Assembly (NCBI RefSeq): GCF_029978005.1
Contig: NZ_JARKOZ010000106.1
Location: 1-59,237 of the forward strand
Length of the DNA: 59,237 nucleotides
Source of the DNA: Solidesulfovibrio sp.
Lineage (GTDB): Bacteria; Desulfobacterota; Desulfovibrionia; Desulfovibrionales; Desulfovibrionaceae
Reading direction: 5' to 3'
Part shown: in pieces, positions 1 through 59,237 of the stretch
Layout: each line of letters opens with the position of its first letter
Numbering within the stretch: position 1 is the stretch's first letter
Made by a program: the position numbers and the translations under genes
The notes under the pieces: generated by a model
The model's database searches: none
Seen by the model: only the letters and a program-made list of their open reading frames with translations
Told to the model about the DNA's origin: nothing

Positions 1-2
1 TG

Positions 3-326
3 CTCGCCGGCGGCGTGTTCAAGGGCGGCGACCTGGCCGCGCTTTTGCCCCTTCTACGCGAGCGCGTGGCCGCGGTCGGGCTTTTCGGGGCCAACCGCGA
101 GGTCTTCGAGGCGGCCTGGGCCGGTCAGGTGCCCCTTTTCCACGAACCCACCCTCGAGGCGGCCATGACGCGGCTTTACGCCGACGCCCGGCCCGGCGAC
201 GTGGTGCTCCTGTCCCCAGCCACGGCCAGCTTCGACCTCTACGACGGCTACAAGGCCCGGGGCCGGGACTTCCAGCGGGTGTTCGCCGGCCTGCCCATGG
301 ACAGGGACGCGGGAGAAAAGGCATGA
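3..326 (+). CDS. murD: UDP-N-acetylmuramoyl-L-alanine--D-glutamate ligase, C-terminal part
   Basis: This is the 3' end of murD; the 5' part lies outside the window. MurD adds D-glutamate to UDP-MurNAc-L-Ala in the cytoplasmic stage of peptidoglycan synthesis. The visible ~107 residues are the C-terminal Mur-ligase domain and include the family signature SPATASFDLYDGYKARG, which is the SPA-SFD-F--RG-F pattern of MurD. Its stop codon overlaps the ftsW start in an ATGA, which shows translational coupling and places it in the division/cell-wall operon. The reading frame is open from the window edge, so no start can be given. Confidence 0.93.
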   Translation, partial: LAGGVFKGGDLAALLPLLRERVAAVGLFGANREVFEAAWAGQVPLFHEPTLEAAMTRLYADARPGDVVLLSPATASFDLYDGYKARGRDFQRVFAGLPMDRDAGEKA

Positions 327-1450
327 GCACGGTGCGCGTGCCCACGGCGGAAAGCAGGCTGCCCGGGCGCTTCGACTTGTGGCTTCTGGGCGCGGCCCTG
401 ATGCTGGCCGGCCTTGGCCTGGTCATGGTCTTTTCCTCGAGCGGCGTCATGGCCGAGCGCTTAAACGGCAACCGCTATTATTTCTTCCAGCGCCAGGCCC
501 TGTTCGCCATGGTGAGCCTGGGGCTCATGACCATCTGCGCCTACATGCCGCGTCGGGTGCTCCACGGGCCGGTCTACCTCTGGCTTTTCGCCATCATCGG
601 TCTCCTCGTCCTCACCCTGGTGCCGCCCTTTTCGGTCAAGGCCGGCGGGGCGCGCCGCTGGATGCACCTGGGACCGGCCACCTTGCAGCCCATGGAGCTG
701 GCCAAGGTGGTGCTGGTCATGTACCTGGCCTATTTCTTCAGCCAGAAGCAGAAGCTCATCCGCTCCTTTTCCGTGGGTTTCATTCCGCCGGTCATGGTCA
801 CGGGCTTTCTCGGCCTCATCCTGCTGCTGCAGCCCGACTTCGGCGGCGCGGTCTTTCTCGGCATGCTCTTTTTTCTCATGAGCCTGGTCGGCGGCACGCG
901 CATCACCTACCTGGCCGTGTCCATGATGTTCGGCGTCGGGGCCATGGGGCTTCTCATCGCCTCCTCGCCCTACCGCTTCAAGCGCTGGTTCGCCTTCCTC
1001 GATCCTTTCAAGGACCCGCAGAACGTCGGCTACCAGCTCGTGCAGTCCTTCTACGCCTTCGGTTCGGGCGGCGTGGCCGGAGCGGGCTTCGGCGCGGGCA
1101 AGCAGAAGCTCTTCTACCTGCCCGAGGCCCACAACGACTTCATCATGGCCGTGCTCGGCGAGGAGCTGGGGTTCATCGGCATCTCCATCGTCTTCATCTG
1201 CATCGGCATCCTGCTGTGGCGTTCCTTCCGGGTGGCCCTGGCCCAGGACGACCTGCGCGACCGGTTCACGGCCTACGGCATGGCCCTGGTGCTCGGGCTC
1301 GGGTTTCTGCTCAATCTGGCCGTGGTGCTCGGCTGCGTGCCGCCCAAGGGCGTGGCCATGCCGTTTCTGAGCTACGGCGGCTCGAACCTGCTTTCCTGCT
1401 TCCTGTGCGTGGGCATCCTGCTCAACCTTTCGCGGAGCGCACGGACATGA
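323..1450 (+). CDS. ftsW: Septal peptidoglycan polymerase / SEDS protein FtsW
   Basis: A 375-aa SEDS-family membrane protein, the glycosyltransferase that polymerises septal peptidoglycan together with a class B PBP. The sequence has about ten hydrophobic segments. Near the N-terminus it reads [16 protein letters not shown], later [12 protein letters not shown], and near the C-terminus [16 protein letters not shown], all SEDS hallmarks. Length is normal for the family. The ATG overlaps the murD stop by four bases and the TGA overlaps the murG start (ATGA), so it is translated as part of the murD-ftsW-murG-murC chain. The position between murD and murG favours FtsW over its paralogue RodA. Confidence 0.95.
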
Positions 1451-2556
1451 CGCGCATCGTGCTGACCACGGGCGGCACCGGCGGCCACATCTTCCCGGCC
1501 CTGGCCGTGGCCGAGGCCTTGCGCGCCCGCCGCCCGGACGCCGAGGTCCTCTTCGTCGGCGGCCAGGGGCCCGAGGGGGCGCTGGCCGCCAAGGCGGGCC
1601 TGCCCTTCGTCGGCCTGCCGGCCAGCGGCGTTTTCGGCCGGGGGCTGCGCGCCCTGGCCGCGCCCTTCTGGATGCTCAAGGCCTTCGGTCTGGCCGTGCG
1701 GCTTTTCGGCAAGGCCCGCCCCGACGTGGTGGCCGGCTTCGGCGGCTACGCCGGGTTCATCCCTGTGGCCGCCGCCCGGCTCATGGGCATCCCCACGGCC
1801 ATCCACGAGCAAAACAGCGTCCCGGGCGTGACCAACCGGGTCCTCGGCCGCTTCGTGGACCTCGTTTGCGTCACCTACCCCGACGAAAAGGGGGCTTTCC
1901 CGGCCAAAAAGACCGAGCGCCTGGGCAACCCCATCCGGGGCGGCATCGCATCCGGAGCCCACGCCGCGTCGGAAGGGGAAGGCAGGCGCCTGCTCGTGCT
2001 CGGCGGCAGCCAGGGGGCCAGGGCCGTCAACGACGCCGTGGCCGACATCCTGCCCCGGCTGCTCGACGCCGGCGTCGGCGTGCGCCTCCAGGCCGGCCGG
2101 GCGGATTTCGAACGCATGCGCGGCCGCCTCGCCGCCGTCATGGCGGCGCGTCCCGACGCCCCCGGCGCGCCCAGGGTGATTCTCGAAAACTTCATCGAGG
2201 ACATGGCCGAGGCCTACGCCACGGCCGACCTCGTCCTGGCCCGGGCCGGGGCCACCACCCTGGCCGAGGCCACGGCCGCCGGCAAGCCGTGCCTGCTCAT
2301 TCCCTTTCCCTTCGCCACCCACGACCACCAGTCCGTCAACGCGGACTACCTGGCCCGCTCCGGCGCGGCCGTGGTGGTGGCCCAGAAGGACCTGCCGGGC
2401 GTCGACCTGGCGGCCATGCTTCTCGAACTTTTAAACGACCCGCAGCGCCTGGAGGCGATGTCCCGGGCCTCGGCCGCCGCCGCCCTGCCGGACGCGGCCG
2501 ACGCCGTGGCCGGGGCGCTGCTGCGGCTGGCCTCCTCGGGGGGAGGCGCGAAATGA
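1447..2556 (+). CDS. murG: Undecaprenyldiphospho-muramoylpentapeptide beta-N-acetylglucosaminyltransferase
   Basis: 369-aa GT28 transferase that adds GlcNAc to lipid I to make lipid II at the inner face of the membrane. The N-terminus reads [19 protein letters not shown], the first G-loop of MurG. Then comes [19 protein letters not shown], the acceptor-binding loop, and HEQNSVPG. The C-terminal donor domain has [12 protein letters not shown] and [21 protein letters not shown]. The chosen ATG at 1447 overlaps the ftsW stop; a longer frame upstream is only a shadow of ftsW. The stop overlaps the murC ATG (ATGA). All residues expected for function appear present. Confidence 0.96.
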
Positions 2557-3965
2557 CCATCCACGCCAACGCGGCTTGCGGCCCCGGGGCCATGCGCACC
2601 AAGGTCCGCAAGATCCATATGATCGGCATCGGCGGTTCGGGCATGAGCGGCATCGCCGAAGTGCTCCTGAACCTCGGCTACGAGGTCTCGGGTTCGGACC
2701 TGGCCATGGGCGCGGCCGTCAAGCGCCTGGGGGGCCTTGGCGCGAACATCTCCATCGGCCACGGCCGGGAGAACCTCGGCGAGGCCGACGTGGTGGTCAA
2801 ATCCACGGCCGTGGCCGCGGACAATCCCGAGGTGACCGCCGCCCGCGAGCGCGGCATCCCGGTCATCCCCCGGGCCGAAATGCTCTCCGAGCTCATGCGC
2901 CTGCGCACCGGCATCGCCGTGGCCGGCACCCACGGCAAGACCACCACCACCTCGCTTCTGGCCACCATCTTCACCGAGGCCGGCTTCGACCCCACGGTCA
3001 TCATCGGCGGCCGCCTCAACGCCTACGGGGCCAACGCCCGTCTGGGCCAGGGCGAGTACCTGCTGGCCGAGGCCGACGAATCCGACGGCTCGTTTTTGTG
3101 CCTGTCGCCCATCGCCTCGGTGGTCACCAACGTGGACGCCGACCACCTGGACCACTACGCGGGCATCGAAGCCATCGACGACGCCTTCGTGGAATTTCTC
3201 AATCGCATCCCGTTCTACGGCGTGGCCGTGGTCTGCCTGGACGACCCGGGCGTGGCCCGCATCCTGCCCCGGGTCAACCGCCCCGTGCTGTCCTACGGCT
3301 TCGGGGAGAAGGCCCGGCTTCGCGGCACGGTCCTCGAGACCGGCGACGCCAGCCGCTTCCGCGTGAGCCTGGACGGCAACGACCTCGGCGAGATGCGCCT
3401 CAATCACCCCGGCCGCCACAACGTGCAAAACGCCCTGGGGGCCATAGGCATATCCATCGAGGCCGGGATCCCGGTGCCGGTCATCGCCGAGGCCCTGGCC
3501 AAGTTCGGCGGCGTGGGTCGGCGCTTCGAGCGCAAGGGCGAGCGCGCCGGGGTCACGGTCATCGACGACTACGGCCACCATCCGGCCGAGATCAAGGCGA
3601 CCCTGGCCGCGGCCAAGGCCGTCTACCCCGGCCGCCGGCTGGTGGTGGCCTTCCAGCCCCACCGGTTCTCGCGCACCAAGGCGCTTTTCGGCGCTTTTTG
3701 CACCTGCTTCGCCGGGGCGGACAGCCTGCTTCTGACCGAGATCTACCCGGCCTCGGAAGCGCCCATCCCGGGAGTCAGCGGCGAGAGTCTGGCCCAGGGC
3801 ATCCGGCAGGTGAGCAGGACGGACGTGTCCTACTACCGCGATTTCGCGGCCATGGAGGCGGCGCTGCCCGGAATCCTGCGCCCGGGCGACGTGCTCATGA
3901 CCCTTGGCGCGGGCAGCATCTGGCAGGTGGGCGCGCACTACCTGGAGGCGGGTGGTGCCGCTTGA
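2553..3965 (+). CDS. murC: UDP-N-acetylmuramate--L-alanine ligase
   Basis: 470-aa Mur ligase that attaches the first amino acid, L-Ala, to UDP-MurNAc. It has the N-terminal dinucleotide-type loop [17 protein letters not shown] and the ATP loop [14 protein letters not shown]. The metal/substrate region is DESDGSFL then [11 protein letters not shown], and the C-terminal domain starts near [14 protein letters not shown]. These are the diagnostic MurC motifs. The ATG at 2553 overlaps the murG stop; upstream open frame is a shadow. The end overlaps the GTG start of murB. A ~15-residue extension precedes the usual MurC start, so Met15 (2595) is an alternative start. Confidence 0.96.
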
Positions 3966-4842
3966 GCTCAGGCCCGGGCCGCTTCTGGCGGACCGGACCA
4001 CCTTGCGCCTGGGCGGACGCGCCCTGGCGGAAGTCGTCTTCACCCGGCCCGAGGAGGCCGAAGGGTTGGGAGACGTCCTGGCCGGACAGGGCGGCGCGCC
4101 CTTCGTGCTGGGCGGCGGCAGCAACGTCCTGGCCAGGGACGGCGAGGTGCCGCTGGTGATCGTGAGCCCTCGCCTCGCGGGCGAGCCCGTGATCCTGCAC
4201 GAGCGGCCCGAAGGCAAGATCCGGGTGCGGGTCGGGGCCGGGGTCAAGCTCCAGCGGCTGGTGGCCTGGCTGGCCACCCAGGGCCTGGCCGGCCTCGGCG
4301 GACTGGTCGGCGTGCCCGGGAGCGTGGGCGGGGCCGTGGCCGGCAACGCCGGTTCCTACGGCGAGGCCATGGGCGAGGTCCTGGCCCGGGTGCGGGTCTG
4401 GTCGCCGGAGACGGGTCTGGCCTGGATTTCGCGCCAGGGGTTTTCCACCGCCTACCGGCGGTTCGCGCTCACTGGCGTAGCGGGATTTTTCGTGGTGCTG
4501 GAGGCCGAGATCGACTGCGAGGTGGACGAGCCCATCGCCATCCGCCAGGCGATGATCGCCCACCTGAAGCAGAAAAAGGCCAGCCAGCCCATCACCGCGG
4601 CCACGGCCGGGTGCGTGTTCAAGAATCCGCCGGGCGAGGCGGCCTGGAAGCTGCTCGAGGCGGCCGGGTTTCGCGGCAAGCGGCTTGGAGGCATGGGGTT
4701 TTCCGAGAAACACGCCAACTTTTTGGTGAATTTCGGTGGAGGTACGGGCAGGGAGGCGCTTTCGCTCCTCGCGTCGGCAAGGGAGGCCGTGCGGGAGAAA
4801 AGCGGACATGAACTGGAACTGGAAGTGAGGGTGACGCCATGA
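3955..4842 (+). CDS. murB: UDP-N-acetylenolpyruvoylglucosamine reductase
   Basis: About 295-aa FAD flavoenzyme that reduces UDP-GlcNAc-enolpyruvate to UDP-MurNAc. FAD-binding motifs are visible: [21 protein letters not shown] and [22 protein letters not shown]. The substrate/catalytic part has [14 protein letters not shown] and [10 protein letters not shown]. The frame is open to 3904, but I place the start at the GTG at 3955 because a GGAGG at 3944-3948 sits six bases upstream, and the extra residues are murC shadow. GTG 3952 is the alternative. It overlaps the murC 3' end and is coupled to ftsQ by ATGA. The GCVFKN segment suggests the type II (SYG-less) MurB variant. Confidence 0.93.
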
Positions 4843-5780
4843 ACGTCAGGGTCGGAACGCTTTCCGGACTGGGGGTGGGAGGAGCGAGCAAGAAACGCCG
4901 CAACGGCTATGCGGGCGCGACGCCGCGCGTGACGGTCAAGAGCCGGGTGGTCAAATCCAAGGGGAACCGCAACCGCAATTCCCGCGGCGAATGCACCCTG
5001 CGCCTGCCGGCGGTGAGCATCGGCGGGGTGGGGCGGCTTTTCACCCGGGCCGTGTCCATGGCCTTCATGGGGGCGCTGGTGCTGGCCGTGAGCGTGGCCT
5101 TGCTGGCCGGCTACCGTTGGCTGACCACCATCAACTATTTCGCCCTGCAAAGCGCCACGGTCACGGGCTGTTCCCGGCTTTCCGAGGAGCATATCCGGCA
5201 GTTGGCCGGGCTGACCCCCGGGGTCAACGTGCTGTCGCTGTCCATGGACCGCATGCGGGCCGAGCTGGCCCGGGAGCCCTGGGTGGATTCGGTGTCCGTC
5301 AAGCGCGTTTTGCCTGGGACCGTCGTCATCGATGTGAAGGAAAAGGCCCCTTCCTATCTTGTGCAGTATCAGGGAACCCTCTATTACGCCGATGAGGTCG
5401 GACGCATCATCGACAAGGTCGAGCCCGGGCAGTTCGTTTCGCTGCCCCAGATCGAGGTCGAGGCCGGCATGGAAAAGCATCTGGCCCTGCTGGCCGATCT
5501 GCGTCGGGCCGTGGCCGAGCACCAGGTCCCCTTCGACTTCGGGCAGATCGCCTGGCTGCGCCTCAGCTGGGGCCGGGGCCTGGAGATCCGCCTCATGGAC
5601 CCGGGCATCCTTTTGTGCCTGGGCTCCAAGGAATGGCGGCGCAATCTTTCGCGCATGAACCTCGTCTGGACGGACCTGCGCCGGCGCGGGGAGCTGGACA
5701 AGGTCGGGCTCATCACCTCCGAGGGGGACAAGGTCTGGGTGGAGAAACGCGGCAATTCGGGGGAAATGTCGCAAGGCTAG
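4839..5780 (+). CDS. ftsQ: Cell division protein FtsQ/DivIB
   Basis: 313-aa bitopic divisome protein that links early and late division proteins in the periplasm. A basic cytoplasmic N-terminus of ~65 residues is followed by one membrane segment (about residues 70-92, around MAFMGALVLAVSVALLAGY). A POTRA domain comes next (FALQSATVTGCSRLSEEHIRQLAGL ... NVLSL in the usual order), then the FtsQ domain with EPWVDSVSVKRVLPGTVVIDV. The start overlaps the murB stop (ATGA). ddl, which separates murB and ftsQ in many bacteria, is absent here. A 250-bp gap before ftsA suggests a new transcription unit may begin there. Confidence 0.9.
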   Translation: MNVRVGTLSGLGVGGASKKRRNGYAGATPRVTVKSRVVKSKGNRNRNSRGECTLRLPAVSIGGVGRLFTRAVSMAFMGALVLAVSVALLAGYRWLTTINYFALQSATVTGCSRLSEEHIRQLAGLTPGVNVLSLSMDRMRAELAREPWVDSVSVKRVLPGTVVIDVKEKAPSYLVQYQGTLYYADEVGRIIDKVEPGQFVSLPQIEVEAGMEKHLALLADLRRAVAEHQVPFDFGQIAWLRLSWGRGLEIRLMDPGILLCLGSKEWRRNLSRMNLVWTDLRRRGELDKVGLITSEGDKVWVEKRGNSGEMSQG

Positions 5781-6030
5781 GGTTACGGTCTTGAAAGGTG
5801 CCTGGCATCCTTCAAGGAAGGTCAAATTTTTAAGAACGTTGTGCTTTGACTCCGTCCGCTTGTGCTTTGAGGATACGAGGCTAGGGGACCAAGGAGCGGG
5901 AAACGGCGGCATCGGGGGTCCTGCTCGCTCCGGGGGGGGCGATTTAGGACATGAAATCGTCGCGCGTTTGACGTAGAACCGAGCGCGGGCGATACCGACG
6001 CCGCGAGTGGAAACGTTCAGGGAGCGGTTT
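5781..6030 (+). promoter_or_regulatory. ftsQ-ftsA intergenic region with possible promoter
   Basis: This 250-bp gap breaks an otherwise overlapping operon. It is locally AT-richer than its surroundings (around 5820-5850) and contains TTGACT at 5846-5851, which matches a -35 box. A -10 candidate, GATACG at 5872, is poor and too far away (20-base spacer). No coding region is convincing. A promoter for ftsA-ftsZ is plausible by position and common in other bacteria, but the sequence support is weak. The ftsA ribosome site is AGGGAG just before 6031. Confidence 0.35.
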
Positions 6031-7257
6031 ATGGCCAGGTCGGAACTTATTGTCGGACTCGATATCGGCACCACCAAAATCTGCGTGGTCGTCGGCGAAC
6101 TCTCGCCCGAGGGCGTGGACGTGGTGGGCATCGGCACCAGCCCCTCCACGGGTCTGCGCAAGGGCGTGGTGGTCAATATCGAGCAGACCGTGCAATCCAT
6201 CAAGAAGGCCCTCGAAGAGGCCGAGCTCATGGCCGGGTGCGAGATCCGCTCGGTCTACGCCGGCATCGCCGGCAGCCACATCAAGGGCTTCAACAGCCAC
6301 GGGGTCATCGCCGTCAAGGGCGGCGAGGTCGGCCCCCGGGACATCGAGCGGGTCATCGACGCGGCCAAGGCCGTGGCCATACCGCTCGACCGGGAGGTCA
6401 TCCACATCCTGCCCCAGGAATTCATCGTCGACGACCAGCGCGGCATCGCCGACCCCCTGGGCATGGCCGGCGTGCGCCTGGAAGTGCGCGTGCACATCGT
6501 CACCGGCGCGGTCACCAGCGCCCAGAACATCATCCGTTCCTGCCACCGGGCGGGCCTGGACGTCTCGGACATCGTGCTCGAATCCCTGGCTTCGTCCAAG
6601 GCCGTGCTCACGGGCGAGGAACGCGAAATCGGCGTGGCCTTGGTGGACCTCGGCGGCGGCACCACGGATCTGGCCATTTTCGCCAATGATTCCATCAAGC
6701 ATACCGCGGTGTTGGCCCTTGGCGGCACCAATTTGACCAACGACATCGCCTTTGGCCTGCGCACGCCCATGGCCTCGGCGGAAAAGATCAAGATCAAGTA
6801 TGGTTGCGCCCTGGCCGAGATGGTGCCAAAAGACGAGGTCATCGAGGTCATGAGCGTCGGGGGGAGGGAGCCCCGCCGACTCTCGCGACAGGTGTTGGCC
6901 GAGATATGCGAGCCCCGCGTGGAGGAGATGCTGGCGCTGGTGGACCAGGAGCTCATCCGCTCGGGCATGAAGAACCAGATCGGCGCGGGCGTGGTGCTTA
7001 CGGGCGGCACGGCGCTGATCGAGGGCATCCAGGAACTGGGCGAACAGATATTCAACCTGCCCACGCGCATCGGCTACCCGGACAAGGTCGGGGGCCTCAA
7101 GGACGTGGTCAACAGCCCCATGTACGCCACGGCGGTGGGGCTGCTCATGTTCGGCGCGGAAAAGGAAGGCGTGGAACAGCGGTTTCGTATCCGCGACGAG
7201 AATGTCTTCAACCGCATTCTGGGGAGGATGCGGAAATGGTTCGTGGACGTGAAGTAG
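6031..7257 (+). CDS. ftsA: Cell division protein FtsA
   Basis: 408-aa actin-like ATPase that tethers FtsZ polymers to the membrane. The phosphate-1 loop VGLDIGTTKICVVVGE is at the N-terminus. Phosphate-2 is VALVDLGGGTTDLAIF, the adenosine motif is GAGVVLTGGTALIEGI, and the SHS2/1C domain lies between (GIAGSHIKGFNSHGVIAV). The C-terminus ENVFNRILGRMRKWFVDV is amphipathic, as expected for the membrane-targeting helix. I take ATG 6031, which has a purine-rich AGGGAG upstream, over an in-frame GTG at 6007. ftsZ follows after ~60 bases. Confidence 0.95.
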   Translation: MARSELIVGLDIGTTKICVVVGELSPEGVDVVGIGTSPSTGLRKGVVVNIEQTVQSIKKALEEAELMAGCEIRSVYAGIAGSHIKGFNSHGVIAVKGGEVGPRDIERVIDAAKAVAIPLDREVIHILPQEFIVDDQRGIADPLGMAGVRLEVRVHIVTGAVTSAQNIIRSCHRAGLDVSDIVLESLASSKAVLTGEEREIGVALVDLGGGTTDLAIFANDSIKHTAVLALGGTNLTNDIAFGLRTPMASAEKIKIKYGCALAEMVPKDEVIEVMSVGGREPRRLSRQVLAEICEPRVEEMLALVDQELIRSGMKNQIGAGVVLTGGTALIEGIQELGEQIFNLPTRIGYPDKVGGLKDVVNSPMYATAVGLLMFGAEKEGVEQRFRIRDENVFNRILGRMRKWFVDVK

Positions 7258-7318
7258 TCTGCGAGTGGCTGGCCTTTCGGGGGATTCACAGGGAGATTCG
7301 CTAGGGGGAGATTAGAAG

Positions 7319-8617
7319 ATGGAATATTTGGAACTTGACCAGGGCTCCAACGCCCGCATCAAGGTCATCGGCTGCGGCGGCGGCGGCGGAAACGCCGTGG
7401 AGAACATGATTTGTTCCGCCATGTCCGGCGTGACCTTCATCACCGCCAATACCGACATCCAGGCCTTGCAGAAGTCCCAGGCCGAATACCGCATCCAACT
7501 CGGCGAGAAGCTCACCAAGGGCCTCGGCGCGGGGGCCAACCCCGACGTCGGCCGCGACGCCGCCCTGGAGAGCATCGACGCCATCCGCGCCGCCATCGGC
7601 GATTGCGACATGGTCTTCGTCACCGCCGGCATGGGCGGCGGCACCGGCACCGGCGCCGCCCCGGTCGTGGCCCAGGTGGCCAAGGAGGCCGGGGCGCTCA
7701 CCGTGGCCGTGGTCACCAAACCCTTCTATTTCGAGGGCAAGAAACGCCTGCTCTCGGCCGAGAAGGGCGTGCAGGCCCTTCGGGACGTGGTGGACTCCAT
7801 CATCACCATTCCCAACGACCGCCTGCTGTCGCTGGCCTCCAAGAAGGCCACCTTCATCGAGATGCTCAAAAAAGCCGACGAGATCCTTTATTTCGCGGTC
7901 AAGGGCATCTCCGACCTGATCATGGTCCCGGGCCTGATCAACCTGGACTTCGCCGACGTGAAGGCCGTGATGAGCGAGATGGGCCTGGCCATGATGGGCT
8001 TCGGCACCGCGCGCGGCGAGTCCCGCGCCCGGGAGGCCGCGCTCAAGGCCATCACCAGCCCCTTGCTCGAAGACGTCACCATCGACGGCGCGCGCGGCGT
8101 GCTCATGAACATCACCTGCGGCCCGGACCTCACCATCGAGGAAGTGGACGAAGCCGCCTCCACCATCACCGAGGCCGTGCACGAGGACGCCAAAGTCTTC
8201 TTCGGCACCGTCTTCGACCCCGACGCCACGGACGAGATGCGCATCACCGTCATCGCCACGGGCATCGAATCGGCCATGCAGCGCGACGCCGCGCCGGCCC
8301 AGAAGCGCGAGGAGCAGCAGAAGTCCGTGGAAGTGATCACCAGCCTGTCCCGGCAAAAGCCGGCCACCCCGCCCATGGGCGGAGGCGGCGGCGGAGGCGG
8401 CGGCGTGCAGAGCCCGCGCAGCATGCGCGTGCTGTCCAGCCAGCAGGCCAACGACTACAACATCCCGGCCTACCTGCGCAAAGGCGGCAAGAAGGGCAAC
8501 CCCGAGGCCGCCCTGTCCCAGAGCGCCATCAAGGCCCAGCCCGCCGGCGAGGAGGAGTTCCTCTTCGACGAGGAGGAGTTCGAGATTCCCTCCTTCATCC
8601 GCATGCAGGCGGATTAG
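7319..8617 (+). CDS. ftsZ: Cell division protein FtsZ
   Basis: 432-aa tubulin-like GTPase that forms the Z ring. Motifs include [17 protein letters not shown] at the N-terminus, TANTDIQAL, and the tubulin signature [18 protein letters not shown]. The T7 loop is [13 protein letters not shown]. The C-terminal linker (about residues 325-415) contains a run of nine glycines after PPM, then a conserved tail [16 protein letters not shown], where EIPSFIR is the FtsA/ZipA-binding peptide. A strong Shine-Dalgarno (GGGGGAG) precedes the ATG. It ends the division cluster. Confidence 0.97.
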
Positions 8618-8620
8618 CGG

Positions 8621-8641
8621 GGCGTCCGTAAAAAAGACGCC
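8621..8641 (+). terminator. Weak hairpin after ftsZ
   Basis: GGCGTC at 8621-8626 pairs with GACGCC at 8636-8641 across a 9-base A-rich loop, four bases after the ftsZ stop. The downstream sequence has only a short T stretch (TATTTTC). It is placed where a terminator for the mur-fts operon would be expected, but the stem is short. Confidence 0.4.
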
Positions 8642-8791
8642 GGTATTTTCGGGGGCAGGGTCGGTTGAACCTGTTGCCGACGGGAGTGCTCCCCTTCGTT
8701 TCCGGAGATGCGATCCGGGCGCGGAGGGCTCGTCCCTTTGCGCCGGCTCCGTCCGGGGAGCCCCGGCGCCCCGGGACGGCTGGAAGGACCT

Positions 8792-10459
8792 TTGAGCGAA
8801 AAGACGCGGGCGAGGGTCCATTTCGGGCTGGACAGGCCCGATATACGCGATTTCGGCGGTCGGCTGCCCGTGGCCCTGGCCGTGCCGGGCGACGTCGCCC
8901 TGGCGCTCTCGGCCCTGGGCTGGCAGGCGGCCTGGCGACTGCTGACGGAAAATCCGGCCCTGGCCGTGGAGCGCGTGTTCTGCCGTCCGGACCGGCCGCC
9001 CGTCGCCGAGGATTCCGGCCTCCCCCTGGCCCGGTTCCCGGTGGTCGCCTTTTCGCTGTGCTACGAGGAAGACTACCTGCCCGTGGCGGCGGCCCTGGTC
9101 GCCGCGGGCATCCCCCTGCGAGCCGAGGCGCGGCCCGACTTTCCCATCGTCATGGGAGGCGGGCCGCTTTCCTTCATCAATCCCGCGCCCATCCTGCCGG
9201 CGCTGGACCTGCTCTACGTCGGCGAGGCCGAGGCCGGGCTGGCCCAGGTCATGGACAGGCTGCGCCGCGCCGCCCTCGCCGGTGCCGACAAGGCCGCGTG
9301 CCTTGACGCCGTGGCCGGCCTGCCGGGCGTGCTCGCGCCCGGGCGCACGAAAACGCCCGTGGCCCGCACCGTGGCCCGCTGCGCCGAGGCCCCGGCCGTG
9401 CTGGCCGAGCCGGTCCATTCCTGCTTCGTCTCCGGCCACGCCGCCTTCCGCGACATGTTCCTGGTCGAGGTCAACCGGGGCTGCCCCTACGGCTGCCGCT
9501 TCTGCGCCGCCGGCTACGTCTACCGCCCGCCGCGCCAGGCCAGGCTTTCCGACCTCCAAGCGCTCATCGAGGACGTCTCGCCGCGCAAGGTGGGGCTCGT
9601 GGGCACGGCGCTGACGGACTGGCCGGACCTGCTGCCGTTTCTCGGCTGGCTGAAGGCGCGGGGCACGAAGTTCTCCCTGTCCTCCGTCCGGGCCGACGGC
9701 GTCACCCCGGAACTCCTTTCCGTCCTTCGCGAGGCCGGCCTTCGCACCCTGACCCTGGCCCTGGAGGCCCCTAGCGACCGGCTGCGCCGTGCCGCCAACA
9801 AGCGCCTGTCCGTGGAGGCGCTGCTCCGCGCCGTGTCCCTGGCCGGCAAGCACGGCGTCAACCACTTGAAGTTCTACCTCATCGTCGGCTGGCCCGGCGA
9901 GGAGGAGGCCGATTTCGAGGCCCTCGCGCCGTTGCTTGGGCAAATCGCCGAGGCCGCTTCCATCGGCGTGGGCAAGCGGGGCGTGGCCCATGCCACGCTC
10001 TCCGTCAATCCCCTGGTGCCCAAGCCCGCAACGCCCATGCAGTGGGCCCCCATGGCCTCCGAGGCGGCCATCGAGGCGGCCTACGCCCGGGTGCGCGCCG
10101 CCGCCAAGCCGCTGAAGGGCTTCAAGGTGGAGGTGGAAAACGCCTCGGCCGCCCGTCTGCAAGGGCTTCTCGCCCGGGGCGACGCGGCCCTGTTCGGGCT
10201 CGTCGAAAAGGCCCTGGAGGCGGGGAGCTTTCGCCGGGCGCTCAAGACCTGGGACGGCGACGTGGCCGCCTACCTCGACCGCGACCGCCCCCGCGACGAG
10301 GTCTTCCCCTGGGACGTGGTGGACGTGGGCGTCTCGCGCGACTTCCTGTGGCGCGAGTGGGAGCGCTACCGCGAGGGCGTGCCCACGGCCAAATGCCCGC
10401 CCGCCGGCTGCGGCGACTGCCGCCGCTGCGGCGTTTACGCGCGCGGGGAGAAGGGGTAA
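8792..10459 (+). CDS. B12-binding-type radical SAM protein
   Basis: About 555-aa protein with an N-terminal cobalamin-binding-like fold followed by a radical SAM domain. The N-terminal region has the PIVMGGGPLSFINPAPI and YVGEAEAGLAQV stretches typical of B12-binding radical SAM proteins. The [4Fe-4S] motif is CPYGCRFC (CX3CX2C) preceded by VEVNRG. Later come TLALEAPSDRLRRAANK and FYLIVGWPGEE. The C-terminus holds a cysteine cluster (CPPAGCGDCRRCGVYA) that may bind another cluster. The open frame reaches 8708, but its first ~28 residues look non-native. I prefer TTG 8792, preceded by GGAAGGA. Substrate is unknown. Confidence 0.8.
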   Translation: MSEKTRARVHFGLDRPDIRDFGGRLPVALAVPGDVALALSALGWQAAWRLLTENPALAVERVFCRPDRPPVAEDSGLPLARFPVVAFSLCYEEDYLPVAAALVAAGIPLRAEARPDFPIVMGGGPLSFINPAPILPALDLLYVGEAEAGLAQVMDRLRRAALAGADKAACLDAVAGLPGVLAPGRTKTPVARTVARCAEAPAVLAEPVHSCFVSGHAAFRDMFLVEVNRGCPYGCRFCAAGYVYRPPRQARLSDLQALIEDVSPRKVGLVGTALTDWPDLLPFLGWLKARGTKFSLSSVRADGVTPELLSVLREAGLRTLTLALEAPSDRLRRAANKRLSVEALLRAVSLAGKHGVNHLKFYLIVGWPGEEEADFEALAPLLGQIAEAASIGVGKRGVAHATLSVNPLVPKPATPMQWAPMASEAAIEAAYARVRAAAKPLKGFKVEVENASAARLQGLLARGDAALFGLVEKALEAGSFRRALKTWDGDVAAYLDRDRPRDEVFPWDVVDVGVSRDFLWREWERYREGVPTAKCPPAGCGDCRRCGVYARGEKG

Positions 10460-10481
10460 TCCGGCGGCGAAGGAGTCCGCC

Positions 10482-11093
10482 ATGACCATCCCCCTCTACC
10501 TGGCCTTCGTGGCCGCAGCGTCTCTACTCCTCGTCTTTCCCGGCCCCACCGTGCTCATGGTCGTCGGCTACGGCCTGGCCGAGGGGCGTACGTCCGTGTG
10601 GTCCCTGGTGGCCGGCGTGTGCCTGGGCGACGCCGTGGCCTGCGCCGGCTCCCTGGCCGGCCTCGGCGCGATCCTGTCCGCCTCGGCCGCCGCCTTCGTC
10701 TGCGTCAAATTCGTGGGCGCGCTCTACCTCGTCTGGCTCGGCATCGGCATGCTGCGCGCCGACGACGTGGCCGCGTCCCCGACTCCCTGCCCGGCCGGGC
10801 GCAAATTCGCCCGCGCTTTCACCGTCACCGTCCTCAACCCCAAGACGCTGCTTTTTTTCGTGGCCTTCCTGCCCCAGTTCGTGAGCCCCTCCAGCCCGGC
10901 CCTGCCGCAGCTGGTGCTGCTCGGCGCGACCTTCGTGGCCCTTGGCGCGGTCAACACCGCCGTCTATGCGCTGCTCTCCGGCAGCCTCGGCGGCCGCATC
11001 CGCGATGCGCGCTTCGTGCGGCGGCTGCGGCGCGTGGGCGGCGGCGCGCTCATCGGCGCGGGCGTCATGACGGCGGTGGCGGCCAGGCGGTAG
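10482..11093 (+). CDS. LysE/RhtB-family amino-acid or metabolite exporter
   Basis: 203-aa membrane protein with about six hydrophobic segments. The N-terminal LLLVFPGPTVLMVVGYGLAEGR matches the LysE/RhtB signature (PGP followed by a G-rich helix). The central AFTVTVLNPKTLLFFVAFLPQFV is the second conserved block. Members export amino acids or related metabolites from the cytoplasm; the substrate here cannot be deduced. It starts 22 bases after the radical SAM gene with AAGGAG upstream of the ATG, so the two may be cotranscribed. It converges on the gcvH operon at a shared terminator. Confidence 0.88.
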   Translation: MTIPLYLAFVAAASLLLVFPGPTVLMVVGYGLAEGRTSVWSLVAGVCLGDAVACAGSLAGLGAILSASAAAFVCVKFVGALYLVWLGIGMLRADDVAASPTPCPAGRKFARAFTVTVLNPKTLLFFVAFLPQFVSPSSPALPQLVLLGATFVALGAVNTAVYALLSGSLGGRIRDARFVRRLRRVGGGALIGAGVMTAVAARR

Positions 11094-11127
11094 TGCCGTG
11101 TTCCTGAAACAGGCATATCAATAAATC

Positions 11128-11161
11128 GCCCCCTGATAAGACAGGCGCGTTATCAGGGGGC
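11128..11161. terminator. Convergent bidirectional terminator
   Basis: A perfect 12-bp stem GCCCCCTGATAA (11128-11139) with TTATCAGGGGGC (11150-11161) and a 10-base loop lies between the plus-strand exporter and the minus-strand gcvH-like gene. On the minus strand it is followed by a T-rich stretch (GATTTATTGATAT), so it looks best as terminator of the gcvH operon. Confidence 0.8.
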
Positions 11162-11241
11162 AGGGCAGGAGCCGGGCGGCAAGGGGCGAAAAGGGGGAGA
11201 GGCCCCGCTGTCCGCCCGACGGGGAAACGGGGCGTAGCGGC

Positions 11242-11664
11242 CTATTTCCCCTGGCCGAGGGTGCGCAGGAAGGCGCGGTAGCCGGCCTGGTCCAGGAGCA
11301 GTTCGGGGTCCTCGGCGTCGTCCGGGGCATCGGGCCGCACCCGGATGATCCAGCCGTCGGCGTAGGGCTCGGCGTTGACGAGGTCGGGCAGGTCCTCGAG
11401 CACGGTGTTGACGCCGGCCACCACCCCGGCCACGGGCATGTACAGCTCGTTGGCCGACTTCATGGACTCCACCGTGCCGAAGCTCTCGCCGGCGGCGAAA
11501 TACGCCCCGAGCGCCGGCAGGCCCACGTAGACCACCTCGCCGAGCTGGTACTGGGCGAAGTCGGTGATGCCGCAGGCCACCTCGCCGCCGTCCGGCATGA
11601 CCCAGATGTGTTCGGTGGTGTAGCGCCGGTCGTCCGGGAGGCTGATTTCGGGCGAATCCTGCAT
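11242..11664 (-). CDS. GcvH-like lipoyl-carrier protein
   Basis: 140-aa protein of the glycine cleavage H family. The lipoylation hairpin reads GTVESMKSANELYMPVAG, where the lysine in ESMKS is the expected lipoyl site. The N-terminus (YTTEHIWVMPDGGEVACGITDFAQYQLGEVVYV, abbreviated) follows the H-protein pattern. I start at the ATG at 11664, which has AGGAGGAAG upstream, not at the longer frame. It is the last gene of a minus-strand set with OsmC, a symporter and lipoamide dehydrogenase. No gcvT or gcvP is in the window, so it may be a lipoyl carrier for another reaction rather than part of a full glycine cleavage system. Confidence 0.85.
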   Translation of the reverse strand: MQDSPEISLPDDRRYTTEHIWVMPDGGEVACGITDFAQYQLGEVVYVGLPALGAYFAAGESFGTVESMKSANELYMPVAGVVAGVNTVLEDLPDLVNAEPYADGWIIRVRPDAPDDAEDPELLLDQAGYRAFLRTLGQGK

Positions 11665-11758
11665 GGTGCTTCCTCCTTGGCGGGGCATGCCCGCGGCGAA
11701 AAAGGGCCCCGGGCCGGGCAAGCGCCGTGCGGCGCGTCCGGCCCGGGGCGGGAGGGGG

Positions 11759-12205
11759 TTATTCCCCGGCCGGCAGGTACTCCTGGCGCTGGCCGTTGAC
11801 GCTGTACGAATAGGCCACTTCGCAGGCCTGCTTGACCATGTTGGCCACGGAGCAATACTTGATGGCCCCCAGCTCGAAGGCCTTGCGGAACTTCTCGAGC
11901 GTCAGGCCCTCGCCCGTCACGGCGTAGTGCACGCGGATGACGGTGAACACCTGCGGGATCGCCTCCTGGCGCTCGGCCTCCACCGAGATGGCGAAGGAGT
12001 CGTAGCCCAGGCGCATCTTGTTCATGGCGTGGCCCACTTCGATGCCGGTGCAGCCGGCCAGCGAAATGAGCATGAGCTCCATGGGCCGGATGCCCTCGTT
12101 GGCCCCGCCGTAGACGGCCGAGGCGTCCATGGCCACCACGCGGCCTTCGGCGTCGGTTCCGTCGAAGCGCATCTGCCCCTTCCACTGCACGTTCACGGTA
12201 TACAT
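11759..12205 (-). CDS. OsmC/Ohr-family protein
   Basis: 148-aa protein of the OsmC family, thiol peroxidases that reduce organic hydroperoxides with a reactive cysteine pair. The two family cysteines are visible in SLAGCTGIEV (about residue 52) and IKYCSVANMV (about residue 118), in the YhfA-like arrangement. Some members use lipoylated proteins plus lipoamide dehydrogenase as electron donor. That would fit the neighbouring GcvH-like carrier and Lpd, but this is inference. It lies 94 bases upstream of gcvH and 45 bases downstream of the symporter on the same strand. Confidence 0.85.
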   Translation of the reverse strand: MYTVNVQWKGQMRFDGTDAEGRVVAMDASAVYGGANEGIRPMELMLISLAGCTGIEVGHAMNKMRLGYDSFAISVEAERQEAIPQVFTVIRVHYAVTGEGLTLEKFRKAFELGAIKYCSVANMVKQACEVAYSYSVNGQRQEYLPAGE

Positions 12206-12250
12206 GGCGGTACTTCCTTTTTTGTTTTCCGTTGGTTGCGTCCGTCGCCG

Positions 12251-13861
12251 TCAGTTGGCCCGGGCCATGGCCACGGCCTGCTCGCGCGGGGCGGTGCAGG
12301 CGATGGTGACGAGCCACAGGAACAGAATGATGATGAACAGGAACATGCCGATCAGGCCCGTGGTCCGCAGCCAGTCCGCGGCGGCGAAGCTCGCCACGGC
12401 GAAGACCGCCGCGCCGCCGACGCCGATGTCGCGCAGCCAGCGCTTGCCGTTTTGCGGCGTGACGAAGCTCCAGCCGCCGTCGAAGAGCGTGATGAGCGTC
12501 AGCGTCGAGATGTTCACGCCCATGGCCACCCAGACCGGGTGGGTGTTGAGGTAGAAGTGGGCCACGGACCAGCCGCCGAGGTGGTTCCAGAGCAGGCCCG
12601 AGGCGAACCCGGCCACGAGCGCCCAGGTCGCGCCGCGCCGGCCGGCCAGGGGCCAGAAGAGCGCCGCCACCACGGGCGCGAAGGTGGAGCCGTTGCGCGC
12701 CGTCCAGGCGAAGATGTTCCACCAGGCGGCCTGCTCCGAGCGCATGTAGCCGAAGACCACCATGAGCACGGTCAGAAGGACCAGGGACCACTTGGTGTAG
12801 CGCACGAGGTCGGCGTCCGAGGCGGCCGGGTTGAGCGCGCTGCCCACGTCCTTGCCGAGGCTCGTCGCGCCCGAGAACTGGCACGGCGCGCCCCAGCCCA
12901 GGGCGCAGGCCCAGATGCCGAGGGTGAAGATGCCGACCAGGGGCGCGGGCATGTTGGCCATGAGGTACTTGGGCACGGCGACCAACCCCCGGGCGTTGCC
13001 CGGCATGACCGCCGCGGCCGCGATGCCGATGACGATGCCCATGACGATGAAGATGACGTTGAAGCCGGCGGCGATGAAAAGGCCCTTGCGGCCTTCGTCG
13101 GGCGTGCGGCAGGACAGCGACATCTGGAAGGCCGCCTGGGCCAGGAGCACGTTGATCCAGAAGGTGCCGAACCAGGCCAGGATGGTCTGCAGGCCCACGC
13201 CCGACATGTTCGCGAACTGCGGCTTTTCGGCCAGGAAGGCGCCGAGGCCCCCCAGGCCGGGGTTGACCAGCACGGCGTAGCCGCCGACCAGGAACATGGC
13301 CATGTAGGCGAAGAAGTTGGCCGTCTGGGTCATGGCCACGGACCACATGCCGCCGGCCTGCAGGAACACGTAGAGCAGGGCGGCGGTGATGATGACCGCG
13401 GTCATGAGGTCGATGCCGGTGATGGCGTTGATGCAGGAGGCGAAGGCCAGGGCCGTGGCCACGGACCACATGGGGAAGGTGAAGGCCGTGATGGCCCCGG
13501 CGATGGCCTTGGCCATCCGGCCGTACTTGTCGCCGATGAGCCCGGAGATGGTGACCATCATCTTGCGCCGGAAGGGCCCGATGAGGACCAAGGCGATGAT
13601 GAGCACGTGGCTCATCTCGGCCACGCCGTACCACATGGCCGAGACGCCCTTGAGGTAGGCCAGTTCCAGGATGGCGATGAAGGTGGAGCCGGAAAAAAGG
13701 CCGGTGATGCAAAAGGCCACCGTCCAGCGCCCGAAGCAGCGGCCGCCGACGAAGTAATCGTCGCCCTTCTTGGCCCGCCGCTTCATGATGTGCCCTAAAG
13801 TGACGAGCAGGATGGTGTAGGCCAGGGCCAGGCCGAACATCCAGAGCGTGTAGTTTTGCAT
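12251..13861 (-). CDS. Sodium:solute symporter (SSS family)
   Basis: 536-aa integral membrane protein with roughly 13 hydrophobic segments. The N-terminal part KGDDYFVGGRCFGRWTVAFCITGLFSGSTF matches the SSS pattern in which a G-R--W linker precedes a substrate helix. A later QAGGMWSVAMTQTANFFAYMAMF segment is also family-like. Members couple Na+ uptake to solutes such as proline, pantothenate, acetate or sugars; the substrate is not evident. It sits 28 bases after lpdA, suggesting that uptake of the substrate is coupled to a lipoamide-dependent oxidation. Confidence 0.87.
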   Translation of the reverse strand: MQNYTLWMFGLALAYTILLVTLGHIMKRRAKKGDDYFVGGRCFGRWTVAFCITGLFSGSTFIAILELAYLKGVSAMWYGVAEMSHVLIIALVLIGPFRRKMMVTISGLIGDKYGRMAKAIAGAITAFTFPMWSVATALAFASCINAITGIDLMTAVIITAALLYVFLQAGGMWSVAMTQTANFFAYMAMFLVGGYAVLVNPGLGGLGAFLAEKPQFANMSGVGLQTILAWFGTFWINVLLAQAAFQMSLSCRTPDEGRKGLFIAAGFNVIFIVMGIVIGIAAAAVMPGNARGLVAVPKYLMANMPAPLVGIFTLGIWACALGWGAPCQFSGATSLGKDVGSALNPAASDADLVRYTKWSLVLLTVLMVVFGYMRSEQAAWWNIFAWTARNGSTFAPVVAALFWPLAGRRGATWALVAGFASGLLWNHLGGWSVAHFYLNTHPVWVAMGVNISTLTLITLFDGGWSFVTPQNGKRWLRDIGVGGAAVFAVASFAAADWLRTTGLIGMFLFIIILFLWLVTIACTAPREQAVAMARAN

Positions 13862-13889
13862 GGCGCACTCCGTTTCGCGCGCGATCCCC

Positions 13890-15296
13890 TCAGGCCGCGT
13901 GCGACTGTTCGCCGAGCAGGCTCCGGGCCGCCTCGGCGAGGGTTTCGGACAGGGAAGGATGGCTGTGCACCGTGGCGGCCAGCTGCCGCACGGTCAGGCG
14001 GTTTCGCACGGCCAGGGCGGCCTCGGCCACCAGCTCGCTGGCCTGGGCGCCGAAGAGGTGCGCTCCGAGAATGCGGCCGTCGGCGGCGTCGGCCACGAGC
14101 TTGACCAGGCCGACCGGCTCGCCGAGCGTCTGGGCCCGGCCGTTGGCTCCGTAGGTGGCGCGCCCGACGGCCACGGCCAGGCCCCGCCCGGCGGCCTGCT
14201 CTTCGGTCAGCCCCACGCCGGCGATCTCCGGCACGGTGTAGATGCAGGCGGGGATGGCCTCGTAGTCCATTTCCTCGTTTCCCCCCATGGCATTGGCCGC
14301 GGCCACCATGCCCTCGGCCGAGGCTACGTGGGCCAGCATGGGGCCGGGGGTCAGGTCGCCGGCGGCGAAGACGCCCGGGATCGAGGTGCGCATGCCCGCA
14401 TCCACGGCCACGAACGGCCCTTCCCGAACGAGCCCGGGCAGGGCCACGATGCCGTCCACGGGCGCGGGACGCCGGCCGACCGCCGCCAGCACCTTGCGGC
14501 ACACGGTCTCGGTTTCCCCGCCGCGTCCGGCGTGGCGCACGGCCAGCATGTCGCCCCGGGGCACGATCCCGGACACGGCCGCCCCGCGCACGACGGTCAC
14601 GCCCTGGCGCTTCCACAAGGGAATGAGCCGCTTTTGCAGCTCCTCATCCACCATGGGCAGGATGCGCTCGGCCGCCTCGATGACCGTGACTGCGCTGCCG
14701 AGGCTGGCGAAGAGGCAGGCGAATTCCATGCCGATGACCCCGCCGCCGATGACCGCGAGCGTGTCCGGGACGTCGGATGCGTCGAGCAGGGCGTCGCTCG
14801 TGACCACGCCCGGCAGGTCCAGGCCCGGGATGGGCGGCAGGGTCGGGCGCGCGCCGAGGCACAGCAGGATGTTGCGGGCGGACAGGCGCTCCTGGCCGCC
14901 CGGGCCGCTCACGGTGACCGTTTCCGGGGCGGGCACCTGGCCCAGGCCCGAAAAGACGGTCACCCCGGCGGCGGCCAGCAGCCGGGACACGCCCTGGGCC
15001 AGCCCGGCCACCACCTGGTCCTTCCTGGCCAGAAGGGCGGCCAGGTCCATGACGGGCCGGCCGCCGCAGGACACGCCCCAGGCCGCCGCCCCGCTCACGG
15101 CGGCCAGGACCGACGCGCCGTGGATGAGCGTCTTGGTGGGGATGCAGCCCCGGTTAAGGCAGGTTCCGCCCAGGCCGTCTCTCTCGACCAGGGCGACCTT
15201 GCCGCCGAGCCTGGCTGCCCTGGCGGCGGCGACGTAGCCAGCCGGCCCCCCGCCGATGACTGCGAGATCGAATCGTGTTTGCGCCATCAGTGGCAA
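13890..15296 (-). CDS. lpdA: Dihydrolipoyl dehydrogenase
   Basis: 468-aa flavoprotein disulfide reductase that reoxidises dihydrolipoyl groups with NAD+. The FAD loop is AVIGGGPAGYVAAARAARLG and the redox disulfide is GGTCLNRGCIPTK (CX4C). The NAD loop is LAVIGGGVIGMEFACLFASL, the second FAD motif is GVFAAGDLTPGPMLAHVASAEG, and the catalytic His-Glu pair is in TVHSHPSLSETLAEA. It is the first gene of the minus-strand set and would serve the GcvH-like carrier. The 226 bp upstream, toward the regulator gene, are AT-richer. I looked for a -24/-12 sigma54 promoter there and did not find a clear one. Confidence 0.94.
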   Translation of the reverse strand: MPLMAQTRFDLAVIGGGPAGYVAAARAARLGGKVALVERDGLGGTCLNRGCIPTKTLIHGASVLAAVSGAAAWGVSCGGRPVMDLAALLARKDQVVAGLAQGVSRLLAAAGVTVFSGLGQVPAPETVTVSGPGGQERLSARNILLCLGARPTLPPIPGLDLPGVVTSDALLDASDVPDTLAVIGGGVIGMEFACLFASLGSAVTVIEAAERILPMVDEELQKRLIPLWKRQGVTVVRGAAVSGIVPRGDMLAVRHAGRGGETETVCRKVLAAVGRRPAPVDGIVALPGLVREGPFVAVDAGMRTSIPGVFAAGDLTPGPMLAHVASAEGMVAAANAMGGNEEMDYEAIPACIYTVPEIAGVGLTEEQAAGRGLAVAVGRATYGANGRAQTLGEPVGLVKLVADAADGRILGAHLFGAQASELVAEAALAVRNRLTVRQLAATVHSHPSLSETLAEAARSLLGEQSHAA

Positions 15297-15522
15297 TCCT
15301 CCCTTCGTTTGTGCGGAAAAGAACGTGTTTCCTCCTGAAACAACAAACGGGCCAAGGAAGGAATATTGTTTTTACTCGGGATGTTAGCTGCAGATTTGGA
15401 GGATGGTGGCCACAAGGAGCTTGTGACGTAACGAACCTGCGGAGAACATAAAAAGCGAATAATTTCAGTATGTAACTGGAAGAGAATCAGGAAAGGGCGG
15501 CGGTCCGTTTCCGGACCGTGGT

Positions 15523-17256
15523 TCATTTCCGGACCGAGAGGCCGTGCTCGCGCAGTTTGCGCAGCAAGGTGGTGTGGGGGACGCCGAGGCGCTTGGCCGC
15601 GCCGCGCAGGCTGTCGGCCGCGGCCAGGGCCGTCTCCAGGCAGCCGCGTTCGAAGCGGGCCACGGCCTCGCGCAGGCCTTCGCCGGGCAAGGGGTGGTCC
15701 GTTCCCGGACCAGGGGGCAGGGACGGGCGGACGGCCGTGGCCAGGGACTGCCAGACCGGGTCGGCGCTTTCGTCCATGCCGGACAGCACGGCCAGGCGCT
15801 CCATCATGTTGGCCAGCTCGCGCACGTTGCCGGGCCAGGGATAGGCGGCGAGCAGGGCGCGCTGGGCGTCGGTGAGGATGATGCGCCGGCGCAGGCGGCG
15901 GGAGAACTGGGCCAGGAAGCGCTCGGCCAGGGGCACGACGTCCTCGGGCCGCTCGCGCAGGGGCGGCACGGCCAGGGGCACGACGTTGAGGCGGTAGTAG
16001 AGGTCCTCGCGAAAGGTCTTTTCCGCGACCATGCGCCGCAGGTCGCGGTTGGTCATGGCGATGACCCGCACGTCCACCCGGATGGGGGCGCGCCCGCCGA
16101 TGCGGTGGAAGACGCCTTCCTGCAGGGCGCGCAGGAGCTTGACCTGCAGCCCCGGCCCCATCTCCCCGACCTCGTCGAGCATGAGCGTGCCTCCGCTGGC
16201 CACCTCGAACAGGCCGATGCGACCGGCCCGGTCCGCGCCGGTGAAGGCCCCTTTCTCGTAGCCGAAGAGTTCGGCCTCTTGGAGATGTTCGGGAATGGCC
16301 CCGCAGTTGATCTGGATCAGCGGCCCGTCGCGCCTGGGGCTGTGGCGGTGGATGCGCATGGCCACCACCTCCTTGCCCACGCCCGTCTCGCCGGTGATGA
16401 GGATGGTGGAGTCCACGCGGCCGACGCAGGCCGCCTGCTGGAACAGCCGGACCATGGAAGGGCTCTCGGCCACGGGCGGGTCGTCGTCGAAGCGGGAGGT
16501 GCGCAGGGCCTCGATCTCGCGGCTTTTGCGGTCGGCCTCGCGGCGCAGGGCGTCGACTTCGCTCAGGTCGCGCAACGTGGCCACGTAGCGGGAGGGGACC
16601 CCGTCCGGGTCGCGCAGGGGCGAGACCGTGAGCACCATGCGCCGGCCGCCGTCCTCGTCCACCAGCCGGGCGAAGGCCGTGCCCCCGGCCAGGCAGGCCC
16701 GTATGCCGGCGGCCACGGCCGAGGCTGGCGTGTCGCCGTCCGGGGCGACGTCGTCGGACCAGCCCGGAGCCAGGGCGGCGAAGCGCTGGTTGCGGGAGAC
16801 CTCCCGACCCTCGTGGTCGAGGACCAGGATGCCGTCCATGGCGCAGTCGATGATCTGGCGCATCTCGTGGGTGCGCCGTTCGGCCGTGTCGAAGGCGTCG
16901 TAGACCTTGCGGATGAGCTCCATCTTGGTGAGCACGCCCACGAGCCGGTTCTGGTCGTTGAGCACGAGCAGCCGCTCCATGGGCATCTGATGGCACACGA
17001 CCTCGAACTGCTCGTCGTTGCGCACGGACACGATGTTCGGGTCCATGACCTCGCGGATGGCGACGTCCGTGCCGAAGCCCTGCTTGAGGGCGTCCACCAC
17101 GCGGAAGATGGTGAGGATGCCGACCGGCGCGCCGTCCGGCCCGAGGATGGGGACGCAGTTGACCCCGGTGCGCTTGTACACGGCCAGGGCGTCCTCGACG
17201 CGGTGGTCCGGGGTGAGGGTCTCCGGCGAGGCGTGCATCACCTGTTCGACGCGCAT
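15523..17256 (-). CDS. Sigma54-dependent regulator with CBS pair and PAS domain
   Basis: 577-aa bacterial enhancer-binding protein. It starts with two CBS domains (about residues 1-120; [19 protein letters not shown], then [12 protein letters not shown]) that usually bind adenine nucleotides. A PAS-like sensor region follows (about 130-230). The AAA+ domain has Walker A GETGVGKE (about residue 287), GAFTGA (about 335) for sigma54 contact, and LMLDEVGEM. The C-terminus is a Fis-type helix-turn-helix ([17 protein letters not shown]). ATG 17256 is chosen for the AGGAGG just upstream. It lies immediately upstream of the lpdA operon in the same direction and probably regulates it, but no sigma54 promoter was confirmed. 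Confidence 0.92.
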
Positions 17257-17382
17257 GAACCCTCCTGGCGGCCCGGATGCTGCAAGCGCCAGCCCGCGCA
17301 TGGCGAAGAGTCCCGGAAAGAAAGCTTCCGCGACCGGCCGCTCTCGCCGGACTGCCCAGGCGCGGCGAACGGGGCGTCGGTG

Positions 17383-18444
17383 TTAGGCGTGCTCCTTGGG
17401 GAAGATCACCTCGACCTGCTCGGCCCCTTCCTTGCGGATCTCGATGCGCCCGATGACGCGGGCGTACTCGTGCAGGGCTTTGAGGCGCTGCATGACGTCC
17501 CCGGCGATCTCCGGGGCGACCACCAGCATGAAGCCGATGCCGCAGTTGAAGATCTGCAGCATCTCCGGCCAGGTGAGGCCGCCCTGCTCGCGCAGCCAAT
17601 CGAAGACCGGCGGGACCTCCCAGGAGCCGAAGCGGATGTGGGCGGCCACGCCCCGGGGCAGGATGCGGTTGACGTTGTCGTAGAAGCCGCCGCCGGTGAT
17701 GTGGACCATGCCCTTGATCTCGAAGTCGCGCAGGAGGTTGAGCACGGTCTTGACGTAGATGCGGGTGGGCGCGCACAGCGCCTCGGCCACGGTCTTGCCG
17801 GCGTGGGGGATAGGGGCGTCCGGGCCCAGGCCCGAGGCGTCCAGGATCTTGCGAATGAGCGAATAGCCGTTGGAATGCGGGCCCGAGGCCTCGATGCCGA
17901 TGACGACGTCGCCCACGCCGATGCTCGAACCGTCGACGATCCTGGCGTTGTCCACGATGCCCACGCAAAAGCCGGCCAGGTCGTAGACCCCGTCGGGGTA
18001 GAAGCCCGGCATCTCGGCCGTCTCGCCGCCGAGCAGGGCGCAGCCGGCCTCCTTGCAGCCCTCGGCGATGCCGGTCACGACCCGGGCGGCCAGGTCCACG
18101 GAAAGCTTGCCCGTGGCGAAATAATCCAAGAAGAAAAGCGGCTTGGCTCCCTGAACCAGAATGTCGTTGACACACATGGCCACAAGGTCGATACCCACGG
18201 TATCGTGCCGATCGAAGTCATGGGCGAGCTTGAGCTTGGTGCCCACGCCGTCGGTGGAGGAGACGAGCACCGGCTCCTCGTAGGCCCCGGCCTCGAGCTT
18301 GAACAGGCCGCCGAAGCCGCCGATGTCGGAGACCACGCCCTTGCCGTAGGTGCCGGCCACAATGGATTTGATGCGCGAAACCAGGGTGTTGCCAGCGTCG
18401 ATGTCAACGCCCGCGGCCTTGTAGGCTGCCGATCTGTCGGCCAT
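17383..18444 (-). CDS. purM: Phosphoribosylformylglycinamidine cyclo-ligase
   Basis: 353-aa AIR synthetase, step five of purine synthesis, converting FGAM to AIR with ATP. Family motifs: YKAAGVDIDAGNTLVSRI at the N-terminus, VLVSSTDGVGTKLKLA, DLVAMCVNDILVQGAKPLFFLDYFA, GCALLGGETAEMPGFY, GIEASGPHSNGYSL and HITGGGFYDNVNRILP. ATG 18444 with AAGGAG upstream is preferred over a start 12 codons earlier. It is divergently arranged with the secreted repeat protein at 18471, only 26 bases away start to start, so both share a very short promoter region. Confidence 0.96.
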   Translation of the reverse strand: MADRSAAYKAAGVDIDAGNTLVSRIKSIVAGTYGKGVVSDIGGFGGLFKLEAGAYEEPVLVSSTDGVGTKLKLAHDFDRHDTVGIDLVAMCVNDILVQGAKPLFFLDYFATGKLSVDLAARVVTGIAEGCKEAGCALLGGETAEMPGFYPDGVYDLAGFCVGIVDNARIVDGSSIGVGDVVIGIEASGPHSNGYSLIRKILDASGLGPDAPIPHAGKTVAEALCAPTRIYVKTVLNLLRDFEIKGMVHITGGGFYDNVNRILPRGVAAHIRFGSWEVPPVFDWLREQGGLTWPEMLQIFNCGIGFMLVVAPEIAGDVMQRLKALHEYARVIGRIEIRKEGAEQVEVIFPKEHA

Positions 18445-18470
18445 GGGGAGCTCCTTGCGAGGACTGCGAC

Positions 18471-19265
18471 ATGAAAACATTTTCCTTTAGTGTTTTTGCG
18501 GCCCGAATTCAAGGGAAGCCTTCGCGCCCGTTTCCTGCGGCGGCCGTGGCCCTGGCCGTCCTGTTTTCAGGCCTGTCCCTGGCCTGCCCCCGGCAGGCCA
18601 CGGCCGACGGCGGCGCGGAGCCTTCGCGCTACGGTCCGCCGCCGGAGCTGCCGGCCGGCTCGTACAGCGACGACGACGCGCCGCGCCGCGACATCCACAT
18701 GGGCACCGTGGACCACATGCGCATGGGCCGCGACGACGACGGCAACGTGATCATGGAGGTCCGACCCCGGCCCAAGCAGACGCAAGACCAGCCGCAAGCC
18801 GGCCCGTTCTACATCTATCCGCAGGTGGGCCTGCCCATGGGCGGCCAACCCGGCATGGGCCAACCGGGCATGCGTGTTCCGGGCCAGCCCCAGGCCGGCC
18901 CGGGGCAGGGCGGCCAGGGCGCTGGCGGCGGCCAAGGCCGCCAAGGGGGGCAGCCGGGCCAGTACGGCCAGAGCGGCCAGCCCATGGGCGGCCAGACGTC
19001 CTCGGGCTGGCCGGGGGGACAGACGAACCAGGGCGTGACATCCCAAGGTCAGGCGTTGCAGGGGCCGGCCTCCCAGGGACAGTCCAGCCAAGGGCAGGCT
19101 TCCCAGGGACAGGCCTCGCCGGGCCAGACGAACTTCGGGCAGACGTCCTCGGGCCAGTTCGGCACAGGACCGTCCGGCTTCGGCCAGACCTCTTCGGGCC
19201 AGTTCGGCGCGGGGCAATCCGGCTTCGGCCAGACGACCGGGAGCCAGTCCGGAGGCGGCTCGTAG
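18471..19265 (+). CDS. Secreted Gln/Gly/Ser-rich low-complexity protein
   Basis: 264-aa protein of unknown function. The first ~46 residues contain a hydrophobic stretch (FPAAAVALAVLFSGLSLA) ending before CPRQATADGG, which resembles an export signal and possibly a lipoprotein cysteine. A short acidic middle (YSDDDAPRRDIHMGTVDHMRMGRDDDG) is followed by ~150 residues made of Gly-Gln repeats. SQGQ units recur between about residues 188 and 220, then FGQTSSGQFG is repeated. It lacks aromatic-rich or enzymatic domains. Codon use is like that of neighbours. It could be a surface or matrix protein; no function is claimed. Confidence 0.65.
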   Translation: MKTFSFSVFAARIQGKPSRPFPAAAVALAVLFSGLSLACPRQATADGGAEPSRYGPPPELPAGSYSDDDAPRRDIHMGTVDHMRMGRDDDGNVIMEVRPRPKQTQDQPQAGPFYIYPQVGLPMGGQPGMGQPGMRVPGQPQAGPGQGGQGAGGGQGRQGGQPGQYGQSGQPMGGQTSSGWPGGQTNQGVTSQGQALQGPASQGQSSQGQASQGQASPGQTNFGQTSSGQFGTGPSGFGQTSSGQFGAGQSGFGQTTGSQSGGGS

Positions 19266-19388
19266 CGCGGTGTTCCCTGAAAAGGGACGGCGGTATTTTT
19301 CAGGGGAAAATATTTTACGGCGTATTCTCCTCGAAGATCGCCCGGGCGGTCTCGGGGAGGCGACGGGAGACGTCGCCGGGAGGACGCC

Positions 19389-20405
19389 ATGCATCCGGCA
19401 AGATTGTGGAAGAAGCTGCCCGACGGTCGCGTCTCCTGCCGGCTGTGCGCGCATTTTTGCCGCATCCCGGAGGGCGGGCGCGGCCTGTGCGGGGTGCGCG
19501 TGAACCGGGACGGGGCGCTTTTCACCCTGGTCTACGACCGGGTGGCGGCGGCCAACCTCGACCCGGTGGAAAAAAAGCCGCTTTATCATTTCCTGCCCGG
19601 CAGCCTGACCTTTTCCTTCGGCACCATGGGCTGCAACCTGTCCTGCTCCTTTTGCCAGAACTATTCCCTGTCCCAGCCTCCGCGCCAGGGCAAGGCCGTG
19701 GCCGGCGAGCGCGCCACGCCCGCCGACCTCGTGGCGGCGGCCAAGCGGTCCGGCGCGGCCTCGATCTCCTACACCTATTCCGAACCCACGATCTTTTTCG
19801 AGCTGGCCCAGGACACGGCTACGCTCGCCCGGGAGGCCGGGCTCAGGAACATCCTGGTGTCCAACGGCTTCCAGAGCCGGGCCTGCCTGGAGGCGCTCGC
19901 CGGCCTGGTGGACGCGGCCAACATCGACCTCAAGGCCATGGACCCGGCCTTCTACGAGGAGGTGTGCGGGGCCAGGCTGTCGCCGGTGCTCAAAAACCTC
20001 GCGCACATGCGCCGGCTCGGCTGGTGGCTGGAGGTGACCACGCTGCTCATCCCGGGGCGCAACGACGACGCAGGGCAGTTGCGCCGACTGGCCGGGTTCC
20101 TGGCCGGCGAGCTCGGCCCGGACACGCCCTGGCATCTTTCGCGCTTCCATCCCGACTTCGCCATGCGCGACGTGCCGGCCACGTCCGCGGAGAGCCTGGA
20201 GCGGGCCTGGGCCATCGGCCGCGAGGCCGGACTGCATTACGTCTACGTGGGCAATGTGCCGGACGAGGCGCGTAGCGCGACCTATTGCCCTTCCTGCGGG
20301 GCGAGGGTCATCGAGCGGCAGGGGATGGGGCTTCGGGCGGCCCGGACGCGCGGGGGCAAGTGCGTGGCCTGCGGCGCGGCCATCGCCGGGCGGGGCCTGC
20401 CCTGA
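19389..20405 (+). CDS. amrS: AmmeMemoRadiSam system radical SAM enzyme
   Basis: 338-aa radical SAM protein of the AmrS type (related to pyruvate formate-lyase activating enzymes). The N-terminus has a CRLCAHFCRIPEGGRGLCGVR cysteine cluster region, then YHFLPGSLTFSFGTMGCN and the cluster motif CNLSCSFCQN (CX3CX2C). Later YTYSEPTIFFELA and NLKAMD-like NIDLKAMDPAFYEEV follow the family order. The C-terminus carries two CxxC knuckles (YCPSCGARV and KCVACGAAI). The family occurs with AMMECR1 and MEMO homologues; neither partner is visible here. The target is not known to me. It ends ~57 bases before tRNA-Pro. Confidence 0.9.
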   Translation: MHPARLWKKLPDGRVSCRLCAHFCRIPEGGRGLCGVRVNRDGALFTLVYDRVAAANLDPVEKKPLYHFLPGSLTFSFGTMGCNLSCSFCQNYSLSQPPRQGKAVAGERATPADLVAAAKRSGAASISYTYSEPTIFFELAQDTATLAREAGLRNILVSNGFQSRACLEALAGLVDAANIDLKAMDPAFYEEVCGARLSPVLKNLAHMRRLGWWLEVTTLLIPGRNDDAGQLRRLAGFLAGELGPDTPWHLSRFHPDFAMRDVPATSAESLERAWAIGREAGLHYVYVGNVPDEARSATYCPSCGARVIERQGMGLRAARTRGGKCVACGAAIAGRGLP

Positions 20406-20462
20406 CGGCCCGGCGGCGTCTTGCCATGGGCGGGAAGTTGCAGTAACCAGTGCGCTCTTCGT

Positions 20463-20539
20463 CGGGGCGTGGCGCAGACTGGTAGCGCGCCTGCTTTGGG
20501 AGCAGGATGCCGGGTGTTCAAATCACCTCGCCCCGACCA
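20463..20539 (+). tRNA. tRNA-Pro (anticodon UGG)
   Basis: A complete cloverleaf: acceptor CGGGGCG (20463-20469) pairs with CGCCCCG (20529-20535). The anticodon stem CCTGC/GCAGG carries the loop TTTGGGA, giving anticodon TGG. The T arm is GGGTG-TTCAAAT-CACCT. The CCA end is encoded (20537-20539). The last 46 bases are duplicated at 34039-34084, which marks this gene as the integration site of a genomic island. Confidence 0.97.
20494..20539 (+). repeat. Left attachment repeat (attL) inside tRNA-Pro
   Basis: These 46 bases, from CTTTGGG in the anticodon loop to the terminal CCA, are identical to 34039-34084. The repeat begins in the anticodon loop and ends exactly at CCA, which is typical for tyrosine-integrase sites in tRNA genes. 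Confidence 0.93.
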
Positions 20540-20548
20540 ATATATTTC

Positions 20549-20580
20549 AAGGGGATAGGCCGTGTTCGACCTATCCCCTT
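20549..20580 (+). terminator. Hairpin after tRNA-Pro, probably island-borne
   Basis: AAGGGGATAGG (20549-20559) pairs perfectly with CCTATCCCCTT (20570-20580) over a 10-base loop, starting ten bases after the tRNA. By the geometry of integration this hairpin came with the island and replaced the original tRNA terminator, now at 34092. Confidence 0.75.
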
Positions 20581-20586
20581 TATCAT

Positions 20587-20651
20587 TTGGATAATCGGGT
20601 TGGATAACCTCTCGGCCAACCATACAGGATAACGAGGGAATTTTGGATAAC
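20587..20651 (+). promoter_or_regulatory. Cluster of TTGGATAAC repeats next to attL
   Basis: Four directly repeated copies lie within 65 bases: TTGGATAAT (20587), TTGGATAAC (20600), CAGGATAAC (20625) and TTGGATAAC (20643). Related copies lie inside the right end of the island. Their place next to the core repeat suggests arm-type integrase or excisionase sites. The function is inferred, the repeats are seen. Confidence 0.6.
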
Positions 20652-21012
20652 ATTCGGGCAGGATGCGGCCCACAAACGGGCAGGCTGCGGGCTGTACCAC
20701 ATGGGACAATACGGGGACAAGGCCCTTTCAAGCTTCTTGCAAAAAAATGGGCCCCCCTTTCGGGAGGCCCAACAGATAACTAGCTCGCTGATCCGGATTT
20801 TTCAGCCGTGGCAACCGGGCGATGGTTTGGCACTTCTTGTCACAGGGCAGGTGGTAATAATTGTCGGCGGTCATCTGGATCGATTGCCTGTATGACCGCA
20901 CGATGGCTGAATGCTCCCTGCCCTGACTTGCGAATGCATATCCGGCCCGTTATTCTTATTAAAAAAAGCTGGTTTTCCATTTCTTCCATCGTCAAAGCTG
21001 GGCAGGGCAACG
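20652..21012. other. Island left end without recognisable gene
   Basis: About 360 bases between the repeat cluster and the SIR2 gene. There is a GGGCCCCCCTTTCGGGAGGCCC-like imperfect hairpin around 20749-20771 and an AT-rich stretch near 20950-20985 that could be the SIR2 promoter. No integrase or other coding region is supported. Confidence 0.5.
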
Positions 21013-24000
21013 ATGCAATTCATCAAAGATGGCCCGGACATACCGGAAAGGCTGCTTCAGGACCACGAAGATGGTCGGGTTGTGTTCTTCTGTGGTGCGG
21101 GAATTTCCTATCCCGCTGGCTTACCAGGGTTTAGGGGTTTAGTAGATCAGATTTACAAAACACTTGGAACTGTACATACTCCTATAGAGGACCAAGCATA
21201 TCTTCGTGGACAATATGATGTTACCTTGGACTTGCTAGAACATCGCTTCCCAGGACAGCGATTGGCTGTCAGGAGTGCATTAGCTAAGATTCTAAAACCA
21301 AAGTTGAGACGCAAAGGATCGACTGATACTCATGCCGCGCTGCTGCAATTAGCACAGAATCGTGACGGCATGACGAGATTGATCACAACGAATTTTGACA
21401 GTATATTTCAGTACTTAATAAAAAAGTCTAAGTCTAACATTCCAACATTTCCGGCACCTTTATTGCCTATTCCAAAGAATAGTCGCTGGAATGGAGTAAT
21501 ATACCTGCACGGACTGCTCTCTGACCCGCTTGATGGCAGCATCTTGCATCGCCTCGTCTTAACTAGTGGCGACTTTGGCCTTGCTTATCTCACTGAGCGT
21601 TGGGCAGCTCGCTTCGTCACCGAATTATTCCGTAATTATATCGTATGCTTTGTTGGATACAGCATAAATGATCCTGTATTGCGCTACATGATGGATGCAC
21701 TCGCGGCTGATCGTATGCTTGGGGAAAACACACCCCAGGCATATGCCTTAGGTTCCTGCTTACCTGGGCAGGAAACCGAAACCCACACCGAATGGGAAGC
21801 TAAGGGTGTGACACCAATACTTTACCACGCACAGGAGGTTTGCAACGACCATTCCGCCCTACACAAAACTCTTAAGGCTTGGGCGGATACCTATCGAGAT
21901 GGTGTACGTGGCAAGGAACGAATTGTTTTTGAATGCGCACTAGCACAGCCATTAGCTAGCACAAAACAGGACGACTTCGTCGGCCGCATGCTTTGGGCCA
22001 TTTCACACGATTCAGGTTTACCAGCAAAGTACTTTGCCAACTTTGACCCCGTGCCAACACTGGACTGGCTGAAACACCTCAGCGAAAACCGCTATTGCCA
22101 AGACGATCTGCCAAGATTCGGCGTGCCACATCTAGCGCCACAGGATGGCAACTTGAGATTTTGCCTAACATGCCGACCTACTCCATATCATCTTGCACCC
22201 TTTATGATGCTGGCAGATGGAGGTCATACAAACAGCCGATGGGATGCCGTTATGTACCATCTTGGCTGTTGGCTGCTCCGACACTTAGCTGATCCAAAGC
22301 TTATATTGTGGATAGTAGAGCAAGGCTGTCAACTGAACGATCACTTTGCCAAAATGATTGATGGCCGCCTCAATTATATTTTCCGGCTCAACCGAGATGG
22401 AAAAATAGATGAGATTGAATGTATCAAGAAAAATGCACCAATGTCCATTCCAGATAATATCACATTAAAGATTTGGGACATTCTTATTTCAGGACATATC
22501 AAGTTACCTAGACATCATCATACTATATTTAATTGGATAAAAAAATTCAACTCACATGGGCTCACAACATTTCTACGCGTTGAGCTTCGTAAACTCCTCA
22601 CCCCTTGCGTATTACTAAAAAAGAGGCTTACTTGGGAAGGTCAGGCTGCAAGACTCGAAGAAAGTAAAAACTTAAAGCAATACATAAGCTGGGAAATCGT
22701 ACTATTTGCGGACCATATCAACACTGCAGCAAAGGATTTACCCAAGTCTGAAAAGTGGCAAGCAGCCCTGCCACACCTTGTGGACGACCTTCACTCCCTA
22801 TTGCGGGACGCATTAGATCTATTGCGCGAGCTAGAAAAAGCGGACGATCTGCACGATCTTTCGTATCTAGAATTACCTTCGATTGCTCCACACAGGCAAA
22901 ACCGAAGCCATGACAATTGGTCTTTATTAATTGAACTATTACGTGACTCCTGGATAGCACTAAAAAATCAAAATACAAGTCGATCAAAAAGCGTTGCCAC
23001 TGCTTGGTGGCAAATTCCATACCCCACTTTCAAGCGACTAGCTCTATTTGCCGCAGCGCAAGAAGATGCGAGTTTGGACGATCAATGGGTAGACTGGCTG
23101 TTATCCAACGACAACTGGTGGCTATGGTCGATAGAGACACGACGCGAGACATTACGCCTACTTGCATTGCGAGGTGCCTACCTTAGAGAAGACACACGCA
23201 GTCGACTAGAAGTTGGAATATTGTCTGGTCCTCCACGTAAAATGTTTCGCGATGACATGACGCCAAAAGAATGGGAAGACACTTCAGCCAGAATGAAATG
23301 GCTCAGACTTGCTAAGCTAGCATCTAGCGGAAGCAAACTTGGTTCAGATGCAAATGTTATTTTTACAGAAATCAATAGATCGAACCCAAGCTGGGAACTA
23401 GCAACTGATGAAAGTGATGAATTTTCTATTTGGATAGGCGGGACAGGCGACAGAGATTATGAAGAACGTTACACAATTGAAGAAGCCCCGACAAAACGCC
23501 GAGATCTTATAGAATGGCTTAAGCGTCCACAAAACAATCATCCCCTCCAGAAAGACAACTGGCAGGAAAGATGCTTAAACAATTTCCCTGTTGCTGTTTG
23601 CGCACTATGCGTATTGGCCAGAGAAAATCAATGGCCGATTCATCGCTGGCATGAGGCTCTATCCGCGTGGGCCGGAGAAGCGACAATAAATCGTGCCTGG
23701 CGTTATATCGCTCCAATATTAAATACTATGCCGCAGGATGTAGTGCAAAAAATATTCGAACCGTCAACATGGTGGATCGAAGCTCTTTCAAAAACAATTA
23801 AGAACCATGAATTCATTTTTTTGAAATTATGCAAAACAATCTTAAATTATAAACAAATTCACGACACGGTGTTTGATGAAAATCTAGCAGACGCCATCAA
23901 TCACCCCGTTGGTCATATCACTCAGGCAATCTTAAATTATTGGTTTCTCCAAAAACCTGAAGACAATCAAGGCATCCCTGACAATATCAAACTTATATTT

Positions 24001-24813
24001 ACAGATCTTTGCGACACACAAACAGTTCACTACCGTCATGGACGAACTATATTGGCAGCTAACATTATCGCACTATTTCGCGTAGATCACAATTGGACCG
24101 AAGAACATTTAATACCTTTATTCAATTGGCGAACTTCCCAATCCGTTGCCCAATCAGTGTGGGCGGGTTTTCTTTGGTCTCCCCGACTATATCGGCATTT
24201 ATTTATAGCCCTGAAGCCAGACTTTCTTGAAACAGCATATCATTATAACGATCTCGGCAACCACGGTCGGCAGTATGCCGCTATCCTAACGTATGCCGCA
24301 CTTGACCTAAATGATATATTTAACACCCAAGAACTGAATCAAGCAATCAACTCGCTACCACAAGACGGCTTACAAAACTCTGCTCAAACTCTTTTTTATA
24401 TACTACAAGGATCTAACCAAAAGCGAGAACAATGTTGGGCACATAGAATTTACCCTTTTTGGCACAACTTCTGGCCAAAATCTCTTGACAGAGTATCTGA
24501 GCCAATTGCCAATCAACTTGCATGCTTATCAATTGAAGCCAGAGGTAAATTCCCTGAAGCGCTTGAAACGCTTCACAACTGGTTATTGCCACTTCAAGAC
24601 ATTTACGACGTTATTTTTTCTCTAGAAGAATCGGGCTTGTGCAAACAATATCCTAAGGATGCCTTAAGATTATTGAATAAAGTCATCCAAGACCAGCCAT
24701 GGCCGCCATCAGAATTAAATAATTGTTTAAAAATGATTTTGGAATCTTGGCCTGATGCCGACAAAGACCCTCGCTATCAAAAAATTATGACCTATTTTCG
24801 TCAACATAAGTAA
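21013..24813 (+). CDS. Large SIR2-domain protein, probable antiphage NADase
   Basis: About 1,266-aa protein with an N-terminal SIR2-like domain (about residues 15-250). It shows VVFFCGAGISYPAGLPGF (NAD loop), LITTNFDSIFQYL (about 124), VIYLHGLLSDP and CFVGYSINDPVLRYMMDAL (about 214). The remaining ~1,000 residues are Trp-rich and helical-looking without a motif I can name. The layout resembles long SIR2-domain defence proteins (DSR or SIR2-DUF4020 type) that deplete NAD+ on phage infection; this is analogy. ATG 21013 is chosen because the SIR2 fold starts there, although the frame opens at 20911. It is AT-richer than the chromosome, consistent with transfer. Confidence 0.8.
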   Translation: MQFIKDGPDIPERLLQDHEDGRVVFFCGAGISYPAGLPGFRGLVDQIYKTLGTVHTPIEDQAYLRGQYDVTLDLLEHRFPGQRLAVRSALAKILKPKLRRKGSTDTHAALLQLAQNRDGMTRLITTNFDSIFQYLIKKSKSNIPTFPAPLLPIPKNSRWNGVIYLHGLLSDPLDGSILHRLVLTSGDFGLAYLTERWAARFVTELFRNYIVCFVGYSINDPVLRYMMDALAADRMLGENTPQAYALGSCLPGQETETHTEWEAKGVTPILYHAQEVCNDHSALHKTLKAWADTYRDGVRGKERIVFECALAQPLASTKQDDFVGRMLWAISHDSGLPAKYFANFDPVPTLDWLKHLSENRYCQDDLPRFGVPHLAPQDGNLRFCLTCRPTPYHLAPFMMLADGGHTNSRWDAVMYHLGCWLLRHLADPKLILWIVEQGCQLNDHFAKMIDGRLNYIFRLNRDGKIDEIECIKKNAPMSIPDNITLKIWDILISGHIKLPRHHHTIFNWIKKFNSHGLTTFLRVELRKLLTPCVLLKKRLTWEGQAARLEESKNLKQYISWEIVLFADHINTAAKDLPKSEKWQAALPHLVDDLHSLLRDALDLLRELEKADDLHDLSYLELPSIAPHRQNRSHDNWSLLIELLRDSWIALKNQNTSRSKSVATAWWQIPYPTFKRLALFAAAQEDASLDDQWVDWLLSNDNWWLWSIETRRETLRLLALRGAYLREDTRSRLEVGILSGPPRKMFRDDMTPKEWEDTSARMKWLRLAKLASSGSKLGSDANVIFTEINRSNPSWELATDESDEFSIWIGGTGDRDYEERYTIEEAPTKRRDLIEWLKRPQNNHPLQKDNWQERCLNNFPVAVCALCVLARENQWPIHRWHEALSAWAGEATINRAWRYIAPILNTMPQDVVQKIFEPSTWWIEALSKTIKNHEFIFLKLCKTILNYKQIHDTVFDENLADAINHPVGHITQAILNYWFLQKPEDNQGIPDNIKLIFTDLCDTQTVHYRHGRTILAANIIALFRVDHNWTEEHLIPLFNWRTSQSVAQSVWAGFLWSPRLYRHLFIALKPDFLETAYHYNDLGNHGRQYAAILTYAALDLNDIFNTQELNQAINSLPQDGLQNSAQTLFYILQGSNQKREQCWAHRIYPFWHNFWPKSLDRVSEPIANQLACLSIEARGKFPEALETLHNWLLPLQDIYDVIFSLEESGLCKQYPKDALRLLNKVIQDQPWPPSELNNCLKMILESWPDADKDPRYQKIMTYFRQHK

Positions 24814-24852
24814 ATATTTCCTTAAATTTACTTTATTTGTCCAAGCATAATA

Positions 24853-24888
24853 GGACATGAGGCTCATTTCCCAACGCGCCTCATGTCC
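24853..24888 (+). terminator. Hairpin after the SIR2 gene
   Basis: GGACATGAGGC (24853-24863) pairs perfectly with GCCTCATGTCC (24878-24888) over a 14-base loop, 40 bases after the SIR2 stop. There is no real T run, so it may be a terminator, a processing site or an insertion scar. The ABC-3C remnant begins directly after it. Confidence 0.5.
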
Positions 24889-24895
24889 ATAATCA

Positions 24896-25330
24896 TTGCA
24901 ACGAATTATTCCAGCCGTGGTAACCTTGGTGGCAGTACTTGATCATGTATCCGTGGCATCTGTTTCAGCCCCTAGTGAAGTGAAAGATGTTTCGCGTGGA
25001 AAGATCGAAGCGAATCTCCTCTCGGAAGTTGTCGCCGATTTCTTAAAAATCGGCATGAGAAAATCTCCATTGGTAAAAGATTTTTTCGACCATTACTTCA
25101 ACCCGGTTTATGGCGAACAAATCGCTTCGGCGTTTAAGAATAAATACGAGGAACTGAAAGCTGTCATACCTAGGCTACACCCTGACAGCATTTTTGGCGC
25201 AATCGAGACATGGGCAGGCGGGACAGAGAATATTACACCAAATCATAAGGCTGCAGTTTTGGCTGTCATGGCATATCTATTCGACCGGTGTGAAATATTT
25301 GAAGACGCACAAACGGTAAATAAAATATGA
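24896..25330 (+). CDS. ABC-three-component system first component, C-terminal domain only
   Basis: Up to 144 aa. The segment FFDHYFNPVYGEQIASAFKNKYEEL, followed by HPDSIFGAIETWAG and AAVLAVMAYLFDRCEIFE, has the pattern of the C-terminal domain of ABC-3C effector proteins, recognised from memory of the family. In complete systems this domain follows a nuclease, peptidase or other effector domain, which is missing here. The frame opens with a TTG next to a hairpin and has no good Shine-Dalgarno, so the gene may be truncated. It overlaps the next gene by four bases. The upstream SIR2 protein could supply the effector in trans; that is speculative. Confidence 0.6.
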   Translation: MQRIIPAVVTLVAVLDHVSVASVSAPSEVKDVSRGKIEANLLSEVVADFLKIGMRKSPLVKDFFDHYFNPVYGEQIASAFKNKYEELKAVIPRLHPDSIFGAIETWAGGTENITPNHKAAVLAVMAYLFDRCEIFEDAQTVNKI

Positions 25331-25578
25331 TTCTTCCCTCCAAGCATCTCCATCAGGACCGGGCTTTGTTGTCCGTTGGTGGTCATATCCTGACATTCCT
25401 GACGTACCCAAAAACTGTCTCTGCCTTGTGGGAGGACTTGAAACGGTTTGACGAGGGGTTGGCCGCAACACGTTCACGGAAAATCACTTTTGACTGGTTC
25501 TTGCTCGCACTTGATCTTCTTTATGCCCTCGGGGCCATCGCATTCGAAAGCGGTCTTGTGGCACGGAGGGCGACTTGA
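25327..25578 (+). CDS. ABC-three-component system middle component
   Basis: 83-aa protein starting MILPSKHLHQDRALLSVGG and ending with KITFDWFLLALDLLYALGAI. This is the pattern of the small middle-component family (MC6 type) that links the effector and ABC-ATPase partners of ABC-3C conflict systems. It overlaps both neighbours by four bases (ATGA at the start, TTGA at the end), the compact arrangement expected for such systems. Its molecular role is thought to be adaptor-like. Confidence 0.75.
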   Translation: MILPSKHLHQDRALLSVGGHILTFLTYPKTVSALWEDLKRFDEGLAATRSRKITFDWFLLALDLLYALGAIAFESGLVARRAT

Positions 25579-27299
25579 TTCATAACATTTTCAGCACACT
25601 GCCCACATTCAAAGGTCTATATGATTTTAGAGTCGGATTAAATGTATTGCTGTCCCAAAAGACCACCGATGCAACCAACAAACAAACTCGCAATCGCGCA
25701 GGAAAGACAAGTCTTATTGAAATTGTACATTTTTTAACAGGCTCTGATGCCGGCCCGGATTCTATTTTTCGTACACCCGATCTATCCGAGCACACTTTCG
25801 GTATGGAATTCGATCTGAAGGATGCACGTACAGTGGTCGAGCGTTCCGGCAGTACCAAGTCCAAGATTCACGTGGGGAGCCCGCCAGCAACGACCAAAGT
25901 AAAGCTGTCTGCGACAGATTGGATTTCTCGTCTAGGCGAGGGCATGTTTGGGTTGAGCAGTTTGCGAACAGCAGGAGCCAACCCGCCGTCCTTCCGTTCG
26001 TTATTCGCCTACTTCGCGCGTCGCCAACTAAGTAGCGCCTTTACAACACCTGAAAAACAAGCAGCAATGCAGCAAACTGGGGACATGCAGATAGCGCTGA
26101 TGTTCTTGCTTGGACTGGACTGGCAAATTGCTCGCGACTGGCAATCTGTCCGCGATCGGGAAAAAACGTTGGCGCAATTGAACAAAGCTGCAGTCGCTGG
26201 TGCTTTCGGTTCGATTATAGGCAAAGCTGCAGATTTACGAACCCAGCTAACCCTACAGGAAGACCGTCTCCAGAAACTTTACACGGAAATTGCCCGTTTT
26301 CAGATACTTCCCGAGTATCGGGAGCTGGAAGTTGAAAGTGCTAGACTAACTCGTCAGCTCAATGAACTTGTAAATGCTAACACCATGGATTTCGAGGCCA
26401 TTCGGGAGTTAGAAGATTCACTGACCTCCGAAGTTCCTCCCAATTTTGATGATTTGCAAGCCATCTATCGTGAAGCAGGGATTGCGCTTCCTGGCCTAGT
26501 GACGCGTCGCTATGATGATGTGAAAAGCTTCCATGAGTCTATTGTCCGGAATAGAAAGGACTACTTGTCTAGTGAACTGGAAGCGGCAAAACTACGAATT
26601 GAGTTTCGTGACAGGAAAAAAACAAAACTCGATCAACGACGCGCTGAAATCATGGACATCCTCAAGAGTCATAGAGCATTAGATCAGTTTCTCAAGCTTC
26701 AAGGAGAGCTCGGACGATTGGAGTCTGAAGTGGAAAATCTCAGGCAGCGCTTTGAAGCTGCTGAGCAGTTGGAAGGCACGAAAAATGAACTGGAGATCGA
26801 GCGAAATCGGCTTACGATCCGGCTGCGGCGTGACTTTACTGAGCAAAAAGATCGTTTATCCGAAGCTATTCTCGCTTTCGAGGAAACATCACAGCGGCTC
26901 TATGAGGCGGCTGGCAGTATGACTGTCGACCCAACCTCCAACGGACCATCATTTAAGTTCAAGATGCAGGGACAGCGCAGTAAAGGCATCAAAAACATGC
27001 AAATTTTTTGCTTCGATATGATGCTCATGCGTTTGTGCGCCAAGCGTCAGATCGGGCCAGGTTTCTTGATCCATGATAGCCATCTGTTCGATGGCGTTGA
27101 CGGTCGGCAAGTAATCAGTGCATTGCGCCTTGGTGCGGAGATATCGAACGATCTGGGATTTCAGTACATCGTGACCATGAATGAGGACGATGCCTTCAAG
27201 GAAACGATAGAGGGATTCGATCTCAATGACTATGTGCTGCCTACTCGTCTTACCGATGCTACTGAAGACGGCGGTCTGTTTGGTATACGATTCGGCTAA
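25575..27299 (+). CDS. ABC-three-component system ATPase (DUF2326 type)
   Basis: 574-aa SMC/RecN-like ABC ATPase. An early Walker A, RNRAGKTSLIEIVHFLTG (about residues 38-55), follows SQKTTDATNKQTRNRAGK; a polar insertion precedes the loop. A long charged coiled-coil middle (about 190-440) carries many Glu/Arg/Leu heptads, and a C-terminal half-domain contains GQRSKGIKNMQIFCFDMMLMRL and FLIHDSHLFDGVDGRQ, matching the DUF2326 arrangement (signature-like S-G-KN and D-H-FDG). The TTG start overlaps the middle component's stop. It probably senses DNA structures and activates the effector; this is known for the class only by prediction. Confidence 0.8.
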   Translation: MIHNIFSTLPTFKGLYDFRVGLNVLLSQKTTDATNKQTRNRAGKTSLIEIVHFLTGSDAGPDSIFRTPDLSEHTFGMEFDLKDARTVVERSGSTKSKIHVGSPPATTKVKLSATDWISRLGEGMFGLSSLRTAGANPPSFRSLFAYFARRQLSSAFTTPEKQAAMQQTGDMQIALMFLLGLDWQIARDWQSVRDREKTLAQLNKAAVAGAFGSIIGKAADLRTQLTLQEDRLQKLYTEIARFQILPEYRELEVESARLTRQLNELVNANTMDFEAIRELEDSLTSEVPPNFDDLQAIYREAGIALPGLVTRRYDDVKSFHESIVRNRKDYLSSELEAAKLRIEFRDRKKTKLDQRRAEIMDILKSHRALDQFLKLQGELGRLESEVENLRQRFEAAEQLEGTKNELEIERNRLTIRLRRDFTEQKDRLSEAILAFEETSQRLYEAAGSMTVDPTSNGPSFKFKMQGQRSKGIKNMQIFCFDMMLMRLCAKRQIGPGFLIHDSHLFDGVDGRQVISALRLGAEISNDLGFQYIVTMNEDDAFKETIEGFDLNDYVLPTRLTDATEDGGLFGIRFG

Positions 27300-27440
27300 T
27301 TATGGTCCTCCTCGCCGGCAACTCGGCGTCTACACGCATGTCCACATCCCACCTGGCACCCTTAGCATTTCTGGAACGTGGGGAACTGAAAAATAAAAAT
27401 ATTTTGGCGTAGATAAAAACTACTTGAGCCGACTTGGCCA

Positions 27441-27484
27441 CGCTCACGCCGCTAAGCGGGGTTCAAATACCCTTGGGGACGCCA
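27441..27484 (+). repeat. tRNA-Glu 3'-half relic (possible old attachment site)
   Basis: The sequence running CTCACGCC, GGGGTTCAAATACCC and TTGGGGACGCCA follows the 3' half of a tRNA-Glu: anticodon CTC region, T arm, and the GGGGACGCCA end. The 5' half is absent, so it is not a working tRNA. It lies between the ABC-3C genes and the toxin-antitoxin pair and probably marks a second, older integration junction within the island. Confidence 0.55.
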
Positions 27485-27498
27485 AGAAACTCGTTGAA

Positions 27499-27807
27499 TC
27501 ATTTCCTCAGTTGGCGCTGTGCCGCGTTGCCCGGTTCAATGACGATCTTGAGTCTGCCGCCGGTCGCCTTGGCGTAACGCCGCAACGTCTCCAGGGAGAC
27601 ATTCTTTCCGGATTCGATGCGAGCGACACGAGGCTGACTCACCCCCATGGCCTTGGCCACGTCCGCCTGGGTCATATTCGCCTGCGTGCGCGCCTCGATC
27701 ATCGCCTCGATGAGGGCGAATTCCTCTCCCAAGGCGTCGTATTCTTTCCGAAACTCAGGGTCGGCCATCATTCGATCGCGAACCCTGCTGAAAGGAACGG
27801 TAGCCAT
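27499..27807 (-). CDS. XRE-family antitoxin (HigA-like)
   Basis: 102-aa protein with an N-terminal extension and a lambda-repressor-type helix-turn-helix: MTQADVAKAMGVSQPRVARIESGKNVSLETLRRYAKATGG (residues ~46-85, abbreviated here as one domain). It follows the toxin gene by a single base, in the toxin-first order of HigBA modules. It should bind and neutralise the toxin and repress the shared promoter. GC content is close to that of the chromosome, unlike the AT-rich operon on its other side. Confidence 0.88.
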   Translation of the reverse strand: MATVPFSRVRDRMMADPEFRKEYDALGEEFALIEAMIEARTQANMTQADVAKAMGVSQPRVARIESGKNVSLETLRRYAKATGGRLKIVIEPGNAAQRQLRK

Positions 27808-27808
27808 A

Positions 27809-28135
27809 TCACTCGACCTCGCTAAGCCGCTTCAAGGCTATTTCGATTTCCATGCGCGGAGTTTTTTGTGTTTTCTTGATGAATGAGCGAAGGATCAGGA
27901 GACGCCGCCCCGACGCGGCCACGTAGAGGCTTCGCCCGATCCCGTCTCGCCCTGTAGCTCGAAGCTCCCAAACCTTCCCTTCCACATGTCGGGCCAAGGG
28001 CATCACCAACACCGTAATCCCCTTTGCCCGCAGCAAATCCAAGGCACGGGTCAGTTTCGCCCGGATATCGATAGGGAGGGCCTCGAATTCGGCCTCTGCC
28101 AACTCATTGATGAAATGCGCGTCCCATTCGCTCAT
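27809..28135 (-). CDS. RelE/HigB-like toxin (phage Gp49-type)
   Basis: 108-aa small basic protein. The centre MPLARHVEGKVWELRATGRDGIGRSLYVAASGRRLLILRSFIKKTQKTP follows the Gp49-like HigB toxin pattern (W-LR---G-----Y------ILL--F-KK-QKTP). Such toxins are ribosome-dependent mRNA interferases. I prefer Met at 28135 (MSEWDAHF) over a start four codons upstream. It is followed directly by the antitoxin. Within the island it may stabilise the element. Confidence 0.85.
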   Translation of the reverse strand: MSEWDAHFINELAEAEFEALPIDIRAKLTRALDLLRAKGITVLVMPLARHVEGKVWELRATGRDGIGRSLYVAASGRRLLILRSFIKKTQKTPRMEIEIALKRLSEVE

Positions 28136-28146
28136 GGCACCCGTCA

Positions 28147-28164
28147 TATAATATTTATGTTATA
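28147..28164 (-). promoter_or_regulatory. Probable toxin-antitoxin promoter/operator
   Basis: TATAA (28147-28151) and TTATA (28160-28164) form an inverted repeat in an AT-rich patch immediately upstream of the toxin gene. It contains -10-like TATTAT on the minus strand. Position and symmetry fit an antitoxin operator. Confidence 0.45.
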
Positions 28165-28333
28165 ACCTGGCAAGGGGCCGCCCCCCCCAACCCGGGCGGG
28201 CGTTTACCGGCTCTCGTGCCCCAATCCCAGGATGCGACTACACGCTTTCCAGCCTGGCAGGATCGTAGCTTTCTTAAAACAGGGTACGGGACGCGTCCCA
28301 TGTGTCCCAGTCACCCACACTGCCAAGCCGAGG

Positions 28334-28555
28334 TTAAGCCAGCCAGTTTCCGGCGCACACACCAGCCCCGCTCATTTTCCGCAGACGAGGTGCCAAATAC
28401 GTCCCACGTGTCCCTTTGGGGGCCGACCAGCTCACCGTCTCGCCGCCCTCGGCCACGGACGCACTGCCCATGACCACGAACAAGTTCTCCATGGGCCGAA
28501 AAGCGGCAACGATCGCGTCCTTCAGGTCAAGAATTTGGGCATCCCCAAGGCTCAT
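28334..28555 (-). pseudogene. Possible effector-associated-domain (EAD1-like) fragment
   Basis: A 73-aa frame whose start is well supported: AGGAGGA lies six bases before the ATG. The first ~25 residues, MSLGDAQILDLKDAIVAAF, resemble the beginning of EAD1-type adaptor domains found in conflict systems, which start M-L---Q---L-DAL--AF. The rest (ETVSWSAPKGTRGTYLAP) does not continue that fold and the frame ends soon after. It is probably a 5' fragment of a lost defence gene, or an unrelated small gene. The ~180 bases on each side show no other gene. Confidence 0.35.
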
Positions 28556-28744
28556 TGGGCGATCCTCCTGGTGAAATTGGAAGATTTTCCAAGAGGATAC
28601 CCAGAGCCGAGGAAGTGGTCACGGAAAAATAAAAAATGATGAAAAAGCAATTGGATAAAATCGCGACATGCAACGCAATCATATTCCCTGGGAAATCTAC
28701 CTATTAAAGCCAAGCAACAACCAAATCTAGGCCAAATATTAGGT

Positions 28745-29767
28745 CTAAGCAATATTCTTACAATGGAATTCAGAATGAAATATTGGACACCCTCCCCTGC
28801 AAAGATCAAACAGAGCACAGGGAGTACAATCATTTAAAAACAGACGATCACGAACATTAACAAATATAGAACTTTTTTGCCAGCAATCCATTATCGACAT
28901 TTCTTTCAAATCTACACCTTCATCAAAATTTTCCATAAATGAGCAAGGATACATTCTTAAGTACTCAGAGATATAGCAAGAAAACCGTGCCGCTTCGCAT
29001 GGCTCAACAAGCTCTTTTCGTACAGTTAAAAAATTAATCATCAAATTGACAAAACAACTATCAAATCCAATCTTCACATACTTTCTAGCTCTATCAACAG
29101 CACAAAAAAATTTTTCCAAATTACCCACCGAGAAATTGCACTCGCTTAACCCAGAAGAGTATTTTTTTGGTTTGTATCGTAAAAAAATTATTGCGTTTGC
29201 CGACTTAAACGCATCTTGTTGTAAATAACCAGCAGTAATAGATTCAATATTTTTTGGCGTCACAACGATATGTATATTTGTTTTAATTTTGTACCTTTGA
29301 AATTCAAGCATTAGTTCATTGAAATTATCTTGAAAATAGTAGCTCAAACCAACAACACCGCAATATTGCTGAGTCGACAGCAATATTTCATTTGTTAAAT
29401 GCGAACCATTTGTCGTATAATTAGGGACAATCCCATGAGAGTAAGCATATTTTAAAAATTGATTAAACCTTGGATGCAAATTAGGATTTCCTCCTCCCAA
29501 AGCTACCTGAAACACCCCAATAGCGGACAGCTGATCAATCACAGCGTTGTATTCAGACTCTCCCATATTGTGCTTGTTTTTCTCTTTTTTATAACATATG
29601 CCACATGAATATTCACAATAATTTGTTATAGAAATATCAACAAGCTCTGGACCAAGACTATCCCAAAAAGGCTCCTCGGAGTCACTGTCCTCAACCCTTA
29701 CAAAACACCCATTTTTAGGATTAAAAATAGATGTAAATTTTGATCTTTCATTTCTACGTAGCAGCAT
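28745..29767 (-). CDS. Radical SAM/SPASM-domain protein
   Basis: 340-aa protein. The cluster motif is CEYSCGICYK (CX3CX2C) after VDISITNY, followed by VALGGGNPNLHPRFNQF, the GGE-like SAM-contact motif of this superfamily. The C-terminal third has a SPASM-type cysteine set: CSFMENF, then CTPCALFDLCRGGCPIF. Such enzymes usually modify ribosomal peptides or proteins or act on small molecules. It is the last gene of an AT-rich minus-strand operon, three bases after the FVSNSSST protein gene, which makes that protein a candidate substrate or partner. Base composition is unlike that of other radical SAM genes here, so it was acquired separately. Confidence 0.85.
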   Translation of the reverse strand: MLLRRNERSKFTSIFNPKNGCFVRVEDSDSEEPFWDSLGPELVDISITNYCEYSCGICYKKEKNKHNMGESEYNAVIDQLSAIGVFQVALGGGNPNLHPRFNQFLKYAYSHGIVPNYTTNGSHLTNEILLSTQQYCGVVGLSYYFQDNFNELMLEFQRYKIKTNIHIVVTPKNIESITAGYLQQDAFKSANAIIFLRYKPKKYSSGLSECNFSVGNLEKFFCAVDRARKYVKIGFDSCFVNLMINFLTVRKELVEPCEAARFSCYISEYLRMYPCSFMENFDEGVDLKEMSIMDCWQKSSIFVNVRDRLFLNDCTPCALFDLCRGGCPIFHSEFHCKNIA

Positions 29768-29770
29768 ATT

Positions 29771-30160
29771 TCACCAAAAACTATTTACAAGATTTATATA
29801 AATTTTGCCAGAATCTATTTCGAATGAAGACATGCAAAAGAATTGCTCTAAAAAATTGCCATCACTTGAAAAATGGCCGATGTATACCGCGCAACCACCT
29901 TCTTTTAATTTTCTTATTTTTTCTACTATAGACACTGGCAGCTCAAGCGCCCAATCGTTAGTATTTTTGGCAATGTATTCCTCAAAAGAAACAGAATTAT
30001 TCCTGATGCTATCGAATAAATACACCAAAAAATCTCGCACTGGCGTTACACCTTGGATACCGAGATCACGACAAAAGTCTTCCTCAGTAAGATCATCTGG
30101 CATAACTGCGATATACGTGGTCGAGGAACTATTCGAAACAAAATCAGTTTTAATTTTCAT
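29771..30160 (-). CDS. Small protein with N-terminal FVSNSSST motif
   Basis: 129-aa protein of unknown function. It begins MKIKTDFVSNSSSTTYIAVM; I recall similar N-termini with a run of serines after FV-N in other small bacterial proteins of unknown role. The remainder is acidic and contains DLTEEDFCRDLGIQGVTPVRDFLVYL. It overlaps the upstream gene by 11 bases and is followed three bases later by the radical SAM/SPASM gene. That adjacency suggests the serine-rich N-terminus may be modified by the enzyme, though there is no leader-core organisation to prove it. Confidence 0.65.
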   Translation of the reverse strand: MKIKTDFVSNSSSTTYIAVMPDDLTEEDFCRDLGIQGVTPVRDFLVYLFDSIRNNSVSFEEYIAKNTNDWALELPVSIVEKIRKLKEGGCAVYIGHFSSDGNFLEQFFCMSSFEIDSGKIYINLVNSFW

Positions 30161-30569
30161 AATTATAAATAGCTCCCGGGTCTTGTATTATCTCGCTATC
30201 GAAAAAAGCATTAACAAGGCTGCTATTTGGCAGCACCTCAGAATCAATGTAGTGCGTAATATAATTACTGTCGAGGCAGATAATTTTTTCGATAATATCA
30301 TCATCAAATAACAACTTTCTTCCTAAATAGATTTCAAAGCTATCAAATTCATCACGATAAAATTTAGCATAATCATAATTTAAATTCAAAGAATTTTCAA
30401 CAGTAGACTTGTATAATTTCAAAGCAATTTCTTCGGCAAACGAACCTTGCTTAACTTTGGCATTTTTTAAAAAATTATCTCGCGTAAGTCGATAATCAAA
30501 ACTTAGCAAATATTTTCTATAATAACTGTCGTCTTCAATCTCAAGTATCTGACTAAAAAATATATTCAT
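30150..30569 (-). CDS. Unknown 139-aa protein of the STAND operon
   Basis: Acidic, Tyr/Asp/Phe-rich protein without a motif I recognise (starts MNIFFSQILEIEDDSYYRKY). The frame is open to 30614, but I place the start at 30569, where GGGCGGG precedes the ATG; this overlaps the end of the STAND gene by 17 bases. It overlaps the next gene by 11 bases. The tight overlaps and shared AT-rich composition show it belongs to the same transfer unit. It could be a small partner of the STAND ATPase; no function is claimed. Confidence 0.65.
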   Translation of the reverse strand: MNIFFSQILEIEDDSYYRKYLLSFDYRLTRDNFLKNAKVKQGSFAEEIALKLYKSTVENSLNLNYDYAKFYRDEFDSFEIYLGRKLLFDDDIIEKIICLDSNYITHYIDSEVLPNSSLVNAFFDSEIIQDPGAIYNYEN

Positions 30570-33501
30570 ACCCGCCCTCAATTTGCCTTCTGATGTGCTC
30601 ATATTGGTATTCAAAACAAATGATATCCCTATCAGGTACAGAACCTATTGCATGAGAAACAGTGTCTAAATACTTATCAATTTGTCTTTCTAACACTGGG
30701 AAGTCAAACAATTTAGCAATAAAATAATTTTTATGCGCCTGGGATACTTTCATCGTGCGCACAAATCCAGACAAACCAAGCACATCGCTCAATAACAGTA
30801 TATTACGCTGCAATATCTCACAGACAATACCAAACAAATCTTTAAAATGATAGGGACTGACAATATACAAGATGTAGCATATCTTGACAATGTCATTATC
30901 ACAATTACCGTCAAGACGATCGACAACATGCCGAATCTTCGAAATATACATTGATGGATTTATGTATGTCTCTCGATAGTTAAATCTTTCATTTTTATCA
31001 ATGTTATCTCGCAAAATTTTGCAGAGTGTTTTTTCAGGCAAGCAAATTAGATTGTTAATAACGAAAGACAGATTAAAGTTTTTATAAATATCACAATTTG
31101 ACCTACTAAACGATCGGTAAATAAAATCAGCAGCAAAATAATTTTTTACAAAGTACTTCTGAAGAATATCCAAGTCTTTTTTTCCCAAATACTCATCTTC
31201 AATTATATAATACTCTTGCAACAGTATCCTCTTATAATAAGCTAAAGTGCACAAAAAATCAATCGACCCGACGTCTCCTTGCTTTTTTATATGATAAAAT
31301 AAATACCTAAAAATACCCTCTGTTATCGGGAGAGAAGTGTCATTAATATGCTGCAAATACTTCTTAAAATATTCAAAGTCACTTTCGCGCATTCTTGTAT
31401 ATACATAAACAGAAAGAATAAAATCTCTAAATTCATCAAAAGTGAAATTAATGACTTCAATCGGTAGACTCAACAAATCCTTAGAACTCAATTTGTTGTC
31501 TGATTTTAAAATAATATCTTCATCAAGTATTAAATGCAGAAACTCCAGTTCTTTTTCAGAAAATAATAATTCACATATTGGAATGTCATTAAAAGTCTCA
31601 TTATCAACCATATATCGAGCAATTTTTAAAACAACATCATTTGCCTGCATCCTGGCAAAACTTGCTGGGGAACAGACCAAATCCATAGCTCTAAGCTTGT
31701 TTCTATAATAGCAATTAAATATCTCCGCTTTATAAAGATGATCTATATTCGGGAAAGAAGTAATTTTGCTAGACGATCCCTTGTATGATTCACAAAAAAA
31801 CCGCAATAACAGCGGATTTTCTGTCAAAGATTCAAACACATCATCAGTATAATTTTCTACTTCTATATTAAAATGCTTCAAGTATCCATGAAAAAGTTTT
31901 AGTTTTTCTTTGTACGAATATCTGGTCACAATGTTTCTATACATAAAAATATTCTCATCCAGCACACTAAGTCTTTTTTTGTAATAATTATCGAAGCAGT
32001 CTGTCCTACATGTCAAAATGCACTTTATTTTCGTCTTGTAGGTTGATGAAATAAGCTCAAAAACCAATTTAGAAAACTCTAAAGTTTTACTGTTTTCATT
32101 TAAGCCATCAATCACAATATACGTATATTTATTGTCAGATTTAAAAAAAATTTCTGAAAACTCTTGGATTGACAAAGTTCCTTTGAGTATGCTACCATTG
32201 ATTTGATCAAGAATACTCTCATCACCATTAAAATCAACACCAGAACACAGTATACATGGGATGCCTTTTTTAAAAAAAACTGATTCTGCAAAGTCACAAA
32301 TAAAGTTTGTTTTTCCATGTCCAGCTGGCGCAAGGAGAATAAAAATATTTTTTGTAAAAAGCTTAAGCTCATCGATTTCATAATTTAAATCATCAATTAT
32401 ATACTCTGGATAAAGATCGCTACGGCGATGTTTTGCATAGTATTTTTGTTCTTCAGATAAATTGCTATTACTTTCTATCGCTTCATAATTAACCTTACCA
32501 ACCCGAGACAGCAATAGTATATTTTTGTTTATTTTGACGACATCGCTTTCACACAAATCAGAGATGCTTGTTAGCGTAAGATTTTCACTAACATTTGTAG
32601 ACAACTGATTAAACCCACTAAAACCTAATATTTCTAGATAGCTTCTCACGCTTTCAAAGCTAGCTCTAGAATTGTAATATTTTTCAAAAAACAATAAAGG
32701 ATCGGCAAACCATCGCGCCAGTTCTTTTAGATCGTTAGATTCAACATAAATGTTTTTTATATACTTATGATTTTCTATATTTTTTTTTAAAAAACCTAAA
32801 CTCTTGTTTTTGAAAGCACCTAACACTCTATCTTGATGAGCCTGTGTTTCGAGCAAAAAACTTTTTACAATCTTAAAGGAAAGATCGTCAGCGCTTGTTG
32901 GCTTAACTATGCTGCAATGGTCTTTGCCTTCGACTGTACAATATTTTCCCGAATAGATATTCGTACCTTCTTGTTGGCTAACAATTATATCTTCCGATCC
33001 AATAATGTTTAATTTTTCTACTTGACCTGTATCAAGTGCATTCCACTCCCGATTTATCATGCCAATAAATTCTGAATCTCTACACAGTTGTTTTAAATGC
33101 TGGTTAAATATTGAAATTTTTCGAACTACACCAGCCAATGAAGACCCTAGGTGCGGTGTTGCGAAGAAAACAACTTTTCGGACAATCATATTGTCCTGAA
33201 ACTTTATTCTATCTAAAATATATCTTTTACTAATTAACCCACCAAGACTATGAGCAATAATGACAATGTCCTTGTATTGATTGAGTTCATATACAATCTT
33301 TGTATCAAGAGCGTCTGCTAAAACTTGGCCTCTAGCAATATACTTTAAAGGCCACGGCCAAACACTAGTTTTGTATTTAAAAAATACACAGTCAAACTTA
33401 TCTGAAAGATCGTTGTCTTCATAAATTAGCTGACTAAACTTTCCCCATGTCTTCTGTGGACAACCTCCCAATCCGTGTACAAATAGCAACAAACTTTTCA
33501 T
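30553..33501 (-). CDS. Alpha/beta-hydrolase-STAND NTPase fusion, probable defence protein
   Basis: About 982-aa two-domain protein. Residues ~1-215 are an alpha/beta hydrolase: LLLFVHGLGG (oxyanion region), the nucleophile elbow IIAHSLGGLISK (Ser ~85), a GSEDIIV Asp region and KDHCSI for the His. After a linker comes a STAND/NACHT-like NTPase: Walker A LAPAGHGKTNF (~390), Walker B YTYIVIDGLNE (~465) and a sensor-like CILTCRTDCFD. The ~400-residue C-terminus is helical, perhaps a sensor. Met at 33501 has AGG upstream; 33516 is an alternative. Fusions of this plan act as abortive-infection sensors in other systems, which is my inference here. Confidence 0.82.
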   Translation of the reverse strand: MKSLLLFVHGLGGCPQKTWGKFSQLIYEDNDLSDKFDCVFFKYKTSVWPWPLKYIARGQVLADALDTKIVYELNQYKDIVIIAHSLGGLISKRYILDRIKFQDNMIVRKVVFFATPHLGSSLAGVVRKISIFNQHLKQLCRDSEFIGMINREWNALDTGQVEKLNIIGSEDIIVSQQEGTNIYSGKYCTVEGKDHCSIVKPTSADDLSFKIVKSFLLETQAHQDRVLGAFKNKSLGFLKKNIENHKYIKNIYVESNDLKELARWFADPLLFFEKYYNSRASFESVRSYLEILGFSGFNQLSTNVSENLTLTSISDLCESDVVKINKNILLLSRVGKVNYEAIESNSNLSEEQKYYAKHRRSDLYPEYIIDDLNYEIDELKLFTKNIFILLAPAGHGKTNFICDFAESVFFKKGIPCILCSGVDFNGDESILDQINGSILKGTLSIQEFSEIFFKSDNKYTYIVIDGLNENSKTLEFSKLVFELISSTYKTKIKCILTCRTDCFDNYYKKRLSVLDENIFMYRNIVTRYSYKEKLKLFHGYLKHFNIEVENYTDDVFESLTENPLLLRFFCESYKGSSSKITSFPNIDHLYKAEIFNCYYRNKLRAMDLVCSPASFARMQANDVVLKIARYMVDNETFNDIPICELLFSEKELEFLHLILDEDIILKSDNKLSSKDLLSLPIEVINFTFDEFRDFILSVYVYTRMRESDFEYFKKYLQHINDTSLPITEGIFRYLFYHIKKQGDVGSIDFLCTLAYYKRILLQEYYIIEDEYLGKKDLDILQKYFVKNYFAADFIYRSFSRSNCDIYKNFNLSFVINNLICLPEKTLCKILRDNIDKNERFNYRETYINPSMYISKIRHVVDRLDGNCDNDIVKICYILYIVSPYHFKDLFGIVCEILQRNILLLSDVLGLSGFVRTMKVSQAHKNYFIAKLFDFPVLERQIDKYLDTVSHAIGSVPDRDIICFEYQYEHIRRQIEGGYEYIF

Positions 33502-33907
33502 ATAAACCTGCGCCATATTTTATTTAAAAACTTCCTCTAAACAAATGCCATTAAAAACAATTAAAATTAACTTCTATCATTTTAATTAACGCCAATGCTT
33601 TCCATGCTTTCATAAAAAAATACAGGCATGGAACTTCTACGACTCTATCATCTCTTATCTTTAAGCGCTGTCGGTACGCTCAACAACATTTAGTCACTGT
33701 TGTTCTATAATGTCAATAGAAAATACGAACCTTGTTCTTTTCATAGTAGGTTTGCTTTCACGAACTGCCCAAGATAGAGGTCATCGTCGTAGCATGGGGG
33801 CAATGATAAAAAGCAATTTCTTCGCACTGATTGGTGCGGTGGAGGGATCGCCTGCCCAGCGTTAAATTCATATTACTATACACGGAAAAAAAGGTCGAGA
33901 ACCGCCC
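33502..33907. other. AT-rich upstream region of the STAND operon
   Basis: About 400 AT-rich bases hold the likely minus-strand promoter of the STAND operon (for example around 33530-33600). I see no coding region with support on either strand. The short frames at 33831 and later overlap the attachment region and look spurious. Confidence 0.5.
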
Positions 33908-33989
33908 CTGGACAACCTCCCTGGTGGCTAACCTCTGGATAACCGCCAGGGGCCGGGCCTGGGTCGTTTTAGCCGGAAAATGTTATCCA
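33908..33989 (+). promoter_or_regulatory. TGGATAAC-type repeats inside the right island end
   Basis: CTGGACAAC (33908), TGGCTAAC (33925), CTGGATAAC (33935) and an inverted GTTATCCA (33982-33989) form a cluster 50-130 bases inside the right core repeat. They match the repeat type next to attL. Bases 33925-33988 are 59/64 identical to 52831-52894. Confidence 0.6.
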
Positions 33990-34038
33990 CTCTTTAAAAA
34001 TATACAATTATTTCAAAGCATACGACTCGTCTTTGCTC

Positions 34039-34084
34039 CTTTGGGAGCAGGATGCCGGGTGTTCAAATCACCTCGCCCCGACCA
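34039..34084 (+). repeat. Right attachment repeat (attR), partial tRNA-Pro copy
   Basis: Forty-six bases identical to 20494-20539, from the anticodon loop to CCA. The D arm and acceptor 5' strand are absent, so this is not a functional tRNA. It marks the right boundary of the island. Confidence 0.93.
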
Positions 34085-34091
34085 TAATTTC

Positions 34092-34126
34092 AACGGCTTG
34101 CGGTGAAAATCGCAGGCCGTTTTTTG
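34092..34126 (+). terminator. Original tRNA-Pro terminator
   Basis: ACGGC-TT-GCG (34093-34102) pairs with CGC-AG-GCCGT (34111-34120), followed by TTTTTT. It is a canonical intrinsic terminator immediately after attR and was probably the terminator of tRNA-Pro before island insertion. Confidence 0.8.
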
Positions 34127-34324
34127 TTGGAAAATTTTCTGTGGGCCAAAAGCGAAAGCATTGGGCGCGAACCTGGGAGAGGAAGATTTCTCCCCACCGT
34201 CGACCACGCCGGGACGCAGCAGGAAACTATTATATTAATATTCCTTGCGGTAGGGGGAAAGTCTGGTAATCTTCAGGCCGAACTGAAGGCCTCTGCGCAA
34301 GGTGTATTCTCAGGAGGGGCGCGC

Positions 34325-36322
34325 ATGAATGTTTCGCTCGTATATCCTCCATTCCACTTGGAATCGCTCTACAGTCTGCCGCCTTTGGGCCTGATCAACC
34401 TGGCCACAGGGCTCGGCCTTGCCGGGCAACAACCCACGATCCACGATGCCGTTCTCGAACTTCAGGAAGGTTCGCTGTCTCTGGGCCCGGGGCTTTACCA
34501 GGCCTGCGCCGAGCGCATTCTCGACGCCAGCCCCAAGCTGGTCGGTTTTTCCGCCCAGTGCGCCACCTACCCCGCGATGATCGGCGTGGCCCGGGAACTC
34601 AAACGTCGCGATCCGGGCCTTTTTATCGTAGCCGGTGGACACAATGCGTCCTTTCTCGACACCCAGACCCTGGAGCGGTTCCCGCAGTTCGACGCCGTGG
34701 TTCGTTCCGAGGGGGAAGTCACCTTTAACGAGCTCGTGGGGGCCGTGGACGCCGGGCGGCCCGTTTGGGATATCCCCGGGGTCACCAGCCGCCGCAGCGG
34801 CACCATCGTTCGCGCACCACAGCGCGAACTCATCCCCCGGCTCGATGATCTGCCCCTGCCACAGTATTCCCTGGCCCCGCGCCTCGATCGCTACGTCCAA
34901 GCCTACGACCTGCCCCGGGCCATCGCCATCCTCGAAGTCGGACGAGGCTGCCCCCACGCCTGCGTCTATTGCTCCGAATCGGCCATGTGGCGCCGACGCC
35001 CCCGGGTCTTTTCGGTCGACCGGCTCGTCTCCGAGATGCGGCGGTTGCGGGACAACGAGGGTGCGGAGTGCTTCCTGCTCTCCTACGACCAGTTCACCAC
35101 GGACAAGGACTACGTTCGCCGCTTCTGCACGGCCGTCATCGACGCGGGCCTGTCCGGATGCGGCTGGCACTGCATTTCCCGGCTGGACACCGTGGACTCG
35201 GAGCTCTTCGCCCTCATGCGCCAGGCGGGATGCGAATCCATGTGCTACGGCATCGATTCCGGCTCGAAGCGCACCCTGTCCTTTATCAACAAACGTATCG
35301 ACGAATCCCTGCTTTACCAACGGGTGCGGGAGACCACGGAACACGGCATGACCCCCACCCTGTCCTTCATCATCGGATTCCCCGAGGAAGAGGTGCAGGA
35401 CATCGACGCCACCCTTACCTTGGCCCTCAAGTGCGGCATCCAGGGCAACGTGAGTCCCCTCGTGCAACTGCCCACGGTGCTTCCCGGCACGGCCCTGCAT
35501 GCGCGCTATGCGGACCGGCTGGCGCGCGAGGTGGACACCTATTTCGCCCTGGGCCTGGAATTTCAGGACGGACACCGTTTCGCGGGCGACGAAGTCCTCA
35601 TCGGATCCGATCCGGCCCTGTTCTCCAGCTTCTACAACCTGCCTTGCCAAGGGATGGACCTCAAGGAATTGGCCCTCCTGGCCGCCTCATTTCCCTTGAT
35701 GATCGATTTTTTTCCCAAGACATTCCATGTGCTGGCCACGGCTCTTCAAGTCTCGCCCACTCGGCTTTTCCTCCAATTCCTGAAGCGCGCTCACGCCGTC
35801 GGGGATTTTGAGGGGCCGTTGACCGCCCGGCACTATCTCCAGCACTTTCCGGATTTCGCACGGACGCTCCTCGACGCCGCGCTGGTCCGGAACTGGCCGG
35901 TGCTGCCCCAGTTGCTGCGCTACGAAGCCCTGGCCCTGGAGGCGGCGGGCGCGCCTTTGGCGCCGGGGCCTTCCGATCCGGGGAAACCCTTGCGGCGCGG
36001 GCGACTGGCCGTGGGCTGCTTCGACATGGATATGGAAAAGATCGTTGCCGACCTGAAGGCCGGCGTGGTGCGCGGGGACTATCCCGCCAGTCGGTGCGCC
36101 GTGGTCTTCAGCCACGACGGGAACCGGCTCGACGCCACCAAGGTCAATCTCTTCGGCAAGGATGTTCTGGAATTATGCGACGGAGACCACACCCTGGACC
36201 AGATCGCCGAGGAACTTCGGCCCCGCCATGGCGCGGACCTGGAACAGCCCGTCTTCGTCGCTCACTGCCGCGATGCCGTTGATGTTTTCCAGCGCACGGG
36301 GTTGCTGGCGGCCGTGGCATGA
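34325..36322 (+). CDS. B12-binding radical SAM maturase with PqqD-like C-terminus
   Basis: 665-aa protein. An N-terminal cobalamin-binding-like Rossmann region (about 1-170) has VSLVYPPFHLESLYSLPPLG, FIVAGGHNASFLDTQTL and AVVRSEGEVTFNELV. The radical SAM core (about 195-420) has EVGRGCPHACVYCSE (CX3CX2C) and later MCYGIDSGSKRTLSFINK and SFIIGFPEEE. The C-terminus (about 600-660) reads NLFGKDVLELCDGDHTLDQIAEEL, which resembles PqqD/RRE peptide-recognition domains. The frame opens at 34103, but ATG 34325 has AGGAGG upstream and starts the fold. The Cys-rich repeat peptide follows 26 bases later, so this is its likely maturase. Confidence 0.85.
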   Translation: MNVSLVYPPFHLESLYSLPPLGLINLATGLGLAGQQPTIHDAVLELQEGSLSLGPGLYQACAERILDASPKLVGFSAQCATYPAMIGVARELKRRDPGLFIVAGGHNASFLDTQTLERFPQFDAVVRSEGEVTFNELVGAVDAGRPVWDIPGVTSRRSGTIVRAPQRELIPRLDDLPLPQYSLAPRLDRYVQAYDLPRAIAILEVGRGCPHACVYCSESAMWRRRPRVFSVDRLVSEMRRLRDNEGAECFLLSYDQFTTDKDYVRRFCTAVIDAGLSGCGWHCISRLDTVDSELFALMRQAGCESMCYGIDSGSKRTLSFINKRIDESLLYQRVRETTEHGMTPTLSFIIGFPEEEVQDIDATLTLALKCGIQGNVSPLVQLPTVLPGTALHARYADRLAREVDTYFALGLEFQDGHRFAGDEVLIGSDPALFSSFYNLPCQGMDLKELALLAASFPLMIDFFPKTFHVLATALQVSPTRLFLQFLKRAHAVGDFEGPLTARHYLQHFPDFARTLLDAALVRNWPVLPQLLRYEALALEAAGAPLAPGPSDPGKPLRRGRLAVGCFDMDMEKIVADLKAGVVRGDYPASRCAVVFSHDGNRLDATKVNLFGKDVLELCDGDHTLDQIAEELRPRHGADLEQPVFVAHCRDAVDVFQRTGLLAAVA

Positions 36323-36348
36323 ACTCATAACCGCGAGGTGCACACGTC

Positions 36349-36552
36349 ATGTTGGAAATGAGCCGCATCGAGAACAAAACGTCTTTGGCCGCCAACTGCC
36401 ACGCTCCGGCCTGCCATGCGCCGGCGTGCCACGCCCCCGCCTGTCACGCCCCCGCCTGTCACGCCCCGGCCTGTCACGCTCCCAGCATGCAGGCGCAGCC
36501 CTGTCACGGCCCGGCCTGTCATGGTCCGAGCTGCCACGGTCCGTTGATGTAA
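36349..36552 (+). CDS. Candidate RiPP precursor with CHAPA/CHGP pentad repeats
   Basis: 67-aa peptide. A short leader of ~16 residues (MLEMSRIENKTSLAAN) precedes ten pentads: five CHAPA, one CHAPS, one degenerate MQAQP, then CHGPA, CHGPS and CHGPL, and a final Met. Cysteines fall at every fifth position (17, 22, 27, 32, 37, 42, 52, 57, 62). Repeat codons vary at third positions (TGC/TGT, CAC/CAT, GCT/GCG/GCC) while the residues stay constant, so selection acts on the peptide. GAGG lies upstream of the ATG. Its place between a radical SAM/PqqD-like gene and two peptidases makes it a probable modified peptide, perhaps thioether-linked or metal-binding. Confidence 0.8.
   Translation: MLEMSRIENKTSLAANCHAPACHAPACHAPACHAPACHAPACHAPSMQAQPCHGPACHGPSCHGPLM
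36397..36546 (+). repeat. Fifteen-base coding repeat array of the precursor
   Basis: Ten tandem 15-bp units encode the Cys-His-(Ala/Gly)-Pro-X pentads. Unit seven (36487-36501) is degenerate and encodes MQAQP. The first six units form one subfamily (HAP), the last three another (HGP), which suggests two rounds of duplication. Confidence 0.85.
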
Positions 36553-36559
36553 CCCGAAG

Positions 36560-36588
36560 CCGGGGGGGGGGGACCTCCCCCCCCTCGG
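36560..36588 (+). promoter_or_regulatory. G11/C8 hairpin between precursor and dipeptidase genes
   Basis: Eleven G (36562-36572), the loop ACCT, then eight C (36577-36584), flanked by further pairing bases, start eight bases after the precursor stop. A GC stem of this strength could protect the precursor mRNA or reduce read-through into the peptidase gene. It has no T tract. Confidence 0.55.
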
Positions 36589-36637
36589 CAAGCCGGCCAG
36601 TGCCAGTCGATCGCCACCCGACCGCCCAGAGGAAACC

Positions 36638-37585
36638 GTGAGCCCCTATCCCGTTGCCGACGCCCATGTGGACCTCATCACCCATCTGCTGGAGCAGACG
36701 CCTCCCTTGCCCCTGCCGGCTGTCGCCTCCGGACACCTGACCGTGGACGGTCTGCGCGCGGGCGCGGTGCGCTTCATGGTGTGCTCCTTCTATATCGCGG
36801 ACAGCTTCAATGGTCCTGGCACCGCCAGTGCGCGGCTGACGCGCCTCATGGAGGCCATGGGCGCCATGACCGCCCCGTTGCGACCGGCTTTCCGTGCATC
36901 GACCATGGAAAATATCTTCCAGGAGGAAACCGGCCCAGCCGGGTTTTGCCATCTGGTGGAGAACTGCGACGCGCTGTTGGAAACGGACCTGTTTTCCCTG
37001 ACGGAGCGGGGCGTGCGCCTGGCCGGTTTGACCCATGTGGGCGGCAACAGGCTGGCCGACGGCAATGCCGTCGTCTGTCCCGGCGGCCTTCGGGCCGAGG
37101 GCCGGGCTCTGCTCCACGACGTGGCCGCGGCGGGTTTTGCCGTTGATCTGTCGCATCTGGCCGAGCCGGGCTTCTGGGAAGTGGTGGAAGACTACCCCGG
37201 GCCGCTCCTCGTTTCGCACACCGGACTGCGGACTTTTCTGGACAGGCCCCGCAACCTCTCGGACGAACAGGCAGCCGCGGTCGTAGAACGCGGCGGTCTG
37301 ATCTGCCTCACGTTCGCCCCGGAGATCCTCGCGGCGAACAACCAGGCGTCCGTGGACACGGTAACGGACCATATCGACCATCTGGCCCAGTGCCATGGTA
37401 CGGCCCATCTGGGCCTCGGTTCGGATTTCGGCGGCTTCGACGGAACGTGCGCGGGCCTGGAAGACTGTTCCCGCTTCCAGGACCTGGCCCGGGCGCTGCT
37501 TGCCAGAGGCTATCCCGAAGCCTGCGTGGCCGGGATCATGGGGCGCAATCTGATGGATTTCCTCGGCGCGCTGTATCCGGCCTAG
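36638..37585 (+). CDS. Membrane-dipeptidase-like protein (peptidase M19)
   Basis: 315-aa metallodipeptidase of the M19 (renal dipeptidase) family. Metal-site features are VADAHVDLITH (the HxD pair), HLVENCDALLETD (bridging Glu), FAVDLSHL with LLVSHTGLR (the two His ligands) and LGLGSDFGGFDG. GTG 36638 is used, preceded by GAGGAAA. The protein lacks a signal peptide, so it is probably cytoplasmic. In this cluster it may trim the modified peptide or its products to dipeptides. It is shorter than many M19 enzymes (about 330-400 aa) but the motifs look intact. Confidence 0.87.
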   Translation: MSPYPVADAHVDLITHLLEQTPPLPLPAVASGHLTVDGLRAGAVRFMVCSFYIADSFNGPGTASARLTRLMEAMGAMTAPLRPAFRASTMENIFQEETGPAGFCHLVENCDALLETDLFSLTERGVRLAGLTHVGGNRLADGNAVVCPGGLRAEGRALLHDVAAAGFAVDLSHLAEPGFWEVVEDYPGPLLVSHTGLRTFLDRPRNLSDEQAAAVVERGGLICLTFAPEILAANNQASVDTVTDHIDHLAQCHGTAHLGLGSDFGGFDGTCAGLEDCSRFQDLARALLARGYPEACVAGIMGRNLMDFLGALYPA

Positions 37586-37635
37586 CCACGCGGCACCGCG
37601 AGGAAACGCCCCGCATCGTCAGGTCGTTGGGTGCC

Positions 37636-39348
37636 TCAGAGGCCTCCGGCCAATTGCTCGGCCTGGTCCAAGTTGGCTTCGAAACATTCCAGGGCGGTGC
37701 AGGCGAGGTCCGGGGCGTCCGGGTCAAGACCGAAGGGTTCGAGCAGCGCGGCCAGGGACCGGCTCCCGCCGGCAGCGCACAGGTCCGTAAACGCGGCTCC
37801 GAACCCGACGCCCATGGCCTCGCGCCGCTTCCAGAGCGCCCAGGCCAGGCAACCGGCCCGGGCATAGATGTGCACGTAGCCTGGAACCACAAAAAAATGT
37901 GGCGTCACGGCCCATCCGGAAGGTTCATGACCGGTTACGGCCCCCTGGTAGAGCTCTTCCTGGACCGCGAGCCACGCCGTGTCGCAATCGTCTCCGGTCA
38001 GGGTTTCCCGGAGATGGATTTCGTGCTCGAACGCATGCAGGGCCGCCTGGCGAAAGATCGTCGTGATGTCGTCTTCCAGGCGCAGGCACAGGGCAGCCAG
38101 ACGGGCCTTGTCCGATCGGGCCCTGGCTAGCCGCTCTTCGGAGAGGGCCAGTTCGCCGCACACGGCCACGGCCTCGGACAGGGCAAAGGGCGGGCGGGCG
38201 CCGGTTGGCCCCAAACCGTCGGACAGCAGGTGGTGCAGCCCGTGGCCCAGTTCATGGACCAGCACGGCCACGTCGCGCGGACGTCCCGAGGCGTTGAGCA
38301 GAATAAACGGAACCTCCCCGGGGCCCAGGCCGCGACAGAACGCCCCGGGCGCCTTTCCCGGCCTCGGAGGGGCGTCGATGCGCTCCTGCTCGAAAAAGAC
38401 CCGGGCTCGCCCGGCCAACGCGGGCGCGATGCGCCCCAGGGCGGCCAGCGCCAGGCGTTGCGCGGCCGGCCAGCTCACAGCCCGGCCCAAGCCCGGCACG
38501 GGCGGGGTCAAACAATCGTGCGCCGCCAGGACACCCAGCCCGAGAAGCCTGGCCTTCAACCTGAAATAGCGCCCCACCAGGGGAAATCCCCGGCGCAGCC
38601 CGGCGACGAGGCCGTCCACGGCCCGCGGCGTGGTTTCCTCCTCCACGGCGCGCCGAAACGACCAATGGGGATGGTTCCTGGCGGTATTCTCCAGGCGTTC
38701 AAGAAGGAGCAGTCCCCAAAGGACGCCTGCGAACAAGGCGCGATGGCGTCTCAAGCCGCGCCCAAGGGCCCTGGCCGCGCTTGCCCGGGTCGAACTGCGG
38801 GGATGGGACAGCCGTCCCAACAGCCGGCCGGCTTGCGCCATGCCGGCCAAGTCCCGCCATTGGGCCAGCCAGGCGGACCGGGCCGGCCAAAGCGCGTTCG
38901 AGAGCAGGGTTTCGCGCCCAGGGTCCAAGAGGTGCGGACCGAAACGCCGGAACTTGGCCAGGTTGTGGCCGGCCGGATGCTCTCCCAAGGCAGCCAGGAA
39001 GGACTTGGCCGTGGGCTCGTCCAGGCCGGCCCAGGCCAGCTCGAAGACCCTGGCCTGATCCTTGACCCGGCGCTCGAAGATCTCGACCCGCTGACGCAAG
39101 GCGCCGGCATCGGATCCAGGCGAGGACGCGGCACACAACAGTTCGGCATACGCGGCGATGCGATCCGTGCGCGCCAGCAGTTCCTCCCGCTCGCGCAGCA
39201 GCGCAGGGAATGACTCCGGGACGAACAGAGCCCGGCCCGTTTCCTGGGCCAGTGCGATGCAATCAGCCATTTCCCTGGCGAGAGCGGGATCCCCAGGCCC
39301 GTCAAAAACCGGGGAAAGGTTCCACGCTGGCCCATAGGAAGCTTTCAT
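37636..39348 (-). CDS. M3-family metallopeptidase (oligoendopeptidase-like)
   Basis: About 570-aa peptidase. The zinc motif is VLVHELGHGLHHLLS (HEXXH at about residue 366), with a third-ligand glutamate in FALSEAVAVCGE, 26 residues after the first zinc-binding histidine, as in M3 enzymes. A late GYVHIYARAGCLAWALW-type stretch corresponds to the family's substrate-tyrosine region. ATG 39348 is chosen; a TTG at 39384 is possible. It converges on the M19 gene with a 50-base gap. M3 peptidases cut short peptides in the cytoplasm, so it may remove the leader or degrade the modified peptide. It is more divergent than housekeeping PepF. Confidence 0.82.
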   Translation of the reverse strand: MKASYGPAWNLSPVFDGPGDPALAREMADCIALAQETGRALFVPESFPALLREREELLARTDRIAAYAELLCAASSPGSDAGALRQRVEIFERRVKDQARVFELAWAGLDEPTAKSFLAALGEHPAGHNLAKFRRFGPHLLDPGRETLLSNALWPARSAWLAQWRDLAGMAQAGRLLGRLSHPRSSTRASAARALGRGLRRHRALFAGVLWGLLLLERLENTARNHPHWSFRRAVEEETTPRAVDGLVAGLRRGFPLVGRYFRLKARLLGLGVLAAHDCLTPPVPGLGRAVSWPAAQRLALAALGRIAPALAGRARVFFEQERIDAPPRPGKAPGAFCRGLGPGEVPFILLNASGRPRDVAVLVHELGHGLHHLLSDGLGPTGARPPFALSEAVAVCGELALSEERLARARSDKARLAALCLRLEDDITTIFRQAALHAFEHEIHLRETLTGDDCDTAWLAVQEELYQGAVTGHEPSGWAVTPHFFVVPGYVHIYARAGCLAWALWKRREAMGVGFGAAFTDLCAAGGSRSLAALLEPFGLDPDAPDLACTALECFEANLDQAEQLAGGL

Positions 39349-39724
39349 GCTCCGCAAGATGGTTGTCCCGCGGGGAGATGTCAATGTGCCGGGCGAACGT
39401 TCATTCCTGGACTTTCAAATTGCGCCATCCCAGTCATGCCCAAGCCGCGATCCCAAATCGCACCGTGGTCAAATCGCCGAAATCGGAAGTTTCCCCTATA
39501 AGTCGCAGGAGCTTTCCCTGTGGGGGTTTTTCGACAAGACGAAATGGCAGTGCCCCCCCCCACGCCATGCGCCGACTCAAATAGTGGGCGCATGGATGTC
39601 AATAATTTTGGTGCGTTTTTGTCGATGGATATTTCACGTCGCGAGCTTGCTATCCCCTTGGATGCCGTTGCTCCTGTTGTTCTTGCTGGTTGTTGTAAGG
39701 GCCTCCGATATTCTCACCCCGCCG

Positions 39725-39970
39725 AGCATGGGCGTCGAACCGCACCGTCTCCTCCCGGCGCAAGCCCAGCCAGCGCAGGTCTTCCATAAGTGTCTGGGCA
39801 TATTCCGGTCTGCAGCGGCCGGGGGCGATGTCCTCGATGCGCAGCAGAAAACGTCCGCCGGCCTCCCGCGCGGCCTGACAGGCCGTGAGCGCCGAAAAGG
39901 CGTGGCCCTGGTGCGGCAGTCCCGTGGGGCGCGGGGCAAAGCGCGCGACGATTTGCCTGACGATGGGCTG
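39725..39970 (-). pseudogene. gluQ remnant (glutamyl-Q tRNA(Asp) synthetase N-terminus)
   Basis: Part of a minus-strand frame reads VARFAPRPTGLPHQGHAFSAL, then GGRFLLRIEDIAPGRCRPEYAQTL and EDLRWLGL. These match the N-terminal third of GluQ, including the HxGH-type nucleotide motif and the LRIEDID-like block (here LRIEDIA). The match ends abruptly near 39728 in Gln-rich nonsense, and sequence upstream of ~39970 is unrelated. The C-terminal two thirds of the enzyme are missing, so this is a truncated pseudogene left at a rearrangement junction. Confidence 0.75.
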
Positions 39971-40390
39971 GCGAATCGCCCGATTCTTCGACGAGACTTC
40001 CCCGATACGCTTTCCCCGCCTGCAGGTCGATCGCAGGGTCCGGGCGTCCCGTCGCTCGCCTGACCGGCGGCGTGTCCGGACAAGCGCCTCCGCCTGACCG
40101 TATCGTCCCGGCCCGCCCGGCGGCAAGGCGCGCCTCCGGGCCGCGCCTTGCCCCTTCGTCCCGCTTCTTCCCCGGGCATGTTCCGGCCCGTGCGCCGGGG
40201 CGATGCCGCGTCCTGCCACGGCGTCGGCGACGCACGGGCGGGAGTCCGCCGGCGGAGACGCGGCGGCGACAGGCCGGGACTGTGTTATGGCTTTATTCTG
40301 ACACGACGCAGGAAATATGAGTGACACTTGTGGGCCAATAAGTGACTCTTAATGGTTCAATTTCGATACAATATCATACTTGTGGACTCA
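39971..40390. other. Non-coding region with abrupt composition change
   Basis: GC-rich sequence continues to about 40,290, then switches to AT-rich at about 40,300. Long frames here are antisense or frame shadows without motifs. I see no gene; it looks like a junction between a decayed segment and the TonB operon's control region. Confidence 0.5.
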
Positions 40391-40395
40391 AGATA

Positions 40396-40424
40396 TTGAA
40401 CAGATATATGGTAAATTTAATATA
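40396..40424 (+). promoter_or_regulatory. Putative promoter of the TonB-receptor operon
   Basis: TTGAAC (40396-40401) and TAATAT (40418-40423) or AATATA one base on are spaced 16-17 bases in an AT-rich stretch on the plus strand. This gives a leader of more than 600 bases before the receptor gene. A second TTGACT lies near 40515. Confidence 0.4.
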
Positions 40425-40599
40425 GTGAAAGTCTTCAGTCGCAGTAGAGTGGATTTGTATTGTAATAAAGTCGGCATTTATCAATAGTCACGCGTTGTGA
40501 ATATTTCGTGATATATTGACTATTGGTTTGGATATCGCTAGCTGTGCATGCCAGTTTCGGGAAAACATCCATTGTTTGTGCCGTAGCATGCGGTGTGCG

Positions 40600-41040
40600 T
40601 GCTGGTGAGCACAGTCCGACTGTCGCTTGAAGCCTCGCTGCACTCGACGGGGCGTTACGGGCGCGTCTGCAACCCCATCGGCGAAGCGGTCCGGCGCCCG
40701 GGAGGCGTCGTCTGCCGGCTTGGACACGCGGAACAGGCGCTGCCCGGCCCGCGGCAACGTGGGGACGACGTCTCCCTTCGCCGGGCGGCGGACAGGTCGC
40801 TGCCCGGCGCGCGGGGGCGCGGGAGCGCCGTGCCCGGGGGGGCGGCGAACGTCCTGGGGAGCGCCGGCGGCGGGACGCCTGTGGCTGGGCGGCGGGGTGC
40901 ATGAGGAAGTCCGGCCGGCGACGACGCCGGCCGGCAGCGCGTCAAGACCGGATGCCGGGCCAAGGGACGGGGGCGAGGGTGGGGAGAAGCTCCCGCGCGG
41001 CCGGCGGCCTGCGGGCATTCCGGTTGTCGGAGTACCAAGT
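40600..41040 (+). promoter_or_regulatory. Long GC-rich structured leader, possible riboswitch
   Basis: About 440 bases with no supported gene lie before the TonB-receptor start. The leader has many potential stems, for example GCCGGCCGG-type pairing near 40912-40940. Two similar segments contain CGCTGCCCGGC (40737 and 40797 regions), the first followed by GCGGCAACG, and a later AAGACCGGATGCCGGGCC near 40950-40968. These recall the CCCGCAACGG and final box of cobalamin riboswitches, but the match is imperfect and the length unusual. A molybdenum-cofactor-type element is another possibility given the downstream FmdE gene. I can support a structured leader, not its ligand. Confidence 0.3.
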
Positions 41041-41055
41041 TGCGAGGGAGGGAGT

Positions 41056-43365
41056 ATGCGGTTTTGTCGTGTCATCTGCGTCGCGGCCTTGTTGTCGGCG
41101 TGCGTGTGTTCGCCGCGAGCGGTCCGGGCCCAGGAGGGGGGATCGGAACAATCCCAAGAGAAACATGAGTACTACAGGATTCAAGACATCGAGGTCGTGG
41201 CGCCGAAACAGGTCGGCCCCATCGTGGAGGACAAATCGGAACCCGCCAGCGTCAGCACCTTGCCGCGCGAAACCATCGAGACGTTCGGCGGGCCGGCCCA
41301 GGCCAATCCGTATGCCGTCCTCAACAAGCTCATGCCTTCGGTCAACAGCGAATCCATGGACGCCTACGGGCTGGTCAACGAGTCCAACATCCGCATCCGC
41401 GGCCAGTCGGCCTTCACCTTCGGCAGCCTGTCCCAGACCGTAAACGGCGCGCCCATCGGCATCTCCACGGGCTACGGCGCCTCGGGCAACTCCATCGACC
41501 TGGAAAACATCGATTCCATGAGCCTGTACCGGGGGCCGATCCCGGCCGACAAGGGCTTCGGCTTCGGCGACGCCGCCGGCGTGCTGGACATGCAGGTCCT
41601 GGGCCCCGCCTACACGCGGGGGGCGACCATCGAACAGAAGATCGGCACCTACAATTTCAACCGCACCTACGGCCGGCTGGATTCCGGGGAACTGGCCACC
41701 GGGACGCGCGTCTTCGGCTCCTTTTCCCACGCCTTGGCCGACAAGTGGCGCGGCACGGGCGACGCCGAACGCCTGAACTTCATGGGCGGCCTGGCCCAAC
41801 CCCTGTTCGACAACCGCCTGAACCTCGAGGTCTACGCCCTCTACAACAAGTTCAACCAGGACGAGTACCGCCCGCTCACCTACGCCCAGACCAGGAGCCA
41901 GAGTTATTACCGCGGCTTCGACTTCACGGGCGAGATGACCGGCACCCCGTCCGTGGACTACGCCTACTACGGCTACAACCGGCAGTACTTCGACGAATGG
42001 TCCGTGTTCGGCAAGCTCGAGGCCAAGCTCTGGCAGGGAGCCACGGCTTCCTTCAGGCCGTATTACGCCGGCAACGACGGACGCCGCTACAATACGGGCG
42101 CCAACAGCGCCAAGTCGACAGGCAGCGGCTACACCTACACCGTCATGGACTACGAGCAGCGGCAGTTCGGCTATCTGGCCCAACTCGAACAGAAGCTCGA
42201 CCCGGTGACCGTCAAGCTCGGCTACTGGTACCAGAACCTGGCGATGTATCCTCCCGTGCCGGCCAGCGTGCGGACCTTCAACCTGTCGGACTACGGTTCC
42301 TACTTCAGCAGCTGGACCAACCTGGCCGAGGTCGGGGACCGCATCTTCCATTCGCCCTTTCTGCAGACCAAGACCGACCTCGGCAAGGTGCATCTGTCCG
42401 CGGGCCTGCGCTACCTGTCCGTCGATTTCCCTTCCGTCACCGCCTACAACACCACCGGCGTGCCGGACGGTTCCTACGACGATGTCCTCGACACGCTGCT
42501 CACGCCCAATGCGAGCCTGAGCGCGAAGAAGGCCACCAAGGACGTCTGGCTGCCCAATGCCGGCATCAGCTACGACCTGACCGACCAGCTCTCGGCCCGC
42601 TTCATGTACGGCCGCACCTACGCCTGTCCGCCCCAGGGGCCGTTCTACAACGGCTATTCCAAATACCTGACCAAGTTCCAGGCCGCCGGCATCACGTTCC
42701 AGAGCCTGTGGGACGACATGAAGCTGGAGACGGCGGACAATTTCGACGTCGGCCTGCGCTTCGCCAACGACACCTTCAGCCTGTCGCCGACCTTCTACTA
42801 CTCCAGGCACTACGACAAGCAGGTCACCGTCTACGACAACCTGGTCGGCGGCTCCTACAGCCAGACCAACGCCGAGGCCGAATCCATCGGCGGCGAGCTG
42901 GAGGCTTCGTGGAAGGTCAGGTCCTGGCTGACCCTCTTCGGATCCGGCTCCTACAACCGGTTCACCTTCACCAAGAACCTGAACACGGCGCTCAACACCA
43001 CCCTCAACATCAAGGGCAACCAGGTGCCGGACGTGCCGCTGTGGCAGGCGAAGTTCGGGTTGACCGCCAAATACGACAAGCTCAGCGTCACGCCGACCTA
43101 CCGTTACATGGACCTGCGGTACGGCGACGTCCAGAACAAGCAGTCCCTCGACGGCTACCATATCGTGGACCTGTCCATGGCCTACGAAATTCCCAACGCG
43201 CTCGGCAGCAAGAAGGTGACCCTGACCCTGGATCTCCAGAACATCCTGGACCAGCGCTACATCGCCGTCATCCGTTCGAGCGACGACAGCACGGCGGATT
43301 CCTCCATCTATTACTACCCGGGCGCGCCGTTCAACGCCGTGGCCGGCATCAAGCTGGAATTCTAG
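41056..43365 (+). CDS. TonB-dependent outer-membrane receptor
   Basis: 769-aa precursor. A signal peptide (about 1-25, ending RAVRAQ) is followed by a TonB-box-like IQDIEVVAPK. The plug domain (about 60-170) includes IRIRGQSAFTFGSLSQTVNG and SMSLYRGPIPADKGFG. The rest is rich in aromatic beta strands and ends with PGAPFNAVAGIKLEF, a typical barrel C-terminus with a final Phe. GGGAGGGAG precedes ATG 41056. It leads an operon with a binding protein, permease and ATPase, so it imports a large chelated ligand. The substrate could be cobalamin, a siderophore or another metallophore. Confidence 0.9.
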   Translation: MRFCRVICVAALLSACVCSPRAVRAQEGGSEQSQEKHEYYRIQDIEVVAPKQVGPIVEDKSEPASVSTLPRETIETFGGPAQANPYAVLNKLMPSVNSESMDAYGLVNESNIRIRGQSAFTFGSLSQTVNGAPIGISTGYGASGNSIDLENIDSMSLYRGPIPADKGFGFGDAAGVLDMQVLGPAYTRGATIEQKIGTYNFNRTYGRLDSGELATGTRVFGSFSHALADKWRGTGDAERLNFMGGLAQPLFDNRLNLEVYALYNKFNQDEYRPLTYAQTRSQSYYRGFDFTGEMTGTPSVDYAYYGYNRQYFDEWSVFGKLEAKLWQGATASFRPYYAGNDGRRYNTGANSAKSTGSGYTYTVMDYEQRQFGYLAQLEQKLDPVTVKLGYWYQNLAMYPPVPASVRTFNLSDYGSYFSSWTNLAEVGDRIFHSPFLQTKTDLGKVHLSAGLRYLSVDFPSVTAYNTTGVPDGSYDDVLDTLLTPNASLSAKKATKDVWLPNAGISYDLTDQLSARFMYGRTYACPPQGPFYNGYSKYLTKFQAAGITFQSLWDDMKLETADNFDVGLRFANDTFSLSPTFYYSRHYDKQVTVYDNLVGGSYSQTNAEAESIGGELEASWKVRSWLTLFGSGSYNRFTFTKNLNTALNTTLNIKGNQVPDVPLWQAKFGLTAKYDKLSVTPTYRYMDLRYGDVQNKQSLDGYHIVDLSMAYEIPNALGSKKVTLTLDLQNILDQRYIAVIRSSDDSTADSSIYYYPGAPFNAVAGIKLEF

Positions 43366-43406
43366 GCCAGGGCCATGGCAACGTCGCGCCGGCAAGAGGA
43401 GGCGTC

Positions 43407-44267
43407 ATGAACGACGCATCGGAGTCCGGGGAGTCGCTTCCCGCCGGGGAATGGCTCTTCGAGGAAGCGGCGGCGGCCTTGTCCCGCCACCTCGGCCCGG
43501 GGGTGGGGGAGCTGCGCATCGAGCGGCTGGTGGTGGGGGTGTTCGCCACCGGGGTGCGGCTGTCCGACGGGCGGGGCGGCGTGGCCTACACGCCGCCGGA
43601 GCTCGTGGCCCGGGCCAGCCGGCGCATCCTGCGCGGCGGCCTGCGCCGGGTGCGGGGCCTGGCCGCCCTGGACGTGGTCATGGGCCGGGAGGCGGGGCCG
43701 TTCGCCCCGGTCGTGCGGCTGGCCGCCCTCAACGCCTTGTCCGTGCCGGTGCTGGAAAGCCTGGCCCGGGACGGAGGCGACGGCGAGGGCGAGGCCTTCG
43801 CCCCTCTGGTCGCCGACCGCCGGGTCTGCATGGTCGGGGCCATGGTGCCCCTGATCAAGCGGCTGCTGCGGCTCGGCCCGGCCGCGCTGGCGGTGGCGGA
43901 CCGCAAGGCGGAAACCCTGGCCGAGGTCGCGGGCTGCTCCATCGTGGACCTCGACCGCCTGGACGAGGCCCTGGCCGCCTGCCAGACCGCCGTCTTCACC
44001 GGGGCCAGCATCGCCAACGACTCCCTGCCGGGCCTGCTGGCGGCCGTCTCTCCCGGCGCGGCCGTGGCCGTGGCCGGCCCCACGGCCGGCTTCATTCCCG
44101 ACCCCCTGTTCGACCGGGGCGTGACCCTGGTCGCCACCACGGTCGTCACCGACGCCGACGAGGCCCTGGACATCCTCGCCGAAGGCGGCGGCCTGTATCC
44201 CCTGTTCGGCCGCTGCCTGCGCAAGGTCAACCTTTTGCGCCCCGGCCCTTTTCCCGACCGGGGCTAG
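43407..44267 (+). CDS. DUF4213/DUF364-type protein, putative metal-chelation domain
   Basis: 286-aa protein. The N-terminal half (RLVVGVFATGVRLSDGRGGVAYTPPE) fits the DUF4213 enolase-N-like fold. The C-terminal half fits the DUF364 Rossmann-like domain (VCMVGAMVPLIKRL, ALAVADRK, AVFTGASIANDSLPGLL, VAVAGPTAGFIPDPLF). DUF364 proteins have been suggested to bind heavy metals or their chelates; the reaction is not known to me. AAGAGGAGG lies upstream of ATG 43407. Position between the receptor and FmdE implies a role in handling the imported compound, for example releasing a metal from its ligand. Confidence 0.8.
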   Translation: MNDASESGESLPAGEWLFEEAAAALSRHLGPGVGELRIERLVVGVFATGVRLSDGRGGVAYTPPELVARASRRILRGGLRRVRGLAALDVVMGREAGPFAPVVRLAALNALSVPVLESLARDGGDGEGEAFAPLVADRRVCMVGAMVPLIKRLLRLGPAALAVADRKAETLAEVAGCSIVDLDRLDEALAACQTAVFTGASIANDSLPGLLAAVSPGAAVAVAGPTAGFIPDPLFDRGVTLVATTVVTDADEALDILAEGGGLYPLFGRCLRKVNLLRPGPFPDRG

Positions 44268-44295
44268 ACAGGGGCTTTTGCCCGAGGAGTTCCCG

Positions 44296-44874
44296 ATGAA
44301 CGAAGAATATCGCGAGCAATATTTGAAACTTCTGGACGAGGCCGGCCGGTTTCACGGCGACGTGTGCCGGGGCATCGAGCTTGGCACCCGCATGACCATG
44401 CGGGGGTTGCGCGAGATCGGCATCGCCGATCCCAAAGGCGCGGACCGCAAGAACCTCATCGTCTACGTGGAGATCGACCGCTGCGCCACCGACGCCATCA
44501 TGGCCCTGACCGGCTGCCGGCCCGGCAAGCGCACTATGAAGGTGCTCGACTACGGCAAGATGGCGGCCACGTTCATCCACCTGGAAACCGGGCGCGCCGT
44601 GCGCGTGGCCCTGCGGCCCAAGCGGCCGGAGGCCAGGAACGAGGACGTGCCCATGGACACCCTGTCCGACGACGAACTGCTCCTGGTCACGCCGGTGGAA
44701 GTGGACCTGCGCCCCGAGGACATGCCCGGTCGGCCGGTGCGCACCTGCGCCTGCGACCGTTGCGGCGAGAACATCATGGACGGCCGGGAGATCGTGGTCG
44801 GCGACGAAACCCTTTGCCGTTCCTGCCGCGAGGGCGCGGCCTACTACCGCCTGCCGGCCGGGGCCGGCCGATGA
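44296..44874 (+). CDS. FmdE-family protein with C-terminal zinc ribbon
   Basis: 192-aa protein. The core FHGDVCRGIELGTRMTMRGL, then VYVEIDRCATDAIMALTGCRPGKRTMKVLDYGKMAATF, is the FmdE domain named after a subunit co-purified with molybdenum formylmethanofuran dehydrogenase. The C-terminus has CACDRCGENI and ETLCRSC, two CxxC-type knuckles for zinc. ATG 44296 with GAGGAG upstream is chosen over an in-frame TTG. This organism has no visible methanogenic pathway, so the family name says little. FmdE genes are often found near molybdenum/tungsten or metallophore transport, consistent with the operon. Confidence 0.85.
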   Translation: MNEEYREQYLKLLDEAGRFHGDVCRGIELGTRMTMRGLREIGIADPKGADRKNLIVYVEIDRCATDAIMALTGCRPGKRTMKVLDYGKMAATFIHLETGRAVRVALRPKRPEARNEDVPMDTLSDDELLLVTPVEVDLRPEDMPGRPVRTCACDRCGENIMDGREIVVGDETLCRSCREGAAYYRLPAGAGR

Positions 44875-44996
44875 CCGCCGTGAGCGGGGGCGCCTCGCCC
44901 GCCGCCTCCCCATGCCCGGGACAAGCGGGCCGCGACGGGCCGCGTCCCGCGGCCGGCGGAGCGTCCGCCGCGGTCCCGCTTCCCAAGGAGGTCACC

Positions 44997-46058
44997 ATGC
45001 GTTTTCGTTTCCTCCCCTTTTTCCATGCGCTCCCGGTCCTCGCGCTGGTCATGGCCTGCTGCCTTCCGGGCCAGGCCCGGGCCGCGACCTTTGCCGACGC
45101 CGACGGCGTCGCCGTGGCCGTGCCCGACGCGCCCAGGCGCGTGTACGCCCTGTCCCCGCCCGAGGCGCTGCTGGTCTACGCCATCAACCCCTGTCTGCTG
45201 GCGGGCTGGAATTTTCCCCAGACCGAGGCGGCCAGGGCGTGGTATCCGGCCTGCGCCCGCGACCTGCCGGTGCTCGGCGGCTTTTTCGGTCAGGGCCTGA
45301 CCCCGGACAAGGAAGCCCTGCTCAAGGCCGCGCCCGATCTCGTGATCGGCGGCACCATGGCCCCGGTGAACAAGGAATTCGAAGCCCTTTTCGCCAGCCT
45401 CGGCATCCCGGTGGTGCGCATCGGCAGCCGCGACCTGGACGACTACCCCAAGGCCCTGCGCCAGTTCGGGGAACTGCTCGGCGACAAGGCGCGCGGCGAG
45501 GCGCTGGCCGCCTATGCCGAGAAAACCCTGGCCGACGTCCGCCAGGGCGTGGCGAAGATCCCCCGGGACAAGCGCCTGCGCGTCTACTACGCCGAGGGCG
45601 AGGACGGCCTTTCCACCGACGGCCAGGGCTCGTTCCATACCCAGGTGCTGGAGCTGGCCGGCGGCCTCAACGTCCACAGGGCCCCCCCGAGCCGCATCTT
45701 CGGCATGGACAAGGTCACCATGGAAACGGTGATCGGCTACGCGCCGCAGGTGATCGTGGCCCAAACGCCCAAGGTCCGGGCCGCCATCCTGTCTTCCCCG
45801 ACCTGGCAGGTCATTCCCGCGGCGCGCGACGGCCGGGTGCTCGGCCTGCAGGCCCGGCCCGTCAACTGGTTCGACCGGCCGCCGTCGTTCATGCGCCTGC
45901 TGTCGCTCAAATGGATGGCCCAGGCCCTCTATCCTGACGTCTTCGCCTATGACATGGTCAAGGAGACCCGGGAGTTCTTCAAGCTCTTCTGGGACAAGGA
46001 CCTGACCGAAGCCGAGGCCCGGACCCTGCTGGAACCGGCCGCGGCCGCCAAGCCATGA
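44997..46058 (+). CDS. Periplasmic binding protein of a FecB/BtuF-type ABC importer
   Basis: 353-aa protein with a signal peptide (about 1-29, LPVLALVMACCLPGQARA). The class III binding-protein fold is shown by RRVYALSPPEALLVYAINP, LKAAPDLVIGGTMAPVNKEFEALFASLGIPVV and a long linking helix, then METVIGYAPQVIVAQTPKVRAAI. Such proteins carry iron-siderophores, cobalamin or related chelates. AAGGAGG lies before ATG 44997; the open frame further upstream is not used, although an in-frame ATG at 44871 overlaps the FmdE stop. Its stop overlaps the permease start (ATGA). Confidence 0.88.
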   Translation: MRFRFLPFFHALPVLALVMACCLPGQARAATFADADGVAVAVPDAPRRVYALSPPEALLVYAINPCLLAGWNFPQTEAARAWYPACARDLPVLGGFFGQGLTPDKEALLKAAPDLVIGGTMAPVNKEFEALFASLGIPVVRIGSRDLDDYPKALRQFGELLGDKARGEALAAYAEKTLADVRQGVAKIPRDKRLRVYYAEGEDGLSTDGQGSFHTQVLELAGGLNVHRAPPSRIFGMDKVTMETVIGYAPQVIVAQTPKVRAAILSSPTWQVIPAARDGRVLGLQARPVNWFDRPPSFMRLLSLKWMAQALYPDVFAYDMVKETREFFKLFWDKDLTEAEARTLLEPAAAAKP

Positions 46059-47104
46059 TCGCGGACCGGGGCAAGCCCGCCCGGGCGGCCTTTCTGAGCC
46101 AGGGCGCGCCCTGGCTGCTGGCCCTGCTGCTTGCCGTGGCGGCCGTCTGGTCGCTGACGGTCGGCAACTACCCGATCTCCCTGGCCGACCAATGGCGCTA
46201 CGTCCTTGACCTCTGCGACCCGGCGGCGGGGCCGGCGACCCGGCAGGCCAGGCTCGTCGGCGTGGTGCTTGGCGACGTCCGGGCTCCGAGGCTTTTGGCG
46301 GCCGTGCTCATCGGCGCGGCCCTGTCCACCTCGGGCGCGGCCTACCAGTCCATGTTCGTCAATCCCCTGGTGTCGCCGGGGCTGCTCGGGGTGCTGGCCG
46401 GGGCGTCCTGCGGCGCGGCCCTCGCCATGCTGGCGGAGCTGCCCTGGACGGCGGTGCAGGGCTGCGCCTTCGCCGGGGGCGTCGCCGCCGTGGCTCTGGC
46501 CCTGGGACTGGCCCGCCTGAGCCGGGGCGACCGCCTGCTGCTGCTCGTGCTCGGAGGGGTCATCAGCACGGCCCTCTTCACGGCCCTGCTTTCGGCGGTC
46601 AAATACCTGGCCGATCCCACCAACCAGTTGCCGGCCATCACCTACTGGCTCATGGGCGGCCTGTCCCGGGCGGACAAGGAGACGGTCCTCAAGGCGACGC
46701 CGCTGTTCGTTCTCGGCATGGCCGGGCTGTTCCTCTTTTCCCGGCAGCTCGACCTGCTGAGCCTTGGCGACGAGCAGGCGCGAAGCCTGGGCCTGTCCGT
46801 GGGCCGGGCGCGGTTTTGGCTCATCGCCCTGTCCACGGTCCTCAGCGCCGCCACCGTCTCCATCGCCGGGCTGGTCGGCTGGGTGGGGCTGATCATCCCC
46901 CATGCCGGCCGCCTGCTGGTCGGCCCGTCCAACCGGCGGCTCTTGCCCACGGCGGGCCTGCTCGGCGGGCTGTACCTGCTGCTCGTGGACGACGTGTCCC
47001 GGCTGGCCTTCGGCGTGGAGATTCCCCTCGGCATCCTGACGGCCCTGGTCGGCATTCCCTTTTTCCCGCTGGTGCTTAGAAACGCCCGCCGGTCCTGGGG
47101 CTGA
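46055..47104 (+). CDS. FecCD/BtuC-family ABC permease
   Basis: 349-aa integral membrane protein with about nine to ten hydrophobic segments. Family motifs: DVRAPRLLAAVLIGAALSTSGAAYQSMFVNPLVSPGLLGV, the region of the FecCD signature (shown in short as RAPRLLAAVLIGAALSTSG), YWLMGGLSRAD and GLIIPHAGRLLVGPSNRRLLP. It forms the membrane channel of the importer with the ATPase that follows one base after its stop. Translation is coupled to the binding protein by ATGA. Confidence 0.9.
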   Translation: MIADRGKPARAAFLSQGAPWLLALLLAVAAVWSLTVGNYPISLADQWRYVLDLCDPAAGPATRQARLVGVVLGDVRAPRLLAAVLIGAALSTSGAAYQSMFVNPLVSPGLLGVLAGASCGAALAMLAELPWTAVQGCAFAGGVAAVALALGLARLSRGDRLLLLVLGGVISTALFTALLSAVKYLADPTNQLPAITYWLMGGLSRADKETVLKATPLFVLGMAGLFLFSRQLDLLSLGDEQARSLGLSVGRARFWLIALSTVLSAATVSIAGLVGWVGLIIPHAGRLLVGPSNRRLLPTAGLLGGLYLLLVDDVSRLAFGVEIPLGILTALVGIPFFPLVLRNARRSWG

Positions 47105-47105
47105 C

Positions 47106-47921
47106 ATGCACGTCTTCGCGGCGGAAAACCTGGCCTTTTCCTACAACGGCACGCCGGTGCTGTCGGGCGTGTCCTTCACGGTGCGCCCCGGAGAACTCGT
47201 CTGCCTCCTCGGCCCCAACGGCTGCGGCAAGACCACACTGCTGCGCCTGCTGCTCGGCCTGCTCGCCCCCACGGCGGGGAGGGCGACGGTGGGCGGCCGG
47301 GAAGCCCACGCCACGCCGCCCCGGGACATGGCCGCGGCCGTGGCCTACGTGCCCCAGTCCCACCAGGGCGCTTTCGCCTACAGCGTGCTCGATGTCGTGC
47401 TCATGGGCCGCGCCGCCAAGTCGTTTTTTTTCGGCCCGCCAAGCGCCGAGGACGTGGACGTCGCCCTGCGCGCCCTGCGTCGCTTTTCCATCGAGCATCT
47501 GGCGCGGCTGCCCGTCACGCAGCTCAGCGGCGGCCAGCGCCAGTTGACGCTCCTCGCCCGCGCCCTGGCCCAGGGCGCGCGGGCCCTGGTCCTCGACGAA
47601 CCCGTCACCGGCCTCGATTTCGGGCATCAGGCCAGGTTCCTGGAAATCCTGCGCGAGCTTTGCGCCGAGGGCTATACCTGCGTCATGACCACCCATTTCC
47701 CGGACCATGCCTTGTGGGTGGCCGACCGCATCCTCATGCTGCGCCAGGGCCGGATCGTGGCCGACGGCCCGCCAGAGGACGTGGTCACCGCAGAGACGCT
47801 CGGGCGGCTTTACGGCGTGGATATTTCCGTTTTCCCCATCGCGCGGGCCCTTCGCGTCTGCGTTCCGGACCGCATCCGCCGGTTGTGCCGCAGCGCGAGG
47901 TCGACAAGACCCCCGGGCTGA
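47106..47921 (+). CDS. FecE/BtuD-family ABC ATPase
   Basis: 271-aa ATPase. Walker A is LLGPNGCGKTTLLRLLLGLL, the Q-loop VAYVPQSHQGAFAYSVLDVVLMGR, the signature TQLSGGQRQLTLLARAL, Walker B ALVLDEPVTGLDF and the switch histidine MTTHFPDHAL. It energises the importer encoded upstream and ends the operon. The last ~20 residues are Arg-rich and may be a read-through extension. The following ~160 bases show no gene. Confidence 0.92.
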   Translation: MHVFAAENLAFSYNGTPVLSGVSFTVRPGELVCLLGPNGCGKTTLLRLLLGLLAPTAGRATVGGREAHATPPRDMAAAVAYVPQSHQGAFAYSVLDVVLMGRAAKSFFFGPPSAEDVDVALRALRRFSIEHLARLPVTQLSGGQRQLTLLARALAQGARALVLDEPVTGLDFGHQARFLEILRELCAEGYTCVMTTHFPDHALWVADRILMLRQGRIVADGPPEDVVTAETLGRLYGVDISVFPIARALRVCVPDRIRRLCRSARSTRPPG

Positions 47922-48088
47922 AAAAGCAGGGGGGAGGCCCTCCCTTGGAAACCCCGGGAGCCGGGCCGCGCCCCCCGTCGGTGGATCGGCCTGAAGCGGC
48001 GGCGATCCCGGCAAAGGAAAAAGCGGCCCATTTCCGCCAGGGAGACAGGCCGCCCATTGGTCAGAATTCTGAAAACTGCGCCGAGGGC

Positions 48089-48310
48089 CTACACCTGCAC
48101 CAACTCCCGCACTGCCGGCACGATCCGCCCGTCCTCGACCGTCCCCCACAGGCAAAGCGGGTCTGCGCCCACCTCGGGAGTCCAGGGGATGGCCGCCTCA
48201 TGGGCCAGCGGGACATAATCGCGCGGGTCCGTGGACAGGGGGGCCACCGGCTTCTTGCGCGTGGCCTTGGCGAGGAGGGCCGCGCGTCTCCTGGAGGTCT
48301 CCTCGACTCG
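48089..48310 (-). pseudogene. Orphan 3' gene fragment
   Basis: On the minus strand one frame reads EETSRRRAALLAKATRKKPV and continues with PLSTDPRDYVPLAHEAAIPW, then WGTVEDGRIVPAVRELVQV before a TAG at 48089-48091. The residue mix looks like a true protein C-terminus, but no start codon with ribosome site is visible and the upstream frame turns into unrelated sequence. I do not recognise the family. The rest of 47,922-48,568 shows only a GGCGTGG-type hairpin at 48362-48379 and no gene. Confidence 0.3.
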
Positions 48311-48568
48311 GTCAGATGCGCCCCGGCCCCCGCCGGCAACGGCATTTCCCTGTCGGGATAAACCACGCCCCCAGGCGTGGCGGTCGGCGCGTGAGACACT
48401 CCGTTAAGGCGGTTCAAGCAAGGGCATCGCCTTTGGGATGCCCTGCATATGGCCATGCCCCGCTGGGCCGACTATCCGCAACGCCTCGGAATACGTCAAC
48501 ATCTCTTGCTGCTGGTGAGATGCTCTGATACCAAGCGTCATGTTGAGTGTGCCACGTCGCTGCCGGGT

Positions 48569-50143
48569 GTGTCCGGCTCGTCAGTGATCGCCCCTCTTGA
48601 ACCACTCCGGCTGACGGCCCGGGAGTGGCTTGTTTGCACGGTGGCCGCCTGCGGCTTCCTCTTCGACAGCTACGAACTGCTTATGCTTCCGCTCATCGTG
48701 CGCCCGGCGCTCATGGAACTCGGCGGCATCCGTCCCGGCTCGCCGGAATTCACTTTCTGGTTCGGACTGCTCTTTTATGTCCCGGCCATGGCCGGCGGCG
48801 CTTTCGGACTGCTCGGCGGCTACCTCGCCGATCGCTGCGGCAGGCAACGGATACTGACCGCAAGCATCATGCTGTATGCGATCTCCTCGTTCTTGACAGG
48901 ATTTGCCACGAACCTGCCCATGTTGCTTGCCCTGCGATGCCTGGTCTTCATCGGCGTATGCGTGGAGTTCGTTGCCGCGGTGGCTTGGCTGGCCGAAATT
49001 TTTCCCGAACCCCGCCGGCGCGAGGCCGTGCTTGGAATCACGCAGGCATTTTCTTCCGTCGGGGGGCTGCTGGTGGCCCTGGTCGGAGGTGTTGCGGCAT
49101 CGTTGGCGGTCGGCCGTCCGATCACAGTCCTTGGCTGGCTCACCTTGCCGCCGCTGTCCTTGCCACCCATCGTCCTCCCGCATTTTCTGTCGTTTCTCGG
49201 GCACATCGACAATCCGCACGCCGATTGGCGCTACACGCTCATGTCCGGCCTCATGCCCGCCCTGCCGCTTCTTCTGGTGAGGCCTTTTCTGCCGGAATCT
49301 CCGCCCTGGCTGGAAAAACGCCGCGCCGGCCGCCTGGCGCGGCCGAGCGTGGCCGCCCTGTTCTCCCCCGGGCTTCGGCGCACCACCTGCCTGGTCACCG
49401 GCATGTTCACCCTGAGTTTCGCCGCCTCCTTCGGGGCCTTGCTGCAAGCGCCGCAGATCGTGCCGGGACTGCCCGAGACCCGGGCCGCTGTGGCCAAAGC
49501 CCAGGACACGTTTCTTCCCGAAGCGCATCAGGCGGCGCTTCGAGCCCAGTGGACGGCGGCGGGACGCGGCGAGGACGAAATCGAGCGGCGCATGATCGCC
49601 GAAAAGCGCCGCGTCGCCGGCCCGGTGGAGCAGGGGATGGCGGCACGCGTGACCACGTTTCAGGAAATGGGGGGGCTTTCCGGGCGGTGCGCCCTGGCGG
49701 TGTTGGCGGTCTGGATCGTCAGCCGCCGGAGGCTGTTGCGGACGTTCCTGATCCCGGCGGCGATCGTTTTGCCGGCGACCTTCGCCTGGGCCGGGGCCAC
49801 GAGCCTGCCCGCCTTTGAAGGAGGCCTGTTCCTGGCGGGTTTTTTCGTGATCGGCCAGTTCAGCTTCTGGGGGAATTATCTCCCCCGGGTCTTCCCGCTG
49901 CACCTGCGGGGCACGGGCGAGAGCTTCGCGGCCAACGTCGGCGGACGCATGATGGGATCGTGCTTCGCCGCCCTGACCCAATGGCTGGCCGCCGCTCTTC
50001 CGGTCGTCGCCGCGCATCCCGCCCGGGTGGCCTACGCCGCCGCCGCGGTCGCCTTCCTGGTCACCCTGGCCAATCTGTTCGCCTCGCGCTGGCTGCCCGA
50101 GCCCTCCTCAGGAACCCTGCCCGGGGACGCGCAAGACGTTTGA
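48569..50143 (+). CDS. MFS transporter
   Basis: About 525-aa member of the major facilitator superfamily with about twelve hydrophobic segments. The loop 2-3 motif is LGGYLADRCGRQRILTAS (GG-LADR-GRR), and RCLVFIGVCVEFVAAVAWLAEIFPEPRRREAV follows the sugar/metabolite transporter style. A long hydrophilic insertion (about 305-370) lies in the second half. The frame is open from 48449, but the first 40 codons do not look like this family. I give GTG 48569 as a likely start; GTG 48584 is equally possible and neither has a strong ribosome site. Substrate unknown. Confidence 0.78.
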   Translation: MSGSSVIAPLEPLRLTAREWLVCTVAACGFLFDSYELLMLPLIVRPALMELGGIRPGSPEFTFWFGLLFYVPAMAGGAFGLLGGYLADRCGRQRILTASIMLYAISSFLTGFATNLPMLLALRCLVFIGVCVEFVAAVAWLAEIFPEPRRREAVLGITQAFSSVGGLLVALVGGVAASLAVGRPITVLGWLTLPPLSLPPIVLPHFLSFLGHIDNPHADWRYTLMSGLMPALPLLLVRPFLPESPPWLEKRRAGRLARPSVAALFSPGLRRTTCLVTGMFTLSFAASFGALLQAPQIVPGLPETRAAVAKAQDTFLPEAHQAALRAQWTAAGRGEDEIERRMIAEKRRVAGPVEQGMAARVTTFQEMGGLSGRCALAVLAVWIVSRRRLLRTFLIPAAIVLPATFAWAGATSLPAFEGGLFLAGFFVIGQFSFWGNYLPRVFPLHLRGTGESFAANVGGRMMGSCFAALTQWLAAALPVVAAHPARVAYAAAAVAFLVTLANLFASRWLPEPSSGTLPGDAQDV

Positions 50144-50200
50144 GGACGCAGCGAGAGCCCATTCGGAAAGCCGCGGCGGCACCCCAAGGCCGGCGCTCGC

Positions 50201-51727
50201 TCAGCCGTCCCCGTTCCCTCGGCCAAGATATTCCACAGCCAAAGCCGTCAGTTTTCGCCGGTCGGTCTTGCCCCGGGGCGTCACAGGCCACTGCGCGACA
50301 GCCAGGCAGGCCACGGGCACGGACAGGGCGTCCACCCTGTCGGCGATGTGACGGAGAAGCGCTTCGGCCCCGGGATCGGGGCCGCTTGTCCGGTAGAAGG
50401 CCACGGGCACCTGCCCGGCCGCGACATCGGGCGCTCCCACCACCACGGCCTCGCCCACGCCGGGATGCCCGGCCAGGACGTCGGCCACCAGGGCGGCGGC
50501 CACCTGGACGGCATGGCGCACGATGACGTCCCCGCAGCGGCCGAGAAACCAGTAGTCGCCCGCGGCGTCGCGGCGCATGAGATCGCCCGTGTCGTACCAG
50601 CCGGTTCCGATGGCCCGGTGCGTGCCCATGGTGTCGTTGAAATAGCCGACCATCATGTTGGCCGAGGTGACGAGAAGGCGTCCGGGGCTCCCCTCGGGGA
50701 CGTCCCGCCCGGCGTCGTCCACAAGCCGCATCGACACGTCGCCCACGGGCCTGCCGACGCAGCCGGGCCTGTCCGTTTCGTCTGGCGTGACCACGGCCAC
50801 AAGGCCTGTCTCGGTGAGGCCGTACAGGTTGCAATACGGCCGGCCGGTGATTCTCCGGGCCGCCTCGTAGAGGGCTGGCGCCGGCGCGTCGCCGCCGCTG
50901 AGCCAGAAGCGCAGCCGCGAGTGGTCGACCCGGGCGGCGGCCGGATCGGCGAAAAGCGCCCTGGCGTAGCTTGGTATCACGAGGCAATACCCGGGGCGGG
51001 TCTCCCCGTAGAGACGCCAGAACGCCGCCGGGGCCGGTTGTTCGGCCAGCACGACGGTCCCGCCCTGGCGCAGCACGGCCAGCGCCTGGACCACCAGGAC
51101 CACCGGCCGGTCGGCACGGAACACGGCCAGCGTCGTATCCTCGGCCGTAATGTTCAGGGCTTGGACGAAGGCGTCCACGCGCCGCGCAAGCCGCTCCTGG
51201 GTGTGCGCCACGGCCTTGGGCCTGCCGGTGGAGCCGGAGGTGTGAACGAGCAGGCAGACCGGGTCCGGCACGGTGCTTCGGGGCGCAGGGGCGGTTGGGG
51301 CATGGGCGAGGAGGGCGTCGTACCCGAGGGCCTCCGGTTCGGGTCCGTCGAGGCAGACCGTTGCCGCCAGCTGCTCCCGCGCTTCTGGCGGAATGGCCGC
51401 AGCCGAACCGGAGGCCGCAACGAGGCCCCTGGCCCCTGTCTGGGCGAGGATCTCGGCCTGCCGGGCCGGCGGCGCGTCCTGCGAAAGGGGGACAAGGACG
51501 AGTTCGGCCCGGCAGGCGGCCAGGATGACGGCGACAAGCTCGATGGAGTTCGGGAGCAAAACGGCAAGCCGGTCGCCCGGGGCAAGGCCAAGGCTCGAAA
51601 GCCAGGCGGCCAGCTTGTCCGCGTCTTCGACCAGTCGGGCGTAGGTGACGTGACGCGGCCCGCAACGCAGGGCCACGGCCTCGGGTCGCCGCGCCGCCGT
51701 GGCGGCCACCATGCGGAAAAGGGGCAC
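50201..51727 (-). CDS. AMP-forming acyl/aryl ligase (ANL superfamily)
   Basis: 508-aa adenylate-forming enzyme. The P-loop-like motif is LLVHTSGSTGRPKAVAHTQ; YGLTETGLVAVV (A5), TGWYDTGDLMRRD (A7) and TPRGKTDRRKL (A10, with the catalytic Lys) are all present, so it should be active. The GTG start at 51727 has AAGGAGTG upstream. It converges with the MFS gene. Whether it makes an acyl-CoA or loads a carrier protein cannot be seen; no carrier-protein gene is nearby. It lies downstream of the small secreted protein gene on the same strand. Confidence 0.88.
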   Translation of the reverse strand: MPLFRMVAATAARRPEAVALRCGPRHVTYARLVEDADKLAAWLSSLGLAPGDRLAVLLPNSIELVAVILAACRAELVLVPLSQDAPPARQAEILAQTGARGLVAASGSAAAIPPEAREQLAATVCLDGPEPEALGYDALLAHAPTAPAPRSTVPDPVCLLVHTSGSTGRPKAVAHTQERLARRVDAFVQALNITAEDTTLAVFRADRPVVLVVQALAVLRQGGTVVLAEQPAPAAFWRLYGETRPGYCLVIPSYARALFADPAAARVDHSRLRFWLSGGDAPAPALYEAARRITGRPYCNLYGLTETGLVAVVTPDETDRPGCVGRPVGDVSMRLVDDAGRDVPEGSPGRLLVTSANMMVGYFNDTMGTHRAIGTGWYDTGDLMRRDAAGDYWFLGRCGDVIVRHAVQVAAALVADVLAGHPGVGEAVVVGAPDVAAGQVPVAFYRTSGPDPGAEALLRHIADRVDALSVPVACLAVAQWPVTPRGKTDRRKLTALAVEYLGRGNGDG

Positions 51728-51810
51728 GGAGCACTCCTTGGCATGTTCCCATGCCCAGCGCCGCCGCAGGCTTTCTTCTCTTCAGCCCTGGCGACGTTTT
51801 TACCGAGATG

Positions 51811-52314
51811 CTACTTCTCGGAGAAGTTTGCTGGATCGGCTTTGATGTTTTTCCCGATCTGGTTGCGCAAGGATTTGCTGTAGGCAGCCGTCTTCGCTTC
51901 GCCGGTTTTGTTGTCGTACTTGAACTTGAACTCGACATCGTTTGGCAAGTCACATCTGTATAAGCTCACTTTCCCGTCGGTCTTTACGGTAATCGGACTG
52001 CAAAGGCCTGCCTTCATATCGGCGAGAATGTCATTTTTGTCCCTGCCGACGACACGGATGATCCTCGCATAGTATTTCCCGTCGACAAATGCATAGGCAA
52101 TGGCTGGAGATGCCTTTTGATGCACCGGAAGGCGGCAGACTCCCACATAATTATAGTAGGACACGCCTTCCTTTTTCATATAGAATACAAAATTCCCGTC
52201 GTCGATATCGCTCATATTGGCTCCGAAATCAAGTTTTCCGCACTCAAAAGCTTGGGCATGTTGGAAACACAAAGCGGTGAAGATAAATACCGCAACAAAA
52301 AAGAACGTGCGCAT
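51811..52314 (-). CDS. Small secreted protein of unknown function
   Basis: 167-aa protein with a clear signal peptide (MRTFFFVAVFIFTALCFQHAQA). The mature part has four cysteines (ECGKL, VCRLP, GLCSP, YRCDL), which could form two disulfides in the periplasm, and ends in a basic stretch and FSEK. No known domain is recognised. It is AT-richer than the neighbouring ligase, suggesting separate origin. GGGGGG precedes the ATG. About 500 bases upstream (52315-52810) show no gene. Confidence 0.7.
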   Translation of the reverse strand: MRTFFFVAVFIFTALCFQHAQAFECGKLDFGANMSDIDDGNFVFYMKKEGVSYYNYVGVCRLPVHQKASPAIAYAFVDGKYYARIIRVVGRDKNDILADMKAGLCSPITVKTDGKVSLYRCDLPNDVEFKFKYDNKTGEAKTAAYSKSLRNQIGKNIKADPANFSEK

Positions 52315-52813
52315 AAACCCCCCGTTGTTTGTTGGACTAAATTAAGTTAAGTATCCCTCGATGTAACTGTTTCTCTACGGTCAATATCCATTTGAAATTG
52401 TCCAATCACAATATCAAAGCAGACGTCTCTGGGTGGAAAACATGACTCCGACTCGTGTCGCAGAGTGCATCTTCCCGCATCGCTGGCGAAAGCGTGGGAT
52501 ACGATAACGTTATTTAGAAAATATCGCATGGCTTGCGGTAACAGTCAACATAAGGGAATGATACTCTGAGGGCTGAGACGCAATCGGCAAAGGTTCACAC
52601 TTGTTATGATCCCCGGAGGCTTCCCTGTATGCCTCATCGTCTCAGAGCCAAGCGGGCGGCTTATGTTCAACGGACATCCAACTGGCGGAGCGCTTCGTTC
52701 GTCAATCGGAATGGCTGCTTCGCGGCAGGTCGATAGCCGGACCGTTAGTCGCTCCAGGGCTGCCCCTGTTCCCCTCGTCTCAGGCAAATCACGACGGTTT
52801 TGCACTGAAAAGG

Positions 52814-52986
52814 CTGGATAACCGCCCCAATGGCTAACCTCTGCAGAACCGCCAGGGGCCGGGCCTGGGTCATTTCAGCCGGAAAATGTTATTCATAAAG
52901 CAAGAAAAGCAAATTATTCCAATATATATTTCTGCTTTGCCCTTCGGGAGCAGGACGCCGGGTGTTCAAACCCTCTCGCCTGGCCA
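52814..52986 (+). repeat. Decayed second tRNA-Pro attachment relic with arm-type repeats
   Basis: CTGGATAAC (52814) and TGGCTAAC (52831) start a 64-base segment (52831-52894) identical at 59 positions to the right end of the island (33925-33988). It is followed at 52942-52986 by a 45-base, mismatched copy of the tRNA-Pro 3' half, CTTCGGGAGCAGG ... TGGCCA, whose loop would read CGG. The T stem no longer pairs, so it is non-functional. It looks like the right end of a related integrative element. Confidence 0.7.
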
Positions 52987-52994
52987 ATTTTCGA

Positions 52995-53022
52995 GGGGAC
53001 GGACCGGATCCGGTCCGTCCCC
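52995..53022. terminator. Perfect 28-bp palindrome after the tRNA relic
   Basis: GGGGACGGACCGGA and its exact complement form a 14-bp stem (or a 12-bp stem with a 4-base loop), beginning eight bases after the relic CCA and followed by TTCGTCTT. By position it was the terminator of the tRNA that received the second element. Confidence 0.65.
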
Positions 53023-53124
53023 TTCGTCTTATCCGATGCCGTGCGAGCCCAATGGTGCTTGTTCCATGGGGGCGGCTGGCAGTCCGGATGACAGTCGCCG
53101 GGGCCATGCGATGCGCAGCGGCAT

Positions 53125-53625
53125 CTACCCGCGACAGCTCCCGGCTGCCGCCGGCCCCGCCTGTCGCGCCGCGCAGCCGCAAGCCGCAGCCGGGGTTTCG
53201 ACCGCCCCCGGCGTCTGGAGAGCGTCGTGGAAAAGGCCCGCTGTCCGGGCCGTCAGCCGGATGCACTTGTCCATGCGTTCCTGCGGCCCGAACCGGGCCA
53301 GCAAGGAGGCGCAGGACGTGCAGCCGTGGATTGCCTTGAAACGATCGCGCACGCCGGCCGCCAGGGCCGCCAGGCCGTCCCAGCCTTCGGCGCCGCCGTG
53401 CCGCCCCCGGAGATACCCCAGCGCGATGAGGCCGCCCGAAAGCGCTCCGCACATCTCCTCCTTGCTGCGGCCCACGCCTGCGCCGAAAGCCGTCCCCAGT
53501 CGCGCCGCCTGTCCGCATTCCTCGACCCCCTGGCCGGCGAGGACAGCCGCCAGCACCGCTTCGGCACAGTTCAAGCCGCTTTGAAACAGCGCCTGCGCCC
53601 GTTGTTCCACTTCTTTCGTTTCCAT
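53125..53625 (-). CDS. C_GCAxxG_C_C family protein
   Basis: 166-aa protein of the family defined by C-GCAxxG-C-C spacing, probably a redox or metal-binding protein. Visible features are SGLNCAEAVLAAVLAG, the GAGVGRSKEEMCGALSGGLIALG block, then IHGCTSCASLLARFG and MDKCIRLTARTAGLF. It lacks a signal peptide. The C-terminal ~25 residues are an Ala/Gly/Cys-rich tail (AACGCAARQAG). GGAGGGCGAGAG precedes the ATG. It is divergent from the LysR gene, 157 bases start to start, and is a probable target of that regulator. Confidence 0.85.
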   Translation of the reverse strand: METKEVEQRAQALFQSGLNCAEAVLAAVLAGQGVEECGQAARLGTAFGAGVGRSKEEMCGALSGGLIALGYLRGRHGGAEGWDGLAALAAGVRDRFKAIHGCTSCASLLARFGPQERMDKCIRLTARTAGLFHDALQTPGAVETPAAACGCAARQAGPAAAGSCRG

Positions 53626-53782
53626 GGCTCTCGCCCTCCGGTTGCGCCGTGCCGGAACGAGGCCGGCGCGACGGTTGCTTCGATCTGGATTTCTGCTTAA
53701 TGACAGTCTTCGATCGAATCCAACGAATTTATCCGAAGGGGTCGATCGGAAATCCCGAACAGACCCGGCACAGGAGGCGCTT

Positions 53783-54766
53783 GTGGAACTGCGTGATGTC
53801 CGAACGTTCGTGGCTGTGGCGCGCCACCTCAGCTTTCATCGGGCCGCGCTGGAGGTGCACGCGGCCCAATCCACGGTTTCCGCGCGCATCGCCGCCTTGG
53901 AGGACGAGTTGCAGGTCCGCCTTTTCGAACGCCTCGGCCGGCGCGTGCTGCTCACCGAAGCCGGAAAACGCCTGCAGCAAATGGCCGTCAAGCTCCTGGA
54001 TCTGGAGGACGAAGCCAGGGCCTGGGTGGCCGGCGCTTCCGAGGCGCGAGGGGTGCTCACCGTCCGCGTGCCCGAGTCCCTTTGCGCCTGGCGGATGGGA
54101 CCTGTGATCCGGCAGTTTCGCGAGGCGTATCCTCATTTGCGACTGCGCCTTATCTCGTGCACTGTCGAAGGGTTGGAAAATGACTTGCGCCAGGGCGTCA
54201 CTGATCTCGCCTTTCTCCTGGCGGACAGCGTTCGGGCCGGCGACCTCGTTGTGGAAGCGCTTGGCATGGAGGAACTGGTGTTGGTGGCCGCACCAAGGCA
54301 TCGGCTGGCGCGAAACGCAACGCCCTTCGGGCTGGACGCCCTGGCGGGCGAGACGTTGCTGCTTTGCACGGCGGATTGCGCCTATCGCAAGATATTCGAA
54401 AGCATGCTGGCCGAAGCCGGGGTGCATACGGCGGCCTGCCTGGAGTTCTCCAGCGCAGCGGCGCTCCGGGGCTGTCTGCGAAACGGAATGGGGTTGAGCA
54501 TTTTGCCGACATCGGCAGTCCGTGAAGACATTGACGCCGGCAACCTGGCGGTCCTCCCCTGGGACAGCCCCACCTTGGAAGTGGCCGTGCTGATGCTGCA
54601 TCACAAAAGCAAGTGGATTTCTCCGCCTCTTGCGTCCTTCATGGCCATGGTCCGCGCGGAGCTTGCGATGGGCTTGTCCCCGGCCTTGATCGATGGTCTA
54701 GGGGTAAAGTCCTTGCAGAACACCGATGCGGGAAAGGACAAGGCGTGCTGTAGTTCGAAGGAATGA
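53783..54766 (+). CDS. LysR-family transcriptional regulator
   Basis: 327-aa regulator. The N-terminal winged helix reads LRDVRTFVAVARHLSFHRAALEVHAAQSTVSARIAALE, the LysR signature, shown here in part as AAQSTVSARIAALEDEL; the effector domain follows from about residue 90. The frame is open to 53624, but GTG 53783 is chosen since AGGAGG lies six bases upstream and the HTH begins there. The divergent C_GCAxxG_C_C gene is the natural target. The inducer is unknown. Confidence 0.9.
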   Translation: MELRDVRTFVAVARHLSFHRAALEVHAAQSTVSARIAALEDELQVRLFERLGRRVLLTEAGKRLQQMAVKLLDLEDEARAWVAGASEARGVLTVRVPESLCAWRMGPVIRQFREAYPHLRLRLISCTVEGLENDLRQGVTDLAFLLADSVRAGDLVVEALGMEELVLVAAPRHRLARNATPFGLDALAGETLLLCTADCAYRKIFESMLAEAGVHTAACLEFSSAAALRGCLRNGMGLSILPTSAVREDIDAGNLAVLPWDSPTLEVAVLMLHHKSKWISPPLASFMAMVRAELAMGLSPALIDGLGVKSLQNTDAGKDKACCSSKE

Positions 54767-54777
54767 ATTTCGCGGGG

Positions 54778-54797
54778 GAGGGACAACGCTGTCCCTC
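54778..54797 (+). terminator. Hairpin after the LysR gene
   Basis: GAGGGACA (54778-54785) pairs perfectly with TGTCCCTC (54790-54797) over the 4-base loop ACGC, twelve bases after the stop. A second GC-rich stem follows at about 54803-54825. There is no T tract, so terminator function is likely but not certain. The remaining sequence up to 54964 holds no gene. Confidence 0.55.
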
Positions 54798-54964
54798 GTG
54801 TCTCCCTCCGTCTCCGGACGGGAGGGGACGACGGCGGGCCACGGGCATATGGCGCTCAACTCCGGGAAGATCGGGATGTGGGATGCACACTGACCTGGCC
54901 ACGACCGAACTTCGAGGGGACAGGCCCGGTTCGGCCCGCCCTCTCTGTCCTGTGCCTGCCGGGG

Positions 54965-55531
54965 TCACGGGTTCATAGAAAAGGTCTCGTCCTGTTCCGC
55001 CAGAAACGTCGCGTAGTCGCGCTCCAGGTGCAGGCTGGAGAAGAGATAGACGGTCCCCTGGGAAGTCGTGGTGAAGGCGATGTCCCGAAACTCCTCGCTC
55101 GCGGCCATGGCCTTGAAGGCGGCTTCGATGGCCTCCGGCGCCAAATCGAAGGGCGGCGCTTCGAAGAGTTCCACGGGCACGGGCCGGGGGTAGTCCCGGG
55201 AGTTCGCCCGGATCTCCTCGGCCATGAGCAGGGCCGTGACTCCCTTGCGGTCCAGGATGCGGGCGTAGGTGCGGCTGAGCAGGGCCGGGTCGTGGTACAC
55301 GGCGCGTCCGGACAGGCTGGCAAGCGAGGCGATTTCGGGCAGGCCGGACAGCAGGGCCTCCACGCGCCGGCACGGATCGACTTCGGGTTCCGTATCGAGG
55401 CATTCCCCGAAACCGCGCGCCCGCAGCCGCTCGACCACCTCGTCGGCACCGACCAGCCGCGCCTCGGCGCTGGCCTCGCGTACCGCCTCGACGATCGCCT
55501 TGCCCAGATCGGGCGCGTCGCCCGCGCTCAT
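54965..55531 (-). CDS. AOR-operon accessory protein of unknown function
   Basis: 188-aa protein beginning MSAGDAPDLGKAIVEAV and ending TFSMNP. It has no recognised motif; cysteines are few. The middle, YARILDRKGVTALLMAEEIRANS, is helical. A very long open frame continues upstream through the AOR gene, but the start at 55531 overlaps the AOR stop (ATGA), which fixes it as a coupled third gene of the operon. It could be a maturation chaperone or a structural subunit for the AOR; this is inference from position. Confidence 0.7.
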   Translation of the reverse strand: MSAGDAPDLGKAIVEAVREASAEARLVGADEVVERLRARGFGECLDTEPEVDPCRRVEALLSGLPEIASLASLSGRAVYHDPALLSRTYARILDRKGVTALLMAEEIRANSRDYPRPVPVELFEAPPFDLAPEAIEAAFKAMAASEEFRDIAFTTTSQGTVYLFSSLHLERDYATFLAEQDETFSMNP

Positions 55532-57645
55532 TTCCCGTCCTGCGGCACGAGTCCGGCCGCGGCCAGCCCCTCGCCCACGTCCGCGAGCCCGAGCGCGGCG
55601 TAGCGCGCCTTGCCCGGCGCGCCCGTGGCCGTGTCCCAGCCCATGGCCTCGTAGAAAAAATCCATGGCCCGGCCGATGTCGGCCCGGTCCATGCGGATGG
55701 TGCCCTTGGTGAAGGGCGCGGCCCCCTTGGCGTCCTCGAACACCCAGGGCGGCACGGTGTCGTGTCCGGCGCGCATGTCCACCTGGCCCATGTCCCGGAT
55801 GGTCAGGGCGCGGTGCAGGGTGAAGATGCGTTCCCCGGCCCGGTCCAGTTCCTCCCGGTCCATGGGGCGGCCGGTAGCCAAGCTCAGGAACTTCGACTCC
55901 AGGCTGTCGTCGCCGGCGTAGCCGCGCTCCCAGCGGGGCGAGGCCACCCAGGGCCCCATCCAGTTGCATACCCCCAGCGCGTCGTGCAGCTCCTTGCGCA
56001 TGAGCGACCACTTGGCCCGCCTGGCCTTGTACGGGTTGGCCGGGGTGTAGTCCCCCGGGGCGTCCAGGGCGTCCGGGGAGCCCCAAATGTCCGTGGCCAG
56101 CTTCTTCTGGACGGCCAGAGGCAGGCCGTTTCGCACGAAGTTCGTGTGGGAGTGGCACTGGGCGTCGCGGTTGTACTGGGTGTTGATGATCACCCCGCAC
56201 TGGCCGTCGTCCTCGTTGGCGTGGTGCTTGGGATGCCCCATCTTCCAGTAGGTCGTGGAATGGTCGTCGGCCCAGTCCGACTCGGGAATGGACCAGGTGT
56301 CGAAGATCGCGCCCGTGCCTCGGCTCAGCACGTCGCCGAGCTCGCCCTGGCGGTTGGCGATGCGGGGGACGAGGTCCAGCAGGAAGGCCGGGTCGTTCCT
56401 GTCGTACTTGTCCCAGGGGATGGAGGCGTATTCCTTGGAACCGAGCCTGGCCTTGAGATAGCCGCCCTCGTAGAGCTTGCGCAGATCGCGCTGCAGCTGG
56501 CCGTAGTTGGACCACACGCCCATGTCGTCGGCCAGGTGCATGCCCACCATGCAGGCCTCGATGGCCGCCTCGCCGCCCTTGCCGGCCATGAGCCCCTTGA
56601 AGAACATCCGGCCGAACTGCAAGGCGATGCAGGTGTTCTGGGCCATGTCCGGGATGCCGTACTTGACCGTCACCGACGGCACCCGGAGCATGGTGTGGCA
56701 CCGGATGGGGCAGGCCGTGCAGCCGTTGCCGCGCACGGTGTACTTCCAGGCTTCCTCGCCCAGAAAGAAGGCGGCGCTGTTGGTGCGGTAGACGATGCGG
56801 CTCAGGTCGTGGATGTCGCCGGTCAGCTCCACCGGCGGCTTGGCCGCTCCCCAGCGCCGGCCCGGCTGGCCGACCCAGCGCGAGGCCGGATTGTAGTATT
56901 CGGCCTGGGGCGTGGGAAAGCTCGGCACCACGTGCTGGTTGTTCGCGCCCAGGATGGAGAGGTGGAACTTGACCAGCTTCTCCCACTCGGCCTTGTCCCC
57001 GGCGATGCGCACCGCGCCGCTGCCCTGGACGGCCACGGCCTTGAGGTTCTTGGCCCCCATCACGCCGCCCACGCCGCCGGCCGAGTGGGAGACCGAATTG
57101 ATGACCATGCCCATGGGGGCCTGGCTTTCCCCGGCCTGGCCGATGGCCGCCACCACGCAGTCCGGCCCCATCTCCTGGCTGAGCTCCAGCGTGGTCCGGC
57201 GGATGCCGCTGCCCCAGAGATGCCCGGCGTCGCGGATCTCCACCTTGGCGTCGCGGATCATGAGCCACACGGGCCTGTCGGCCTTGCCTTCCACGATCAG
57301 GGCGTCGTAGCCGGCGTATTTGAGCTTGGCCGCGAAATGCCCGCCCATGTGCCCCGAGCCCACCAGGGGCCTGGGCCAGCAGGTGGGGAAAATGGTGGTG
57401 ATGGTGGTGCGGCCGTTGCACGGCACGCTGGTGCCGACCAGGGCTCCGGCGGCGAACACCAGTTTGTTGGCCGCATCGAAGGGCCCGGTCCCGGCCGGAA
57501 CCTCGTCCCAGAGCACCCGGTAGCCGAGCCCGGCTCCGCCGAGCACGGCTTCGTAGCGTTCGATCGTATCCTGGACCCCGATCTTTCCCGTGGACAGGTC
57601 CACCCGCAAGACCTTGCCGGCGAAACCACCTCTGCTGGCGGCCAT
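55528..57645 (-). CDS. Aldehyde ferredoxin oxidoreductase-family protein (W/Mo-bispterin)
   Basis: 705-aa AOR-family oxidoreductase. The N-terminus has GFAGKVLRVDLSTGKI and ALVGTSVPCNGRTTITT for pterin binding. NSVSHSAGGVGGVMGAKNLKAVAV is the AOR block around the cofactor, given here as SAGGVGGVMGAKNLKAV. The [4Fe-4S] ligands are in GCTACPIRCHTML (CX2CX3C) and a later Cys in LGVCNWMG. It lacks its own export signal. The neighbouring Tat-type ferredoxin and the E. coli ydhY-ydhV precedent suggest it forms a complex with that ferredoxin. The substrate cannot be named. Confidence 0.9.
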   Translation of the reverse strand: MAASRGGFAGKVLRVDLSTGKIGVQDTIERYEAVLGGAGLGYRVLWDEVPAGTGPFDAANKLVFAAGALVGTSVPCNGRTTITTIFPTCWPRPLVGSGHMGGHFAAKLKYAGYDALIVEGKADRPVWLMIRDAKVEIRDAGHLWGSGIRRTTLELSQEMGPDCVVAAIGQAGESQAPMGMVINSVSHSAGGVGGVMGAKNLKAVAVQGSGAVRIAGDKAEWEKLVKFHLSILGANNQHVVPSFPTPQAEYYNPASRWVGQPGRRWGAAKPPVELTGDIHDLSRIVYRTNSAAFFLGEEAWKYTVRGNGCTACPIRCHTMLRVPSVTVKYGIPDMAQNTCIALQFGRMFFKGLMAGKGGEAAIEACMVGMHLADDMGVWSNYGQLQRDLRKLYEGGYLKARLGSKEYASIPWDKYDRNDPAFLLDLVPRIANRQGELGDVLSRGTGAIFDTWSIPESDWADDHSTTYWKMGHPKHHANEDDGQCGVIINTQYNRDAQCHSHTNFVRNGLPLAVQKKLATDIWGSPDALDAPGDYTPANPYKARRAKWSLMRKELHDALGVCNWMGPWVASPRWERGYAGDDSLESKFLSLATGRPMDREELDRAGERIFTLHRALTIRDMGQVDMRAGHDTVPPWVFEDAKGAAPFTKGTIRMDRADIGRAMDFFYEAMGWDTATGAPGKARYAALGLADVGEGLAAAGLVPQDGK

Positions 57646-57672
57646 GTGCGACTCCTTGCCGATCTCGAAGGG

Positions 57673-58434
57673 TTACTTGACGGCGGTCTTGCCGGCGGGG
57701 ACATGGCAGTCCAGGCAGGCCTTGGCGTTTTCCGGGGAGGGCGCGGACAGGCCGGATCGAAGCATCCCGCCGTCGCGGGTGAGGTCCCGCCACGGCACGT
57801 AGCGAAGCGCCGCGGCCGGGCAGGCCTCCACGCATTTGGGCCGGCCGTGGCAGAGAAAGCATTTCGTGGCCACTCCGGCTTGTTCGTCGAAGGAGAGCAT
57901 GTCCCAGGGACAGGCCCGTTGGCACAGGCGGCAGCCCACGCAGGCGGCGGGATCGACCACCCGGGCCCCGGTTTGCGGATCGTCCTTGATGGCGTTTTGG
58001 GGACAGGCCGTGGCGCACGGGACCGGATGGGGGCATTGGCGGCACACGCCCTGGACGATCAGCCCGTCGCCCCAGTCCCCGTGCATGGCGTCGCCGCCCG
58101 TGGGACCGCCGGGCCCGAAGTTGACGGCGCGGGCGATCTTGATGCGGGACAGGGAAGGCTGGGCGCGGCCGTCGTTGAATTCCGTGCAGGCCAGCTCGCA
58201 GCGCTGGCAGCCCACGCAACGGGTGGGATCGGCCAGGATGACCCCCTTGGCATTGTCCAGGATCACCAGCGGGGCGTTCGCGCCGAAGGCGTCGCCCAGG
58301 CCCAGGAGGGCCAGGCCGGACAGGGCGCAGACGGACAGCTTGAGAAAGCCCCGACGGGAGAGCTCGGCTTCCAATCCAGAGGCCTGGGCCGCCCGTTCGA
58401 TCCATTCCGAAGGGACGTCGCGGATCATGTGCAT
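57673..58434 (-). CDS. Tat-type four-cluster ferredoxin subunit with C-terminal CXXCH
   Basis: About 253-aa iron-sulfur protein. A twin-arginine motif SRRGFLKLS followed by a hydrophobic stretch (ALSGLALLGLG) lies near residues 26-50, after an unusually long N-region. Four cysteine quartets follow: CVGCQRCELAC, CRQCPHPVPCATAC, CVGCRLCQRAC and CFLCHGRPKCVEAC, as in NrfC/YdhY-like electron-transfer subunits. Near the C-terminus is CLDCH, a possible c-type haem site. ATG 58434 with GGGAG upstream is chosen. It heads the AOR operon. Export would place its electron transfer in the periplasm. Confidence 0.87.
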   Translation of the reverse strand: MHMIRDVPSEWIERAAQASGLEAELSRRGFLKLSVCALSGLALLGLGDAFGANAPLVILDNAKGVILADPTRCVGCQRCELACTEFNDGRAQPSLSRIKIARAVNFGPGGPTGGDAMHGDWGDGLIVQGVCRQCPHPVPCATACPQNAIKDDPQTGARVVDPAACVGCRLCQRACPWDMLSFDEQAGVATKCFLCHGRPKCVEACPAAALRYVPWRDLTRDGGMLRSGLSAPSPENAKACLDCHVPAGKTAVK

Positions 58435-58574
58435 GCGTCTCCCGTTCACCGCATTCCCGGCTTTGGTGACCGGAGGGGTAAAAAATACACGGCGAAACTC
58501 TGGGCCTCAGGAGTTCAGTAAAGCCCTTTTGCATGGGCGTCCATGGTTTCCTGGCTACCGTCCCCGTCGTTTGA

Positions 58575-58825
58575 CGCGACGGCAGTCCCCGCGCCACCCA
58601 GCCAGGTCCGGGTCGACGTTGGCCAAAAGCGCGAGCACACACTGTCGTATCGCCGGTGTCTGCACCCGCGTGAGCTCAAAACGGAAGGCGGAAGCGATAT
58701 GCTTCTGCTCCGCAGAGGTCTGGCTCTACCAGAAGAGGCGTGCCTGCGAATAATGGTCGGAGAAAAGTTCCGCTTTGCCTCGGACCATGTCCTGCGCCAC
58801 CTGCTGCGGGTAGCTGGTGTAGCCC
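58575..58825 (-). pseudogene. Catalase C-terminal remnant
   Basis: Minus-strand reading gives GYTSYPQQVAQDMVRG, then FSDHYSQARLFW, a TAG stop, SQTSAEQKHIASAFRFEL and ALLANVDPDLAGW. This follows the C-terminal region of small-subunit catalases (YASYPEP..., SQARLFW-SQ, QKHI--AF-FEL, NVD--LA). The in-frame TAG after LFW and the absence of the N-terminal 80 percent show a dead fragment. The sequence between 58435 and 58575 shows no other gene. Confidence 0.75.
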
Positions 58826-58913
58826 CTCAAGAGACTCACCGACTCAAGCGCATGTTGTAGAGCCCTGTTTGTTGCCAGAAGTGGGGGTATGCGCCGAATG
58901 GCGAAGTGCAAAA

Positions 58914-58941
58914 AAGCCGCCCTCCAGGCTGAAGGCGGCTT
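58914..58941 (-). terminator. Terminator of the nitroreductase remnant
   Basis: On the minus strand AAGCCGCC pairs with GGCGGCTT over a 12-base loop and is followed by a run of T (A 58910-58915 on the plus strand), a canonical intrinsic terminator just after the nitroreductase stop. Confidence 0.75.
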
Positions 58942-58948
58942 GAGATGC

Positions 58949-59100
58949 CTACACCCAGTGCACGTGGGCTTCGTTCCTGGGAGGGACCAGCCGGTAGCGG
59001 TATTTCGGATAACCCAGTATGAGCCCGCCATGCACCACATGTCCGTCGGGAACACCCAGCAACGCGGTCAGAGCACGGGTTTCCCGCGCGGCCATGACTA
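58949..59100 (-). pseudogene. Nitroreductase-family 3' fragment, cut by IS element
   Basis: Minus-strand reading gives VMAARETRALTALLGVPDGH, then VVHGGLILGYPKYRYRLVPP, then RNEAHVHWV and TAG (58949-58951). The LGVP-GH--HG-L-LGYPK-RY---PPR pattern is that of nitroreductase-family C-termini. The frame is lost at about 59100, exactly where the IS630-type element begins, next to a TA. The N-terminal part may survive beyond the element, outside the window. Confidence 0.7.
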
Positions 59101-59237
59101 GTGTTGCGTCCTTGAAATAAATCTATATACTGGCCTCCAGTTTAGGAGGTCAGGATGGGCGCTCGGGTAAAGGTTGAGTTGACGGAGGAGCAGGCGGCAA
59201 CGCTGCGGATGCGGGCTGGGTCCGGCAAGACCGAACA
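59101..59237 (+). mobile_element. Left end of an IS630-type insertion sequence
   Basis: The element begins after a TA (59099-59100) with GTGTTGCGTCCTTGAAATAA, likely the terminal inverted repeat, and reads into a transposase start. IS630 elements insert at TA. The right end is outside the window, so the boundary rests on the interrupted gene and the TA. Confidence 0.65.
59155..59237 (+). CDS. IS630-type transposase, N-terminal fragment
   Basis: The first ~27 residues, starting MGARVKVELTEEQAATLRMR, are seen before the window ends. K-V-LTEEQ---L is the usual beginning of the helix-turn-helix domain of IS630 transposases. AGGAGGTCAGG lies directly upstream of the ATG. Family assignment is from this short stretch and the TA insertion. 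Confidence 0.65.
   Translation, partial: MGARVKVELTEEQAATLRMRAGSGKTE

Follow-up and report, generated by a model that had tools for sequence, protein, structure and literature searches.

We found that the gene of a B12-binding/radical SAM maturase and the gene of a short precursor peptide form a RiPP-like pair; it is confirmed as widespread and is not local to the window (the whole analysed stretch of 59,237 nucleotides from Solidesulfovibrio sp.). The best explanation of the cluster, to which we give slightly better than an even chance, is that it makes a 5-thiohistidine (ovothiol-type) metabolite on a carrier peptide and without O2. Among the matches listed, titles and abstracts of open-licence PMC articles contained no description of this system.

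The gene cluster and its maturase

The four adjacent genes of the window lie exactly where the preliminary description had placed them. The maturase gene (34325..36322, + strand, 665 aa) is followed after 26 bases, counted from its stop, by the peptide gene (36349..36552, +, 67 aa), and then by the gene of an M19 family dipeptidase (36638..37585, +, 315 aa, GTG start; Pfam Peptidase_M19 7e-58). A convergent gene (37636..39348, −) codes for an M3 family oligoendopeptidase with the HExxH motif in VHELGH; its NCBIfam M3_fam_3 match (2e-82) scores below the curated cut-off. The peptide consists of the leader MLEMSRIENKTSLAAN and nine CH[AG]P units. The 'CHAPA' repeat described earlier is not a strict one: CHAP and CHGP both occur, and elsewhere CHSP. 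Between the peptide and dipeptidase genes there is a 13-bp G/C hairpin (36559..36589, +), a possible attenuator or mRNA stabiliser. The segment 36553-36640 folds at −41.2 kcal/mol with a z-score of only −0.88 relative to shuffled sequences; therefore, the hairpin stability is not unusual for the local composition. A scan for sigma-70 promoters (0.5 expected) detected none in the cluster.

The maturase has Pfam B12-binding (2.6e-12) and Radical_SAM (3.6e-20) domains. Radical_SAM was present in all 15 A2 members, and the three cysteines of the cluster-binding CxxxCxxC motif (C209, C213 and C216) were invariant across 46 alignment rows. The C-terminal half of the protein is TglI/ApyI-like and ends in a predicted RRE (PqqD-like) domain. 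In Pfam the PqqD match at residues 605-653 is weak (E 7.9e-4; 20.2 bits with a cut-off of 23.4), and a search of the C-terminal sequence against PDB found no entry with an E-value of 1 or less. The preliminary description had proposed a PqqD-like recognition domain here and had made its case depend on a recognition fold of the C-terminus; such a fold is indeed predicted, similar to that of the RRE-bearing recognition protein TglI. The likeness to TglI is one of fold only; it was taken from a Foldseek list and re-examined with VIA-align, which does not amount to an independent search.

The pair across genomes and its selenocysteine version

A short peptide with a common leader (like MLxIxxVEKK) was encoded directly downstream of the maturase in 46 of 51 loci, or in 46 of 49 if two distant Planctomycetes are set aside. 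These 46 loci share the features of a precursor: a short gene beside the maturase, a conserved leader and a variable core. The co-occurrence of homologous peptides and maturases in other genomes, suggested earlier as a check, was thus observed, more often than chance would give, and, along with the predicted fold, it supports the view of maturase and precursor as a RiPP-like pair that includes a recognition domain. As for the exceptions, no peptide was found beside the maturase in L054; in L060 it is absent, the contig ending 117 bp further on; L094 and L095, the Planctomycetes (29-30% identity), are without it. In L077 the maturase frame continues straight into ...PPESPVRR and the hairpin, apparently through a deletion.

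Within a gene, differences among the CH[AGS]P units lie mostly at third codon positions: 76 third, 18 second and 0 first in the window's gene, and 1454 third, 133 second and 56 first when 223 units from other loci are taken together. In every substrate unit Cys or Sec immediately precedes His.

The peptidases, seen earlier as parts of the pathway, do recur in other genomes. Of the 40 loci whose downstream sequence extends for 2.5 kb or more, 26 have an M19 dipeptidase near the pair, and four have a convergent M3 gene beside it (L033, L053, L066 and the window); L049, with a flank of 2.06 kb, has a convergent M3 gene as well. A PLP enzyme (SufS/EgtE-like, C-S-lyase-like) was near the pair in nine of these 40 loci; these enzymes resemble cysteine desulfurases more closely than they do EgtE.

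In one Syntrophobacteraceae-like clade what looks like the 'stop' of the peptide is a TGA in frame with HAP[ST][EQ]SPVRR, after which comes a SECIS-like hairpin. The HAP[ST][EQ]SPVRR segment and then a TAA or TAG stop are common to all 13 loci of this type (UHAP loci). Differences in UHAP codons 1-5 amount to 216 third, 62 first and 0 second positions; for 10 post-stop codons the counts are 486/515/416. Coding is therefore conserved past the in-frame TGA in the 13 loci, as is expected of a selenoprotein. The clade has a single U-H-A-P unit, the Cys-His before it being mostly lost. The bSECIS model, as outlined in PMC13188914, has a stem of 4-16 bp located 16-37 nt past UGA, an apical loop of 3-9 nt with G in the first two positions and an MFE no higher than −7.5. 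A 7-bp stem with the 3-nt loop GU[ACU], 21 nt past UGA, was seen in 10 of the 13 folds, in agreement with the model; the exceptions are L083 (6 bp, 5-nt loop) and L069 and L075 (variant pairing). The MFE of the hairpins ranged from −8.8 to −17.2; three UHAP loci scanned against Rfam had no hit with an E-value of 1 or less. Sec decoding is indicated by SelB, which scored over the cut-off in 12 of 13 UHAP genomes (L080 has fragments only) and in 2 of 14 controls. The UHAP family is absent from the 119 entries of the selenoprotein inventory in Table 1 of PMC13188914.

OvoM-type methyltransferase and the replacement of OvoA

That the system stops at four genes is not supported. The preliminary description overlooked an OvoM-type methyltransferase, the recurrent PLP enzyme and the selenocysteine version. 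For a methyltransferase linked to the pair, the best solved relatives were OvsM (7.5e-26; the ovoselenol enzyme, PDB 9bxh), OvoM (5.6e-20) and OvoA (1.8e-19), all of them thio/selenohistidine N-methyltransferases; the same three came first for a second linked methyltransferase. Counting linked and unlinked genes together, 46 of 51 maturase genomes have an OvoM/OvsM-type enzyme. Its gene was linked to the pair in 23 of 51 loci; of the other maturase genomes 27 were tested, and 22 of these have an unlinked gene, as does the window's own genome (E 1.2e-103). None of the 10 UHAP loci whose flanks are long enough has it linked, and unlinked genes alone were seen. Besides the Planctomycetes, the maturase genomes in which it was not found are L054, L056 and L061.

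In a sample of 395 genomes of the phylum, all 13 maturase genomes had the OvoM-type enzyme, compared with 45 of 395 overall (P = 9.7e-14, ignoring phylogeny). Among the 395 genomes there are also 32 that have the Trm112-bearing methyltransferase but no maturase. Five members of this type scored 66.1-105.8 bits with the ovoA_Cterm model (TIGR04345), and the one from the window's genome 84.9 bits, the curated cut-off being 170 bits. Seven orphan Trm112-methyltransferase loci without maturase (L122, L123, L125-L129) had no CHAP or UHAP peptide; as L122 and L123 begin at a contig end and an M19 gene follows the methyltransferase, the assembly may lack a maturase that the genome has. We considered an identity with the NmbA-type bacillithiol methyltransferase and rejected it in a comparison by description only, the excerpted NmbA description naming neither a Trm112 domain nor OvoA.

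The making of ovothiol-type thiols is generally attributed to OvoA, an O2-dependent sulfoxide synthase that joins free Cys and His, sulphur to imidazole carbon. Among 48 genomes of a single Geobacter-type family, 26 had OvoA and seven had the maturase; none had both. The OvoM domain was detected in 35 of the 48 genomes: in the 26 OvoA genomes it is part of frames as long as OvoA (703-862 aa), in the seven maturase genomes it lies in stand-alone frames (259-405 aa), and in two more genomes, which lack OvoA and the maturase alike, it stands alone. All seven maturase genomes thus fall inside the nine 'OvoM without OvoA' genomes (P = 4.9e-7, ignoring phylogeny); as these seven maturases make up one clade, the number of events is smaller than the number of genomes. 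Five of the seven stand-alone OvoM proteins were scanned, and all five scored 307-327 bits, above the ovoA_Cterm cut-off; one matched OvoA at E 5.5e-81. OvoA had no match in the window's genome, and of 33 maturase genomes one scored over the cut-off. In one genome (L087/G607) the cluster occurs together with a full OvoA, and an OvoA-N-like protein, full-length but scoring below the cut-off, is encoded in five UHAP genomes; replacement is therefore not universal.

The proposed pathway and its alternatives

From these genetic observations we infer the chemistry: which bond joins Cys and His, in what order the steps follow, and what is released. The ribosome would make a carrier peptide with a short leader, to be bound by the RRE of the maturase, and then Cys-His-(Ala/Gly/Ser)-Pro repeats, so that one peptide would offer many substrates. 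The B12/radical SAM enzyme would join each Cys sulphur to an imidazole carbon of the next His, and the OvoM/OvsM-type methyltransferase would add a methyl group to an imidazole nitrogen. In favour of such a coupling, PMC10635010 counts the making of C-S bonds among the reactions of B12-radical SAM enzymes. The M3 oligopeptidase and the M19 dipeptidase would dismantle the modified peptide, and the PLP enzyme, linked in some loci, would strip off the cysteine remnant. In the UHAP clade one Sec in place of Cys would lead to the selenium analogue, with selenium placed by the genetic code.

Such a route would share with the ovothiol pathway (OvoA/OvoB/OvoM (OvoC)) the OvoM-type enzyme, the predicted use of Cys and His and a predicted C-S lyase. 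It would differ in that the OvoA sulfoxide synthase is missing (0 of 7 Geobacter-type maturase genomes), Cys and His belong to a ribosomally made peptide, and a radical SAM/B12 enzyme stands in for an O2-dependent iron enzyme; unlike in the ovoselenol pathway, selenium would come from genetically encoded selenocysteine. A broader proposal, for which we see somewhat less than an even chance, is that a ribosome-templated, O2-independent 5-thiohistidine pathway of strict anaerobes replaces OvoA, while its Sec version leads to 5-selenohistidines, the first small selenium antioxidant cut from a Sec-encoded peptide. The replacement pattern offers a concrete and testable answer to how anaerobes that have the OvoM-type enzyme and no OvoA come by the substrate. 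If the proposal is true, coupling of adjacent Cys or Sec and His through a C-S(e) bond joins the known radical SAM chemistry, a multi-copy carrier peptide serves to make a small molecule, and the UHAP peptides are a selenopeptide family missing from the inventory mentioned above.

One could argue that the maturase C-methylates its peptide (e.g. at beta carbons of Cys, His or Pro), to give a mature, methylated RiPP, the peptidases only trimming it or removing the leader. Most B12-radical SAM relatives of known function are described as C-methylating enzymes. The structurally closest folds are those of the methylases TokK, CysS, TsrM and MgmA, and the closest characterised relative by profile is ApyD, described as a beta-methylase of Tyr (best NCBIfam match, residues 14-441, 1.1e-78); ApyI matches residues 463-644 (1.9e-5). 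However, the ApyD score is far under the equivalog cut-off (NF050148; 265.2 bits versus a curated 750), and methylation leaves the OvoM-type enzyme, the way the maturase and OvoA exclude each other among the Geobacter-type genomes, the use of Sec for Cys and the dipeptidase unexplained; we consider it unlikely. Membership in ApyD was rejected on its score; ApyI too is under its curated cut-off, the precursor differs, and no P450 or MNIO partner was seen among the recurrent neighbours (clusters found in four or more of 51 loci). The dense Cys/His content, in turn, could suggest a metal-binding or buffering peptide (cf. bufferins, methanobactins), an array, perhaps modified, that chelates metal, and a TonB receptor gene (40876-43365, +) does lie 1.5 kb past the window's M3 gene. 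TonB receptors are not among the recurrent neighbours in the 51 loci, though; a whole clade manages with a single U-H-A-P unit, hard to reconcile with a multidentate chelator, and a dipeptidase with an oligopeptidase would destroy one. The metal-chelating end product considered in the preliminary description is thus improbable, while its thioether-linked product agrees with the predicted Cys-His thioether, albeit as an intermediate towards a small molecule.

The product might also be a thio(seleno)oxazole or another ring made of Cys or Sec alone, as reportedly formed in Geobacter lovleyi by SbtM on its selenobacteriocin peptide (work cited in PMC13188914). This is a known precedent for radical SAM chemistry on peptides with Cys or Sec, both systems have a Sec precursor, and the exchange of Sec and Cys would fit. 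Such a ring, however, requires neither the invariant His nor the OvoM-type enzyme, the selenobacteriocin motif given in Table 1 of PMC13188914 is SGUG and not UHAP, and two UHAP peptides had no NCBIfam match; we find this reading about as doubtful as the metal peptide. The same Table 1 lists UHxP as the Sec motif of formate dehydrogenase, in the letters of the units described here, so the peptide might mimic that active site ((C/U)-H-x-P) as a decoy or an aid in cofactor maturation instead of being a substrate. This is very improbable: maturase, RRE, methyltransferase and peptidases are left unexplained, and no formate dehydrogenase was seen among the recurrent neighbour clusters.

Two other known systems bear a resemblance to the 5-thiohistidine route that we prefer. 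CefA (NF038108, a RiPP peptide with Cys at every fifth position) shares the period of five; four Cys-type peptides scored 13.7, 18.1, 10.2 and 12.5 bits with a cut-off of 30, and identity was rejected. In G550, the one genome of the phylum over this cut-off, the 3.1 kb read contained no radical SAM gene or CHAP peptide. The peptide-scaffold route that releases 3-thiaglutamate is served, according to PMC9016710, by a TglI-type recognition protein, which the recognition part of the maturase is predicted to match structurally. That route (TglA/TglHI) relies on TglH, an iron/O2 enzyme, whereas here a B12/radical SAM enzyme is fused to the recognition part, and the substrate residues recur inside the peptide rather than being added at its C-terminus.

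The maturase–peptide pair across genomes

The four-gene set claimed in the preliminary description is present at 34325..39348: a B12-binding/radical SAM protein of 665 aa with a PqqD-like C-terminal domain (the maturase; 34325-36322, forward strand), a 67-aa peptide of nine CH[AG]P units encoded 26 bases 3′ of the maturase gene, an M19 dipeptidase and, in convergent orientation, an M3 oligopeptidase.

Among 199 genomes of the window's family we saw only three further full-length maturase orthologues (50-56% identity), each with a CHxP-repeat peptide directly 3′ of it; the remaining matches were partial B12/radical SAM hits. At E up to 1e-90, 13 of 395 phylum genomes, the window's own counted, had an orthologue. 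Scanning the genomes of named species yielded 69 loci: 49 (L047-L095) were retained, with identity of 42-56% except for the Planctomycetes loci L094 and L095 (29-30%), and L096-L115 were left out as partial matches. With locus L033 and the window, the set came to 51 loci. The expectation that homologous peptides would be found beside homologous maturases elsewhere was borne out: a peptide is present at 46 of the 51 loci, with Cys units only (33), a selenocysteine unit only (12) or both (locus L081). The leaders are similar to MLxIxxVEKKxSxAA, and the units read CHAP, CHGP or CHSP; since differences between units of the same gene fall mainly at third codon positions, it is the protein sequence of the units that is conserved.

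Neighbours within 3.5 kb were counted at the 40 loci whose downstream sequence extends for 2.5 kb or more (27 Cys-type, 10 Sec-type, three without peptide). A linked methyltransferase occurred at 19/27 Cys-type loci, 0/10 Sec-type and 0/3 without peptide; for M19 the fractions were 15/27, 10/10 and 1/3 (at locus L066 the gene is upstream and divergent), and M3 was confined to four of the 27 Cys-type loci. A PLP enzyme, matching SufS-type cysteine desulfurases best and EgtE more weakly, was found at 6/27, 2/10 and 1/3. A few loci share GlnQ-like amino-acid ABC transporter genes on the upstream side (ATPase at 7, permease at 5).

The selenocysteine (UHAP) version

At 13 loci the apparent stop of the short peptide is TGA, and the frame runs on as HAP[ST][EQ]SPVRR until TAA or TAG. 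Pairwise differences in the first five codons 3′ of the TGA fell on 216 third, 62 first and no second positions; in the ten codons beyond the real stop, taken as a comparison region, the third, first and second positions had 486, 515 and 416. The codons that follow these first five are almost invariant, with TCT, CGG and AGA at 13/13 loci; they form, 21 nt after the TGA, a stem and a three-base loop beginning with GU (a 7-bp stem in ten of 13 folds, somewhat different in the other three). The hairpin fits the published model of bacterial SECIS elements quoted in PMC13188914. SelB scored above its curated cut-off in 12 of the 13 genomes and was fragmentary in the remaining one.

In a 50-maturase tree all Sec loci fell into a single group (14 rows including the degenerate L077; support 99/96); thus Sec replaced Cys once. 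Two loci, L068 and L069, retain a Cys unit ahead of the Sec unit (CHVPT-UHAP, CHVPN-UHAP), and in most others the preceding Cys unit has decayed (e.g. TYVVPT-UHAP). This replacement identifies the chalcogen as the working atom and shows a single unit to be sufficient. The formate dehydrogenase motif UHxP, listed in Table 1 of PMC13188914, has the same letters as the (C/U)H[AGS]P units of all Cys-type peptides; we count this likeness as coincidence or shared local geometry, not homology. The same table holds no UHAP-type peptide.

Two loci differ in arrangement. At L081, 75-700 bases 3′ of the maturase, two peptides are encoded separately: one of Cys type, its CHAPG units spaced apart, and one of Sec type (UHAPTESPVRR). 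At L077 (300 bases around 4421) the maturase frame directly enters PPESPVRR and a SECIS-like hairpin; this looks like a deletion that joined the end of the maturase to the remaining tail of a UHAP peptide since lost.

Methyltransferases, OvoA and the proposed route

The linked methyltransferase consists of a Trm112 zinc ribbon and a methyltransferase domain; among solved structures its closest three relatives are OvsM, OvoM and OvoA, with the same conserved blocks in the alignments. This Trm112 type scores under the cut-off of the curated ovoA_Cterm profile; judged by sequence, it is a candidate thio/selenohistidine N-methyltransferase. In the window's genome a copy lies on a different contig (E 1.2e-103, 34% identity to that of locus L090). 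In the phylum sample the methyltransferase (E up to 1e-100) was present in 13/13 maturase genomes versus 45/395 overall; because it also occurs in 32 genomes that lack the maturase, it is necessary company of the maturase, not exclusive to it. The 27 other maturase genomes in which no copy is linked divide into 15 with an unlinked Trm112 type (cut by a contig end in L069's genome), seven with a stand-alone OvoM-like enzyme, and five (those of L054, L056, L061, L094 and L095) with no such methyltransferase; the total is 46/51 genomes (23 linked, the window's own, 22 unlinked or stand-alone). Loci L122-L129 have Trm112-OvoM-like methyltransferases without maturase, two of them beginning at contig ends and followed by M19; no CHAP/UHAP-type peptide stood beside the methyltransferase at those of these loci that were read.

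A genome with a thiohistidine N-methyltransferase but without OvoA, the O2-dependent sulfoxide synthase, needs another thiohistidine source. The strongest test, prompted by the seven stand-alone OvoM-like cases, is the comparison of OvoA and maturase in 48 genomes of a Geobacter-type family (that of G599, the genome of locus L059). An OvoM-type domain was found in 35 genomes, OvoA in 26 and the maturase in seven; OvoA and maturase occurred together in none of the 48. The frame holding the OvoM domain is 703-862 aa long in the 26 OvoA genomes and 259-405 aa in the seven maturase genomes, which have no OvoA; two further genomes have a stand-alone domain with neither OvoA nor maturase, and in 13 all three are absent. 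A scan of five of the seven stand-alone enzymes placed each of them above the curated thiohistidine N-methyltransferase cut-off. The chance of this replacement pattern is 4.9e-7 with phylogeny ignored, its true weight being lower as the seven maturases are one clade. The exclusion is not strict outside the Geobacter-type family: the genome of locus L087 carries both, and five Sec-clade genomes (L075, L079, L082, L086, L092) have full-length OvoA-N-like proteins at 126-137 bits against a cut-off of 400, perhaps another sulfoxide synthase.

With Cys or Sec next to His in every unit, and peptidases able to reach dipeptides alongside, a thiohistidine route is the simplest reading. The maturase would couple Cys-S to His-C5 on the peptide and the remaining cluster genes would release thiohistidine, a scheme we hold to be somewhat favoured. 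Repeated units would raise the yield, and the need for one SECIS per Sec would account for the single unit of the Sec version. The chief competing explanation, in which the maturase C-methylates the peptide, fits the habits of the enzyme family and appears unlikely to us. There are known precedents for radical SAM/RRE peptides, for Sec-containing precursors and for small-molecule pathways on carrier peptides; their combination, the UHAP selenopeptide and the role proposed here in place of OvoA were not found in the open-licence papers searched.

Surroundings of the cluster in the window

Between the peptide and dipeptidase genes, a G/C run forms a 13-bp hairpin (36559-36589) with a z-score of only -0.88. 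A TonB-dependent receptor with plug domain (40876-43365) adjoins the cluster and is not recurrent at the other loci. Upstream, a 40-bp exact direct repeat of the 3′ part of a tRNA-Pro(TGG) gene (20463-20539) occurs at 20494 and 34039; the 13.5-kb integrated element (20463-34085) ends just 5′ of the maturase and carries, among others, a 987-aa protein (30553-33516) that reads like a putative lipase/NTPase fusion.
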